A DNA stretch of 64,000 nucleotides from contig CP021232.1 in assembly GCA_003999685.1 (NCBI GenBank), forward strand, positions 1 to 64,000, written 5' to 3'. How positions within the stretch are numbered: the stretch's first letter is position 1; every line of letters begins with the position of its first letter. Source of the stretch: Taiwanofungus camphoratus (taxonomy: Eukaryota > Basidiomycota > Agaricomycetes > Polyporales > Taiwanofungaceae). The translations under genes and the position numbers were made by a program. The notes under the pieces are model-generated. The model saw only the letters and a program-made list of their open reading frames with translations, was not told the DNA's origin and did not search any database. This document shows, piece by piece, positions 1 to 64,000 of the stretch.

Positions 1-64
1 AACCTAACCTAACCTAACCTAACCTAACCTAACCTAACCTAACCTAACCTAACCTAACCTAACT
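1..64. repeat. Terminal telomeric tract, 5-nt repeat (CCTAA/TTAGG)
   Basis: Perfect tandem AACCT units run from base 1 until they join element DNA at 65. Read from the end inward this strand is the C-rich one, so the G-rich strand is TTAGG with its 3' end at the window's left edge, as at a real left chromosome end. The unit is one G shorter than the TTAGGG usual in fungi. The tract may be longer than the window shows. Confidence 0.9.
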
Positions 65-371
65 GACGAGGGCTGGGTTTGGACTGGGCGGTACCTGAAG
101 AAACCCAACGGATTCATCGAAGCGGAGAAGGTCCCTGACCTTTCCCAACTCGGGTTCTTAGACAAGCGCTGGCTTGTGTCGCGTAAAAGGGAAACCAATT
201 TCGCTGACTTAGCAAGCAAATGGCGCAGAAGTGTAATTAATGCCCAAAGTACAGATGATGTACTATTGGAAATGGACATATAAATCGGTTGATTCGATTT
301 GTTTAGCTTAAGGTTATTGGTGTAACTACCTTTTGCGTTTATTCGCACTTAGGGTTGTCTGTTCAAACCAG
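65..371 (+). mobile_element. 5'-truncated 3' end of family A Penelope-like element, capped by telomere
   Basis: Bases 65-283 encode the last 72 residues or so of the family A reverse-transcriptase ORF (stop TAA at 281-283), followed by its 3' untranslated region. The segment is identical to 4744-5050, offset by exactly 4,679 bases. Its 5' break abuts telomere repeats directly. This is what incomplete reverse transcription at a chromosome end, followed by telomere healing, would leave. A broken copy joined by recombination is the alternative. It is not expected to make protein. Confidence 0.88.
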
Positions 372-452
372 ACCTAACCTAACCCTAACCTAACCTAACC
401 TAACCTAACCTAACCTAACCTAACGCTAAATCCTAACCTAACCTAACCTAAC
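372..452. repeat. Interstitial telomeric repeats at 3' end of family A unit (copy 1)
   Basis: Tandem CCTAA units with one CCCTAA variant and a degenerate stretch AACGCTAAATCC. The same variants in the same order recur at 5051-5131, and a near-identical one (AACGCTAATCC) occurs in the family B tracts. The tract is therefore inherited with the element and was not added afresh each time. Confidence 0.88.
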
Positions 453-1102
453 TGAAGGCGCTATCGCGCCTTCTCCATTTGGTAGTTTTGGGAAATAAGA
501 CGCTCGTCACGTGACTTGCCCGAAAGGGCCGGACATGTGATCAGCATCCAGGCACGGACCGGTTGAGCCGCGAGGCTGGACTGGCCTGGGCACTACCTAG
601 TTATGGTCACCAGCGCCCCTCTGCTGTGTTAGTCCATGATCCGGTGATCTGTGAGGTGTAACATGCTATGGCACGGTGCGGCAACTTGCCGGACGCGGTC
701 CTAGTGAATATCCCGCCCCCGCCCCGCATGGCTCGGTGAGGGTGTTCCTAGGGATCCTCAGGTTTGTGCCGTGACATGATGCTTCCTCAGTGGTCCACGC
801 TGCCCTTATCTAGGCGCCCGGAAGTCGGACCGGTCATGTGACTCGGTCGGCACCGGCCCGGATTGTTCTATTCCCACCCTTATCACCCTAACCGATGATA
901 AGGGATCTCTTATCTATGAGTCATCTTAAATGACTCCTTATCTTTACATCTGATTATTATCTCTGATCAGGTGGCGGTATTGGTAAAGGCTAGGGCGTTC
1001 TAGCCTGCCTTTTGTCGGCCCGCTGATAAGAGATAAGAGAAATAGCTCTAATGTGATTGGAGCTCACCACTACCTCATGGCCTGGTTGGTCAAATAGAAT
1101 CA

Positions 1103-1150
1103 GTCATCGGCCTCCGGCCGATGACTCAGGGTCAATCATCTGATGACCCT
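1103..1150 (+). promoter_or_regulatory. Tandem RNA hairpins upstream of hammerhead A1
   Basis: GTCATCGGCC (1103-1112) pairs with GGCCGATGAC (1116-1125) over a TCC loop. AGGGTCA (1128-1134) pairs with TGACCCT (1144-1150). Both hairpins recur before the other family A hammerheads, and a comparable pair precedes family B hammerheads. After self-cleavage they would sit near the 3' end of the upstream RNA, so a role in RT recognition is possible (inference). Confidence 0.7.
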
Positions 1151-1171
1151 GAACCATCGGTTAAAAGTACG

Positions 1172-1242
1172 ACGAGAGTACTGATGAGCTCCTTAGCGAA
1201 ACAAGTTGGTATCTGGCAACAGATACCTTTGTTTACTCTTGT
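1172..1242 (+). ncRNA. Type I hammerhead ribozyme, family A copy A1
   Basis: Core CTGATGA (1181-1187) and GAAA (1198-1201). Stem II is GCT/AGC with loop CCTT. Stem III is CAAG/TTTG continuing into an 8-bp helix (GGTATCTG/CAGATACC) closed by the GNRA loop GCAA. Stem I is ACGAGAGTA (1172-1180) with TACTCTTGT (1234-1242), 9 pairs with one G-U. Predicted cleavage follows U1233. Stem I is open, as in PLE hammerheads. Confidence 0.9.
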
Positions 1243-1458
1243 CTTCTCTATTTTTCTCATCTCTTACTACGCTCGCCCGCCTATCGGCGGTCTCGCTCCA
1301 CCTCCTAACCTAACCAACACCGCCGCCAAGCTGTCTCTCTACATCCGCCACCGCAAGCCCCTTACCTGGTGCACGACTGTCGGTATCTTCTGCGACGACT
1401 GCAATCGATTCTACAAGCCCAAGTCTGAGTCGATCTACTATCGTCCCCCGCCGTTCGC

Positions 1459-2551
1459 ATGGCTCCACCTTCCACACCCCGTTCTTCTTCCGTCGGTCCC
1501 GGGTCTGCCTCACTTAGGTCTGCAATTGCCCGGAATCTTGCCCCCGCGAGCTTATCGTACGCTATCGGGGCGGCATCGCTTGAGACTGTTGCCGATGAGT
1601 TCCGAGCCATTTTTCACGCAGAGACCATTGACCAAGTCTTCTCAGCTATACCTCTCGTCTATCGAGAGGTGCTCCGTCCGGTGCTGGTTAGCGTTGCGGA
1701 AGCGAAGGAACGTTCTGTTTCTTTGCAGAAGCAATTGGGTGACCTTGAGTCGCACAAAGCTAACGGTTCGCTCCCCCACCAGTTACAGGGGCTCAGCGAA
1801 CCCGTCTTCCAGAGCTCAAAACTCTGGCTCGAGACGTCGCCGGCGGAGCCCGCAGCTCTGATAACCGAGTTCCAATCCTTCCGTCGGAAGGCTCTTGACT
1901 TGGCCATCGCCCAAAAGCGAGCAGAGCTCGCGTTCTTTGATCGCGCATTAGACCCGACAGCAATGTTGGAGAAAATGCGGACAGTGGTTGACGAACAGTG
2001 GGCGCGCATTAGCCAGTCTAGTCGCGTTCCTGTTTGGAGGGAAACTATCGACGGCGGTCAACGCTTAGATACGTGGACCAATGACCCTGTCCTCGAGTCT
2101 GAGTACAAGCGATTCGTCGCTGTGCTCCCACGCTTTGCCTTCCGGGTAGTTAATATCCGTGAATCACAACTGGCACAAGCCGCGGCTCGAGCGCAAGCAA
2201 AGTCTGCCGTCAAGGCTGCAGCGGAGGTCGAGATGGGTGACGCCACCGAGAACCCTGCAGCTTTGAAAAAGCTGATCGATGATGCGGTTGATCGTCGTCT
2301 CAAAGGCGAAGGCAGCTCAAAGAACGCGGTAAGTTTTGTACATGGTTCTGTTCCAAAAAGCTTACCAGGCGCCGCTCTATCACGTATTTTAGGGAGCAAA
2401 GGCAAAGGCGCCAAAACGATCGGTGCGCATGAGTACGGGAGGACGCCCTCCCAAACCTCCGCAGCGCAAGGCCAAGCAGCAGCAGGCCGCTTCCTCTGCG
2501 AAGAAGCAGAAGAAGACCAAAGATCGGAAAGGCAAAGGGAGAGCGAAATAA
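1459..2551 (+). CDS. Alternative spliced ORF1-like product of family A PLE
   Basis: If the 64-nt segment 2329-2392 (GTAAGT donor, TATTTTAG acceptor) is spliced, the frame shifts and ends at TAA 2549-2551, giving about 342 residues. The new tail is very Lys/Arg/Gln-rich, such as AKKQKKTKDRKGKGRAK, like a nuclear-localisation or nucleic-acid-binding tail. In the unspliced frame the same bases give an unremarkable sequence, which argues that the shifted frame is a selected one. The preceding residues are Ala/Lys-rich and probably helical. PLEs are known to tolerate introns. No transcript evidence is available, so this is an inference from sequence. Confidence 0.5.
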
Positions 2552-4962
2552 TTCGGTCAGTTATTCGCTCGCGACTCCGTTTCTCCCAGCCGTCGTCTTA
2601 TCCAGACAGTATCCTAATGTTACCCTTGCCAGTTGCAGCTCGCACCCTCCTTTATTTCGCTCCGGTTGCTTTAGTCGAAGCGGCGAGGTTCAGAAGCTGG
2701 GTGCATTGTGGCGAGGACGTTATACTACCGCCGGACATTAGCATACACATATCTTGCGGTTTGAAATATATGTTGTACTCCCCCCCGAGCGGGGAACTCA
2801 TTCAAACAGCGTTCGATGATTTCTGTGAACGAATACGCTGGCGAGTGTATTTTAAAGTTAAACAGATTCAACTCGAACGGCAAGGTATAAGCCAACCACC
2901 TTATGATCCAGACTACGACCTTAGGGCTAAGCGGGACTCGTCCGCCCCTAGGGCCACACAATATATCGAAAACGGTCTTAAACGCGGGCAAACATACGTC
3001 ACTGATTACATACGTAGTGTCGTACCCGGTTTGAAAGCTAGAAGCCACCCTAATCGGCTTGTAGACCTGGACCGTGTTCGCCTCTGGTTGAACGAGCATA
3101 ACTACCTCGTTCTCCAAACGGACAAGAATCTCGGTGCGGCAGTAGTCACAAGGGAATGGTTCATTAATGGTTGCATGAATCTTCTGTCAAATACGGCTGA
3201 CTATCAGGAAATTAATCCCGGTCAGCGACAGATGTATTTAGAAAAAGTTACAAAGCGGGTTAAGGAGTTAAGCGATTGGGTCGAAGGGGCTTTGCCTAAC
3301 GATCAGACACTCCAATTAGCCAAATTCCTCCGGTCAAAATGTCCCGAGAGCGAGTTAGAGGAACCAAAGGTGCCTATCTTTTACGGGATCCCAAAAATCC
3401 ATAAATCCCCAGTAAAGATGCGACCTATTGTTCCATGTCACTCATGCGCTCAAGGGCCCGCGGCTAAAGTTGTATCTAAACTGTTGAAACCTATTATCGA
3501 GGCTGAGTCCTTTATTATACACGGATCAAAACATCTTGCGATCCAGTTAGCAAAGGTCAAAACGTTAAAATGGAAAAAGTATTGGTTAGTGGCTGGCGAC
3601 GTTGTCGCTTTCTACCCAAATGTACCACTCAGAGATTGTGTTGGCATTGTGTCCAAATTGTACACAAGACATCCTCTGGGTAGTCAGTCTATGGACCAGC
3701 CCCAGTTTTATAATGCGCTGTTTATCAGGTGCATGCAAACAGCCAATTACGATTTAATAGTCGACTTCAACGGTCGTACTTACTTTCAAAAACGAGGACT
3801 AGCTATGGGTGTGGCGTGTTCGCCTGACTTAGCTAATCTCTATGGATGCCATTTTGAAAATCAAGTATGGCCCGGTGGACAGGTTACTCCACCGTTCCTA
3901 TATTATGGTCGATACATTGATGATGTATTCGCCATAGTTGAAGCAGGTAGTGCGGCAGAAGCTTTAGAAGCCTGCCAAAGCCGTATATCTTATGATGGCT
4001 GCACTATAACATGGGAAGTGTCTGAATGGGCGACGCCATTCCTTGACATGCTTATTTATATAGACCCCGTTTCTAACCGGGTGGAACATAAGCCATATCG
4101 GAAAGCACTTAACCATCATGAACGAATTCCATGGGTATCTCACCACCCGAAGGATGTGAAAAAAGGCACATTCATTGGGGAGATGAGCCGTTTAGCTACG
4201 CTAAGTTCTAAGTTGGAACACTACCTAGATGCCCTTCATGGGCTTGTCGACCTGTATGTCGGCCGTGGCTATCCCCCTGCTCTGGTTACTTCTTGGCTTG
4301 ATTCGCATAAAGCGGTACGCTGGAAAGAACGTCTTGGAAAACCAAAATCTTCGACCGAAGATGCAGACCAAGTTGAGGGCGTACTTGCGATTAAGTCGAA
4401 GTTCAACCCCTCATGGGATCAGTTCGATGTTCATGAATTAATGACACGTGTTACGGAATCGTGGGTGAAGGATTTATCTTTCTTTAAGTCCTTCTTTTCG
4501 GCGAGTTGGGAAAACTCGGCCGCTCCGATCTTTGAGTATTCGTCTGGGGGTCCTAAGGATGCGACCCTATCCAGCACAGTTCAGACCACGCTTGAGGAGT
4601 GGTGGGATCCCGCCCGAGTAGCCCAGCGCAAGCTGTCGCGCGAAACGGCGGCTGCGGAAGCAGCAGCAGAACTCGCCGCCGCTGAAGCCAGGCGGTCCGA
4701 TCAAATCTCGAAACCGGTGGCAGTTGTCCATGACAACCGCGCGGACGAGGGCTGGGTTTGGACTGGGCGGTACCTGAAGAAACCCAACGGATTCATCGAA
4801 GCGGAGAAGGTCCCTGACCTTTCCCAACTCGGGTTCTTAGACAAGCGCTGGCTTGTGTCGCGTAAAAGGGAAACCAATTTCGCTGACTTAGCAAGCAAAT
4901 GGCGCAGAAGTGTAATTAATGCCCAAAGTACAGATGATGTACTATTGGAAATGGACATATAA
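1459..4962 (+). CDS. Endonuclease-deficient Penelope-like reverse transcriptase (Coprina/Athena type), full ORF
   Basis: An uninterrupted 1,167-codon frame. The RT domain occupies roughly residues 590-960: motif A with D714 in GDVVAFYPN, a motif B region AMGVACSPDLANLYG, and catalytic YIDD at 819-822. No GIY-YIG nuclease follows; the C-terminus is an Ala-rich stretch and a basic tail. Endonuclease-lacking PLEs of rotifers and basidiomycetes are known to sit at telomeres and use the chromosome end as primer, and the flanking CCTAA tracts fit that. A candidate intron (2329-2392) would remove the link between an N-terminal ORF1-like region and the RT. The start is the first ATG after the pLTR. 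A second possible RT start is ATG 2617 (residue 387). The copy looks intact. Confidence 0.9.
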   Translation: MAPPSTPRSSSVGPGSASLRSAIARNLAPASLSYAIGAASLETVADEFRAIFHAETIDQVFSAIPLVYREVLRPVLVSVAEAKERSVSLQKQLGDLESHKANGSLPHQLQGLSEPVFQSSKLWLETSPAEPAALITEFQSFRRKALDLAIAQKRAELAFFDRALDPTAMLEKMRTVVDEQWARISQSSRVPVWRETIDGGQRLDTWTNDPVLESEYKRFVAVLPRFAFRVVNIRESQLAQAAARAQAKSAVKAAAEVEMGDATENPAALKKLIDDAVDRRLKGEGSSKNAVSFVHGSVPKSLPGAALSRILGSKGKGAKTIGAHEYGRTPSQTSAAQGQAAAGRFLCEEAEEDQRSERQRESEIIRSVIRSRLRFSQPSSYPDSILMLPLPVAARTLLYFAPVALVEAARFRSWVHCGEDVILPPDISIHISCGLKYMLYSPPSGELIQTAFDDFCERIRWRVYFKVKQIQLERQGISQPPYDPDYDLRAKRDSSAPRATQYIENGLKRGQTYVTDYIRSVVPGLKARSHPNRLVDLDRVRLWLNEHNYLVLQTDKNLGAAVVTREWFINGCMNLLSNTADYQEINPGQRQMYLEKVTKRVKELSDWVEGALPNDQTLQLAKFLRSKCPESELEEPKVPIFYGIPKIHKSPVKMRPIVPCHSCAQGPAAKVVSKLLKPIIEAESFIIHGSKHLAIQLAKVKTLKWKKYWLVAGDVVAFYPNVPLRDCVGIVSKLYTRHPLGSQSMDQPQFYNALFIRCMQTANYDLIVDFNGRTYFQKRGLAMGVACSPDLANLYGCHFENQVWPGGQVTPPFLYYGRYIDDVFAIVEAGSAAEALEACQSRISYDGCTITWEVSEWATPFLDMLIYIDPVSNRVEHKPYRKALNHHERIPWVSHHPKDVKKGTFIGEMSRLATLSSKLEHYLDALHGLVDLYVGRGYPPALVTSWLDSHKAVRWKERLGKPKSSTEDADQVEGVLAIKSKFNPSWDQFDVHELMTRVTESWVKDLSFFKSFFSASWENSAAPIFEYSSGGPKDATLSSTVQTTLEEWWDPARVAQRKLSRETAAAEAAAELAAAEARRSDQISKPVAVVHDNRADEGWVWTGRYLKKPNGFIEAEKVPDLSQLGFLDKRWLVSRKRETNFADLASKWRRSVINAQSTDDVLLEMDI

Positions 4963-5131
4963 ATCGGTTGATTCGATTTGTTTAGCTTAAGGTTATTGGT
5001 GTAACTACCTTTTGCGTTTATTCGCACTTAGGGTTGTCTGTTCAAACCAGACCTAACCTAACCCTAACCTAACCTAACCTAACCTAACCTAACCTAACCT
5101 AACGCTAAATCCTAACCTAACCTAACCTAAC
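4963..5131 (+). mobile_element. 3' untranslated region and telomere-like tail of family A PLE
   Basis: An 88-nt untranslated segment leads into a CCTAA tract (5051-5131) with the same internal variants as the tract at 372-452. In the sense RNA this tail is complementary to the G-rich telomeric overhang, which would allow annealing and target priming at chromosome ends (inference from the known behaviour of telomere-associated PLEs). Confidence 0.8.
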
Positions 5132-5990
5132 TGAAGGCGCTATCGCGCCTTCTCCATTTGGTAGTTTTGGGAAATAAGACGCTCGTCACGTGACTTGCCC
5201 GAAAGGGCCGGACATGTGATCAGCATCCAGGCACGGACCGGTTGAGCCGCGAGGCTGGACTGGCCTGGGCACTACCTAGTTATGGTCACCAGCGCCCCTC
5301 TGCTGTGTTAGTCCATGATCCGGTGATCTGTGAGGTGTAACATGCTATGGCACGGTGCGGCAACTTGCCGGACGCGGTCCTAGTGAATATCCCGCCCCCG
5401 CCCCGCATGGCTCGGTGAGGGTGTTCCTAGGGATCCTCAGGTTTGTGCCGTGACATGATGCTTCCTCAGTGGTCCACGCTGCCCTTATCTAGGCGCCCGG
5501 AAGTCGGACCGGTCATGTGACTCGGTCGGCACCGGCCCGGATTGTTCTATTCCCACCCTTATCACCCTAACCGATGATAAGGGATCTCTTATCTATGAGT
5601 CATCTTAAATGACTCCTTATCTTTACATCTGATTATTATCTCTGATCAGGTGGCGGTATTGGTAAAGGCTAGGGCGTTCTAGCCTGCCTTTTGTCGGCCC
5701 GCTGATAAGAGATAAGAGAAATAGCTCTAATGTGATTGGAGCTCACCACTACCTCATGGCCTGGTTGGTCAAATAGAATCAGTCATCGGCCTCCGGCCGA
5801 TGACTCAGGGTCAATCATCTGATGACCCTGAACCATCGGTTAAAAGTACGACGAGAGTACTGATGAGCTCCTTAGCGAAACAAGTTGGTATCTGGCAACA
5901 GATACCTTTGTTTACTCTTGTCTTCTCTATTTTTCTCATCTCTTACTACGCTCGCCCGCCTATCGGCGGTCTCGCTCCACCTCCTAACCT
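5132..5990 (+). mobile_element. Pseudo-LTR of family A PLE, copy A2
   Basis: Same sequence as 453-1311 at an offset of 4,679. It follows the complete RT unit and ends in a longer telomeric tract starting at 5983. With A1 it brackets the full ORF, the usual PLE layout of partial tandem dimers. It carries hairpins equivalent to those in A1 and the hammerhead A2. Confidence 0.82.
5851..5921 (+). ncRNA. Type I hammerhead ribozyme, family A copy A2
   Basis: Identical to the A1 ribozyme. Cleavage is predicted after U5912. Together with A1 it would release an RNA of 4,679 nt (1234-5912) holding the whole RT gene, the telomere-like tail and most of a pLTR. Confidence 0.9.
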
Positions 5991-6086
5991 AACCTAACCT
6001 AACCTAACCTAACCTAACCTAACCTAACCTAACCTAACCTAACCTAACCTAACCTAACGCTAATCCTAACCTAACCTAACCTAACC
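5983..6086. repeat. Interstitial telomeric tract joining PLE families A and B
   Basis: About 100 bp of CCTAA units separate pLTR A2 from pLTR B1. The inner part has the AACGCTAATCC variant typical of family B tails, so the tract is probably telomere DNA fused to a B-derived tail. Confidence 0.85.
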
Positions 6087-6948
6087 GCCGGACTTTCCCA
6101 GTCCTGCGCTTAGGGTTGCCTAAAAATAGATAGGCGCCTTACGTGTCACGTGATATGTTCGGCACTTAGTACGGACCGGCCCTTCATTGCGGCCCGGTGC
6201 GCGCCGTTCCCGCATGCTAGCGGAGCGCGCGTTAACTACTATGGTCCCCAGCGCCCCTCTGCTGTGTTAGTCCATGATCTGGTGATCTGTGGGTTGTAAC
6301 ATGCTAGAGCACGGTGCGGCAACTTGCTGGACGCGGTCCTATTGAGTATCCTTCCCCCGCCCCGCATGGCTCGGACAGGGTGCTCACGGGGATTCCCAGG
6401 TTTGTGCCATGACATGATGCTTCCTCAGTGGTCCACGCTGCCCTTAGTAGACGCCCGGAAAGCGGCCCGGTCACATGATCGGCTCGGCACCGGCTATGTT
6501 GTTCCTATCTATGTCCGGCCCGGATTAACCTCCGGCCCGGACTTCCTATCTTTTATCTCGGATCTTAAGCCTAGGCTCTCGATCCGGATTCTAATCTTAA
6601 TCAGATGACTCTGACATCTGATCAGTAATGGTGTCTAGGCGAATCTAGACAATGATGATTGCTTATCGCTGACTGATTAGGATAGGAGGGAGAGACGTGA
6701 TTCGCTCCCACCTGCAACCCTCTGCCCTGGTACGGTCAAACTGACTTAGTCACCGGCCCCCGGGCCCTGACTCAACCATAAGCGTGACTTTGGTTGAACT
6801 TGGTTATAAGCGACGCTAGTGCTCTGATGAGACTTAGTCGAAATTAGCCGTCCGATAGCGATATCGGGCTAATTAGTACTAGCTTCCTCTAAGCCTCCTT
6901 CTTTCCTGCCCTGCACTCGCAGCCCTTGTAGTGTTGATACATAGACCT
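6087..6948 (+). mobile_element. Pseudo-LTR of family B PLE, copy B1
   Basis: About 860 bp, closely similar to 8902-9775. It shares short blocks with family A pLTRs (for example around 6240-6440 and 280-480 bp into the A repeat) but is clearly diverged elsewhere. It ends with a GTCA...TGAC hairpin, a TCAACC/GGTTGA hairpin and hammerhead B1. Confidence 0.8.
6815..6883 (+). ncRNA. Type I hammerhead ribozyme, family B copy B1
   Basis: Core CTGATGA (6824-6830) and GAAA (6840-6843). Stem II is GAC/GTC over loop TTA. Stem III is TTAGC/GCTAA plus CCGATA/TATCGG capped by GCGA, a GNRA loop. Stem I is GCTAGTGCT (6815-6823) with AGTACTAGC (6875-6883), 9 pairs including one G-U. Predicted cleavage follows U6874. 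Confidence 0.92.
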
Positions 6949-6989
6949 CCTAACCTAACCTAACCTAACCTAACCTAACCTAACCCTAA
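6949..6989. repeat. Interstitial telomeric repeats at truncation point of PLE B
   Basis: Eight or so CCTAA units sit exactly at the 5' break of the B reverse-transcriptase fragment, repeating the arrangement at the chromosome terminus (1-65). Confidence 0.85.
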
Positions 6990-8711
6990 GAAAAGGTTAC
7001 TAAGCGGGTTAAGGAGTTAAGCGATTGGGTCGAAGGGGCTTTGCCTCATGATCAGACACTCCAGTTAGCCAAATTTCTTCGGTCAAAATGTCCCGAGAGC
7101 GAGTTGGATGAGCCAAAGGTTCCCATCTTCTATGGTATCCCAAAAATCCATAAGACACCGGTGAAGATGCGGCCTATTGTGCCCTGTCACTCATGCGCTC
7201 AAGGCCCCGCGGCTAAAGTAGTATCCAAGTTGTTGAAACCTATCATAGAGGCTGAACCCTTTATTATACATGGTAGCAAAGATCTTGCAGCCAAGTTAGC
7301 AACGGTTAAAACACTAAAATATAAAAAGTATTGGCTTGTGGCCGGCGACGTTGTCGCTTTCTACCCCAATGTACCTCTCAGAGAATGCGTAGGCATTGTA
7401 TCTAAATTGTACATTAGTCATCCATTGGGTAGTCAATCAACGGACCACCCCGAATTTTACAACGCCTTGTTTATTCGGTGTATGCAATCAGCCAATTACG
7501 ATCTAATAGTTGACTTCAACGGTCACACATTCCTTCAAAAGCGTGGGTTAGCAATGGGAGTGGCTTGTTCGCCCGACCTTGCTAATCTATATGGATGCCA
7601 TTTTGAAAATAAAGTCTGGCCTTCTGGGCAGGTTAGCCCACCCTTTCTTTATTATGGACGGTACATCGATGATGTATTCGCTATCGTTGAAGCAGGTAGT
7701 GCAGCAGAGGCTCTCGAACTCTGTACCAGTCGTATCTCTTACACTGGCTGTACTATAACATGGGAAGTGTCAGAATGGGCAACGCCGTTCCTTGACATGC
7801 TTATTTATATTGACCCCGTAACCAACCGGGTGGAACATAAGCCGTATCGGAAAGCACTTAACCATCATGAAAGAATACCATGGATATCTCACCACCCAAA
7901 GGACGTTAAAAAAGGCACGTTCATTGGGGAGATGAGCCGTTTGGCCACGCTAAGTTCTAAGTTGGAACATTACTTAGATGCTCTTAAAGGGCTTGTCGAT
8001 TTGTACGTCGGCCGTGGCTATCCCCCTGCTCTGGTTGTCGCATGGCTTGATTCACATAAAGCAGTACGCTGGGCGAAACGTTTGGAAACTAAACAAACTT
8101 CGACCAAAACGGCGGACGCGAATGATGGCGTACTTGTAATTAAGTCGCAATTTAACCCTTCATGGGATTCTTTCGATATTCATGAATTAATGACACGAGT
8201 CACTGGATCGTGGGTGGAGTCTTTGAGCTTCTTCAAAAACTTCTTTTCGGCGAGTTGGGAAAACTCGGCCGCTCCGATCTTCGATTATTCGGCTGGGGGT
8301 TCGCGGGATGCGACCCTATCCGGCACAGTTCAGACCACGCTTGAGGAGTGGTGGGATCCCGCCCGAGTAGCCCAGCGAAAGCTGTCGCGCGAAACGGCGG
8401 CTGCCTCGGCAGCAGCAGATCGTGCCGCCGCTGAAGCCCGGCGGTCTGATCAAATCTCGACACTGGCGGCGGTTGTCCATGATAACCGCGCAGACGAGGG
8501 CTGGGTATGGACTGGGCGGTACCTAAGGAAACCCACCGGATTTATTGAGGCGGAGAAGGTCCCTGATCTTTCCCAACTCGGATTCTTAGACAAGCGCTGG
8601 CTTGTGTCTCGAAAGCGGGAAACCAATTTCGCAGACCTAGCAAGTAAATGGCGCAGAAGTGTTATTAATGCCCAAAGTGCGGATGACGTACTTCTGGAAA
8701 TGGATATTTAA
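6990..8711 (+). pseudogene. 5'-truncated Penelope-like reverse transcriptase, family B
   Basis: An open frame runs from the telomere junction at 6990 to the stop at 8709-8711, corresponding to family A residues from about 595 onward. It keeps the whole RT core: GDVVAFYPNVP, AMGVACSPDLANLYG, YIDDVFAI. It has the same nuclease-free C-terminus and is very similar to the A protein with many silent differences. It lacks the N-terminal half and its own start, so it is probably a dead copy, although the frame has stayed open. It is younger than its divergence from A suggests, because pLTRs B1 and B2 are nearly alike. Confidence 0.88.
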
Positions 8712-8901
8712 ACTGTTAAGTCAGTTTGATTAGCATCGGTTACATCAGGTGTAACGTTATCTTAGTGTGTTGGTGTATTAGGGTTGTCTGTTCAAACCAG
8801 ACCTAACCTAACCCTAACCTAACCTAACCTAACCTAACCGAACCTAACCTAACCTAACCTAACCTAACCTAACGCTAATCCTAACCTAACCTAACCTAAC
8901 C
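8712..8901 (+). mobile_element. 3' untranslated region and telomere-like tail of PLE B
   Basis: An 89-nt untranslated stretch ends in GGGTTGTCTGTTCAAACCAG, also present before the A tails, then CCTAA repeats (8801-8901) with the AACGCTAATCC variant. The conserved motif just ahead of the repeats in both families may be part of an RNA recognition site (inference). Confidence 0.78.
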
Positions 8902-9775
8902 GCCGGACTTACCCAGTCCTGCGCTTAGGGTTGCCTTAAAATAGATAGGCGCCTTACGTGTCACGTGATATGTTCGGCACTTAGTACGGACCGGCCCTTC
9001 ACTGCGGCCCGGTGCGCGCCGTTCCCGCATGCTAGCGGAGCGCGCGTTAACTACTATGGTCCCTAGCGCCCCTCTGCTGTGTTAGTCCATGATCTGGTGA
9101 TCTGTGGGTTGTAACATGCTAGAGCACGGTGCGGCAACTTGCTGGACGCGGTCCTGATGAGTATCCTTCCCCCGCCCCGCATGGCTCGGACAGGGTGCTC
9201 CCGGGGATTCCCAGGTTTGTGCCATGACATGATGCTTCCTCAGTGGTCCACGCTACCCTTAGTAGACGCCCGGAAAAGCGGCCCGGTCACATGATCGGTG
9301 CGGCACCGGCTAAGCTGTTTCTATCTATACCCGGCCCGGATTAACCTCCGGCCCGGGCTTCCTATCTGTTATCTCGGATCTTGAGCCTAGGCTTGAGGTC
9401 CGGATTCTTATCTTAATCAGATGACTCTGACATCTGATCAGTAATGGTGTCTAGGCGAATCTAGACAATGTTGATTCCTCAGCGCTGATTGATTAGGATA
9501 GGAGCGAGAGACGTGATTCGCTCGCACCTGCAACCCTTTGCCCTGGTTCAGTCAAACTGACTTAGTCATCGGCCCCCGGGCCATGACTCAACCATAAGCA
9601 TGACTTTGGTTGAACTCGGTTAAAATCGACAGCTAGTGCTCTGATGAGACTTAGTCGAAATTAGCTGCCCGCCCCCCCATAGGCGAGCTAATTAGTACTA
9701 GCTTCCTCTAAGTCCTCCTTTCAAGCCCGTATCGCACTCGCAGCACCTGCGGCGCTGCTCGCTCCACCTCCTAAC
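8902..9775 (+). mobile_element. Pseudo-LTR of family B PLE, copy B2
   Basis: Closely matches 6087-6948 with scattered substitutions and small indels. It ends in CCTCCTAACC, where it is fused directly to a family A pLTR fragment without a telomere array. Confidence 0.8.
9632..9702 (+). ncRNA. Type I hammerhead ribozyme, family B copy B2
   Basis: CTGATGA 9641-9647, GAAA 9657-9660, stem II GAC/GTC, stem III TTAGCT/AGCTAA with an inner CGCC/GGCG helix, and stem I GCTAGTGCT (9632-9640) with AGTACTAGC (9694-9702). The stem III tip differs from B1 but stays paired. Confidence 0.9.
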
Positions 9776-10443
9776 CCGGTGATCTGTGAGGTGTAACATG
9801 CTATGGCACGGTGCGGCAACTTGCCGGACATGGTCCTAGTGGATATCCCGCCCCCGCCCCGCATGGCTCGGTGAGGGTGTCCCTAGGGATCCTCAGGTTT
9901 GTGCCAGACATGATGCTTCCACAGTGGTTCACGCTGCCCTTATCTAGGCGCCCGGGAACCAGACCGGTCACGTGACTCGGTCGGCACCGGCCCGGATTGT
10001 TCTATTCCCATCCTGTCATTTTAACCGATGATAAGGGATCTCTTATCTCTGAGTCATCTTAAATGACTCCTTATCTTCACATCTGATTGTTATCTCTGAT
10101 CAGGTGGCGGTATTGGTAAGGCTAGGGCGTTCTAGCCTGGTCCTTTGTCGACCCCGTTGATAAGGGATAAGCGAATGGCTCCAATGTGATTGGAGCTCGT
10201 CCTACCTCATGGCCTGGTTGGTCAAATTGAATCAGTCATCGGCCGGAGGCCGATGACTCAGGGTCAAGTCACTTGACAACCCTGAACCTCGGTTATAAAG
10301 TACGACAAGAGTACTGATGAGCTCTTTAGCGAAACAAGTGGGTGTCTAGCGATAGATACCATTGTTTACTCTTGTCTTCTCTACCTTTCTCATCTCTTAC
10401 TACGCTCGCCCGCCTATCAGCGGTCTCGCTCCACCTCCTAACC
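9776..10443 (+). mobile_element. Orphan family A pLTR fragment, copy A3
   Basis: Matches pLTR A1 from about base 641 to its end with several per cent divergence. The first hairpin is GTCATCGGCC/GGCCGATGAC (10235-10257), now with loop GGA. It is followed by a 100-residue ORF where the RT gene would be expected. Confidence 0.78.
10305..10375 (+). ncRNA. Type I hammerhead ribozyme, copy A3
   Basis: CTGATGA 10314-10320 and GAAA at 10331-10334. Stem I is ACAAGAGTA (10305-10313) with TACTCTTGT (10367-10375), fully Watson-Crick, compared with one G-U in A1 and A2. Stem II is GCT/AGC over CTTT. Confidence 0.9.
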
Positions 10444-10445
10444 AG

Positions 10446-10748
10446 GATGAGCTCCAATGGTGGATCTTTTCACTTCCCGGAGGGGGTTTTCTATGATGCT
10501 CTTCGATTCTGTCTACTCAGAATTGCCAAAATCTCGTTAGAAAGTCACTTCCCGGACCTGACTGGAATAGAATACCCTATTCCAGACAGCATATATATAG
10601 GACCGGAAAACCTCAAACGTGAGGACCTGGCTACGAGAGATAGTAGTGAGGCTTTATGGACACTGCGTATGTCCTTTCTGGGCGAAGTCGATAGAGTCGA
10701 GCGAGTACTCAAGTACAAAGCGAGAGGTCGCAAGATACGAGTATAAGA
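10446..10748 (+). CDS. Small unrecognised ORF in orphan hammerhead module
   Basis: An ATG three bases after the pLTR end opens a 100-residue frame. I recognise no family. Charged and hydrophobic residues alternate as in a folded protein, and the C-terminus is basic (YKARGRKIRV). Bases 10488-10602 have a diverged second copy at 11209-11318, so the sequence belongs to a repeated element. Its place directly after a hammerhead pLTR mirrors that of the RT gene in family A. It could instead be a chance ORF in a non-autonomous element. No RT motifs are present. Confidence 0.4.
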
Positions 10749-10757
10749 TTGCTAGTG

Positions 10758-11140
10758 GTAACTAGCTACTTGGTAATCAGATCGAACTTAAGGTCCGACC
10801 TACAAAGTACAGGGCCTTATATACGTATTCTACTCTGCGCACGGACCATGGCACGTGGTCTAAGAATCAGCATGAGTAAGCATAAGTAAGGCGATATGAG
10901 TCATCGGGCCGTATTAGCAATCAGTAAGCGTAAGACAGAATGTGTAAGCGGGGCCCGATATGAGTTAATGTCTATGAGTAACCGGGGCCCGTCCAGGGCC
11001 CGTACCATAAGCAGCGATGAGTCAAGGCGCTGCACGAAGAAGCTGGGCCTACCCGAGGCCCGTTCTAGAAGTGAAAGGTCATGAGACCGATCCAAGGTCC
11101 GACCGATAAGATATGCAATGAAAGAAATTGTATCACACAA
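10758..11140. repeat. Dispersed subtelomeric repeat D, CpG-rich copy
   Basis: About 380 bp with a relative at 63,315-63,690 in the same orientation. It contains several GGGCCCG-type palindromes spaced 30-50 bp apart. Most differences from the other copy are CpG here against TpG or CpA there. I see no coding capacity. Confidence 0.75.
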
Positions 11141-11208
11141 TGTCCATGCCCGGGAACAGGCAATGGAGTGAGATAATTGGACATCTATGGAGTTCCCAGA
11201 TAGGTTAT

Positions 11209-11318
11209 TGATGATGCTCTTCGATTCTGTCTACTCAGAATTGTCAAAAAGGAATGGGAAAGCTTGTTCCTGGACCAAACTGGATTAGGGGGTCCTAATC
11301 CAGACAGCATATATATAG
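11209..11318 (+). repeat. Second copy of the small-ORF segment
   Basis: Aligns with 10488-10602, including the shared end ATCCAGACAGCATATATATA. It is diverged and shorter in the middle and no longer carries the same reading frame. Directly followed by a B-type ribozyme module. Confidence 0.65.
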
Positions 11319-11472
11319 GTTATAAGTGACGCTAGTGCTCTGATGAGACTTAGTCGAAATTAGCCGTCCGATAGCAATATCGGGCTAATTAGTACTAGCT
11401 TCCACTAAGCCTCTTTTCTTTCATACAGTCCTGCACCAGCAGCACGTTCCGTGCTGCTGTCTCCTCCTCCTA
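11319..11472 (+). mobile_element. Orphan family B pLTR 3' fragment, copy B3
   Basis: Corresponds to the last 150 bp of pLTR B1 from the TTATAAG before the ribozyme onward. The junctions on both sides are abrupt, with no telomeric repeats. Confidence 0.72.
11331..11399 (+). ncRNA. Type I hammerhead ribozyme, copy B3
   Basis: Stem I is GCTAGTGCT (11331-11339) with AGTACTAGC (11391-11399). Core CTGATGA 11340-11346 and GAAA follow, with stem II GAC/GTC. Stem III is like B1 but with loop GCAA in place of GCGA, so the GNRA loop is kept although the sequence changed. Confidence 0.91.
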
Positions 11473-11703
11473 TCTCATGGCCTGGTTGGTCAAATTGAAT
11501 CAGTCATCGGTCGGAGACCGATGACTCAGGGTCAGTCACTTGACGACCCTGAACCTCGGTTATAAGTACGATGAAAGTACTGATGAGCTCTTTAGCGAAA
11601 CAAGTTGGTGTCTAGCGATAGATACCTTTGTTTACTCTTGTCCTTCACTATCTATCTCATCTCTTACTACGCTCACCCGCCTACCGGCGGTCTCGCTCCA
11701 CCA
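11473..11703 (+). mobile_element. Orphan family A pLTR 3' fragment, copy A4
   Basis: Corresponds to pLTR A1 from about base 1073 to its end. The first hairpin reads GTCATCGGTC/GACCGATGAC (11503-11525), a compensatory C-G to T-A change relative to A1. It is followed by the last short CCTAA tract of the window. Confidence 0.75.
11571..11641 (+). ncRNA. Type I hammerhead ribozyme, copy A4 (one stem I mismatch)
   Basis: CTGATGA 11580-11586 and GAAA at 11597-11600. Stem III has an 8-bp inner helix. Stem I ATGAAAGTA (11571-11579) pairs with TACTCTTGT (11633-11641) with one A-C mismatch and two G-U pairs, so this is the most decayed of the seven and may be weaker. Confidence 0.82.
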
Positions 11704-11718
11704 CCTAACCTAACCTAA
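11704..11718. repeat. Innermost telomeric repeat, centromere-side end of PLE array
   Basis: Three CCTAA units end the pLTR A4 fragment and mark the inner edge of the PLE stack. Beyond it the sequence changes character. Confidence 0.75.
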
Positions 11719-11748
11719 GTCTGGATTGATGGTGCTTATATAAGAGGC

Positions 11749-12655
11749 AGCTGGAACAGCAAACTAGCCAATCACTGGGTGAGATCATGCTTATGTTATC
11801 AGAAACACCAACTCATTGAGTTGTTGAGTGAGTTACTTGCTCGTGCTCATCTTATGTGCCACACTGTCAGGAGACAAGCGGCATGGCAGCGGTTCTATGC
11901 GGACCGACACTTAGATCCCGAAATGACCACAGCCCTGGGTGAAAAATACCATGATTTCTGTGAGTGGTATGACACTGAAGCAAAGGCATTTGAACTATAC
12001 CATAATTGGGTAGACGAGGGGATAGCAGAACCTAATCTCTGTGATGATCCCCCTGTCTACCTGAACGATAACTGAGGCCTGAAACCTGTAAGGCCAAACT
12101 CAGTCCATAGGGTGAAATACTGACGGAACGGGATCACCAGGCCGGGTAAACACACAGAGCATGAAAAACGGGTCGGGCGGAGGTTGGATATGGCTTCCTT
12201 TGGATGACTATACCCTTCCTTTTGCAGGCCTTGTTGGATTGTATGCCCACACCATATAACGAGGCCACCAAAACCTGTAGGTGTGCCGCTCATGTGGGCG
12301 CGGATGCCCACTTACTATCATTATTACTCTACATGTACCTACGCCATATGGAGTATAATAAACCCGGTGAATATAAAAAATTTAAAAAAAAAGAGTGAGT
12401 TACTCGACTCAACTCGGATGTCTGAGTTTGTGAACTCGGCATGCGAGCCGAGTCGAGTTCCGAGTTCAACTCGACTCGACCGCACTAACTGGCACAACAT
12501 TGGCTGGAACAGCAAACTAGCCAATCACTGGGTGAGATCATGCTTATGTTATCAGAAACACCAACTCGTCGAGTTGTCGAGCGAGTTACTCGACTCAGAT
12601 GTCCGAGTTCCGAGTTCGACTCGACTCCACCGCAACACTAGATATCAGATTGGCT
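11749..12655. repeat. Duplicated blocks and TCGAG/ACTCG-rich repeat
   Basis: About 66 bp at 11,750-11,815 (AACAGCAAACTAGCCAATCA...) recur at 12,504-12,569. A second module dense in ACTCG/CGAGT is present at about 12,395-12,490 and again at 12,565-12,650. The left copy of the first block has ATTGAGTTGTTGAGTGAG where the right copy has CpG. Between 12,076 and 12,390 I see no gene. Confidence 0.6.
11779..12075 (+). CDS. Hypothetical 98-residue ORF, possibly partial
   Basis: No family recognised. The first 25 residues fall in a segment repeated at 12,501-12,570, so the true start may be later (M at about residue 27, LMCHTVRR). The remainder is rich in Trp, Tyr, Asp and Glu (FCEWYDTEAKAFELYHNW) and looks like real or recently real coding sequence. 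A TATATAAG box lies at about 11,737-11,744. It could be the remnant of a subtelomeric gene. Confidence 0.35.
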   Translation: MRSCLCYQKHQLIELLSELLARAHLMCHTVRRQAAWQRFYADRHLDPEMTTALGEKYHDFCEWYDTEAKAFELYHNWVDEGIAEPNLCDDPPVYLNDN

Positions 12656-12704
12656 GTAACTGTTATTCTCCCACCATTGCATACTTCTGCAATCAAGAAT
12701 AATC

Positions 12705-13184
12705 ATGACCTCGGTAACGATAACGGCGATTGCAGCGGCCTCGACCACAGTTCCAGTAACCTCCACTCGCCCACCTATCGTCGAGATCCTCCGCGTTCTA
12801 TCCACCTTCGCCTCTTTTGTCGTCTCCTCGGTCACTGCCTTCTCTCTTGCCTTTGCCCGTGCACTTGCAGCACCCCTTACTGCGCTATATCATCTTCTTC
12901 AATACGTACTGGCTCCTGTCACCCTCTTCTGCCATATTGTCATCGACACTTTTGTTCGAACGCCTTATTCTCTCCTTGTATCTATCCTACAGAACCTATA
13001 CCCGATATATGTCTTCATTGGCGTAACATGTATTACTGCAGCTTTCGTGGGACTTGGCGCTCGCATTGTTGCCCAGACCATTCAACATGCTCTCTCTCCA
13101 GTGTCTCCTCGTGGCTCTGCAGATACCGAGTCTGCATTATCAAAGGCGCGCAGGAGGGTATCAATCAAGGAAGACAGGATCTGA
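12705..13184 (+). CDS. Small multi-pass membrane protein, unknown function
   Basis: 159 residues from the first ATG, no introns. After a Ser/Thr-rich N-terminus there are three or more hydrophobic stretches: about residues 28-60, 62-85 and 90-122, the last ending in an Ala/Gly-rich helix (FIGVTCITAAFVGLGARIVA). A polar, basic cytoplasmic-type tail follows. Small proteins of this layout are common and uncharacterised in Agaricomycetes. No enzymatic motif is visible. It is the first convincing host gene inward of the subtelomeric repeats. Confidence 0.65.
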   Translation: MTSVTITAIAAASTTVPVTSTRPPIVEILRVLSTFASFVVSSVTAFSLAFARALAAPLTALYHLLQYVLAPVTLFCHIVIDTFVRTPYSLLVSILQNLYPIYVFIGVTCITAAFVGLGARIVAQTIQHALSPVSPRGSADTESALSKARRRVSIKEDRI

Positions 13185-15688
13185 AAGATGTGACTTACCT
13201 GGTGACCCCCGAAAGCATGCCGTCTCTACTATGTGAGTTCCCTTAAGGTGTTTTCTCAGTCTATAGCTTCTGAAAGAGATTGCTATAGCACTGCCCAATC
13301 AATTTCGTTATTTTTGTGCTTGCGTGGATTTGTTCATGCATGTTCAAGTACACTGCCTCATGCTCTCTCCTAGCATCAAACATCTTCCGGTGTTCTCCAA
13401 GTTCTTAGGGTCCACTCTCATATTCCATTCAGGAGTATCGAGTCGGTGTCGTGTCTCGATGATTCCCTGCCCCTATAATGCGCATTGGGCTAATTACAAT
13501 TCTTCAACCGCAATGTCTTCTTGGCGTGCTTCTCTGCATTGTGCCTTGAAAATCCAGCTCTCCCGTTATAACCTGTCAAAGCACCGTTCTCGTTGTCGTA
13601 TTTACGGGGCTCTGTTTACTAGTCTTGACATTATCCGTCATTTTATACTCAAGCAAATGCCAAATGACTTGTAATGGAGATGGTTGTACGTAGGTTGGAT
13701 GTCCACACACAACACCGCCATTGTTTAAACAGTCCTCACGCGATATTTGTTCTCAAGGAAACTACCGGTGTAGTCAAATCAAAACGACAATCCCTACCAT
13801 GTATGTGCGCATTTGTCCCACGTCTAGGCAATTATTATCTCGTCCTGGGAGTCTAGTAAGCCCCATGCACCAATGTCCCATTCCTTTGCAGCAGGAGTGA
13901 CTCAACAATGTAGTGACAGTACACGTCTATACTGCTGCACCATGCTGCATTGCAATGCAGTCGTCCAATGCCTTAGATTTTCCACTCAAGCGTTGACGGG
14001 AATAGTCAATGGTACGTCTTCCGAGAAGCCTATCGGAAAGTCTCATAAAGTTCTACTCGTTCCTCAACATTGGTCTCGTTGCTTCCCTATTCATATCAAG
14101 CGCATCACACGATTATCTTCCCGGTGATTGGCCTCTAATCTTGAGAGGTTGTCTCAAACTCCACAACGATGTTATCTGCTCATCCAACACTTGGGGGAAG
14201 TCTCGTATATGCATACATTGGTAGCGTGAGTTTTGAGATCTGCCGCAACCGACTTTGTATTCATCAAATTTTCGTCAGAAGTGGGCCGGTCATAAAGGCG
14301 TTCTTCGGCGAGAATATTTCGAGTGAAGTATATTAGTAAACTTATAAGCAGGCTTTTTTAGAACATATCTCGAAAATTCGAGTCCGTGTTACATATGTAC
14401 GGTGGAGGCCATAACCTATATTTGCCATTGAGTTGCCCCTGACAAGTGCAATAGGTGAAGGTGACCGTCGAAAGACCCAAGGTAGGCGGGCAACACAAAG
14501 GTAACACCTATTTCTTACTACGTGAGCTTCGCATCTCGGTTAGCATAACTCGAAGTACGCAGCACCGGAGTCAATCTTCCATTTGTCTACATTGAAAATA
14601 GTATCGTTAACGTGATCAAAGGTGTTCTTACAGCGCTTGAGGGAGATCCCCACTTAATCATTCCGGTTTGCAGCTTCATCAAATCCATAGCTACGACATG
14701 CCTTCTTGCTTCATCGTGACCCCAACAAGCCATATACTGTTCTGAAGAAACAACATCCAAGGAATCCGGGGCACCAATGCTGCAGCATTGCAGCGAATGC
14801 CAATTTCCATACGTTGTCTTTTGAAGCCCGGAGCCTGCCAGATTCAAGTAGGATCATGCGGAAACTCGAAAATCGATATATGTCACCAAGCTAGATAGAT
14901 GATGTTTTCAGTCCTCTCTGTTGACACATCCTAACAACCCACTCCCCGACCGCCGACCATCGGATGGTTACGAGGACAGGCGCGTACAATGCCGATCCTG
15001 AGGCGTAGTGAGGCGAAGGTATTAGCTGCTGCAATCTTAACGGTGTTTTTGACTGCACTCACACTCAGACTTTCAAAGCGAACGCACTGGGCTGAAACTA
15101 ATAATGGCCCACTGCATTGACTTGTTCGTTAGTCTTTGATAACTGCAAATAGTACATGGTAGCATTGATAATCTCTGTCTTCGTGGCATACGGTTCAGAG
15201 AAGGAGGCTGCAATAATCTGTTAGAACTTTCTTTTCAATCATCTGCGCGACCTTCCGGAAGCATACACAGAACGTAATTAGGGTCGGCGCTGCTCATGGA
15301 AAGGGTCCATACGGAGATTGTTACATACACTGGCAGTGGTCTTCCCTTCAGCCGTTAGGGCGCGATGAATACACCAAGACCGATGTCCTTCAAGAATTCT
15401 GTGTTCCCGACGAGAACAAGGTTGGTACCCGAACAGCAGACGACGTGAGTCCGATATAACCCTGACGCTTCGAAACTATGATGGGACCCTGTTCATAGAG
15501 ATGGCGTGATTTACTACTTCAACGACTATTTTGGCCTGCATCATCTAGGATATAGCACAAAAATATTATTGGTGAGAACCGTAACTCTTAGATATACTGA
15601 TATCAGCTAAGATTCAAAGTAGACGGTTGCAGAACTTGTCGAAAATACAAAATATGAGATATGGCCGTTCGGCGGACAACAAATGTGC
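13185..15688. other. 2.5 kb without a supportable gene
   Basis: Only short overlapping ORFs occur. A minus-strand stretch at 14,587-14,847 (AMDLMKLQTGMIKWG and similar) and fragments at 15,300-15,420 have some coding flavour and could be exons of a decayed gene, but I cannot assign a family or join them with confidence. Confidence 0.5.
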
Positions 15689-16537
15689 TCACCAGATCCG
15701 CGTTATCTCGCCGTCGTCTTCATTTATAACTGCCGTCCGAAGTCGTTCGGCCTTCTGCCATATGTCTTCCCCTCCGTTTATGTTATGTTGCCATTCCTTA
15801 TGCACGCCGTCTCGATCATCAGCACCCGAAACCATGTATAGCCTCTGGTTTACGAGCATAGCGGCTCGCACGCGTGACGACCAATAAGAGGGGCCCTGTT
15901 GTTCACTTACAACAAGGACGACCATCTGCACGCCACTGTGTATGAGCAAAGACATAGAACATGCCGCCTGGTTCTGCGAGTTCGTGCGGTTGACTGGGGC
16001 AGCAACACGCTGGAGTGATGGCATACGGAGCAAGAGGCGAATGTGGGGTACGTCCATGTATATTTGGACCAATCGCAAATGGGTGATATGTTTGAGAACG
16101 GAAACATCAAGATGCTCAGCGACTCGAAGCTCTGAACCGAAGGTGGTCAGTCTATGGCACTGTACCGGAGATAGCTGAATCGAGTCTCTGTGCGCGAGGT
16201 AACAGGATTCACTGAGAAACTGGAAGGGGATGACGAGATTTGGCACTGTTAACCAGAGCCAAGCTGTTTCTAGGATCGATTTATCTGACGGCGACACTTC
16301 GTCTAACCACAAGTTGTAGACAAGCTGTCTTAGATGGTGAGGGAATTCAGCAGCGCATTTTTTGTGTGGCAGACGGGATATAGTAGTGTAGAGTCGCGAT
16401 AAAGCAACCTGTCGCATCCAAGAGCAGACCTGTGAGATAATCCGAGCACACTCGAAATCAACTAAGGCCTCATGTACGATCATGATGACGAGTTCGGTTG
16501 GGAGACTGGCGTAGGGTGAGTCCATGGCACGATTCAT
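15689..16537 (-). CDS. F-box-like protein
   Basis: 282 residues in one exon. The N-terminus (residues 9-50: SLPTELVIMIVHEAL...ARIISQVCSWMRQVALSRLYTTI) fits the short F-box-like motif found in hundreds of Agaricomycete proteins, where the box is expected to bind Skp1 and bring substrates to an SCF ubiquitin ligase. The rest is weakly leucine-rich (LKHITHLRLVQIYMD), as in LRR-like substrate domains. The protein is shorter than many family members (400-500 residues), so more exons may exist. An in-frame Met lies four codons after the first; either could start translation. Function in this organism is inferred. Confidence 0.72.
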   Translation of the reverse strand: MNRAMDSPYASLPTELVIMIVHEALVDFECARIISQVCSWMRQVALSRLYTTISRLPHKKCAAEFPHHLRQLVYNLWLDEVSPSDKSILETAWLWLTVPNLVIPFQFLSESCYLAHRDSIQLSPVQCHRLTTFGSELRVAEHLDVSVLKHITHLRLVQIYMDVPHIRLLLRMPSLQRVAAPVNRTNSQNQAACSMSLLIHSGVQMVVLVVSEQQGPSYWSSRVRAAMLVNQRLYMVSGADDRDGVHKEWQHNINGGEDIWQKAERLRTAVINEDDGEITRIW

Positions 16538-18851
16538 ATTGACAGCTGTACTGCATGCAAATTTTCTGCCAATTGATGAACCTTGGTTCGAGGGGTCGGG
16601 AAGGAGGTTTGCGACTTGCGACTGCTGAACGTGAACACTGTAATCAGCTAAGATCGAAGCAACAGTGGCTTGTATTCACGTCAATAAAGTCACCGCCTGG
16701 ATTCGACGTACACGCGACCAGCCACGCTGCAGAGTATAGTATCGAAGCTGAAGCGCACTGTAGTATGTCGCACTGGCTACTTGTAACGAAGTTAACGAAA
16801 ACCGATCGTGGTGACTGCGATGACTGGGTCCTGGGTCTGCTGCCACGTGACTCTGTGAGAAAGCGTAGTCAAGGTTGGTGCAAAAATTGCAGGGTAGTCA
16901 TACACCAGTTGCACGAGCTGATTACGGGTTGACTGGTGTGCGATTATCCTACTGCTCCATATTCAGGCACTGAGAGGTAAGAAGATTGACTAGCTAGTCA
17001 ACTTGTGCAATTTCTGCCGACTTGCATTTTTTATAGAGCGTGACTTGGCATGTCACATTCTCTTTGGTGTGCCAAGTGCGCGATGAAAATGCGAAGGTCG
17101 ATGCTTTTGAAGACCTCAGACCATCGGTATCTGACATCTCTCCGTACTCACGTAGTATCCTGGGATGTATATTTGACTCGGTTTAGCGGCGCCCGGCAGT
17201 ATACATGCTCACGCACTGCCATTTCCCTCCAATGAGACATTGGTTGCCTCTGTCTAAAACATATTTCATCATGCCGGGTAGTCTCCTCTACTCCCACAAC
17301 CATCGTGCTACCACCGGCGGAAACAATGCATCGTTCCCGGCGACGGCGCTATGGAAACGTGAGCGAACACTCACAAGATGTCTATGTAATGCCTGCGTCA
17401 ATTGCAATATGGACAACGGCATGTGCGCCACATTGATTGACAGTTAACGCCCGCAAATCCTCGCTTCCGTTCCAGTTGCCTGTTTCGTGTCCAGGATGCA
17501 TCCGTTCGTGTGCCTACGGTCCATGTACTCCTCTCAATGCTGTCAATGGTGCTTGGAACCATTTCTAAGGCCTACCACACGATTCTAGCCAGATCACTGG
17601 TGTCAAGAATCGTAAAATTCTCGAGTCTATTGATATGCGGTAGGAATACGAGACTGAATCACCTCTGGACCTGGCAACGAAAGCTTACAAGGAGTTGGTG
17701 GCATATTTCCCATATCATAGCTGCATCTCGTGTTCCATTGGTTGGTCTGGGAATCCAAGGACGATGCGACTGACAAGCCGCTTTGCCAAAAGGCCTCAAC
17801 GACGATCGTAGATGCAGTGCACGTTAACTGCACATTCGCTAGCTCATGATATCGTGGGTTGACAGAGTGACACACAGCAGCTGGACCACGTATGGAGAAC
17901 GCCACGAAGTTGCGACACAGCACCAGAAATAGAGCCTGGGGGAACAGATGCCCAGCTTCACAGTCTGAGGTTAGTGCGGCCGTTGCCAGGAGGGTCACAT
18001 GCACGACAAAATAAGTATGCCACAGCTGTGATGCGAGGGTCTGATACGTTGCTCGCTATGGGAGTAAGTAGAACCTAGAAGACCCTGGGGAAGCGCGTGG
18101 GACGTGTGTGCGGATGAATCGATGGACGGTGGGTCACTGAACTTTGTCGGATGAAGGGAATTCGAATGCAGTTGAACGATAAAGCCGTGATAGGATGGGC
18201 GCTAAAACTGATGGCGACGGGCAGAGGGAATTGCCGAATTTGGCGGAAGCGAACACGGTTCTTTGCGTGGGTAGTGTATCTCAGCAAGCGCGTGCGGCCG
18301 CTACTGCTGGGCTCCTCCTTTCTTCCCTCATCTCCCAACACCTTTTCTGTACTGTAGCTCCGTTACCTCTCTCTTCTTGACGCCTGGACGCGCTTGGGTT
18401 TGCAACAAGCGCACCTTTGGGACCACAGATCACCGACGAGCGTTTCAAGAACAATTGGATCTCCCGTTCGGGCAATCTGCTGGCTCCCTGCGCCACAACT
18501 CGTGCTCCTTCAATTTACCAAAAGTATGTTTCACTTCGCGACCCAGTATCAACGCGACTAGGACTCCTGCAACATGTCCGTTTCCTCCTTGTCTTCTACC
18601 CCATCGCTGACCCACCTTGCTCTTGTCCCAGCCAACACTGCACAGCCTGCTCCATTTCCAGCTGTACAGTCGGCGAATATAGGCTTCAGGACACTTAGCT
18701 GCTGCCCTTTTATTTCAAAGCAGATCGAGAGTTGGTCCCTAGTTCTTTTCCTCTATTCAGCATAAAGCAGGTGAGCCCTTGTCCTCAATTCTGCTTTCCT
18801 TCTCTCCCGTCGACCTGCATGACCGCGTTTGTTATAGTACGCCCGATCACG
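16538..18851. other. 2.3 kb intergenic stretch with only weak ORFs
   Basis: The minus-strand ORF 17,627-18,004 (125 residues) is the longest and has a few Cys and Leu runs but no recognisable domain. The pyrimidine-rich DNA from about 18,300 to 18,850 looks like the promoter and 5' leader of the next gene; fungal leaders are often CT-rich. Confidence 0.5.
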
Positions 18852-21712
18852 ATGACTTCAACATCGACAACCGAGTCTCGTTCAAGCTTGCGCGATCGAC
18901 GCAGTGCTGTTCCTCTGTTACTTTCATCCTTTCCAGCCCCGCCTTCCCACATTCCCTCCTCTCCATTTACTCCCCTCAACCCATCTCCTATCAATCCGTC
19001 CCCGAACAATTCCGCTCCCGTAAATCCTCCACCGTCTCTGCCGCCGTCCTCGCCACTCCCTCCGGTTCCCGGTCCCTCCCCAATCACAGAGCACGAAACG
19101 CTCATATTTATCTCTGCCGCTCGTTCCCGCCGTGCATCGAAGCTCTCGCTTGCTTCTTCCTCCAGCTACTCTCGACGCAACTCTACCGCCACCCTCGCCA
19201 GCAACGCCAGTGGTAGCAATAACAGTCTCCCTTCACTGTCTCCTTCCGCCAGCGTCACACCCCTGGACTCTTCTACGCGTTCCCTGCGTTCTTTCCCTTC
19301 CTGTGGTTCCTTGTCTGTTCCCGCTTCTAGATTGCAAGATAGGTCTCCCGTGATCGAGCCAAGAATATGTGAAGAAGACCCCGCCGATCTTACTCGCATG
19401 TCCCTGGATGAGATCTCCCTCCATTCATGCGTGCCTGATCATGATTTAAGTGGTGACGAGGAGTTCCAACTAGGCATAACACCGGCGTCTCCGCTTTATC
19501 CTCCGCACTCTGCAAACGACATGCTCGACCTCCCCAAGTGCAGTGAAGATGAATTCTCGGTGCCGAAATCGGCGCCCATAGTCTTGAATCCTCATCATTT
19601 GGCACTCCCCGCACATGGAAAACCATCGAGCGATCAAATCCAGCAGATCGTTAACAAGGCGCTACCACCTCTTCCCACTTCAAGTCCTCCACTCGCTTCG
19701 TCACCTCCATCGAGTTCTAAGCGCGCAGACAGCCCTGACATACAAACAATCTTGGCAGCTACCCCTCGCCCGCGTCGGAAGTCTGCGTCTGCAACCATAG
19801 CGGCTCGCTCTCGGTCGCGTTCTAGCTCCAGACCTTCCCATCATAGTACTTTGAGGAGGCATGTCAGCGAGGGCGTCAATAGTACCCGTGCGAGGTCAAG
19901 TAAGATAAGTGCGGGGAGTCGCAGGACAAGCGAGGCGTCTCTTCCAAAAAGACGTTCCAGGCCTGGCTCTCCCTCAGAACTCGCTTACATGAGAAATGCT
20001 GGTGGTGATGACGACTCCTGGAACGATGACTCATTTGTATCGGATTACGGCGTTCCTTTGGATGATACAGGTACCCCATTGGAGATCTTTGATCAAGAAG
20101 AGGAGGAAAGACTGGAAAGGGAGCTCGAAGGTGACGGTAGTGATACGGACTCGAGTCTCGATATACATACCCCATTGCCGTGAGTTCCTATGTTGGATCG
20201 AAGATCAGGATGTAGTTTAAGATCTCTGCTCGCGGTAGGCATCTGATGTTGCGGGATGGTTTGCTGTCGCCGAACTCGAAGCTGCTTCCTCGGGTTTCCC
20301 GAACGCCTTCACCGCAACCGCCTATGCTAAATGCCCGACCGGGTAGTCTTCTCAGCGTTGCATCTACCGGTGGGTAGTTAGGCCGCTCGGGGTGTCCTGA
20401 CGTTCGACTGACGTGCATTTCTCAGTTGGGTCAGTCATGACAAAGTCTGGCCTATTTAAGGATCAGCGTGACACGGACAAACGAAGACATCGGCATCGGG
20501 ATGGCAAGCTCTTGCGAGGTGGGATAGGGCTCACAACTGGCCTCGGATGGAGCGACAGGTTCGTTCCTACATAAACACAACGATGTGCTCAGCGTGTGCT
20601 CATCCATAACTTGTAGCGAAGACGAGGATGCGCCTTCTCCTCTCACTCACAAACTTTCTTCTGGTACTCTTCGCAAGAAATCTACTGCCTCTTCTCTCCG
20701 TTCCTCCCATCCGCTTTCTCGTTCCTTTAGTGATGCTGACCTGGAACCGTTGCCCAATCATGATTCCGCAGCGATCCAAGGAGCCAACAGGGAGCGTTCA
20801 TCGTTTCCGTTGTCATCTTCGCAGAGGAACCCTGTATCTACCTACGGACGTCGAACAAGCTCCAATAGTCATACATCTGCTGCGTCTTCGACTGTTGGTA
20901 TCAAACCGCGTGCATCCGTTTCTTCTCTACGCTCAACTGCGTCTTCAACTCGAGTGGTGACGTTGGCAAGCGCGCAACCGCTGAGTCATATCCATGAGAG
21001 AGAGGAATCGGATACGCCATCTTCCTCGTCAAGCATCAGTCCTCCCGTACCTGTCACTCCCTTGGAGTCAGATGATAATATCTCCGTGCGGAGAATGACC
21101 TCTGGCATGTCTGGAATGCGCAAGATAAATTCCGAATTTCATTCGCCTTACGCACTGGATGTTACTACTCAGAGCACTGCAGGAACTATGGGCTCAAGAG
21201 TTGGCAAGTCGATCAAACCTTCGCGCTCCTACTTCGCAGCTGGTATGCCTACCCCCCCTCTTCCTCCGTCGTCGGGTGTTGCGCATGCGGCTGTTCCTCG
21301 ACCGTTACGATTACCACAGGAACGTCCCCGTCTCAACCAAGATGGTACACATCGATCTATACCGTCATCAAGCAGTGGCAGTAGCGCTAAAAGTCTTGAC
21401 CGTGTGCGAACATATTCTGGCGGATTGCAGCGCCCTCCTCCCTTGTCTTCATCCACATCTGCGCGTCCTTCAGTCGTTGGCGTTACTTATAGTGACTCGA
21501 CTGCTTACTCTCCCACCACGTCCCGATCTGGTAGTATTGCATCTCCCAAGCTCAGTCCTGCAAGTCCTGGAGGAAAGCTCAAACCACGTACGGGTACCGG
21601 CATGACTTATCGTACAAGCTCTAATCCAAGCATCCGTCCTAGCATGATGAGAAAGCCGAGTTCGACGACATTGCAGGTGTCTATGAACGCAGGCATAGGT
21701 ATTGCGATATGA
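18852..21712 (+). CDS. Large Ser/Pro-rich disordered protein, spliced
   Basis: I start at ATG 18,852 (MTSTSTTESRSSLRDRR) because the frame upstream is leader-like; M at 18,819 is an alternative. Exon 1 runs to about 20,180 (donor GTGAGT). A second exon near 20,239-20,367 reads LRDGLLSPNSKLLPR and PSPQPPMLNARPGSLLSV. The last exon starts near 20,618 after TTGTAG and ends at 21,712. More small exons could lie in 20,368-20,617. The protein is mostly low-complexity Ser/Pro/Arg with many SP, RxxS and acidic patches, which suggests a phosphorylated scaffold, for example a cell-polarity or cytoskeletal regulator. No folded domain is recognised. Confidence 0.68.
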
Positions 21713-24140
21713 TGTCTCTTCCCCAGCTAGTTGTATATACTCCTGGGTTTAATGACTGGATTTCTCTTCAAGGGTAGCTCCCTCTTAATCCGTGCATTGT
21801 TCAATTTGATGTCGTTCAATTTCTTCAGATTCGGATTCGTGTACATCACTACCCACACCTATGGCTATACCCGCCGCTCATTATTATCTTTCATGTTACG
21901 AATCTTGTTTATTCGTTGGAATGTTGCCAAAGTTTCCTGTGATCGCATGTCATCATATTGTATACCCAGCTCATCCGGTGTTCATAGCGTCGTGGTGGCA
22001 GTTTCCTAGATTGTTGAATGTTATATCCGGAGTTGTATAACAGTAAACACAAAGTGTGCATTGGTCTAGGATCTAGAGGAAAAAATGAGTGCCTCACAGC
22101 ACTATTGGTTTTACATAACAAAACAACCCTCGGCCACATTACCTATGACAGTCCCTCCATGTGATAGTGAAGCATCCACCGTTCTGTGAAAAAAAAAAGA
22201 TAGTCAACCGTAGTCCCCAAATCGCGCCAGGTGATTGTTATCGCGACGAAACCAGGGAGGGCAGTCACGCATTAGTCGCTCAAATTGACTACATGTTGAC
22301 TGACTATTTTCTTCAAATTCAGACAGCGGAAATCGAGAAAAATGACTAGTCAATTGGCACGGACTAGGGTTGTGACGAGGTTCACGGTAGATGACTCCAG
22401 TCCAAGTCTGCGATCGGTCTTGTGACGCGACGCGCGGGGTCACGTGCACGCCTCATTAGCCGCGACGCGAAGCATTTTGGACTTTATCGCAACTTGGGGG
22501 TGAAGTCTCCAGAAGAAGCCACCATCGCCGTCTTGAACATGACCTCATCTCAGATATTTGACACGGATCCTGGTAATCATCCCGCTTCAAGGCGAAATTC
22601 TTCAGAACATGATTGATCCCAATCATCCCGCACACTCCGTCAGGTCCCAAAATTCGTTAGATTCCATCCTCTGGACTCGGGAAAAGGCTGTGATGAGATA
22701 TTCTGGGAAGATATAGGCTTTTTCCGCCTATGAGTGTCGAGCAGCTGTCTCACTCGCCTATTTTGTCGGGGTGGGCAATAGATCCAAGGGACTTTACACC
22801 TCGACGGGGGCCTGATGGAAGGATCGAGTCTTGGGGGATATATCCTGTGCGTTAGTCTGATATATTACTCGTCTTTTCCATATGACGGTCTGATGCTGTA
22901 TTGTTTACCGCTGTTCTAGTACGACAACGATGGCCACCGGGATGTCGACGGTCGACGAGTCTTCCAACGCACCGTGCGTTCAATTGTTCTCCAACCCATC
23001 TATGCTATTGACATCAAGAGCACGTCGTCGTCATTGCAGTACGATACTCAATTCATCTATAGGAACGATTACATTCTTTCCGAAATTCAATTCATCAAAG
23101 CCCTCATGGAGGAGAAGGTCCCTGCTTCTGTATTTAAAGAGTGTTTACACCTCTCATTAGTGTCCGTTACTCACAGATCAAGAAACTACGAGCGATGGGT
23201 CTCAAAGACCTCCTCGAGTGTGACTAGACATTGCACATTCACCTCTCGTATGCATGGTCAACCCTTTTCTCTTCTGGCACTTGATGACATCCTGGCTCTG
23301 CAACTTCACGTGGCTGCAATGCACCCAACAACTTGTCGATCTACCTTGTCGTGTGTTGAGCCCATAGATTCATTTATGATCCCAAGAAAGGCAATACGGA
23401 CCGAATCTGGCGTCGTGTGTGCGTTTCTGGAGGTCTTCCGCTCTCTGTCTTTTCTGACAAGATACTGAAGCCACTGTTTGGCTGGTGAGCACTTTCACGT
23501 TGTTGCGTGTTGTCTCACAGTTTTGCTTCATATCTCTGCAACCTTTTAATACGTACGCCGTCGGCATTGGTCTGCTAGGGTTCGCAATTTGCACGCACAT
23601 GCCTTTCATGACTTTAAAGGATGGCGCCTTGTTTGGTGCCAAGGTGAGGTCGTCAATACTGACGATGCTGCTGTCTGCTTCGTGTTTACTCACGTTTTCT
23701 GTTTGTGTTTTGAAATCTTCGCTGTACTGCTGCGGATATCATTATGATGTGTGCTCCGTAAGGACTGATGCACCTCGACAAGTCGGGATATGCCTACATC
23801 CCGGATGAAAAGTGAGTGATGCACCCGTTCTTTTGGTGCATACGTCGTCAATTCTGTCCATTGTCGGCTTATGTGCTTGCTCCTAGCCGATGCCTTGCGC
23901 ACATCTTGCAGAACCCAGGAGGGAAAATGGGCTATCATCGGAGACAACTGGTGGCATGAAATCAAGGTCTGGCGCGGCAGTATCTTGCGCTAGGAGTCTA
24001 TTGTACTGATCGATCGATGACCTTCTGTTCACGCGCCGCTGGTGATGGCTCAAACCCATCCTCCGACTGCATTGTCCAGCTCGAGTCCATCACGCCTGCC
24101 TCTGAGAGCACTGGTGCAGTAGCCGTGCTCTGCGGCTCGG
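21713..24140. other. 2.4 kb region with MITE-like repeat and a possible decayed gene
   Basis: 21,713-22,160 looks like 3' flank. A small repeat lies at 22,211-22,373. From 22,930 to 23,470 a plus-strand frame (QYDTQFIYRNDYILSEIQFIKALMEEKV in part) has coding character but no start, known domain or clear exon pattern, so I regard it as an unidentified or broken gene. The rest shows nothing I can support. Confidence 0.45.
22211..22373. repeat. Short MITE-like repeat
   Basis: The left end TAGTCCCCAAATCGCGCCA is the inverse of the end seen in the relative at 51,071-51,141 (TGGCGCGATTTGGGACTA). The right part (GACAGCGG...AAAAATGACTAGT...CAATTGGC) is shared with that copy. About 160 bp, non-coding. 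No target-site duplication could be fixed. Confidence 0.5.
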
Positions 24141-24899
24141 GTGCGAACCCTCCGGACGGGGACAACTTTGGCACTTTTGAATGGGCCCGTCTACTGGAGC
24201 GCGCCGCTCGTTGCTCGCCGCGGGGTGCTCTCCTCCATGTTCCAAGCGATGAACTACTCCAACAGCGCCGCGGGTGGCGGGCGGTGGTCGCACTTTGACT
24301 TTGACCGCTTCGACGTGGACGAGGCGCAGGCGGCGATCGGGGCGGCGCTCGACAGCCCGGCGTCGCTCGCGCGCGCGAGCAAGAAGGTCGTGATGGCGAT
24401 GCCGGGGCACGAGACGGAGATATACGAGGAGGAGGCGGTGGTGCAGCGCCTCGGGCGGCGGCCGAGCGAGCTGAAGCGCGGCCTCGCGCGGACGCGGATT
24501 GGGTCGGACCCGGGCGACGAGGGCATATTCATCGAGGAGGGCGTGAACGCGGGCCGGCGAGATCGGCCAAGCGGCGTATTGTGGGAGCGCGAACGACCTG
24601 AAGGCGTGAGCAGGGTGTCACCAGAGGTTCTACTGCAAGCGGGCGTGCCAGAGGGTGCGTATGCTATTTGTCGTGTCTTGTCCGGTGTGCTGAGATTGCG
24701 CACAGGCGCACTGGGCGCAGGGCCACAGGAAGGAATGTGCAGGTGGGAAGAAAAAGGCTGCAAAGAAGTGAGCCGAGTGGTGTCTACTGGATCCGCCTAT
24801 CAACGTGTGTGCTGTCGATTCACACATCTAGTTGCGGTGCACCGCTTTTGCTTAGTATGTATCGTATACAAAGACTCTTTAATGCGAATCACGTTTTGA
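24141..24899 (+). CDS. GC-rich ORF of unknown function, boundaries uncertain
   Basis: Codon usage is strongly GC-biased from about 24,180 to 24,620, where the protein reads ...PVYWSAPLVARRGVLSSMFQ... and ...FDFDRFDVDEAQAAIGAAL..., with a charged helical segment after it. No family recognised. The last 80 residues look like read-through into 3' flank, so the real gene probably ends or splices near 24,600. An upstream exon before 24,180 is likely. Confidence 0.38.
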   Translation: MRTLRTGTTLALLNGPVYWSAPLVARRGVLSSMFQAMNYSNSAAGGGRWSHFDFDRFDVDEAQAAIGAALDSPASLARASKKVVMAMPGHETEIYEEEAVVQRLGRRPSELKRGLARTRIGSDPGDEGIFIEEGVNAGRRDRPSGVLWERERPEGVSRVSPEVLLQAGVPEGAYAICRVLSGVLRLRTGALGAGPQEGMCRWEEKGCKEVSRVVSTGSAYQRVCCRFTHLVAVHRFCLVCIVYKDSLMRITF

Positions 24900-25082
24900 T
24901 TGGAGAGTTGGCGGCGGTACAAAAAAGGGCAAGTCAGACTGGAGCCTGGTTCGCATTCATACGGAGACAATCATCGGGAGCAGAGACGACACAAGACCCT
25001 AGGGACAGGTTCAGATCAAACAAACACCGAGCACAGAGCAGCAGGCAGCAACCAAGAAGCCAATCGAGAACAAACAGATCCA

Positions 25083-26351
25083 TCACGTCAAACACGCGCC
25101 ATCCCAGCCGGGCGGGGGTGTCCCCGCGCGCAGGGTCCTCGCACCCGCCCTCGGGGGTACCGCCGAGTCCCTCCCGCGTGCGTCCCCGTCCTCGTCCGCG
25201 AGCGCACCGGCGGTGCTGTCGAGCGAGAGCCAGTCTGCGTCTGTGAGCCATGCGCGGGCGAGGTCCGCTTCCGTCGCGGGGGCTGATTTGCCTTGGGCCT
25301 GCGCGCGTGCCACCCCTGGGGCCTGCGTGGGCGTGCGGGCGGGGAAGCGGGGGAGGCTGCCGCGGGGGAAGACGACGCGGAAGGCGGGGGATATGTCCAC
25401 GTCAAGGGGGGCGGGGCTGTCGCTGCTGGCGGTGGCGGTGTCCTCGGCGTCGTGGCTCGTGTTGGTGCGCTCTGCAAAGGCCGGGGGGGAAGCGGCGGGG
25501 GTGGGCAGGGAGGGGGAGGGGGTGAGGGCGGGCATGTCGAGGAAGCGCGCGAGGGACGTGGTGAGGCTGGAGAAGTGGCCCTCCTTGCCTGCGCCGAGGC
25601 CGAGGCCGATGGCGATGCCAGTGCGGACGGCGCCGCCGATGGCATTCGCGCTCGCGACGCCGCCCAAGCCATTCGCGCTCGCGAAGCTGCCGATGGCGTT
25701 CGCACTGCCGACGCCGCTGGGGGAGGTGCTAGCACTGGAGGGGACGGACGGGAGGACGAAGGAGCCGAGGGGGCCGTGCTCGATGACCCAGGCGTGTTGA
25801 TGCGGGGAGAGGGGCGGGCTGGGGGGGATGTGCACGCTGGCGTCGCGGTGGGCGTTCTCGTCTGGCGGTGCGGCGGGTCGACTGTGTGTTCTTGCGGCGG
25901 TGCGCGTGAAGGCCAGATTGGGGGCGGTGCGGGAGGCGGATGCGCGGGCGGGAGTGGGGCGGCGGAGGGCGGGGTGGGGCGGGTGGGCGAGGACGAAGGG
26001 GATGCCGTTGATGCGGACGAGGCAGTCTGGGCAGGCGCAGGGAAAAGCGTCTTGTTGGTGGGTTGCTTCGCCTGGTGGTACACACGCAGAGTCGGACTGG
26101 GAGCGGGAAAGGTGAGCCTGCTCGATAGGGAGAACAGAGTCTGCATGGGGGGCATATGCGGCCTTTTCCGGGTCCTTTTGGGGATCTGCGACTGGAGGCT
26201 TGAGGACGAGGCGGGCGTCGAGGGTGCGGTGATGGCGGCGGCGGCGGAGTCTGGCAGCGAGGACGACGAGGAGGATGAGGACGACGGTGAGGACGATGGC
26301 GGCAAAGGAGACGAGGTAGGTGACGATGGTGGAGCGGGTCATGGGGAGCAT
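25083..26351 (-). CDS. Single-pass membrane protein with long disordered tail
   Basis: I start at the ATG at 26,351 (MLPMTRSTIV), which gives about 422 residues; the frame extends further upstream but reads as low-complexity. Residues 8-30 form one strong membrane helix (TYLVSFAAIVLTVVLILLVV) followed at once by the stop-transfer cluster RLRRRRHH. Then come a short Cys-containing segment (CACPDCLVRINGIPFVL), Pro/Ser/Ala-rich sequence and a Gly/Ala/Asn repeat patch (SANAIG). This suggests an N-out or type III protein with a cytosolic unstructured tail, function unknown. It is divergent from the gene starting 229 bp away on the other strand. Confidence 0.62.
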   Translation of the reverse strand: MLPMTRSTIVTYLVSFAAIVLTVVLILLVVLAARLRRRRHHRTLDARLVLKPPVADPQKDPEKAAYAPHADSVLPIEQAHLSRSQSDSACVPPGEATHQQDAFPCACPDCLVRINGIPFVLAHPPHPALRRPTPARASASRTAPNLAFTRTAARTHSRPAAPPDENAHRDASVHIPPSPPLSPHQHAWVIEHGPLGSFVLPSVPSSASTSPSGVGSANAIGSFASANGLGGVASANAIGGAVRTGIAIGLGLGAGKEGHFSSLTTSLARFLDMPALTPSPSLPTPAASPPAFAERTNTSHDAEDTATASSDSPAPLDVDISPAFRVVFPRGSLPRFPARTPTQAPGVARAQAQGKSAPATEADLARAWLTDADWLSLDSTAGALADEDGDARGRDSAVPPRAGARTLRAGTPPPGWDGACLT

Positions 26352-26579
26352 GTCGACGGCGGCGGAGGCGGGCAGGGAGGCGCCGGGGATGGGAGCAGGC
26401 GACGGGGAGCGGCGGGCATGGCGGTGTGGGAGAGGCGCGCGCATGATGGCAGAGACGGCGATGGACGCGCATCCCACGCGCAGAGATGCACTCCGAGGCT
26501 GACGCTGTCGCGACACGCCCCACGTGATCTGTTGATGAATGCGCGAGCTCGCGTCTGTCCGCGTCTGCGTCTGTCCGTG
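26352..26579. promoter_or_regulatory. Shared divergent promoter region
   Basis: Only about 230 bp separate the two start codons of the divergent membrane-protein genes, so their promoters must overlap or be shared. The DNA is GC-rich with CACGTG-like elements (CCCCACGTGATC near 26,520). No TATA box is evident. Confidence 0.5.
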
Positions 26580-28715
26580 ATGGGCGTCCTGCTCGCTGTC
26601 CTCGCGCTCGCCCCGCTCGTCCACGCGCTGCCCACTCCTCCGCCCCCTCCACCCTCCGCCTCTCCTCTCCTCGCCCTCCTCCCTCTTCCCCTCCTCGCCA
26701 TCCTCAAGTATCTCTTCCTCACCTACCGCAGAATCCACTCCCTCCGCGCTGCCTACCATGTCCCTGTCTCCGCTCCTGCCCTTCCCGCCGTCCGCGCGCA
26801 CAGAGTACGCATCTTCGAGACCGCCTACCTCGTAGGCCTCCTCGGCTCCCCACACTGGGAAACGCGCCCCGCTCCCAGAGCTCACAAATCAACACACAGG
26901 CCCCCCTCCGCCTGCCTCCAAGCCCCCCTCCGCCTCAACAACACTTCGGCCGCCACCTCGCGCTCCCGCACCGCCTCTGCTTCCTATCTCGACATCCACT
27001 CCCCCCAGCCCCATCTTGACATCACCAGCTGCGCCATCGTCCACCCCCGCTCCCCCGCCTGCGTCTCCGCTCCTCTGCGCCCACCCGCCCCCGCCCTCCA
27101 GTTCCTGCCCACCCCACATGCCCCATCCACCGCGCCACCCTCGCCTGAGCCGCTGTCCCCCACCCTCATGCAGATCATGGAGCCCGTCCTCTCATCCTGG
27201 TACGACGATACCAAGCTCGACTTTGCCGCAGAGCCCAGCCAGGACTCGTCCAGCTCTGACGCCCACCACAGTCGCCAGCGCAACCCCTCTCGCTCGCGCT
27301 CTCGGGACGGAAAGACGTCGCACTCGCCCAGTGAGCATCTTTTCTTCCCTCTCGTGTAGACCAACGCTCAGCTCACCCCCCCAGCCCCGCCGTTCGAGAC
27401 CCCCCCGACGTCGCCCAGTTCCGACTCTGCCTTCTCCCACAAGGTACATGTGCAGATCCAGACCCAGACACAGACCCCGCACATCAGCCTGAACGCCTTC
27501 CGCAAGCAGCTCGCCCTCTCCACCGCGTCTAGCACAGCCCCACAGCTCGGCCGCTCCGGCACCGGCGCCCACTCGCCCACGCTCGCCGCGTGCGACGCCG
27601 CGCCCGCGCGCCTCCCACCCGCACACACCCGCCCGTCACGCAGCACCAGCGCTAGCGCTTCCGCGGACACGCTCATCCGGCGCGCGCAAGAACCAGAGAG
27701 GGAGGGTGCATGGTTGCAGGCCCCGACGCACCGCTCCCCGCTCCCCGAGCCATTCGCCGACGGGCACCCGCACGCGCGCCTGCTCGGCCTCACCGCGACC
27801 GTGTACCGCGTGCCCCTCGCGCCGACGACGCGCCCGCTCAACGTCGGCGTCGCGCCAAAGCCCCTGCCCGCGCCCCCGTCGCCCCAGCCTCTTTTTACGA
27901 GCGCGGGCGCGATCGCCAAGGACCCAGTGCAGTCCCCGCTCCTGCGCCTCGACGCGCACTCCCCGTTGGAGCTCATCTCGGACAAGCCGCGCCACCCAAA
28001 CGTGGGCGCGAGGGTCGTGCGCGCGCAGGCACCACAGCGGCGCCGGAGTGGCAGTGGGAGCCCGACCATCGGCCCCTCGCCCCTCCGCAACTCGGTCCTA
28101 GTCGAGGTCGGCGGTGGGGCCGAAGACGGACGAATGAAAGAGGGAGGGAGCGCGAGAGGGAGCTGGGAGCTCGAAGACCTCGTGCGCAACGGCCGCCTGG
28201 ACGTCGACGCCGTCAGCGCCGTGCTCGGCCTCGGACTCGGCCTCTCCCTCGAGCTCGCGGACGCACCGCAGTTGAGCACGTCGCGCAGCCCGAGCCCCAC
28301 GCGCCTTGTGCTGGAGGACTCGCCGGACGTCAGCTCCACAGACAGGAGCGAGTGGAGGCTGGAGGAGGACGGCGGTAGCAGCACCGTGCCCGCGGGAGGG
28401 GCAAAAGACGCGGGCACGGGCATGGGCTGGGGCCGCGCGTGCGAGCACGGCGCGACGACGCTGCAGGTGCGCGTGCGCGAGCCGGGCGCCCAGCTGTGTG
28501 CCATCCCGGAGGAGGCGGACGAGTGTGATGCCGTCGAGGATGAGGCGTTCGCGCGCGAGAGCGACGGCGATGGTAGGAGTACCCGCGGGGATGCTGTGGA
28601 TGAGCCGGAGGTCGGAGCGGTAGAGGAGCTGAGCTGGAGAGATGGCCTGTCTGTGAGGTGGGTCGTTTACTCCCCTGTCTTCTTCGGCGTGAGAGATGAC
28701 TGGTTGCTCACATAG
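26580..28715 (+). CDS. Putative membrane-anchored Ser/Pro-rich protein, two exons
   Basis: Exon 1 is 26,580-27,330. The intron 27,331-27,384 has GTGAGC at its 5' end and CCCCCCAG at its 3' end. Exon 2 is 27,385-28,715. The frame closes exactly, giving 693 residues. The N-terminus has a signal-like segment (MGVLLAVLALAPLVHALP), a proline run and a second hydrophobic stretch (LLALLPLPLLAILKYLFL), so it is either secreted then anchored or two-pass. A conserved-looking block LQIMEPVLSSWYDD follows around residue 195-215. The rest is low complexity with acidic patches. A further intron (GTGAGG at about 28,655) may change the last few residues. No domain recognised. Confidence 0.62.
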
Positions 28716-29803
28716 AGAACATTGTCGACATGGCTTGTTGAGCTGTATAATATGAACACGCAATCGGTGAAACGGGCCAGCGCTCGGCCATTTCTCACGC
28801 AATACCCCCTGATACCCCCCCGTGTACCTTCAATATCTTGTTCTCGTTTTCTTCCGAGTGCCGTTGGTGATATTGTATTTGGTGAGTCCCAAATCAGCCA
28901 ATATAGGAGGAACTCACGATCGGCCCGACAGATAGTTTTGTCTCCGTAGCGTTGTATTCTGCCATCTTGTGGATCTCCCCTCATATCGTGCAGAAGCTGT
29001 TGTCCCCCGATTGATTGTATCCCGGACGATCCTGCAGATACCCGTCACCAAAGTATGTACATACCCGTGTCTTCCTCCTTGTTGTTGTATCTTCCTCGAG
29101 TTATGTATCTCCTACTTGTCCGTGATATCTTGAGAAGGACTGTAGCATGTTCCCCTGCATGGATTATATAAAACTCCTCGTTGACTTGGGACTCGTATCA
29201 AGATCTACTATAATTACTTGGCCGCCCGTCTCAGCCTTGTTCACAGTGCGCGAGTTTCAACCATGATATTCGATCTCTGGAGCAGCATAGTATGACTTCG
29301 TCTGTTTTCAAGGTCGCCCCAGCGTCGGTGAATGCTCCAGACTAGTACTCGGAAGACCTTTCGAGCACTGAAACCGAGCTCACAGCCTACAAGGACAGAG
29401 GAGACGCCGGCGGTACATACCGTCGCCCATGAAACTTTGTCAATTTGCAATGATCGTGGTCAGGCGTGTATCGTCAAACGATGGTGTCTTCAACGACGGT
29501 CGTCCCGTGCCCGCTATTCCACTCCGCGAGGCGTCCGACTGTAATAGAACCCTCAGATACGAGTGTACAAGTGTGGCAAGGCAGCATGTCTGTGTCGAGC
29601 GCAGCAATCATGATCGTTCTACTACGGTCAGCGCCTGTGGCAATCAAGATCTAGCAAGAGAATCTTCCGTTCTTCAGTCCTGGTGAAGGTGTAACAGATG
29701 TGTGTGGCATTCTGTTTGGCATGAGCTGAAAGGGAGGATTGGGCACATTCCGCATTCGATGATGTTCATATTCATGTCTTCTCATACGGGTATTGGTATA
29801 CTA
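28716..29803. other. 1.1 kb intergenic stretch
   Basis: 3' flank of the preceding gene, then DNA with only short ORFs. Nothing further that I can support. It ends at the TA where the mariner element inserted. Confidence 0.55.
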
Positions 29804-30009
29804 CAGTTGATTCGGAAATTCTTGGGAGACGCGTCTCGGCAGCGTTCGTAAATACGAATAAATCAAATAAATCAGAATAATCGTAAAATCGTTACTCATA
29901 TACATGTTCAATTCTACAGTCTATTTTCTACAGTATATGCTGTTGTTTAATGTCGTGAACACCTCCCAAAACCTCAGAGCAGCACAAGCACTTTCAAGTG
30001 CCTGACAGC

Positions 30010-30466
30010 ATGTTTTGTCTCAAATGCCAGGATGAGACACAACGACTCATAGATGTGGCAAATGAGGCACTTGGATCAGCGAGGACGACACCTGTCAATT
30101 CACCTTGTGAACTGGATAAAGGGGAGGAGATTGAAGAGAAGGGAGAAGATGAAGATGAAAACAAAGATGAAGTGACCTCAGGCTCTCAGACAGCAGATGA
30201 CGAAAATAACAACGGTGCATCTGAATCTGTGGAGGAGGGTGTGATAGAAGCCTCCAAAGGTGAGTATCAGGTACCCTTTACTGGAGTATGAACCTGTACT
30301 TACAATTCTTATAGCTTTGCCCTGCCGCAGTCATATAAAGCTTCAAATTTGCCTTCCTGCACATCCATCTGAGGCTGTTGCAGAGGCTGTCTCGGATACT
30401 GTCTTCTATACACCAACAAAGGCAAAACCTGGTGGGAAGCTCGAAAGATGGTACCCTTGTCAGTAA
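30010..30466 (+). CDS. Acidic second ORF inside the mariner element
   Basis: On the strand opposite the transposase and convergent with it. Exon 1 (from M at 30,010) has a CLKCQDE start and a long Glu/Asp-rich stretch (EEIEEKGEDEDENKDE). A GTGAGT donor at about 30,259 and a TTATAG acceptor at about 30,315 lead to a second exon (ALPCRSHIKLQIC... to the stop at 30,464-30,466), about 130 residues in all. Mariner elements normally encode only a transposase, so this is either a captured host exon or a chance frame. Confidence is low. Confidence 0.35.
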
Positions 30467-30739
30467 TCTCACAACACCTATGCTTTTGCTCATATCATGA
30501 GCCCTGCATTTGCGTAACATTGAATTACAATACAGCTGTTTAATATAACTTGTTTTAAATGTATCCACTGTGCGCAAACCAACCTCTTGCCTTCTGAGCA
30601 TTGACAGCAGCCATACACACCTCCATCAACACAATCTCCAGAAACTCAGCCTCTTGTAGTTTCTCCAAATTTTGGTGCATATAGTATTTGACTGGCCCTT
30701 CATCAGATATTCAAACACTGCTAGCCTATACAGACCACT

Positions 30740-31556
30740 TACAACAGCTGAAGCTCTCTTCAATTGGGTTAAGATCAGGTGAGTAAGTCAGAAGAAAAAT
30801 AAAAATGCAACCTGTATACCACAAATTCATCATGAGCACTTTGGTTTTCATACTAAGACATGTAATCATACCTGCAGCCTCTACTGTCTCATGCACAGCA
30901 TCGCTCTTATGTGTACTGCAGTTATTGACAATTAAAATGCTTCATGGACCAGGGAATCAGTTCATTTGTGGAAGCTGTTGCACAGGTGAATGAATAATAA
31001 AGTAACCATGAAGGAAGGTCAAAAAACATACCAGATTGTTAACTACCCAATCATAGAACTCTTCTCTGTCTATTGAACCTTCAACGACATGAAGCGCAAT
31101 GTATCCAGCCAAGGAGAGGGCGAGTAGAATGCTATAATGAACCCCTCGATCAAGTGGCATCATTTGCCCATGCCACATTGTCCCACTCTGCAGCAGCTCG
31201 TCAGAGCAGCTTGTAAGTAAATCCAAGATCTTGTAGATTGTCGTGCAGTGCTGTGGTTGAAATAGGCTGGTCATGATAGACGGCAAGCCATTCTGTGATC
31301 TCATCTATGAACAGGGTAGATGTCTCAAAGATCAGCTCTTGCAGCTCTTGGAGAATATCTCCAGTCAATAGATGATGTCTTTCTCATAGCACTGAGGCTG
31401 AATTGACATGCCCATGCTGTTGATAATTGTTGACCCACCGGCTTACACTCTGCGATGAGACATCCAATGCTTCTGTGATATGTGGGAGTTCCCAGCCTTC
31501 CTGGAGGAGCTCTAAAGATCGCTGCTTCATTCCTTCACTTATCCATCAATAGACCA
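30740..31556 (-). pseudogene. Tc1/mariner (DDE_3-type) transposase, inactivated
   Basis: The N-terminal helix-turn-helix region is recognisable (KQRSLELLQEGWELPHITEAL...SVSRWVNNY at 31,400-31,550). The catalytic core follows, with DRGVHYSILLALSLAGYIALHVVEG around 31,060-31,160, then IVNNCSTHKS at about 30,910-30,945, where family members have IVMDNxxIH, and YSPDLNPIEESF near 30,760. The catalytic Asp of the VxDN motif reads Asn here, and there are in-frame stops in the linker (about 31,375) and before the VNN block (about 30,951). The protein cannot be active; the element could move only with help from another copy. Confidence 0.82.
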
Positions 31557-31686
31557 TAGCAAAGTAGAGCAGTTTACCAAGAGAAGAGATCGTAGATGAT
31601 TTTACAATTATTCTGATTTATTTGATTTATTCATATTTACGAACGCTGTCAAAATGCGTCTCCCAAGGATTTCCGAATCAACTGTA

Positions 31687-32580
31687 ATGGTTACTATTCT
31701 GAGGTGACAGTCCAGCGTGACGTGATTTGGAACATCTCAGACATGAACCATCGACGGTCTGTCCCTTTGTGCTCGCTGTAGTACATATGTGTAATACGGC
31801 ATCGACTAAATATACTTTCATCTCAAAGGTAAAATGTTGAACATCGGGATGGACTGTTTGCCCGTCGCACATTGCACCACGCTGTCACAACTGGTCCGCC
31901 TTCGTCTTGATGCACTTACTGATAGTTTATATGGCCTGGTACGCTAACCCACTCATTGAACGAGACTCAGTCTGTCAGCTAATATATCTGTGCTGTCTAG
32001 ATCACCATACAATGTGATGTGTGCTGCCAGCCCTCGCATATTTGCCTCTTCTTGTCTCTCATATTGTCACTTCATTCAGTACTTGTGCCCTTCTTACAGA
32101 TATCCACATGACATGGGTTTCAAGCACACTGAGAATTGTTGATAGAGGAATGGGCTGAACTGAATGATGATTGCGGTCAATATGGATGAACTGAATGAAG
32201 ATCGTGTTTAATATGGAGCCCTAACAATCTATCAATTAACAATTTCGCAAAAATTATCTTTGCACAATTTTCCAATATATGAATGATACCTCATTACATC
32301 TGATTAACAGTCTGTTATAGGATTAGTTTCTTGTCTGCATTGCTTTATCCACATTCTAATTATAATGCATCTCACAAGTTGCAGTGGATGTCCAGCTGAA
32401 GTTTGAGATCCACAGAAGAAATATGTGTCATAGGTCAGCTGTCAACACCGCAAGTTATATTGATTTGCTCATAACAGTACACTGAGCAGAGAATGGTCAT
32501 AAGATCTTGCATAGTGCAGATGTCAAGCTATATCACTGACATGACCATACATCCCACTTAAAGTACCCCATGTCTTGCAA
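31687..32580. other. 0.9 kb AT-rich stretch
   Basis: CpG-poor, with only short ORFs. No gene or complete repeat is recognised. It may include the far LTR of the copia fossil that follows. Confidence 0.45.
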
Positions 32581-32599
32581 GGCTAGCCAGCACAGTGTT

Positions 32600-34249
32600 G
32601 TTAGAGGGCGTTGCGTGTGAAGAGAAGCTATGTTATCACCGGAGTGCCTATTGCAGGCTTTTATAGTGGTTTGGGGCTCCACTGATGAATATTCAAGTAA
32701 GTACAGGATTTCTTAGTAAGTAGACTACTTTCTATAGTAATGTATTCATAATTGTCTCCACAACACTCCCTCTCAATGCATGGATAGTCCAAGACACTGT
32801 CACTGAGACTTGTGTGTGATACATACATGCAGCTTGATCAGTAAATCCATGCAGTTGTCTTCAGATACACAGTGGGAAACGGCAATCTCGTGAGAGACGA
32901 TCCATTTGTGAATAAAATGGTGTCGAATGTCGATATGCTTAGAATGGCTGTGGAATTGATTATTGCAAATGAGATAGCTGATTTGTTATCATTATTAATA
33001 GTGGTCGCACCATCTTCAAGATTTTCTAATTCAGTAAGTAGCGCTCGCAGCCATACGGCTTCACATGCTGCATGTGCAATACCCATGTATTCAGCTTCCA
33101 TGCTTGAGAGTGTGATGGTCGATTGCTTTTTTGAGCTCCAGCTGATTACTCCTCCTGCTAATAAAAATACATACACTGAGACAGAACAGTGGTCAGCAAT
33201 GTTTTGTCTCCAATCGGCATCACTGAATCCGATAAGATCATGATCATATAAGCCATAAGTGATCCCAAAATTGTCCTTTTGAGATATCTGAGTATACGCT
33301 TGACGGTAGTCCAGTGCGTGCTTATGGAATTATTACTAAATTGGAAAAGTGCTTGAATGGTATATGCAATATCTGACCATGTGCCTACAGCTGCATATAT
33401 TAGCAATTCTATGGCAACTTGATATGGGATGTTGGCCATGGTGCTCATATCGTGGTCTGGACCAGCAGGCTCTAATTTTACATGGAGATTTATTGATATA
33501 TGGACTGGATTGCTGGTCATCATTTCAAAATGGTCAATAATCTGCCTTATATAAGCAGATTGTTATGGTATCAGCTGCTCAGTTTCTTGTGACTTCGATA
33601 CTGACAAATTTCTGCATCTCACCTAGATTGATGATCTCGAAGTGTGATTGCATGTTAGGTGTGATTAGATCCATATCATCCCACATGGACAATAATAATG
33701 GTAGGTCCTTTTTTATCATCTCAGACAAATATACATATGTCTGCATTTAGATGCTAAAAATTCAGTTTGCTAAATGTTTCAATTAATTTCTTGTGTCAAA
33801 CTTGTCCAGCTTATTTGAGTCCATATAGTGCCTTATATAATAGGCACACATTTCTGATTCCATCTTTATATCTGGGAGGTTGGGCCATATAGATTTCTTT
33901 GTCCAGTTTCCCATTAAGATAAGCTCCCACAACATCTATCTGATGTAATTCCCATTCCTTTGATGCTGCTAGAGCAACAAGTGCCAGAAATGACTCCAGC
34001 TGCATGACCGATACATAGGTCTCAGCAAAATCTTGGCCTGAAATCTGTGAGAACCCTTGAGTCACAAGTCACACTTTGCACTTAGTAATATTTCCTTTTT
34101 CATCATATTTATAAGCAAAAACCCATCTGCACTCTACAGGCTTCCTTTTCAATAGCAATTCTGTGAGTGAGTATTTGCTGAGCCTGCTAAGCTGACTAAT
34201 CTCTCAGTCCATGGCTGCCTTCTATTCTGGCCAGTCTGGATAGGTACAT
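32600..34249 (-). mobile_element. Ty1/copia fossil, partial
   Basis: Minus-strand pieces of the pol region can be recognised in family order: reverse transcriptase (about 33,800-34,150), connection and RNase H (about 32,840-33,520). A purine tract abuts a TGTTGTGGAGAC start near 32,770, which fits the polypurine tract and 3' LTR start. The left LTR edge is not certain. Gag, protease and integrase are not seen; the upstream half ends where the foldback mosaic begins at 34,250. It is broken many times, CpG-poor and appears old. Confidence 0.78.
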
Positions 34250-34806
34250 TGATACGATCTAGGGGACCCTGGTATCTAGAGAGTGCTTCGTAACGTGGCT
34301 GTGAGATAGTGTGATAACTGTGGGGATGTGAGGTAGGAGCTACAACCTGTATGATACCAGGAAACCTGTATGTCTTGTTTTTGTAAGTGGAGGAGTAAGG
34401 GGTCAAGGGTCCTGCACAACAGGATCTTGTTCCTAAGTGCTATACGATCCCTAAGGCCTTGCGAGGCCCTCCAAAGTACGCGAAGTTCTTTGAGATTCTG
34501 CGAAGTCCTTCGAAGTGTTAGCTAAATTGCACGAGCTGACTTCGTAGGCTGTATGGAGTTAGGGAGCAATAAGCCAATGGACTATAGTTTCTACTAAGCG
34601 GTAGAGAGCACGAGACTGCTGCGAAGTCCTTTTAGCTAGAGTTAGCTAAAGGGCGTAAGGCTTAGAGGTTTGTTAGAGCGAGGTGGACGAGGTTTGGCTA
34701 GCGTAGGAGACCTGTAGGAGAGGTCAGAGAGTTCGAGGGTGTAGGGAGATGTACTATAGCCTGAAATTAAGGCTATGGGAGAGTCGTAGGGCTATTCGTA
34801 GGATGT

Positions 34807-35298
34807 TGAAACAATTTCTATTTCTTATCATTACCACGGTCATTGCTTACACATGGACTATTACTGTACGGGCCCCGGATCGGCCCCGCTTATGCATAGG
34901 ACTCTGACTCATATCCGGGCCGCTTACCACATTCCTCATCACTCATACGTATTGCTAAATACGCCCGGATCGTACCACTTTGTATTTATCTATAGTCGTA
35001 CCACATTTCGGACCTCCTGCCCTAGAGTAGTTCTTGGTCCGTGCTCACGATACGTACTTGTATATATAGCATGTATTTAGCTTAGCTCAGACCTTAAGTC
35101 TGATCTTGTTACCATTAGTCTTGTTACCATTATATTCGTGTCTTGTATCCTCTCGCTCGCATTTGAGTGATACTCGCTCGAGTCTACAGACTTCACGACA
35201 CTTGGTCTATATCGACCATAAGACCTCGCCACCTTCCATCGTGGTCAGGCCCTCGTCCTTGAGGCAACGCATAGGATCCAAGATACCAATTTGTATCA
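34807..35298 (+). repeat. 5' LTR of the Ty3/gypsy element
   Basis: 492 bp, matching the 3' LTR at about 98.5% by eye. It contains a TATATATAGCATG promoter-like box at about 35,052-35,064. Confidence 0.92.
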
Positions 35299-35445
35299 AA
35301 AGATCAGACTTACGCTAAGCCGCCCCTAGTACCATCTAGTGGGCATACATCCATTACCACGTCTTACCTCAGGACCGTCGATTCTGAGTATTGGGGGTTA
35401 CCTACACGAGGAGAGGAACCACTTCTCTACGACATCGAACAACGA

Positions 35446-36777
35446 GTGTTCGTAGACGCTAACCGGAACCCAATCTATCCGAGTTCACCGCTTACCTGGG
35501 TTAGAACAACATCCAGACGACCAATCCAACAAGCACAGGCCAACCTCGCTACTTACTTCCAGCGAAACCCTGTCGACGAAGGAAAAGACATCGCCATCTT
35601 ATTCACGGGAGGATCGCAGGAAGCCACACCTATCGAACCCATCCCTGAAGGCTCATTCACCGCCTCCACTTCCCGAACCCCCACTCCCACTCCATCCTCC
35701 TCCACATCCGCTCCTATAATATCCGCACCCACACCTCGACGAGTCACAATGGCGACCATTGGGAACATGACCCAACAGCAGTTGGAGGCACTCATCGCTC
35801 GCCTCCAAACCCAGCAGCAAGGGGCTCGAGCCCTCAAACTCGACATTCCTGCACCGGACCCATTCACCGGGCAAGGGGAAGATCTGGATCGATTCATCCA
35901 GCGGGTGGAACACTACTTCACCGCCACAAACAACACCAACCTCAGCGACGATGCAAAGATCGCATTCACGGTCGCCCTCATGAAGGGAGGGCAGGACGCC
36001 CGTATATGGCGTGACACGTTCTACGAACGAGCAGCGGGGGGTCAAGCACCTTACAGGACATGGGACCTGTTCAAGGGATCTCTCAAGTTGGCATTCCCTG
36101 AACATGAGGGAGTGCAGCGAGCACATCAGGTGCTCATGGAGTTGCCAGCCAAACAACTCAACAAGAAAACGAGGGCCACTACCAAGATGTATGTGGAGAG
36201 ATTCCGACTTCTGGCCGAAAAGGCGAAGTTGAAGGACGCGACCATCGATGCGAACGGAAACCGCACCGAGAACGATTACCCGACCCTTAGGGCGATATTC
36301 ATTAAGGGGCTGGATCGCCAGATCTATGCCACCTTAGCCGGAAGGGCCACATCCGAGAGGCCAGACACCATGGACAAATGGTATCGAGACGTCCTATCAT
36401 TGGACGCAATCTATAGGGGGATCGACCAAATATCCAACATCACCACTACGGTCGACTACGGGGAACCCATGGATGTGGACGCAGCTGTCACACGTCCAAC
36501 ACGCACCTCTTCATCCACCTCCGGTAGAAAGCAATGGACGGATGGTTGCTCCTTGAACGAAAGCGAAAGGAAATACCACCGTGACAACAACCTATGCTTC
36601 TATTGCCATAATAGGGGGCATTCGGCACGAGACTGTCGCAAGAAGGCGGCGGCAAGGACGAAGAACACGCCCAAGGCGCAAGACTCGCGCCTCACGGACT
36701 ATCGCTCCTACATCAAGAGCCTGTCGGCTGATGAGAAAAGAGAGGTCATGGAAGAATTGGCCACGGAGGATTTTTAA
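35446..36777 (+). mobile_element. Gag region of the Ty3/gypsy element
   Basis: Encodes a Ty3-type capsid domain (LDIPAPDPFTGQGEDLDRF onward) and one CCHC zinc knuckle, CFYCHNRGHSARDC, near the C-terminus. Typical fungal gypsy gag size. Forms the nucleoprotein particle in this family. Confidence 0.88.
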
Positions 36778-36878
36778 AGGGGCAGGGTGAGTCGACGCAA
36801 CCACTGCCCATTTCAGTTTCACTGTCCCGTGTTGTACTAGTAGTCCGGAATGAAAGAGCCCTGCATATTCCGATTACT

Positions 36879-39800
36879 GTGGGACGAAAAGACGTCGAAG
36901 CGCGCGCCTTCATTGATAGTGGCGCCTCTGGGATATTCATACATCCCAGATTTGTTAAAGAACACAACATCCGCACTGAGGCTCTACCTCGCCCAATGCC
37001 CGTGTTTAATGTGGACGGAACGGCTAACAAACAAGCCATCATCACGAAGAGGGCCCTTCTATCATACAAGATAGGGGGAGAGCCCCGATTCGTTAAAGCC
37101 TATGTAGCCAGCATAGGAAAAGAAGATATTATCTTCGGGCATACCTGGCTCAAACTGGAAAACCCGGATATTGATTGGAAGAAGGGACGGGTGGAACTTA
37201 AACACCGCATGACCTTGGAAGAGTCCAGGGAATGGAAGAAAAACCTACTGGAGACCAGGGCCAAACGACTGGAAATCAAGAGGTTAACGGCAGAATCCCT
37301 TTCTAGAGACATCATTAAAGCCCACCAACCCTCGGTCGAAGAAATCGAGGACGAAGGGGATGGGGAAGTCGTGGACACTGTGTCCCCAATCCTACCAACA
37401 ACGGAAGCCCCTAGTCAAACGACGCGCCGAGACTCGCCAGTCTCAATCCTGGAAGAAAACTCGGTAAACGGAATCACACTCGAACAAGCCATGGAAACGA
37501 TCGACGACGATGAGCTGGTCATAGCGTTCATTGAAGGAGATGACCGAATCACAACGTACGGACGGGACTCACATCCAGCGTATCGGGACGCCCCGCTCAC
37601 GGAAAAGGCATACCCCCTCGATGGAACGTATCGTCGCCTCGAAAACGGTCTTATCTGGCAGGTCAAGCATGACATCGGTCGACTCACCACGTCCACGGAA
37701 CTCGCTATCAAGGAACACGCTAAGAAAGAGGAGAAACCCGTCAAAGAACTCGTACCTGAGTACCTTCACGATCTCCTACCCGTATTCGACAAGCAAGCGG
37801 CAGCCCGACTCCCTAAGCATACGGAACACGACCACGAGATCAACTTGAAGGAAGATTTCAAGGAATTCAAGCAGTCCACTTATTCACTCAACAGGGAGGA
37901 ACGAGAGGAGCTGGATAAGTTCCTGGAAGAAAACCTCCAAAAAGGGTACATCCGTCCGTCAAAATCACCATTGGCCAGTCCATTCTTCTTTGTAGAAAAG
38001 AAAGATGGGGGATATCGACCTTGCCAGGATTATCGGGAACTCAACGAAGGAACTATCAAGGATCGTTACCCGCTCCCCCTAATATCGGAACTCTTGGAAC
38101 GGCTGAACAAGGCAACCATCTTCACCAAGATGGATCTTAGGCAAGGGTACAACAATATACGGATCCGAGAAGGAGACGAATGGAAGGCGGCTTTCGGTGT
38201 TTCGGCAGCTGGGGAAGGACCTCCCTCGTTCTACGAACCCCTGGTAATGTTCTTTGGAATGTGCAACTCACCAGCGACGTTCCAACGGATGATGAACACG
38301 GTCTTTACAGACATGCTCAAGGAAGGATGGTTAGCCATCTACATGGACGACATCCTTATCTACTCGACGGACCCCGAGGAGCATAAGAAGCGAACACGAC
38401 AAGTTATCGAGCGACTTCGAGATAACGACCTATATCTCAAACCAGAGAAATGTAAATTCGACGTGCGAGAAGTCGAATTCCTAGGCATGATCATCAGACC
38501 CGGACAACTCACCATGGACCCGGTCAAGGTAGCAGGCATCAAGGATTGGCCGACACCCAAGAACCTCAAGGAGGTTAGGTCGTTCATCGGATTCGGGAAC
38601 TTCTACCGTCGGTTCATACATCGGTTCTCACACCTGGCCCAACCACTGGTTTCGCTCACGTGAAAAGACGTCAAATGGCACTGGGACCACGAACAACAGG
38701 AAGCTTTCGAGGCACTGAAGAAGGCCTTCCTGGAACAACCAGTTCTACTGATGCCTGACCCTGAAAAGCCATTCGCGTTGGAAACGGATGCATCGAAGTT
38801 TGCCACGGGCGCTGTCCTAAGACAAAAGGACGACAACGGAGATTGGCATCTATGCGGTTATATCTCCCAAAGCATGACGCCAGCGGAACGAAACTATGAC
38901 GTCTACGACCGAGAACTTATGGCCGTCATGAGAGGACTCAATGAATGGAGTCACCTTCTCATCGGAAGCCCATACCCGGTCACGATCTACAGCGATCATA
39001 AAAATCTAACATACTGGAAGACGGCACGGAATCTAAATCGGAGACAGGCGCGATGGGCTCTTCGCCTATCCGAATTCGATTACAAATTAGTTCACGTCCC
39101 CGGCACGCAAATGGTACAAAGCGACGCACTCTCCCGACGCCCCGACCACGACGACGGTTCATCAGACAACCAGGGAATAACTGTCCTACCAGACAAGGTA
39201 TGGGCAGCGGCAATCGACACAAGCCTAAAAACTTCAATCAGGAAGGCAGGTGTAAACGACTCGGTGTACATGGAAGGGCTGCATAATGCACAAAACTGCT
39301 CAAACGATCACTGGACAGTTCAAGATGGGGAACTCCTTTATGATAACCGGGTGTATATTCCTCTGAATGAGAACCTACGACGGCAAACGGTCTCAAATTA
39401 TCACGACCTCCCACACGCCGGTCATCCTGGAATTACCAAAACCCTAAGCTCTCTACGAAGGGACTATTGGTGGCCTGGAATGGCCGACTTCGTCGCACGA
39501 TATGTTCACGGTTGCGCTACTTGTCAACAAATGAAGGTCAACACTCACCCGGACCGTCCCGCCCTCGTCCCTATCCGAGCCGCTGCTCACGCTACACCAT
39601 TCAGCACTTTCTGTTGCGATTTCATCACGGACTTACCCCTTTCCAATGGCTACGATTCGATTTTGGTCGTAGTGGACCACGACCTTAGTAAGGGGGTAAT
39701 TTTCATTCCATGCAACAAAACCATTGACGCGCAAGGAACGGCGGAACTTCTTTACAACGAGGTCTACAAATGGTTTGGACTCCCAGACAAGATAATCAGC

Positions 39801-40658
39801 GATCGCGGACCACAATTCGCGTCAAAGGTATTCCAAGAACTTTGCCGCATGACAGGAGTGCAGTCCGCCATGAGCACGGCTTTCCACCCTCAGACGGACG
39901 GAGAAACGGAACGGGTAAATCAAGAGCTCGAAGTATACCTTCGGTGTTTCACAAGCAACAATCCAGATAGGTGGTCTTCCTTACTCGACGCAGCACAATT
40001 CGCGCACAACTCCAGGGAACACTCGACGATCAAGGCGTCGCCATTCAAAGTCATGATGGGTTTCGAACCACGAGGAATCCTCGTAGTACACAAGGGATCG
40101 GACACACCCGGCGCAGCTTATCGCCTGAAGAACCTCCAGAAGATAAGAGAACAAGCACACGCGGCGATGGAGCTAGCCCAGGCGGTACTGGCAAAACGGA
40201 TCAAGCCACGAGGGAAAGGTTTTCGTAAAGGACAACAGGTTTGGCTCGACTCTCGGAATCTAAAGTTGCCGTACCCCTCCAGGAAGTTGGCACCCAAGAG
40301 AGAGGGACCCTTCGAAATCATTGAAGTCCTAGGCCCAGTTTCATACAAGCTGAAACTCCCGGAGACATGGCGGGTACATCCTGTTTTCCACGCCGCTCTT
40401 CTATCACCATATACGGAGACAGAGATCCATGGCCAGAACTACACGAGGCCACCCCCGGAACTTATCGAAGGCGAAGATAACTATGAAGTCGAAGCCATCA
40501 TCGGACATCGGGAGAACTTACGGAAGAAACGCCGCGGGTATAGGGTCAGGTGGAAAGGATATTCTTCGGCGGATGACTCATGGGAATCGGAAGCAAACCT
40601 AGCCGGTACTGCGGAGGAACTTCTGGGAGCATATAAGGAGAGGAAGAACTTGAGCTGA
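36879..40658 (+). mobile_element. Pol region of the Ty3/gypsy element, with C-terminal chromodomain
   Basis: In order: aspartic protease (DSGASG), reverse transcriptase (YMDDILIY), RNase H (ETDASKFATGAVL), integrase with its HHCC zinc domain and catalytic core (FITDLP, ISDRGPQFAS, HPQTDGETERVN), and a chromodomain (YRVRWKGYSSADDSWE). The chromodomain marks it as a chromovirus; in this clade it directs insertion into heterochromatin, which fits its nest among other repeats. About one break is present. Confidence 0.9.
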
Positions 40659-40700
40659 GACCAGTTCACTCCCTTCAGACGAACTACCCCCCACCACAAC

Positions 40701-42110
40701 ATGCCTCGCCAGTCCAACACCTACGCCCAAGCCGCCGCTCGTGGCCGAGCTCGTGCCTTCCTTGCTACTCAACGGGCTACCCACACGCCTCAGACGGCCA
40801 CCTCTCCTACGGCAATGCCGTCCTCGTCATCGGCATCCTCGACGTCCACCGGCTATGGCCCGCTCCTTGGTTTCCACAACGCTGCACACTTCCGCAACCC
40901 CGTACCTGGAGAAGGCGCTTTACCCCGGCAAGCCGACATCATCTATTACCCACGCTGCGTCTACGACATGGACCCAATCCTCCTCGACATCCTGGTCCGA
41001 CACTCTAGGGATATCTCGCGATTACTTGTATCTCTACCGAATACACGAAACAACCAGGACGAACAAGAGGCATTCGGGGAATACATCGACGCCAGGCTAC
41101 AATACTTGGGAGTGGTAGACGACGCGACCGAACAGCTGGCCATATGGAAGGACAAAATCCGGCAGCTAGACTTCAAGGTGGTTTGCACTTTACGAAGGAT
41201 GGATGATATGTCCATGGCCTGCCACCTGCAAGACATGATCGCCCCACACCGACGAACCGACCACCACCGGTTTGTACGACGCTCCCAGCCCGACATCGTC
41301 ACACGCGGACCCACCCCGCCGCCCGAACCCGAAAACCCCCTACAGACCTTCATCGACACACCGGCCGGACAAGAGTCCATCGGGGCCGTACCTAGCCGAA
41401 TCGATTCCCTCCCAAACTATATGCGCCCCGGACCCAACTGGAGACCTCGAGGGCGCTGTCACGCCTGCGGCAGCATGATGCACTGGGTACGTGACTGCCC
41501 AGACTACACTTGTGCCAGATGTCATTGCACTGCCCCGGGACATCTATCCCGAGAGTGCACGGTAGCACGCCACACCTCTGCCCCGCCCATCCTGCCCGCC
41601 CCGGGAGAGGGACGCCGCCGCGAAATGGTCGACTCGATTCACCGCCCCACACAAGCACCCATTCCCGTCATGTCCGCCACCAACCCTCCACGCGTTCTGA
41701 TGTCCAGAAGAGAGCAACCCCTCCCCCCTACTCCATCCCGCTCTAGAAGCAACGGGCCGCCTGCCCACCACACCAATGCCACGGCCGGTCGATCACGGAC
41801 CGATACTCCCTACCCTCACCCACGCGCACCCGGGCCATCACTCAACCATTTGTCCAGACCGGGAATACCCCCCCACCAACCTCTAACAGAACCCGGGGCA
41901 AGTACTGGCCCCTTTCCTCGTGGCCCAGACGGCCGATTCACCCCTCCCCCAGTTATCCCACCTCCCCCGCCCAGTTATCACGTCCCCCCTGTCGTTTCTC
42001 CACCACCTGTTTACCGCCACGGGACTTACGACCCGCCCTCGAACTCCTACATGAACGACAACGAGTGGGACGACTACGGGTTCGAGGATTACGGTGATGG
42101 CGAGCAATAA
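40701..42110 (+). mobile_element. Third ORF of the gypsy element, double zinc knuckle
   Basis: A 469-residue frame lies between pol and the 3' LTR, in the position of env in retroviruses. It has no signal peptide or membrane helix. It has two adjacent CCHC knuckles (CHACGSMMHWVRDC and CARCHCTAPGHLSREC), a helical middle and a long Pro-rich tail ending in acidic residues. A nucleic-acid-binding role is likely; it resembles a second Gag-like protein more than an envelope. Confidence 0.72.
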
Positions 42111-42532
42111 AAGGGATTGCTTGCCGGAGGCGGCTAGTTGCAACTCAGCGAGAAAACACTGAGCCACATGCTAGCAGGGTACAGTGGAGTAACACTGTAC
42201 GGTGATGGTGAACAGTAGGGGTGCTGTTTGCTTGAGGCGGTAGGTTGCAAGCGGTGCTGGGTCCTTACCTGGCCGCCCACATGCCTACATTGCACGAGGC
42301 TTACACGATGTCGTGGGTCCTTACCCGGTCGCTGTCTGTCTTACACGGAACGAGATGAAACACTCTCAAGGTTCGAGATGAAACACTCTCAAGGTTCGAG
42401 GTGAAACACCCTCGTGGTTCGAGGTGAAACACCCTCACGATATGCAGTGAAACACCCGCACGGCTGACGAACATTTTATTTAACGGAAAATCAAGTAGAG
42501 TCGTTCGGAGATCGACCTTAGTAAGGGGGTAA

Positions 42533-43024
42533 TGAAACAATTTCTATTTCTTATCATTATCACGGTCATTGCTTACACATGGACTATTACTGTACGGGCC
42601 CCGGATCGGCCCCGCTTACGCATAGGACTCTGACTCATATCCGGGCCGCTTACCACATTCCTCATCACTCATACGTATTGCTAAATACGCCCGGATCGTA
42701 CCACTTTGTATTTATCTATAGTCGTACCACATTTCGGACCTCCTGCCCTAGAGTAGTTCTTGGTCCGTGCTCACGATACGTACTTGTATATATAGCATGT
42801 ATTTAGCTTAGCTCAGACCTTAAGTCTGATCTTGTTACCATTAGTCTTGTTACCATTATATTCGTGTCTTGTATCCTCTCGCTCGCATTTGAGTGATACT
42901 CGCTCGAGTCTACGGACTTCACGACACTCAGTCTATATCGACCATAAGACCTCACCACCTTCCATCGTGGTCAGGCCCTCGTCCTTGAGGCAACGCATAG
43001 GATCCAAGATATCAATTTGTATCA
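42533..43024 (+). repeat. 3' LTR of the Ty3/gypsy element
   Basis: 492 bp, the same boundaries as the 5' LTR. Followed at once by the GATGT target duplication. Confidence 0.92.
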
Positions 43025-45765
43025 GATGTAGGGATGACGCAACGTGAGCCTAAGGGTATAACTAAGGTGGAGGCCCACCGGGTAGATGCTATATGAGGTG
43101 CTGAAAGGTGCGAAGTCACAGCGACTTCATGGATCATAGTGCGTAGTTCGGGAAGTGTAGACGTAGTTCGTAGATATATCGCGATGATGAGTCCCGTAGC
43201 CTCCTGGGCCCCGAATCGCGATTATTAGGAGCTTTCTAATCCCCCAACCGACCACTCTAAGACTCTCCTACAGCCTACGACAGGAGGGATAGGTTCCTAT
43301 AATATTCCTAACGCCCCCTCTCCTTCCTAAACCCTTCTAACACCCTACGAAGTCTTGCGAAGTCACACGAGGTGCTACGAAGTTTCGAATGCTAGACGTG
43401 AAGTCCCTAACTCCTGCTAAGTCCACTATCGGACACTGCCGGCCCTCCCATACTGTTCCATTGGATCTAGGTCCTATCTACTACGTCACTCATCCCGGGC
43501 TTAGCTAAGAAGTCTTAGCTAAGTCTCTCCTAGCTCTTGTGATTGCAGTTACCTCCGATAGGCTCCGAAACGGTCCGAAGTTCTGGAAGTTGGACTTAGG
43601 AAGCCTTGTGCACCCCCATGGGTCTCGATCCTATGCCATAAGGTCATCCTAGGGCGTACCCATATGACCCTCCACCCAGTTAGGACACCTCCTGCCCCGA
43701 TTAGGCCAAGTCCCGCTGCTAAGAACTTCGTGCGCTCTTAGCCCGCTAAGATAGGTGATCACAGTGCATGGCTGCTCTCGGATAGTCATCCCGCCCTCGT
43801 GAATGAAGTTGGTCACCTTTCTACCGTTCGTAGTTCCCCTGTTTCAGTTCCTAATTAGTTCCTATCCCCCTCGTGTTCACTTCGGAGTCCATGCGTTTTA
43901 GTACACATTTCGGACTCGTAAGGATCACTTCATGCAAGATTAGTTCACCTCACGCTCCCCTATTTAGTCAGAGGTAGTTTACTATGTACGAGGGAGACCC
44001 CTCAGTGCACGCTTCTCTCTTTGGAATACCAGTTTCCCTGTAGCTCCGATCTCAGAAAAGCGCCGCGAGTACAGCCTTAGGAACGGTCCTAAGGTCCCTA
44101 AGTCTCCACCCCAGCTTCGTTTCAGTACCTTTGAACTACGTCTACGCTCGCGATATATCTACGAACCACGTCTACGCTTCCTGAACTACGCACTACAATC
44201 CACGAAGTCGCCGTGACTTCGCACCTTTCAGCACCTCATATAGCATCTACCCGGTGGGCCTCTGCCTTAGTTATACCCTTAGGCTCACGTTGCGTCATCC
44301 CTACGTCCCACAAATAGCCCTACGACTCTCCTATAGCCTTCATTACAGGCTATAGTACATCTCTCTACGCCCTCGAACTCTCTGACCTCTCCTACAGGTC
44401 TCCTACGCTAGCCAAACCTCGCCCACCTCACTCTAACAAACCTCTAAACCTTACGCCCTTTAGCTAACTCTAGCTAAAAGGACTTCGCAGCATCTACGAA
44501 GTCAGCTCGTGCGATTTAGCTAAAACTTCGAAGGACTTCGCAAAATCTCGAAGAACTTCGCGTACTTCGGAGGGCCTCGCAAGGCCTTAGGGATAGTATA
44601 GCACTTAGGAACAAGATCCTGTTGTGCAGGACCCTTGACCCCTTACTCCCCCACTTACAAAAACAAGACATACAGGTTTCCCGGTATCATACAGGTTGTA
44701 GCTCCTACCCTCACACCCTCACAGTTATCACACTACCCCCAGCCACGTTGCGGAGCACTCCCTAGGTACCAGGGTCCCCTAGGTCGTATCAGCAAGCATA
44801 GATGTAGTTCAAAGATACTGAAACGGAGCTAGGGTGGAGACTTAGAGGCTTAGGACCATTCCTAAGGTTGTACTCGTGGCACTTCTCTGAGATCAGAGCT
44901 ACAGGGGAACTTGTATTCCAAAGGGAGAAGCGTGCACTGAGGGGTCTCTCTCATACATAGTAAACTACCTCTGACTAAATAGGAGAGCGTGAGGTGAACT
45001 ATCCTTGCATGAAGTGATCCTTACGAGTCCGAAATGTGTACTACAGCGCATGGGCTCTGAAGTGAACACAAGGAGGATAGGAACTAAATAGGAACTGAAA
45101 TAGGGGAACTATGTATGGTAGAAAGGTGACCAAGTCCATCTATGAGGGCGGGATGACTATCCAAGAGCGGCCATGTGCCATGATCAACTGTCTTAGTGGG
45201 CTAAGAGCGTATGAAGTTTCTAGCAGTGAGACTTGGTCTAATTGGTATAGGAGATGCCCTAAATGGGTGGGGGATCATATGGATGCACTATAGAAGGCCC
45301 TTATGGCATAGGATCGAAACCCAGGGGGTGTGCAAGGCTTTCTAAGTCCAGCCCTCAGAACTTCAGACCGTTTCAGAGCCTATCAGGGGTGCCTGCAATC
45401 ACAAAAGCTAGAAAAGACTTAGCTAAAACTTCTTAGCTAAACTCAGGATGAGTGACATAGTAGCTGGGGCCTAGATCCAATGGAACAGTATGGGAGGGCC
45501 GGCAGTGTCCGATAGTGGACTTAGCAGGAGTTAGGGACTTTGTGGCTAGCGTTCAAAACCTTGTAGCATCTCATGCAACTTCACAGGACTTTGTAGGGTG
45601 TTAGAAGGGTTTAGGAAGCAAAGGAGGTGTTAGGAACATTATAGAAACCTATTCCACCTGTCGTAGGCTGTAGAAGAGTTATAGAATGGTCTGTTAGGGG
45701 ATTAGAAAGCTCCTAAAATTGTGATTCAGAGCCCAGGAGGCTACAGGACTCATCAACATCAGACC

Positions 45766-45927
45766 AGAACTGGTGAAGTGGCTGTGGCACAATTTGAAGC
45801 TATCAGAGAGTCTCACAATGGCTTTTCAGGCTGTATCGGACACATCGAGTGGCGTTGAAGACATGACTAAGATTCTAGGGTCAAGTGAGGGCACTTCACA
45901 GGGCCTAGAAGGGCCTGGTGCCTATCA
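45766..45927. repeat. Fragment of the foldback family found at 60.8-63.8 kb
   Basis: The last 82 bp (to CCTATCA at 45,927) match the terminal repeat at 63,725-63,807, including GGGCCTAGAAGGGCCTG. The preceding 60 bp match 63,090-63,140. The central part is missing. Confidence 0.65.
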
Positions 45928-46908
45928 CCATCTGATTAAGACTACATAAGAGATCCAAAGAAAACTGGTTATTTGATGCAGTATTCATATCACAACGCAG
46001 CATGACCAATGACTGTCCAGGCTTTTGATAGTCATGGTGAGACATTGATGATGTAAGTATTGCATTTGAGTAGAGATATCAGAACAAGTGTTGAATGTAG
46101 ATATGAAAAAAGAGCATTGAATGCACTCACAGTTTAAATATCTGCAGAGAACAAAAGATGATAATTCCCAGTCAAACCATAACAGTAAAACAAGACAGTA
46201 GCATCAGCTTGTCTCTAATCATGAAACAAAACCTGACATGTATCAGCTGTCACAATGTTTGTCTCTAGACATACTACGTTCATGTGGGCAAACAACTGAG
46301 AAACTGGGTGCCACAATCTGATCAATCTACCAACAGATAAAACAACAACAACAACTTACCATGCTCAAGGACAACAATCATTGGCATAAAATGTCATCAG
46401 AACAAGGTGTTACAAATTGTTCCAACCTTCCTTGGTGCCGATGCCTTCTTTAGCAAATACTTTCTATTAAATTTGAGCAATTCAAAATGTATGCATGGCA
46501 GCAGAAATTGACTCGGGCGTCCGTGCTGCTTGTAAGTTTTGTGTTCAAATCCACAGAGGGTCACCAAACGCCACTTCGTGCAAGCGCTGACTCCATCTCG
46601 GAGTTTTGCTACACAAGACTCATTCCTAATTTAGTGCCAAGAACAATATCAGGAAATATGCTTGTTACAGCTACTTACAAGCAGACAGTAGGGTACGAAA
46701 ATCGACTGAGGCCACCGAGTGCTTCATGGAAGCGGACCATGCGGGCTATTTTGGACGCCGCCACCAGCCTTATGGAGACATTATTACTTGTTTTCCGGTA
46801 GGGCGAAATACTTGAACAAACTGTAGGACAAAGTGCCACAAGGACTGTAATTTGTAGGCTCTGTTCTCATGCAGCACCATTTACCCTCGCCTCAAGATTG
46901 TTTTTCTA
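45928..46908. other. 1 kb stretch without a supportable gene
   Basis: AT-rich up to about 46,480, then a more balanced composition likely to be the 5' flank of the kinase-like gene. The ORF at 46,487-46,801 has no recognisable features. Confidence 0.5.
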
Positions 46909-48117
46909 ATGGACACTCCTGTGCCTCCTTTTGAGGAACTCTTCCATCAAGACTATCCAATTCAGACCTATGTTCAGCCCATGGAACGATACGCTGCCAC
47001 CTCCCTGCCCCATTGCAACGAGCCAACTGAACTCACCATCCTGGCACGATGGCCATTTTTTGACTTCGGGTGGGAGAGTAATACATCCCAGGATCGTCGT
47101 TCTGTACCCTCCATCATGCGTCACCAAGCGTTCAGGAAAGCGGATGGTGTCCGATTGTCTGCGACTCGTGCCTTACAGACTGGAAATTACAATTGGTCAC
47201 AAGTTTGGGAAGGCAACTTGTCCCTGTCAAACGAAGTCTCTGAGACTCGGTCCGCCACTGTTGTAATTAAGATCTACCAGGAGTCTCTCATGGACCTCAG
47301 TGAAGATGATGACGCTGAGATGATCACCGCTACCAGAGTCCTGTCCTCAAGTGCAAAGCACGCGAAGACAGAGGCTTGGGCTTATACGCGCATGCAATCC
47401 CTGCAAGGTGTGCTTGTTTTGTGGCACGTCAAACATACTTTGACCTCGCGTAGGGAAAGAGATTCCATGGTTTTATGGGTTTTTTAAGGTTTGTCCTTTG
47501 CCATAGAAGAATTCTTGGTATGTAAACTGTTAGTCATTTTTGTTCAGTTACAACTGGCACACGGAGAAGTTGCTTTTGCACAAGTAATGGAACTAGTACT
47601 AGGTGAACAGGGCACAGCAATCTCTCTGGAAAACGACCCTGATGATCGAATCTGGCAGCTGGTAAGTAGCCATGGTTCCGTATGGCTATTACTCATGTCT
47701 TTCAGGCGGATTATATAGTCTCCTGTATTTACGAGATAAATCGATGTGGAGTACTATTCGGAGACGTGAAGGACCGTAACATGATCTTTACACAGGATCA
47801 ACTTCCAGCCGTCGTGATGATCGACTTCGCATCCTCGCAAGAGGTTAATGAAGAGAACATGGCGAATGACCTGTTAGCGTAAGTCTGGTGGACGTGCTGT
47901 GATCAGATTTTGCACAATCCGCTCAATCGCAACGTACAGGATCTTCAGTGTTCTAAAGGTCATGGATGCTCGTTGGACTGTAATTGAAGCATGGTACGAA
48001 GCCCGAAGACAGCAACGTCCACCATGGGCTACTATCTTTGGTCACGCAGACAGATCTAAATCAAGAAACTGGTATGAAAGACTTTATTCATACCGAATCG
48101 CTCAGTCCAAACATTAA
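46909..48117 (+). CDS. Protein kinase-like domain protein, five exons
   Basis: Exons 46,909-47,407, 47,454-47,488, 47,548-47,661, 47,706-47,878 and 47,940-48,117 join in frame with GT-AG introns of 44-61 nt. Conserved kinase features appear in order: a lysine strand VVIKIYQES, an EAWAY helix, the hinge EIPWFYGF, the catalytic loop GDVKDRNMIF (normal HRDxxxxN replaced by GDVKDRN) and MIDFASS in place of DFG. This is the layout of the many lineage-expanded kinase-like proteins of Agaricomycetes. The DFG change makes phosphotransfer uncertain; it may be a pseudokinase. Substrate unknown. Confidence 0.75.
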
Positions 48118-48721
48118 CTAGGGTTCATGAATCTCTTGGATCTCACAGAGCGCAAATATTCGTTTCCGATGTTGCTGTAGTGAATTCTTGTTGAATGCGA
48201 CCTGACGCGCCTTATCGTTCTAAAGCCGGTCATGGGTCCCCATTAGTCGGGGGCGTGCTGGTAATCTAAGGACACGCGAAGGCATATGCGTGAATATGAC
48301 ACTCACAGATAGTTCTAAACGTTGATAACATAATAGTACAGTGTTTACTGTACCTGAAATTTTGTCCGCGCAACTGCGATTTGGGAATCCAAACGTGACC
48401 TCACTCGAGCATCGTGCTTCTTCAGGCTTGAAAGTAGATTCAACTCGGTGGCAAATATATTGTCTAATTTTCATGATTTTCTATGGGAGTAAGATACATA
48501 GCCCTTACCGCCTATCAGCCGGTGACGATCCTGGGGCCGAACGGCTACACCAGAGATCATCTTGAATCTTGCAAAATCGCCTACTAAAGAATTCCAGAAG
48601 GTAGTAAACGTCACGCGTGACTATTCTTCGTGAGGTCATGGCACTTCTAAATGTACATAAGAAACTAGCAACTTCGTTTTACATTAATTGATTATAGCCA
48701 GAAAAAGGGAGGGGGGTAGCG
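48118..48721. other. 600-bp intergenic stretch between convergent genes
   Basis: Presumed 3' flanks of the kinase-like gene and of the transporter on the opposite strand. No ORF of interest. Confidence 0.55.
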
Positions 48722-50586
48722 TTAGACTTGAAACTTCCACAATGGATGCTCATCGCCTAGCAGTAGCCTGCTCTCTTTCTCATCTAGGTCAGGATACTTG
48801 AAACTCCCAGACAACACGACGGCCTCCTTTGCCCTGTTCCGTCTTGCGAGGACAAACCAGTTCAAAGAAGCCACGGCGATGACTAGACCCAGATACCCGA
48901 TGGCGAATCCATGACCCAAGTAAAAATGTGGTGGGTACCGATATAGTTGTGTCCCGACAATAGCACCCAAGCTACAGAAACCAGAAAAAGTGAGGATGCG
49001 ATTCCGCGAGCGGAGAGGATGCTAGAGCATACCCATTGCCAATCGAAATTTGTAGGGCACAAGCCACGGCGCGTTTCAGCTGACCCGACACGTTGTTTGC
49101 AGGCCAAGAAAGGGTGATGGCCGTCGCGGGATAGATGCCTCCCGCACAAAGGAAGGTGGCAAAGTACTGCACGCCAGTCTTCGAAGAGGTGAGGAGAATG
49201 ATGTACCCTATGATGGCCAGAACTGCGCCTGCCATAATAACAGGGGCTCGGCGATTGAAGTAATGCGAGCCATATGCAGCAGCGAACGTGAGGACCGTTG
49301 CAACGAAGTATGGTGGTACTGTGAGTAACTGCGCGTTCGCGGCTGAGTATCCAAGGTCGGCGATGATTGTTGGCTAGCCAAAGAATGAGCATAGTACGTT
49401 CACCAGTGCATCAGGAAGGGCGAGCGACATACATACCAGAAAAAGAGACAACGTGTACAATGGCAGCGAACAGCCCACGAAGCAGAAGCAGTACAACCAG
49501 ACTGCGGTGTCGACAAAGGCTTTCCTAACATAGCGCCATGCAAAGACCTCTCCGCTCATGGCGTCACTGTCCTCTCGCAGACGCTTATGAAGCAGCTCCT
49601 TTTCCTCTGGATCCAAAAAAGACACGGTGTCGGGGTAATTGTGGACAAAGAAATAAGATGCAGTGGCCAGAATAATGGTGGCCAAACCCTAGTAGAAGGC
49701 GGCTTCACTTTGTTTCCTCATCTGTAGAAAGATGGGAATTTACCTCGATGATGAAGATCCATGACCAACCTGCCTTATGGCCAACACCTGCCATCTTACC
49801 AATTCCATACGCAAGAACACCACCAAAGGCACCTAGAAGCCCCTAACTCTTTGGGTCAACTGAGTCTTGCATCGCGGGCGGACGCACTTACCAGCAAGAC
49901 TTGCAGCACTGAAGAAGATCGATATGCGGAAGTGCTGTTCTTTCCGCTTATACCAACAGGACAGATAATATACTACTCCAGGAAAGAGCCCGGCCTCTGT
50001 TGCGCCGAGGAAGAACCGCTATTATAGCACAGACCAGAAATCCAGCTTAATAGAGCCCGAGTTTGGGGATAAGTGTAGACGTACGACAGCGAGGAGTCCG
50101 CCATAGTCGTGGACCAACCCCATCAGTGTAGAAATTATGCCCCATACAACCATAAGGGAAGGAAGCCAAATGCGAGGCGTAGTTCGCTTCAGCACAATAT
50201 TGCTTGGAATTTCGAACAGCACGTATCCGAGGAAATACTGAATGGGTGCAGAACGGATGGATGATCAATTTAGAGGAGGATTATGTTGACAGGAACAAGG
50301 ATCATACCAAAGTCAGTGCATTCAAGTAGTCTGCTTGCGTCATTTTCAGGTCCGCTGTGAGACCATCGAGCTTTGCATTTCCGATATTGGACCGATCGAG
50401 GAACGACAATAGGTAGAGCATAGTGAGGACAGGCAGGAGATGCAAATCGAGCTTCCGGACAAGCCTCCGCTCAGCAGACGTAAGCTTTTGCTCTGAGATG
50501 GACAAGTTGTCCTGCCTCTCCTCGTGTGAAGCGATGGACTCCTTTCCTGAACCTGGCACAGAAATGTCTTGATTTATGACAGCCAT
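48722..50586 (-). CDS. Major facilitator transporter, allantoate permease (Dal5) type, spliced
   Basis: The first exon (50,586 to about 50,302) encodes a hydrophilic N-terminus, then KLDLHLLPVLTMLYLLSFLDRSNIGNAKL, the signature of the anion:cation symporter branch that includes yeast Dal5 and Tna1. Later exons give FEIPSNIVLKR, FFLGATEAGLFPGVVYYL, a GWSWIFIIEG segment, the central loop and the C-terminal helices ending with a charged tail at 48,722. Roughly 12 helices and at least five short introns are expected. The substrate is probably a small organic acid anion, vitamin or allantoate-like compound at the plasma membrane; sequence alone does not fix it. Confidence 0.82.
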
Positions 50587-51630
50587 GCCAGAACGGAGGG
50601 TATTCGACCTGTTCCAACAACAGCGAGGGAGACTCCCGAGGAAGAGAGCAGCTTGTAGGATGCTGCGATGATATCTTTATACCGTTGCATGGGAGAATAG
50701 TTAGGGCGCGATATAGATGACAGAGCAGCCTGTAAAGCAGACAGCAATATGTGAATGCGGAGACAGCACGGAAGAGAATCCACCAATGGCGTGATCGATA
50801 ATGCAGGCTGCTAGAGCATCACTCACCGCCAGACCGCCGTATGCATGGCTGTCCAGTCATGGCAGAGACAAGCTTGACCCTGCATGCCAGTGGCCGACCT
50901 TTGAGTCCTGTTTCATGTCATGCATACTGCGTCGTCCGCACATACGAATGCCAGTCCCCGAGACAATGTCCGGATTGCGCGATATGCCTTATCTGTTACG
51001 CGAGGGGCGCAGGCTGTAGTGCAAGTGACTATTATCATGACTAAATGTGGCTCGAACCGACCACACACCTCCAAATTTAGACAGCGGTAGTCAAGAAAAA
51101 TGACTAGTTAGTCAATTGGCGCGATTTGGGACTAGGATTGTGGTGGCCACTTGAGCCAGACACGAGACGTAGCTCATTTGAGCCTGAGCTCAACGTTGCT
51201 TGGATTCTCGGACAGTACACATCTGAGATACATAATGAATGCGGAAACAGCGTTATATGGTAAAACAGGAAGTTCGCGGTGGCAAGAATGCGATATAAAA
51301 GGCAAAGAGCCTAGCAATGTCGAAGACGATACACGAATAGACTGATGCTCTAACTGCTGGAGCGACGCTTTCTGCCAACTGATTGTCATACCAGTCATTT
51401 TCGAGATCGGCGAGACGGATTTGACAAGGGGATCCAGGGCGTCCTAGATCCTCGACTCGGATGACCGAGGATTAAATGGGAGCCGGGCCTCTGGAAAGAA
51501 TCCTAAGGCTTGGGATGCAGCCTGAGATTGCCTGAGGCTGATATTACATGACTGGCGTCAGGAATCAATGATATGAGATGAAGTCCAGTAAATGAAGATA
51601 ACCCAGCACGTGGATCTTCTAGAACAGCGC
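50587..51630. other. 1 kb intergenic stretch with one short repeat
   Basis: Promoter side of the transporter and 3' flank of METTL16. It contains the repeat at 51,071-51,141 related to 22,314-22,373. No gene is supported. Confidence 0.55.
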
Positions 51631-53759
51631 TCAACCCACGTCCGTGTTTTCCGCTAACGCAGCCGTGACCTTTCTCCCTATATGGCTTGCAAAACTCTCA
51701 TACAACCGCCTCTCCCGACCCCTCAGCCAGTTGAATTGGAGCACCGGACTTTCGGTGAATCTCATTTGTCCAAGTGCGCTGTCCGTTAGACTTATGCATT
51801 TAACTAGGCAGACCAAAGCGGCGCTTGAGGCTCCATCTGTTTCCATAGCCACTGATGATACTCTCCTCCGAGCCGCTCTTGACCATGTATCCAGCGCTGC
51901 TGATACAATGAGATCGAGGGCACCATGTTCGGCATCAAATAAAGGGTGGACTGATACATGATCGATGGCACCGAGAACCGCAGAGACGACGTCTGCCAGG
52001 CGGTCAGTAGAAGGTGCCTGCGGATAAGTCTGCTGGAGTGTATTGCGTGCAGGCATGACGGTGCGCAATGAAGGGTTACCAATTCGAGCTAAGGGCTGTC
52101 CGATTTCGCGAAGACAAATGTAAATCATCAAGTATTGCTCTCAGATTGCATAGACTAGTACCACATACGTCCGGAAGGCGTATGTCGCCGAAGGACCATG
52201 CAATAGCCCATCGCCGAGTCTGCCCTTGCACAAATTCTGTGCAACCATAGTTTTCTATCTGGCGAGAACCGTTGATAAGTATTCATCAAGCTAGAATTCA
52301 ACAGCGCACTTTATGTTCCCGTAACAACGCGACAACCTCAATCAAGGAGGACATTTTTCCAAGCATGGAGGTATACCATCTGAGGATCAGGTGCAGTCAG
52401 AACTACATTCCTAAATACACATCAATCAGCATACCGGCACCGGCTGCCGATACCCACGCTCTCGCGTATCATCCTTGAGACGAACACACCCTCGCCGCCG
52501 GGCGTGATCATTTCGATATCCGCTCCAGTGCATACCTGCGGGGAGAACGGGGATTGATGTTTAGTTAGAACGGTATGGAAACCACAAAGTTGTATTCAAT
52601 GTGGAAGCAACCTTACAGCTGTTGCGCCGAATTCCTTCGCTTCTGCCGAATGAACCATGTCTTCGCGACTGCTGTAGAATGGAGGATTACACATTATGAA
52701 GTCAAAATCCACTTCGGAACCACTTGAACAAGGGTGACCATCACTAGTCAGGCTCAAAGTGAAGGATATTTTGCCAGAACTGACGATGTAGAGGCTATAT
52801 TTATTTGTAGTTGTTCATCTGATGCATGTCGTAAAATGCGCCTCTCGAAAAGGGGGAGCAGGATTGGCCCCTGGATATCTGATTGCATCACACTGATCCG
52901 GCCTTCGAGACCATTTCGGCGAACATTGAGACGCGCGAAACTAAGTGATTTCTCGTCGATGTCTTCAAAGGGAGCCCAGCCATTGCGTGTAAAATGATAG
53001 AGAGTGTTATCATAAAGCAGCATAATATAAAAGTACGGTAACACACCTGTTGCGACGAAAGACCAACGAGGGTCTGTACGACAGCCAAGAAGAGGATAGA
53101 TTGCAGAAGCTCCCGTACCGCTATGACCGGACGTCAGCAATCGTTTGGTCAATTCGTTGAAGCCATACATATCGATGCCCTTGACTCTTCCTTCTGGTTT
53201 TAAGTTTAAGGCTTTGAATGTCGCTTCAACGATGTCCTGTAGCCATAGGATGTAGTTCAGTCTGTTTACGAAGGTCGCATTGTCTGAGTGAGAAAACTTT
53301 GGTAATAGGTTCATTCGGATATACCAACCTGTTTGGAACCTGTTACGGATCGGCATTGAAGCATCAGATGTGTATCAGACCTTTTTACGGGAGGAGCCGC
53401 TTTTGATGGCGTAAAGACTTACTGGTGGACATAGACGATCATCGGGAATAGTCAAGGATATATTCATGTCGCGGTGTAGTAGGGCCTCTGTAAGACATCT
53501 GTTTTCACCATATGTGCGGTCAATGGGAACGCCATGAAGAGAAAACCAAGGATACGGAGAAGAGTGACCTTTGAGACGCATCATTTTTGAAATCAATAGT
53601 TACACCGGCAGACGTCTGAAGGAGGCTGAAAAAATAGATCACATTTAGGTTCAGTTAAGATGACGATTACTCTGAAACAGACTGTGACTTTAGAGGCGGA
53701 TATGCCTCTGCCAGTGATAAGAAGTCCGGCGGTGTGCGATATGGATTTCGCGGATGCAT
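51631..53759 (-). CDS. METTL16: METTL16-type U6 snRNA m6A methyltransferase, spliced
   Basis: The N-terminal exon at 53,759 begins [13 protein letters not shown], the invariant METTL16 start. It is followed by exons giving [33 protein letters not shown] and [11 protein letters not shown]. The SAM motif GIDIGTGAS is created by splicing an intron near 53,105-53,155, and VATDIDEKS by another near 52,960-53,050. The catalytic MCNPPF motif lies at about 52,677-52,691. Further exons ([41 protein letters not shown]) complete the Rossmann fold, and the C-terminus ends at 51,631. The family methylates the ACAGAGA box of U6 snRNA and influences splicing; nuclear. I count at least seven introns. It looks intact. 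Confidence 0.88.
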
Positions 53760-54945
53760 AGAGCACGAGCGCTTGGGGGACACACGGATAGCGTATAGAA
53801 AAGCCTAGTCAACTCCAAGCCTAAAGCCAAGTAAGCGACGCTGAAAATCGGAAGTAGTGATTGAGAAGCGAGACCTAGGGCTCAACCAACATAGTCTTTG
53901 GCCAAGTGTTGAAACCAAGTTACACAACAAGCGCCCGTTGTTGATCGAGCACTGTCCCGGTATCAATTTGATGTGTGTCAGTCACAATGCTCTCAAACTG
54001 GCTAGCCAGACTTCAACTAACTTTGACTGCAGACTAAAGGCGGCTCGAACAGCCTAATTCTGGTACGCGCACTGCCCGGTGATTGACCAGCCGGGCACAG
54101 TCAACGTCACTAGCGTGGCATATAAGCGTAAGGCGAACGCGGATGGGATGATGATCAGACAATAGGGCATGTCATGCAATCTGGACTAAGTATATTATGA
54201 ATGTACATAGACATACTGGCTCACACAGATCCGAGCATTGTCAAATGACTTTCGTACCCGAGTTTGAACGGCTCAGGAATTGGCGGCTTAGATGAATGAT
54301 GATGATGCTGTCTCGCAGAAATGTACCAAACTTGCAACCCGCGGCTTTGTCGTTATCACCAGAACCTCCTGAAATTTGAGACCTATGGGCACCTGTACTG
54401 CACTCAGGCTGGACTTCACGTTCACCTCATCTGTCTCCGATATAATTAAAGTGTTCATGCCGCGCATCTGGTGTCGAAGTGCTCGCAAGAAGTTGCCAAT
54501 GATGTTAACAAGCTTAATTTCGTGGTACCAAGAACCTATGGGATGGGGCTGGGAGACTAGCGCCGATTGAGGACGAGAGTGCCTTTTCGGTTCGGGTACA
54601 GCCCTTCTGAGCGACTCAAGGAGTGAAATTCTGTAATATGTATGTCAATTGGATAGATTTTGTTCAATACGGAGCCCATACCACAAGTAGAAGTCACAGA
54701 TCACCTCAGGATTCACTGGGTGTACCATGCATCAGTATAGCATCCCGTTGGGTGTTTGGCGGGGAGATGATCTACTCTCTTTCGGGCGCTCATTCTTTTT
54801 TGTCTTCTATTGTATGATCCTGAACCTGTATGTATCAGGCAATATCACTCAAGCCTGCGCTCATTATCACGAAAAGTAATTAAGCGAGGCCAATGAATGC
54901 ATCTCATGGATCCTTGGTAGCCCTGCCGCACGTTCATCCTAGCTA
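53760..54945. other. 1.2 kb intergenic stretch
   Basis: Promoter side of METTL16. A GCCCGG...CCGGGC inverted repeat lies near 54,074-54,098. The ORFs present are short and unconvincing. Confidence 0.5.
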
Positions 54946-55176
54946 TTAGCACTGGCGAGGACGTATCATAAACCTTCCCGGAGGATGTGCAAGGTCCATC
55001 AATTTGTAGCGACGCCTTCGCCCTTCGACGACAAGCTGACTAAAATGGCGACCGCCTTCGCTTGGGAAACTAAAAACATAACAATCAGCGTCACTCAATA
55101 GCTCGGTGAACGCATATCCCCAATCTGTAACAATATTGGGCTTCGTGACAAGGACCACTTCAGCCCCAGTAGACAA
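54946..55176 (-). CDS. Small hypothetical ORF, perhaps a 3' exon
   Basis: 76 residues (STGAEVVLVTKPNIVTDWGYAF to a basic C-terminus). The reading frame continues upstream as DEEFSLSL for some distance before a stop, so it is probably the last exon of a spliced gene on this strand. Family not recognised. Confidence 0.35.
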   Translation of the reverse strand: MSTGAEVVLVTKPNIVTDWGYAFTELLSDADCYVFSFPSEGGRHFSQLVVEGRRRRYKLMDLAHPPGRFMIRPRQC

Positions 55177-55237
55177 GAGGGAAAGAGAGAACTCTTCATC
55201 ATTCTACTAGTACCCTGGTACGATCCAGAACGACTGA

Positions 55238-55681
55238 TCATAATTTCGCATCTCGAGGTTCCGAGCCTGAGACCAGTAGTTTCGCAAGCCCCTTGCGTGT
55301 CTCTTGAGTGATCGGAGCGCTCCTCCTACTCACGCTGTCCGTGAACACATGAGTGTAACCACCCACCGCGCTCGGTACGTCCTGGCCCTCTTCGAAGACA
55401 CCGACCTCATATCCCACAGAGCTCGTACCAAGCTTGTTCACTCTGAGGCCAAGATCGAGAACAGATGGAAAAGGACAAGGACGAGAAAAAATGACAAAAT
55501 GATGAGACGACGAGACCGATGGACTTGGAGGTGGTAGGGGAGAGCTTGCAGTAAGATATAAGATATGTGTTGACGATGGAGTCGAAAAGATGGTAGTAAA
55601 CGGAGTTGTTAATATGCGAGTACTGGTCATTATCGCTCCTTGAGGCAGATGAGATGGCGGGTATGATATATAGAGAATCAA
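55238..55681 (-). CDS. Thioesterase-like (hot-dog, 4HBT family) protein, C-terminal half
   Basis: The C-terminal 90 residues (FPSVLDLGLRVNKLGTSSV, GYEVGVFEEG, AVGGYTHVF, then RKGLAKLL) match the second half of fungal acyl-CoA thioesterases of the YbgC/4HBT type. The N-terminal part with the catalytic Asp, normally in a motif like WGDxDxxGHVNN, is absent; in its place stand about 50 low-complexity Ser/Thr/Pro residues. It is either an exon of a longer gene whose first exons I cannot see, or a truncated and probably inactive copy. Confidence 0.55.
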   Translation of the reverse strand: MILYISYPPSHLPQGAIMTSTRILTTPFTTIFSTPSSTHILYLTASSPLPPPSPSVSSSHHFVIFSRPCPFPSVLDLGLRVNKLGTSSVGYEVGVFEEGQDVPSAVGGYTHVFTDSVSRRSAPITQETRKGLAKLLVSGSEPRDAKL

Positions 55682-56254
55682 GCTAACCAGCGAGTGCGGT
55701 AGGATAGAAAGTAGACATAGTCGGAACGCCGCCGCGTCTTCAAGCTTTCAGCACTGGGTGTAAACATTATCTGTGGAAGGATACAATTAACAACAGGAAA
55801 ATAAGAATGTACTGGTAATACGTAAAATATAAGGTCGTTGGAGGATGAGACAAGCACATACCGGCGAACAGGCGAACGGCCAGAGACAAGCCAGATCTAT
55901 AGCCATTTGACAATGTCACGCCACACGTGATGGACAGACAGAGCGCGCGCGCCGGTTCACAGTCGAACTCGGTACGCGGCGACGCGGCTTGGATCCAGCT
56001 TGTGTCGTTTAACGGTCAGAGTCCGTTTGTAAACGGGCTCCCAAGTTTTCTGGATTCAACCGAGCTGTAAGCTTGTTGTTTCGTCGATTCTGCTCGTTTC
56101 TCCCTGAATAACTGGCCTTGGGTTCGATTTCTCACTGCAGCCTGTTGCCCGATATTGCATTTCACTGTCGCTATATGCACCTTTTTGCTAGTCCATAACT
56201 TGGCTGAATATTGCATCCGTCAGCTACTTTAGTCTGTCCTCGATCTTCCTAGCT
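55682..56254. other. 570-bp intergenic stretch
   Basis: Contains a GC-rich island (GAGCGCGCGCGCCGG near 55,940) and the likely promoter of the next gene. No ORF. Confidence 0.5.
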
Positions 56255-58011
56255 ATGAGCGCTCGCACACCATTCGTTCCTCAACGGCCAGCTTCAGCCC
56301 GTCCTACTTCGAATCAGTCTGAACCAGATTCTGTTCCGGTAGCAATCAGTCAGTCACCTTATGACCCTTTTCGCTCAAATGGCCTGCTATCGGGACCTCG
56401 GGAGGGTCTACTTTTGGAATCCTCAGACACGGCAAATTCAGTAAACGATCAAGCTAATCCCCAGCAGAAATCACCATCTTCGACCGAAGCTTACACCACG
56501 ATTATCATGAATAGCAACAACAAGCCTCTGAACTTGTCTGGTTTGACCAAAAAGAAACATCCTCCTCAGCAATCAACAGACGCCCCCGAAAAGTCTCGCA
56601 AAGTACTTGAGGAAGCCGCTACCCGTGCTCGGTCACCGAACCCTTTCCAGCCGAATCAGCAGGCTCTCCGTATCATGACCCCGTGCCCGTCCTCTCCTTT
56701 CTTTCCCAATACTTCCAGTCTCGTTTCCACGAACGCCTTCAGGAAGCCAGCTCCCTTGATTTCCTCAAAATTGCAGTCTGCGATCTCTGCAGACGATCTG
56801 AGCTCGAATAGCCTGCATACATCCAGCTTGACTCCAGCTTCTGCCGTCGTTCCACATACCGTGACTCAATCTCATGAAAGAGCGCCACTGCCTTCTCCAA
56901 CCTACGATACCGCGCGCCTTACGTCTCCACGTCTCGCCGTCTCTCATTCTTCTCTGGAAGAGATACATGAGGTCACTGAGGAGGGTGAATCAAGCGGCGC
57001 GTGTGCAATCTTTGATGGAAGGACACACAAGAACGATAACCATGGACAATGTGGGACAGTGTCCGATTATGCTGAAGAGCAAACCCAATTCATCACAAGC
57101 ACAGGCTATGAAGAACGAGAACAACGCAATCTCAGACGGCTGACGAAGCGCATACAGCGACCAGACGAGGACGAAGAGAAAGCGGAGTATGGCAGTGAGG
57201 CTAAGAGATACAAAGCAGACCAAGTTACGGTTTGCGAACGTACCCGCATCGTCACACCGGTGGTTACTAACCTTCTCTTTTTCTATGCAGAACGACTTCA
57301 GCGCTATATACTCGCGTCAGATCACCCCAGCAATGCACTTCCCGCTGCAAGGTCAAGCTGGCCGTGTTGATAAGTGTCATTCCATGCCGCTTTATGGATA
57401 CACTTCTGGCGCACAAGCACTTTATGCAGACCGACCCGAACAACAACTCAATGACTCAGGTCACGCGGTGCACAAACTTCTAGGACAAGAGCTGGATGTC
57501 TACGTGGAGGCCCATGTTGAGGCATATGATCAAGCGAAGAGGAAGTGGGCCAACTGCTCGATGGAGGAGTGGAACGATGGTGCTAGGGGTATGTCGCAAG
57601 CGGCACTCCTCCGTTAACTATAATCTACTTGGTGAGATACTAACGCGGGAAAATATCGTGAATTAGAATTGACAGTCAAATTTGCGAAGATGCTTGACTT
57701 TGTGAGTTTCAGTATCTGTCTAGAAGTTTGTGCTGATCTGTGCCGCCACAGGTCAAAGATCACTTGGCGTATGTGCTTGTCGCACTTCATGCCAACAAAA
57801 AGCAACTCACCTTTTGTGCTGCAGCTCGAAACTTACACTATACGCGAGTCTTCATTCGAGCATAGCTGCACACCGTGCAATCCTTTCCGAGCGTGACCAG
57901 ACTCTACAAGATGCTCGTAAGAGCCTCGTCAGGGAGGGGGAAAATGTCGTGGGAGGAAATCTGTCTTGCATGTTTATGGAAAAGAAGAAAGATAACACAG
58001 AGCAAAGTTGA
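56255..58011 (+). CDS. ECM11-like protein, five exons
   Basis: Exons 56,255-57,223, 57,291-57,588, 57,667-57,701, 57,752-57,768 and 57,825-58,011 join in frame with GT-AG introns. The long first exon is disordered and Ser/Pro-rich. The last four encode a helical domain (KRKWANCSMEEWNDG, LTVKFAKMLDFVKDHLASK, LTLYASLHSSIAAHRAIL, ERDQTLQDARKSL) that resembles the C-terminal ECM11 domain. In yeast Ecm11 is a SUMOylated central-element protein of the synaptonemal complex. A meiotic role here is inferred. The 17-nt fourth exon is unusually small. The whole looks intact. Confidence 0.65.
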
Positions 58012-58684
58012 GCAATCAGATAAAGCATCTGGGTACACCCTGGTATTATTACATCAGTTATGTGAGATGTGTTGTCACAGACGGCAGACACGGGCCAATT
58101 AACGAAGCTCAAAGAGGGTTAACATATTGATGTAAATATGGTCAATGTGTCAGTAACTTGGCTAAGCTCCCAAAGCCAGGGAAATATTTTGGATGTGTAA
58201 CACTATATAGCAACCTTGCAAAGAGATTTTGCACATGGAAAATTGTTCTTATTCACAAAGTAAGAACATGTACAAAGACTTAGTAACCATGGGCTACAGA
58301 CATTCAATATAAGAATGAATATTCTATCCTAGCTCAGTCTTGCACTTGTTCTACCTTGGCTATTGAAACAAGCTTTATGCAATGCTATTTATAGGTTCAC
58401 CAGTTCACAAGGGTAATAAATGTTGTTATCAATTTTGGATACTTGACAATTACTATCCTGATTTTTCCAATTATGTTAGAGTAGGACCAGGGTTTTTTCA
58501 GGAAAAATGAAGAAGAATGGGGTAAAAATGAGCACTTCAAATGTGAAAGAAATAGAAAATAAGCAAAATGTATAGATGGGCATTCTTCCACTTTTCTGAG
58601 AACTTTGTAATTTCTGGCTCCTTTCAGTCAGGCAAGCAGGCATTTCCTGATGAGGCAGGTGTCCCCTCTCCAGACAGTCCTCTA
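58012..58684. other. 670-bp AT-rich stretch
   Basis: 3' flank of the ECM11-like gene passing into CpG-poor repeat DNA. No gene is supported. Confidence 0.5.
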
Positions 58685-59460
58685 TCAGGCAGTCCATCTT
58701 TTTTGGGGGTCCTCCCCTACCAGATGGTCCTCCTCTGCCAGGTGGTCTTCCTCCTTCACCAGGAGATCCTCCTCCATCATCAGAGGGTACTTCTCCTCCA
58801 CCAGATGGTTCTCTTTTAGAGGGTTCTCTCTCTTTCTCAAATGACCCATCATTGAGTGAGGTCTTGCCCTTTTCATCCCAGAGTGGAGGAGACCCACCCC
58901 TCTAGGTGTATTCAAGATAGATGAGGATGTTTTTTCAGTGCCTTCAGACTCCATTTGTTGTTCTGGTTGATCGACTTCTGGGTCAGTTAATTCAGAGCTG
59001 GAGCTGGCATCAGAAGGTTGTTTACTCTCATCAAAGATGATGAAGTGAGTACATATGAGGGCACAGTTAGTCAGAGTGCAGGGTTTGAGGACACTTTCTT
59101 GATAAGGGGCTGAGTTGTAGCAGTGGGGGCATGGTTGAATTGAACAGACCCTCCATTTAAAACTCCTTGTGTAGTGTCTGTGAATGTCCTGATTGTTCTT
59201 CACTTGATACTGGTGAGCTTTCCTGGTGTACATCAGGGTCAATCTCCCTCTCATTTTGAAAAATGGATCCAGCTTGCCAATGATAGTAAAAGTCTCTGGC
59301 ACTTAGCAGCCTTTGATAGAGGTTTTCAATGATGGGTACAGCATGTTGAAATATAAAGCATGAGTTTGAGAGTACTTTCTGTGCTGTGAGAATATGGTGG
59401 TCAAGAACTTTATCAAAATTCTCAGAGAATGTGGGAGATAGAGCCTGGCTTCTTTCTCTG
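58685..59460 (-). pseudogene. Decayed ORF of an unidentified repeat
   Basis: The minus strand at 58,685-59,302 is open for 205 residues. It carries a Cys/His cluster (CPHCYNSA and CTLTNCALICTH) and a Glu-rich repetitive tail (ENHLVEEKYPL, KEEDHLAEEDHLVGED) built on a roughly 15-bp tandem repeat. Another frame upstream (59,270-59,460) reads VLDHHILTAQKVLSNSCFIF, so at least one frame change separates the pieces. CpG is scarce. It is probably part of a transposon, but no family was recognised. Confidence 0.4.
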
Positions 59461-59539
59461 TCTGTTAGTCTTTTGTGGTTTTCTAGTACTGCTTGTCAAG
59501 TGTCACTTGCTGTTACCAGGGGGTTTGCCCTGATAATGC

Positions 59540-60790
59540 TGCAGGAGGCTTAGTGTGGTGTGCAGCAAAGGGATGAGGAGGAGCAATGATGACAATGAGT
59601 CACAATCCTCAGTAGTTTTCAACTACAAGCCCTATGTAGTCACAATAGTCTTTACAGGCTTTTTGCGGGTGTGAGAAAATGAGTAAAGAGAATTGTGTAT
59701 TTGGTACTAAGTGCATAGTACATTTGGAATAGATGAATGAAGAGGATATAACTGAGGAGATCCCTCAATGCAAGAATCTACTATATACTACCACCACTGA
59801 CCTCCAGGTATAGCTAGGCAATCCCCCAGGGATAGTGTAAGACAAGAGGAGTCAGTGGCCCAAAATATGTAACTACTATGGCATAAGTGGGGATGGTCAG
59901 CCCACCAGTCAGTCTTGGTGAGTAAGTATATAGAAGTGGAGCTGTACATCCATGGTGTGAGGAATTAGTGAAAGAAAAAAAAATGATTAAATCCATAGTT
60001 CTATTGGCTGGTAACGCTCACCCTGAAGATTCAGAAGTGAGTGTACTAAATTAGTGCTCTCTGCTCTTTAGCAAGAAAGCTGGTTGAGCTGTCAGCATAG
60101 AGAATGGCCCTGAGATTGTGTTCTGCCTGATCTAACACTTCTTCCAATACAAGAAGGTTTTAATCAAATGCTGTGTAATCCAGTTCTCTTTCTTAGTCTA
60201 AATTGAAGGGTCGTCAATAGTTTGTGGTGGTTAGTACTGGTTCTAATGAGTACACTGACCCTGTCTTCAAACTGATGTGAGTTTGATGCTTCTGTTTTTT
60301 TCTGAACTGAGGCAGGTTCAAGTTTAGAAGCTTTATTCTAGTGTTATCGGAGTGGACCCTTGAGATGCTGCAGATGGCTGAGAGAAGTAAGCAGCAAGAG
60401 TGATGAGGAGGAATTGTGGTGGCAATGAGTCACAATCCTCTAAGCCTTCAACTACAAGCCCTATATAGTCTCAATAGGCTTACAGGCTTTTTGCATTCAT
60501 AAGAGAACAAGCAAAGCACAGTGTATTTCTGATACTAAAGTCATAGTACAGGGGTTACAAATGAAGAGCATAAAGCTAAAGAAACTCCACTCAGTAAGAG
60601 GGTTTTATATGTATACTGCTATGGCTGGACCCAAGATACCATTATGTCATTTTTCTGAGACAGCGTAAGAAGAGGTGAATCAGCAGCCTGAGTGAGTAAC
60701 TACTAATGGCATAAGTGGGGACAGTTAACCCATTATACAGGTGTGGTGTGAGTAATCAGAAAGTGGAGCCACATATCCATAGTATGATGA
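59540..60790. repeat. Pair of about 430-bp direct repeats
   Basis: 59,540-59,990 and 60,365-60,790 align in the same orientation at perhaps 75%, sharing ATGAGTCACAATCCTC, TTCAACTACAAGCCCTAT and GGCATAAGTGGGGA. Non-coding and CpG-poor. Probably two old copies of one element. Confidence 0.6.
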
Positions 60791-61599
60791 CAAAGAAAAA
60801 TAAAATAAGTTCAAGACCTTGTCAGCTGATAACAATCAGACCAGTGATAGGTGTCAGGCCCTTCTAGGCCCAGCAGAGCACTCTAACTCAACCCTGAAGC
60901 CTTTATCATGTCTTCAACACCACTCAATGGTCACTGTGGGATTCTTTAATGCCTTCAATTTGCACCACAGCCACTCTAACAGGTCTGATCTGATATTTTA
61001 GCACATCATTCTCTCTGCACACAGGATGTCACGCACACTGCAACTCAATATTCTCTCATGCGACTGGCTTTGCCACTCTGATATTGCTTGATCTGCTACA
61101 ACATGCCACTTGATGCACTCAATAACACTATGGCAGCAATATCTATCCTGTGTACATTGCTTTGTCTGATTCTTTCTAGTGACATCAGTACTGTAGTTCC
61201 TTTCCTTATAAGCCACTCAGTAGGTCATAGTGCACAAGTAGTTAGAATGCCACTCATAGTACACCACTTTCAATGCACCTTACATTGTTTGTATAGTAGT
61301 ATAAATGTGACGTACAGTGTCTCAAAATAGAAAATCATTTTTCCTCTATCCTGCAGAGTGCAAGAAAAGCACTTCAACTAAGTCTTCTGCTGCATTGATA
61401 CAACCTAGAGAAGCTGAAGGGCTATAGAACTGTTAGTGTGCAAAGGGAGAGTCAGCAGCAAAGGGTTCTCAATCTCAAATTGACCAAAAAATGTCTTCAA
61501 AGGTTTTTGATGATCTACAACTTGTGTTGCAACTGCTTGATGTAACTTCAATGTGCTACTATGCTGAACTGAACTAAGGAGAAACTAGATATGAGGACT

Positions 61600-61940
61600 T
61601 AGCTGATATGCAAACCTTCAACTACTGTAGAAGGCAGATTTGGATTAGAGATGAGGTACTAGCACAACCCTTTGATGTGACTCAAAGATGGACACAAGGC
61701 TGGGATACTGAACGCAACTTTTTAACAGATGTCAAAAATGGATAGAATGCAACCCTTTGACTTAAGTCAAAGGCAGAATAGAATGCAACCCTTTGATAGA
61801 GTTGAAGGTGGATAAGTGCAGTGAGGATAACTGAAATGCAACCCTTCAATGGATGTCAAAGATGGACTAGATGCAACCCTTCAAGTACTGTAGAAGGTGG
61901 ATGATAAGATGCAACTCTTTGAACATAATTGAAAATGGAA
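61600..61940. repeat. Tandem hairpin-forming units
   Basis: About seven loose copies of a 35-45 bp unit, CAACCCTTTGA...TCAAAGxTGGA. In several the two halves pair with each other (for example CTTTGACTTAAGTCAAAG near 61,758-61,775). Fewer copies recur at 62,495-62,660. Confidence 0.6.
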
Positions 61941-63314
61941 AGACACTGTAGAATGCGGTAGAAGACTGAATTGAAGCAGCTCTTCTTAAGCTCTGCATGA
62001 TAGGGGAAAACTTTTCTGTTATTTTAAGACACCATACATCACGTTTATACTACTGTACTACAATGTAAGGCATATTGAGAGTGGCATAGTATGAGTGGTA
62101 TCTTAACTACTTGTGTACTATGAACTATGGAGTGGCTCATAGAGGAAGAGTCTACTGTACTGACATCACTAAAAAGGCTGAGACAAAGGAAATGGACTAA
62201 GACAAAACCTGCAGCCATAGCATTATTGAGTGCATTGAGTGGCGCGTTGATACATACTATAACACTCCAACCCCAACTGGGTATGACCTAGAGAAGCTGA
62301 AAAGCTATAGAACTGTTAGTGTGCAAGGAGAGAGTCAGCAGCAAAGGGTTCTTAATCTCAAATTGGTCAAGAAACATCTTCTAAGGTCTTTGACAATTTA
62401 TGATGTGTGTCATGACTGCTTGACATAGCTTTAACATGCTACTATGCTGAACAGTACTAGAGAGTGACTGGACATGAGAACTTAGCTGATATGTGACCCT
62501 TCAACTACTGTAGAAGATGGACTTGAGATAGAGACAAGATACTATCACAACCCATCGATGTGACTTGACAAATGTTGAAGGCAGACTAGATGCAATCCTT
62601 CAGATACTGTAGAAGGCAGATGATAAGTTGCAACTCTTCAAATATAATTCAAGACAGAGAGCTGCAGTAGAATGTAGTAAGAGACTGAATTGAAGAGGCT
62701 TTTCTTGAGCTCTGCAGAGTAGGGAGAAACTTGTTTGTTGTTTTGAGAGACATTGTATATTGCATTTATACTATCATGCTACAATGTAAGATGTATCGAA
62801 AGTGGTGTAGTATGAGTGGCATCCTAACTACTTGTGTGCTATGAAGTACGAAGTGGTTTGTAAAAAGAGAGGCTACTGTACTAATGTCACTAGAAGGGAT
62901 GAGACAAAGGAATATACATGAAATGGACTTAAAACAAAACCTGTGGCCATAGTGTTATTGAGTGCATCGAGTGGTGCATCATAACAGATTGAGCAATACC
63001 AGAGTGGTGAGGCCAGTCATGTGCAAGGATATTTGAGTGGCATTGCATGTGGCATCTTGCATGCAGAGAATATGATATATCAGAATGTTGGACCAGAACT
63101 GACAAAGTGGCTGTGGTGTGATTTGAAGGTATCAGAGGATCTGATACAAGCTGATATCAATAACTGTGAAGCCTCAAATGTGAGAGCCTGACTACAATAG
63201 AAGGTAGCAAGGACTTTAAGAACAATATGTTGTTTGAATAGTGTGAAATCGATGACATTGAGCAAATACCCTCAGATATAAAGTGAGAGGTTGCAAGATA
63301 CAAGTATTGAATTA

Positions 63315-63690
63315 CTAGAATTCAGGTAATCAGATCAAACTTAAGGTCTGACCTATGAAGTACAGGGCCTTATATACATATTCTGCTCTGCACATGGATC
63401 AGGGTATGTGATCTAAGAAGTGCTATGAATAAGCGTAAGTAAGGCAATATGAGTCATCAGACCATATTAGCAATACATATGCATAAGATGGAATGTGAGA
63501 GCAGGTCCCAATATGAGTCAGTGTCTATGAGTAAATGAGGCCTGTCCAGGGCCCGTACAGTAAGCAGCCATAAGTCAATGAACTGCGCATAAAAGCTAGA
63601 CCTATCTGAGGCTCATCTGATAAGTGAAGGGTCACAGGATCAATCTGAGATGTGACCGATAAGACACAAGAGAAAAGAAATTATATCAGG
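63315..63690. repeat. Dispersed repeat D, CpG-depleted copy
   Basis: Relative of 10,758-11,140 in the same orientation, about 80% alike. Positions that are CpG in the subtelomeric copy are mostly TpG or CpA here. Confidence 0.72.
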
Positions 63691-63807
63691 ATCTCACTGT
63701 GACATATGGGTTGTATCAGCTGTGTTGAGTGGCATTGAAGGTGTGACAAAGGCTTCAGGGGTGAGTTAGGGTGCTCTGCTGGGCCTAGAAGGGCCTGATG
63801 CCTATCA

Positions 63808-64000
63808 TCTCCTTCTTTTTAAAATTTAGATCATCCTCAGTTCACACATGACGTCTAGAAGTTTGATGGGTGTGACTGGATTGAAGCACTATGAGAACCT
63901 GCACAGTTCTGACCTTCTCATGACTCATGCTGATCACATGCTGTCAAAAAGGATTTAAGCAGAATGACTCAGCCTATTTTTCTTTTTGTGCTTTGTCCTT
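63808..64000. other. Window edge, no feature seen
   Basis: CpG-poor DNA with no ORF or repeat that I can identify. Confidence 0.4.

Follow-up and report, generated by a model that had tools for sequence, protein, structure and literature searches.

The hammerhead ribozymes at one chromosome end of the wood-decay mushroom Taiwanofungus camphoratus lie in the 3' repeats of telomeric Penelope-like elements (PLEs), which fall into two families and have no detectable endonuclease, and the structure of these elements points, with a probability of roughly 0.4, to unit RNA that is cut, rejoined, probably as a circle, and copied for more than one turn. That these are autonomous telomeric PLEs replicating by way of hammerhead-made circular RNA, reverse-transcribed over more than one turn onto chromosome ends, is put forward tentatively, at clearly less than even odds. 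At the level of the sequence, the case comprises a fold supported by compensatory changes, a single orientation into the chromosome, a common unit plan, 5' truncations capped by telomere repeats, and near-identical repeat pairs. The origin of the pseudo-LTRs (pLTRs) of PLEs is, to our knowledge, not settled. With its dozens of young copies, a mushroom genome complete from telomere to telomere opens this, and the role of the hammerhead, to direct testing: do both repeats of an element stem from a single template, and was that template a ribozyme-closed circle?

The window analysed is a stretch of 64 kb at the left end of contig C13 in a genome of 33.2 Mb and 15 contigs. Complete cores (CTGATGA...GAAA) are found at positions 1181, 5860, 6824, 9641, 10314, 11340 and 11580, all on the plus strand. 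A strict script, which demanded a complete core, at least 3 pairs in stem II, at least 3 in stem III beyond the A-U pair and at least 5 in stem I, recovered the first six hammerheads with no other match on either strand of the window, and gave 0 matches in 60 dinucleotide shuffles of it. The seventh (11571-11641) misses this definition solely through one A-C pair in stem I. The first-pass annotation had described seven type I hammerheads on the plus strand here, in two sequence families and a Penelope-like context at a fungal telomere, and this description holds, as do its 3-bp stem II, its 9-bp stem I (with G-U pairs, and the one mismatch in the seventh copy) and its cleavage after UU, predicted in all window copies at the sites listed below and, in the seventh, at 11632/11633, placed by the same offset. 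GNRA loops (GCAA or GCGA) on the stem III tips, described before for four copies, are present in six, the exception being the copy at 9632. Fold z-scores range from -3.2 to -4.5 in six copies and stand at -1.69 in the seventh. The array, previously taken to end at 11641, extends to about 11718, and its features are as follows.

1..62, plus strand: terminal telomere repeat (CCTAA)n, C-strand
65..371, plus strand: 3' end of a family A ORF unit, where a putative second turn of element A1 starts; no difference from the element's downstream copy
373..451, plus strand: internal telomere tract of A1, upstream copy, 79 nt
453..1304, plus strand: upstream copy of the family A repeat (pLTR), the same in sequence as 5132-5983
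1172..1242, plus strand: hammerhead A, upstream; predicted cleavage 1233/1234
1304..1315, plus strand: fixed 12-nt telomeric joint CCTAACCTAACC, preceding the ORF unit
1459..4962, plus strand: PLE protein of 1167 aa, RVT_1, no GIY-YIG match
5052..5130, plus strand: internal telomere tract of A1, downstream copy
5132..5983, plus strand: family A repeat (pLTR), downstream copy
5851..5921, plus strand: hammerhead A, downstream; predicted cleavage 5912/5913
6087..6948, plus strand: lone family B repeat between telomere tracts
6815..6883, plus strand: hammerhead B; predicted cleavage 6874/6875
6990..8711, plus strand: family B PLE ORF, 5'-truncated
8802..8899, plus strand: internal telomere tract, family B, 98 nt
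8902..9772, plus strand: family B repeat (pLTR)
9632..9702, plus strand: hammerhead B, subtype without GNRA tip; predicted cleavage 9693/9694
9776..10437, plus strand: family A repeat, 5'-truncated
10305..10375, plus strand: hammerhead A variant; predicted cleavage 10366/10367
10440..11330, plus strand: stretch X, matching A or B by blastn only at its end and joined to a B-type hammerhead
11331..11399, plus strand: hammerhead B closing stretch X; predicted cleavage 11390/11391
11470..11702, plus strand: family A repeat, 5'-truncated
11571..11641, plus strand: hammerhead A variant, one stem I mismatch

The idea that stretch X forms a separate family with its own repeats was dropped, and it is read as a degenerate fragment only. 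The first-pass annotation missed that the hammerheads at 1172 and 5851 form a pair, and it likewise missed the 12-nt telomeric joint, the telomere tracts inside the elements and the identity between repeats.

The genome was examined for the core pattern CTGATGAG-N6-9-CGAAA, with the same pattern reversed as a control. There are 201 matches (109 + 92) against 3 (2 + 1) for the control; together with the window shuffles, this rules out a chance origin of the hammerhead matches. Among the 100 core matches listed (C1 to part of C8), 97 lie close to contig ends, those on the left being plus-strand and those on the right minus-strand matches, and the 3 that are chromosome-internal are probably due to chance. 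In the arrays analysed (225,594 bases), 114 cores are sense towards the centromere and 0 antisense. At every one of the 28 ends of the 14 nuclear contigs, an element of family A or B is the outermost sequence other than telomere; 26 of these ends open with telomere repeats, the other two (C4 left and C5 right) opening inside a B element. Thus, the earlier observation of two families at the C13 end stands, but such an array is not special to one telomere. The atp6 protein of C15, read in the mitochondrial code, is identical in 261 of 261 residues to that of T. camphoratus, a polypore whose published genome likewise has 14 chromosomes according to its description (PMC8865532). That description covers near-complete genomes of four monokaryons of this cultured fungus, and a word search of its main text for "Penelope" gave no hit (PMC8865532). 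The naming of the host, as T. camphoratus or a near-identical relative, depends on the atp6 protein alone; the window ORFs scanned contained no domain of use for taxonomy. Two Telomerase_RBD matches (C6:759844-760231) indicate that telomerase is encoded, and loss of telomerase in the host was ruled out by them.

The hammerheads occupy the 3' parts of the pLTRs of both families, which share the plan of repeat, 12-nt joint, ORF unit, telomere tract, repeat. The family A copy of the window spans 1304-5983, with an ORF unit of about 3736 nt, a tract of 79 nt and a repeat of 852 nt that ends with the hammerhead, the cleavage site and a tail of about 70 nt before the telomere; the hammerheads at 1172 and 5851 thus belong to the upstream and downstream repeats of one full-length element. 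Family B has the same plan, with an internal tract of 98 nt and a repeat of 871 nt. In the arrays analysed, all 36 internal telomere tracts join an ORF to a repeat of the same family (32 typed by a marker, 4 by reading the ORF end as family A), and all 23 ORF starts have a same-family repeat tail and the fixed 12-mer directly upstream. Genome-wide, the joint with the ORF start has 17 matches for A and 14 for B, the B pattern overlooking a B copy on C3 at 7296. Two ribozymes stand one unit apart, at spacings of 4677-4680 in 12 A elements and 4742-4782 in 8 B elements.

The RVT_1 match of the PLE protein (E 1.3e-6, 28.7 bits) is just below the Pfam cut-off of 29.6. No GIY-YIG domain was matched up to E 10, no RNase H-like domain was matched, and a PDB search with the protein gave no match. 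Among the 120 listed of 290 relatives, identities are 36-50%, and those named come from Fibroporia, Bondarzewia, Lentinula and Armillaria; the reverse transcriptase (RT) alignment found no relatives in prokaryote and virus contig collections, as expected of such collections. The elements sit at telomeres, their 5' truncations are capped by telomere repeats, and they have pseudo-LTRs. By their RT domain, relatives, telomeric setting and pseudo-LTRs, they may be classed as telomere-specific PLEs with no detectable endonuclease.

Dissection of 113 of the 114 motif-bearing copies in the arrays analysed (one C7 copy was left out) gave UU as the cleavage dinucleotide in 112 and UA in 1. Stem II has 3 bp, stem III is interrupted with 11-13 bp, and position 17 is U. 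The search motif itself requires the core, and intactness was therefore also checked starting from the 3' strands of stem I: in family A the motif is intact upstream of 42 of 43 such strands and in family B upstream of 71 of 74. The four exceptions comprise one copy whose truncation point falls within the ribozyme, the two cleavage-site joints, and one copy that retains the core and has lost the first stem II pair. The A and B repeats are 65% alike overall and 42-68% in blocks across the ribozyme, and two-sided changes separate the families at pairs 1, 2, 4, 7 and 9 of stem I, 2 and 3 of stem II and 1 and 2 of stem III, with further ones within B at pairs 1, 5 and 6 of stem III, so that the fold persists as its letters change. 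In the four types tested, the enforced hammerhead fold is less stable than the predicted optimum by 1.0 kcal/mol in A, 3.1 kcal/mol in the commonest B type and 1.7 kcal/mol in each of the other two, and in the commonest B type an alternative predicted fold would hide the core.

Covariance-model scores, which the first-pass annotation had proposed as a check, are at background. No window hammerhead was matched by Rfam at the gathering score, and at E<=10 over positions 1-14000, no A copy was matched and the three B copies matched RAGATH-1-hammerhead (RF03152) with E-values of 1.8-5.5 and scores of 22.6-24.9 bits, the cut-off being 56.3; for one B copy there was also a match to Hammerhead_3 at 18.6 bits. 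The B scores are read as background because three unrelated Rfam families match elsewhere in the same positions at similar E-values (4.2-7.8). The window hammerheads resemble RF03152 in a near-identical CUGAUGAGACUU.G.CGAAA, a short stem II and a long stem III, but differ from it in these low scores and in having U, not C, at position 17. Rfam is uninformative as an arbiter for these hammerheads, since the core, the three stems, of which stem I is open, and covariation are present, and it is on these that the window sequences are classed as type I hammerheads, with predicted self-cleavage.

The two repeats of each element were compared in 20 elements having both (12 A, 8 B), 3 of the 23 ORF starts being left out for want of a downstream repeat and the C10 tandem copies lying outside the 20 pairs. 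In 19 of 20, an element's own repeats differ by 0-3 changes over 349-863 nt, and 12 of the pairs are identical (349-856 nt). Repeats from different elements differ by a mean of 6.09% in B (0 of 56 cross pairs identical) and 1.32% in A (38 of 132 identical), and shuffled pairings were as good as the true one in 1 of 100,000 (B) and 10 of 100,000 (A). The exception is an element on C4 (1798/6568), whose repeats differ by 38 mismatches and 4 gaps. Two elements run past the upstream repeat into the ORF, for 1250 nt at the left end of C13 and 1358 nt at the right end of C9; each extension is identical to its own downstream copy, and the two are 22 mismatches and one gap apart. Within-element identity of the repeats is the informative feature of these elements: together with the extensions, it suggests that one template served for the upstream repeat and everything else in the element, much as in LTR elements but without a known LTR mechanism. 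On C10, two B ORFs stand in tandem, one unit apart. The tails of the first two repeats there are unlike, but a comparison of the whole repeats, 863 nt long, shows just 6 mismatches and one gap, so that a tandem source of near-identical units does exist. The spacing there implies a 16.0-kb duplication, and recombination is visible both there and in the C4 element.

Insertions between telomere tracts were sorted by their start points: of 79 stretches, 6 without a recognised tail were dropped and 73 counted. Seven are short, at 24-92 nt; 13 have their start within the repeat and 26, of 851-878 nt, at the internal tract; another 10 begin in the ORF unit and have one ribozyme, and 4 are composite or contain other sequence. 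The remaining 13 exceed one unit; ten of these (5530-5635 nt) start at the internal tract again, on the second pass, and the others measure 5184, 5920 and 6029 nt. Among the 23 ORF starts, no copy was found that begins at the first base of the ORF unit with a long telomere tract before it. Copies thus end at the internal tract on both passes, in keeping with its serving as a telomere seed, and the 26 short insertions would also be expected from terminal erosion halted at the seed or from the formation of solo repeats.

It had been set out beforehand that cut RNA should leave insertions beginning at cleavage +1. A genome pattern search found two such B insertions, of 62 and 70 nt, on C9 and C13, which differ in telomere context and B subtype and in whose joints one A is assignable to either side; the same kind of search found none in family A. 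Two of six tail-only insertions at one named site give P 0.002-0.035, varying with the insertions and positions counted, the joints having come from a targeted search and the right ends of C9 and C13 having entered the sample because of these matches. The two joints are suggestive of cleavage of element RNA in the cell, and are not proof of it. In nearly all insertions longer than the tail, copying went past a cleavage site that was intact. As the full-length template, cut linear RNA was ruled out, since 0 of 23 ORF copies begin at the upstream cleavage site.

In the proposed mechanism, the hammerhead would cut transcripts into units of about 4.7 kb, which would be rejoined, most likely as circles. 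The G-strand overhang of a chromosome would anneal to the 12-nt joint, which follows the 3' product of the ribozyme, and the element RT would copy to the left, passing first the ribozyme, then the repeat, the internal telomere tract and the ORF, and in some cases completing 1.1 to 1.3 turns; the copied tract would then offer a ready telomere seed at the new chromosome end. Cut RNA left unligated would yield short run-off insertions with the cleavage site as their starting point. As the downstream cut would part the priming site from the ORF, templating of the ORF would need RNA that is uncut or re-closed, and closure of a circle would rejoin the two. The alike repeats and the second turns imply that the template must offer the same sequence twice, and we infer that a ribozyme-closed circle meets these needs in the fewest steps.

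Two alternatives account for the same end products by other templates. In a retrovirus-like strand transfer, a single cut by the upstream ribozyme would leave a direct repeat of about 91 nt (the ribozyme 3' product plus the 12-mer) at both RNA ends, the cDNA, on reaching the 5' repeat, would jump to a sister RNA at its 3' repeat, and the pLTR would be copied a second time after the jump. This route, judged unlikely, would yield near-identical repeats, a seamless ribozyme and the fixed 12-nt joint, and it requires the ribozyme; however, free choice of partner predicts A/B chimeras, none of which was seen at the 23 ORF starts or the 36 internal tracts, and no RNase H-like domain was matched in the element, objections that would both be weakened if each particle held RNA from a single source. 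The other alternative dispenses with ribozyme function and supposes a concatemeric template, either read-through RNA of tandem units or of a DNA circle excised when the two repeats recombine, or else the DNA circle itself, copied directly in rolling fashion through telomere recombination. The tandem B ORFs of C10, the recombination seen there and in the C4 element, and the resemblance of repeat-only copies to solo repeats lend it some weight, and it is regarded as rather unlikely: just one unit-spaced pair occurs among the 31 ORF starts listed genome-wide, and DNA homology should have begun copies at the 79- or 98-nt tracts, whereas all 36 tracts are intact ORF-repeat joints. The missing A/B chimeras and the lack of copying begun at internal tracts speak against strand transfer and concatemers.

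It is improbable that gene conversion or later recombination evened out the two repeats of each element; recombination is active in the arrays, but 12 of the 20 pairs are identical over their whole compared length and the identity continues into the ORF in both elements that reach that far. Quite unlikely, too, is copying independent of cleavage, with the hammerhead merely a fold that binds the RT and presents the telomeric 3' end, or a device for 5' processing of mRNA. Such a role would suit the passage of nearly all 201 core-bearing copies through an intact site; presentation of this kind has been proposed for rotifer Terminons (PMC6431247), and the ribozyme is described as dispensable in vitro in a lizard PLE (PMC11167929). 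Yet it leaves the alike repeats, the second-turn copying and the two cleavage-site joints unexplained. For the ribozyme-closed circle were counted the excess of cores over the control and their sense-only orientation, the two-sided stem changes and the motif intact upstream of stem I strands, and the same-family joints, alike repeats, second turns, tract end points and two joints. Counted against it were the background Rfam scores and a fold 1.0-3.1 kcal/mol above the optimum, the run-off joints being only two with none in family A, the read-through of the cleavage site in nearly all longer insertions, which is expected without cleavage too, the unlike repeats of C4 and the tandem source of C10, and the continued insertion of hammerhead mutants of the lizard PLE (PMC11167929).

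Endonuclease-deficient telomeric PLEs, the fungal ones called Coprina and the rotifer ones Athena, were reportedly described by Gladyshev and Arkhipova in 2007. Cervera and de la Peña are said to have described, in 2014, fungal and protist PLEs with hammerhead variants stable as monomers, and given that statement the ribozyme variant itself may not be new. Hammerheads are known in PLE repeats (PMC6155905, PMC7761336) and in telomeric rotifer Terminons (PMC6431247, PMC12477314), and PLEs at chromosome ends are known, in fungi only as endonuclease-deficient forms according to the sources cited (PMC3846280, PMC7473861). As described there, such fungal and rotifer elements are, like those of T. 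camphoratus, telomere-associated, 5'-truncated and telomere-capped, with an RT without GIY-YIG (PMC3846280, PMC7473861). Set beside them, the elements of T. camphoratus may differ in their two families, internal tracts, near-identical pLTRs around the ORF and hammerhead with a stable stem III. The Terminon accounts report a hammerhead near reverse-complement telomere repeats at the RNA 3' end and head-to-tail telomeric arrays, as here (PMC6431247, PMC12477314), but a Terminon can be longer than 40 kb and include additional genes, unlike the units of about 4.7 kb in T. camphoratus.

The T. camphoratus ribozymes are of type I and lie in pseudo-LTRs, as PLE hammerheads do in the accounts cited (PMC6155905, PMC7761336); those of animals are usually without helix III, in contrast to the interrupted 11-13-bp stem III, 3-bp stem II and U17 found here. 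With retrozymes, the elements share two ribozymes one unit apart, which would be able to release a unit RNA for circularisation (PMC4918200, PMC7229834, PMC7761336), but retrozymes are described as small and non-autonomous with measured circles, whereas the T. camphoratus element encodes an RT and its circle is deduced. The Poseidon PAc element of Anolis likewise has an RT start inside the RNA, a tandem or pLTR structure and a hammerhead at the pLTR-ORF joint, and differs in its GIY-YIG endonuclease and AT-rich targets (PMC11167929). Its hammerhead was reported in 2024 to be protein-assisted and dispensable for insertion in vitro, mutants still inserting (PMC11167929). In the open-licence literature, as far as its text was available, neither identity of the repeats within an element nor copying into a second turn was found reported for a PLE.

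Hammerheads are conserved in PLEs, but their activity in vivo and their role were called a mystery in a 2020 review (PMC7761336). If true, the circle model explains the ribozyme and the pseudo-LTRs of PLEs by one mechanism, and if the RNA is copied round and round, self-cutting RNA would gain a job.

The telomere unit of this genome is TTAGG, as 532 CCTAA units and 11 CCCTAA units were counted in the first tract of 27 contig ends (the tract taken at the left end of contig C4 is that of an element, and the right end of C5 has no tract), whereas the species' genome paper (PMC8865532) states TTAGGG. Features bearing on the two telomeric Penelope-like families, A and B, and on other elements are as follows (window positions unless a contig is named):

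C10:1731-29034, region in which ORF-start spacing points to a duplicated B-A-B block
2329-2392, intron-like segment of 64 nt (GTAAGT...TTTTAG) inside the family A ORF
1151-1166 (A) and 6796-6809 (B), short hairpin GAAC..GGTT, then A(T/A)AA, upstream of the ribozyme
10440-11330, stretch X, bearing a hairpin and CATATATATAGG and adjoining a B-type hammerhead
About 35100-42858, chromodomain-bearing Gypsy-type LTR element
C15:10787-11416 and C15:125994-126623, equal-scoring atp6 matches on a contig of 150 kb

On C10, a pair of B ORFs is spaced by a single unit, with a middle repeat in common; over 863 nt, this repeat and the upstream one differ at 6 mismatches and one gap. The spacing of ORF starts implies that the B-A-B block was tandemly duplicated over approximately 16.0 kb. 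The segment in the family A ORF looks like an intron; the same scan, which covered the first 1500 nt, found no counterpart at that position in family B.

The period-15 repeat TCTTGTTACCATTAG, present at both 35104 and 42830, probably marks the two ends of the Gypsy-type element. The paired atp6 matches perhaps reflect a mitochondrial circle assembled with an overlap.

The hairpin and A(T/A)AA ahead of the hammerhead, common to both families, recall the upstream part of Rfam RAGATH-1. The ribozyme at 6815-6883 is the commonest B type, with the same sequence in 46 of the 71 B copies dissected; its alternative predicted fold, 3.1 kcal/mol better, pairs core CUGAU with AUUAG and could conceivably serve as an on/off switch. 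The arrangement in stretch X recurs at a second place besides the window, and stretch X is possibly a non-autonomous or third family.
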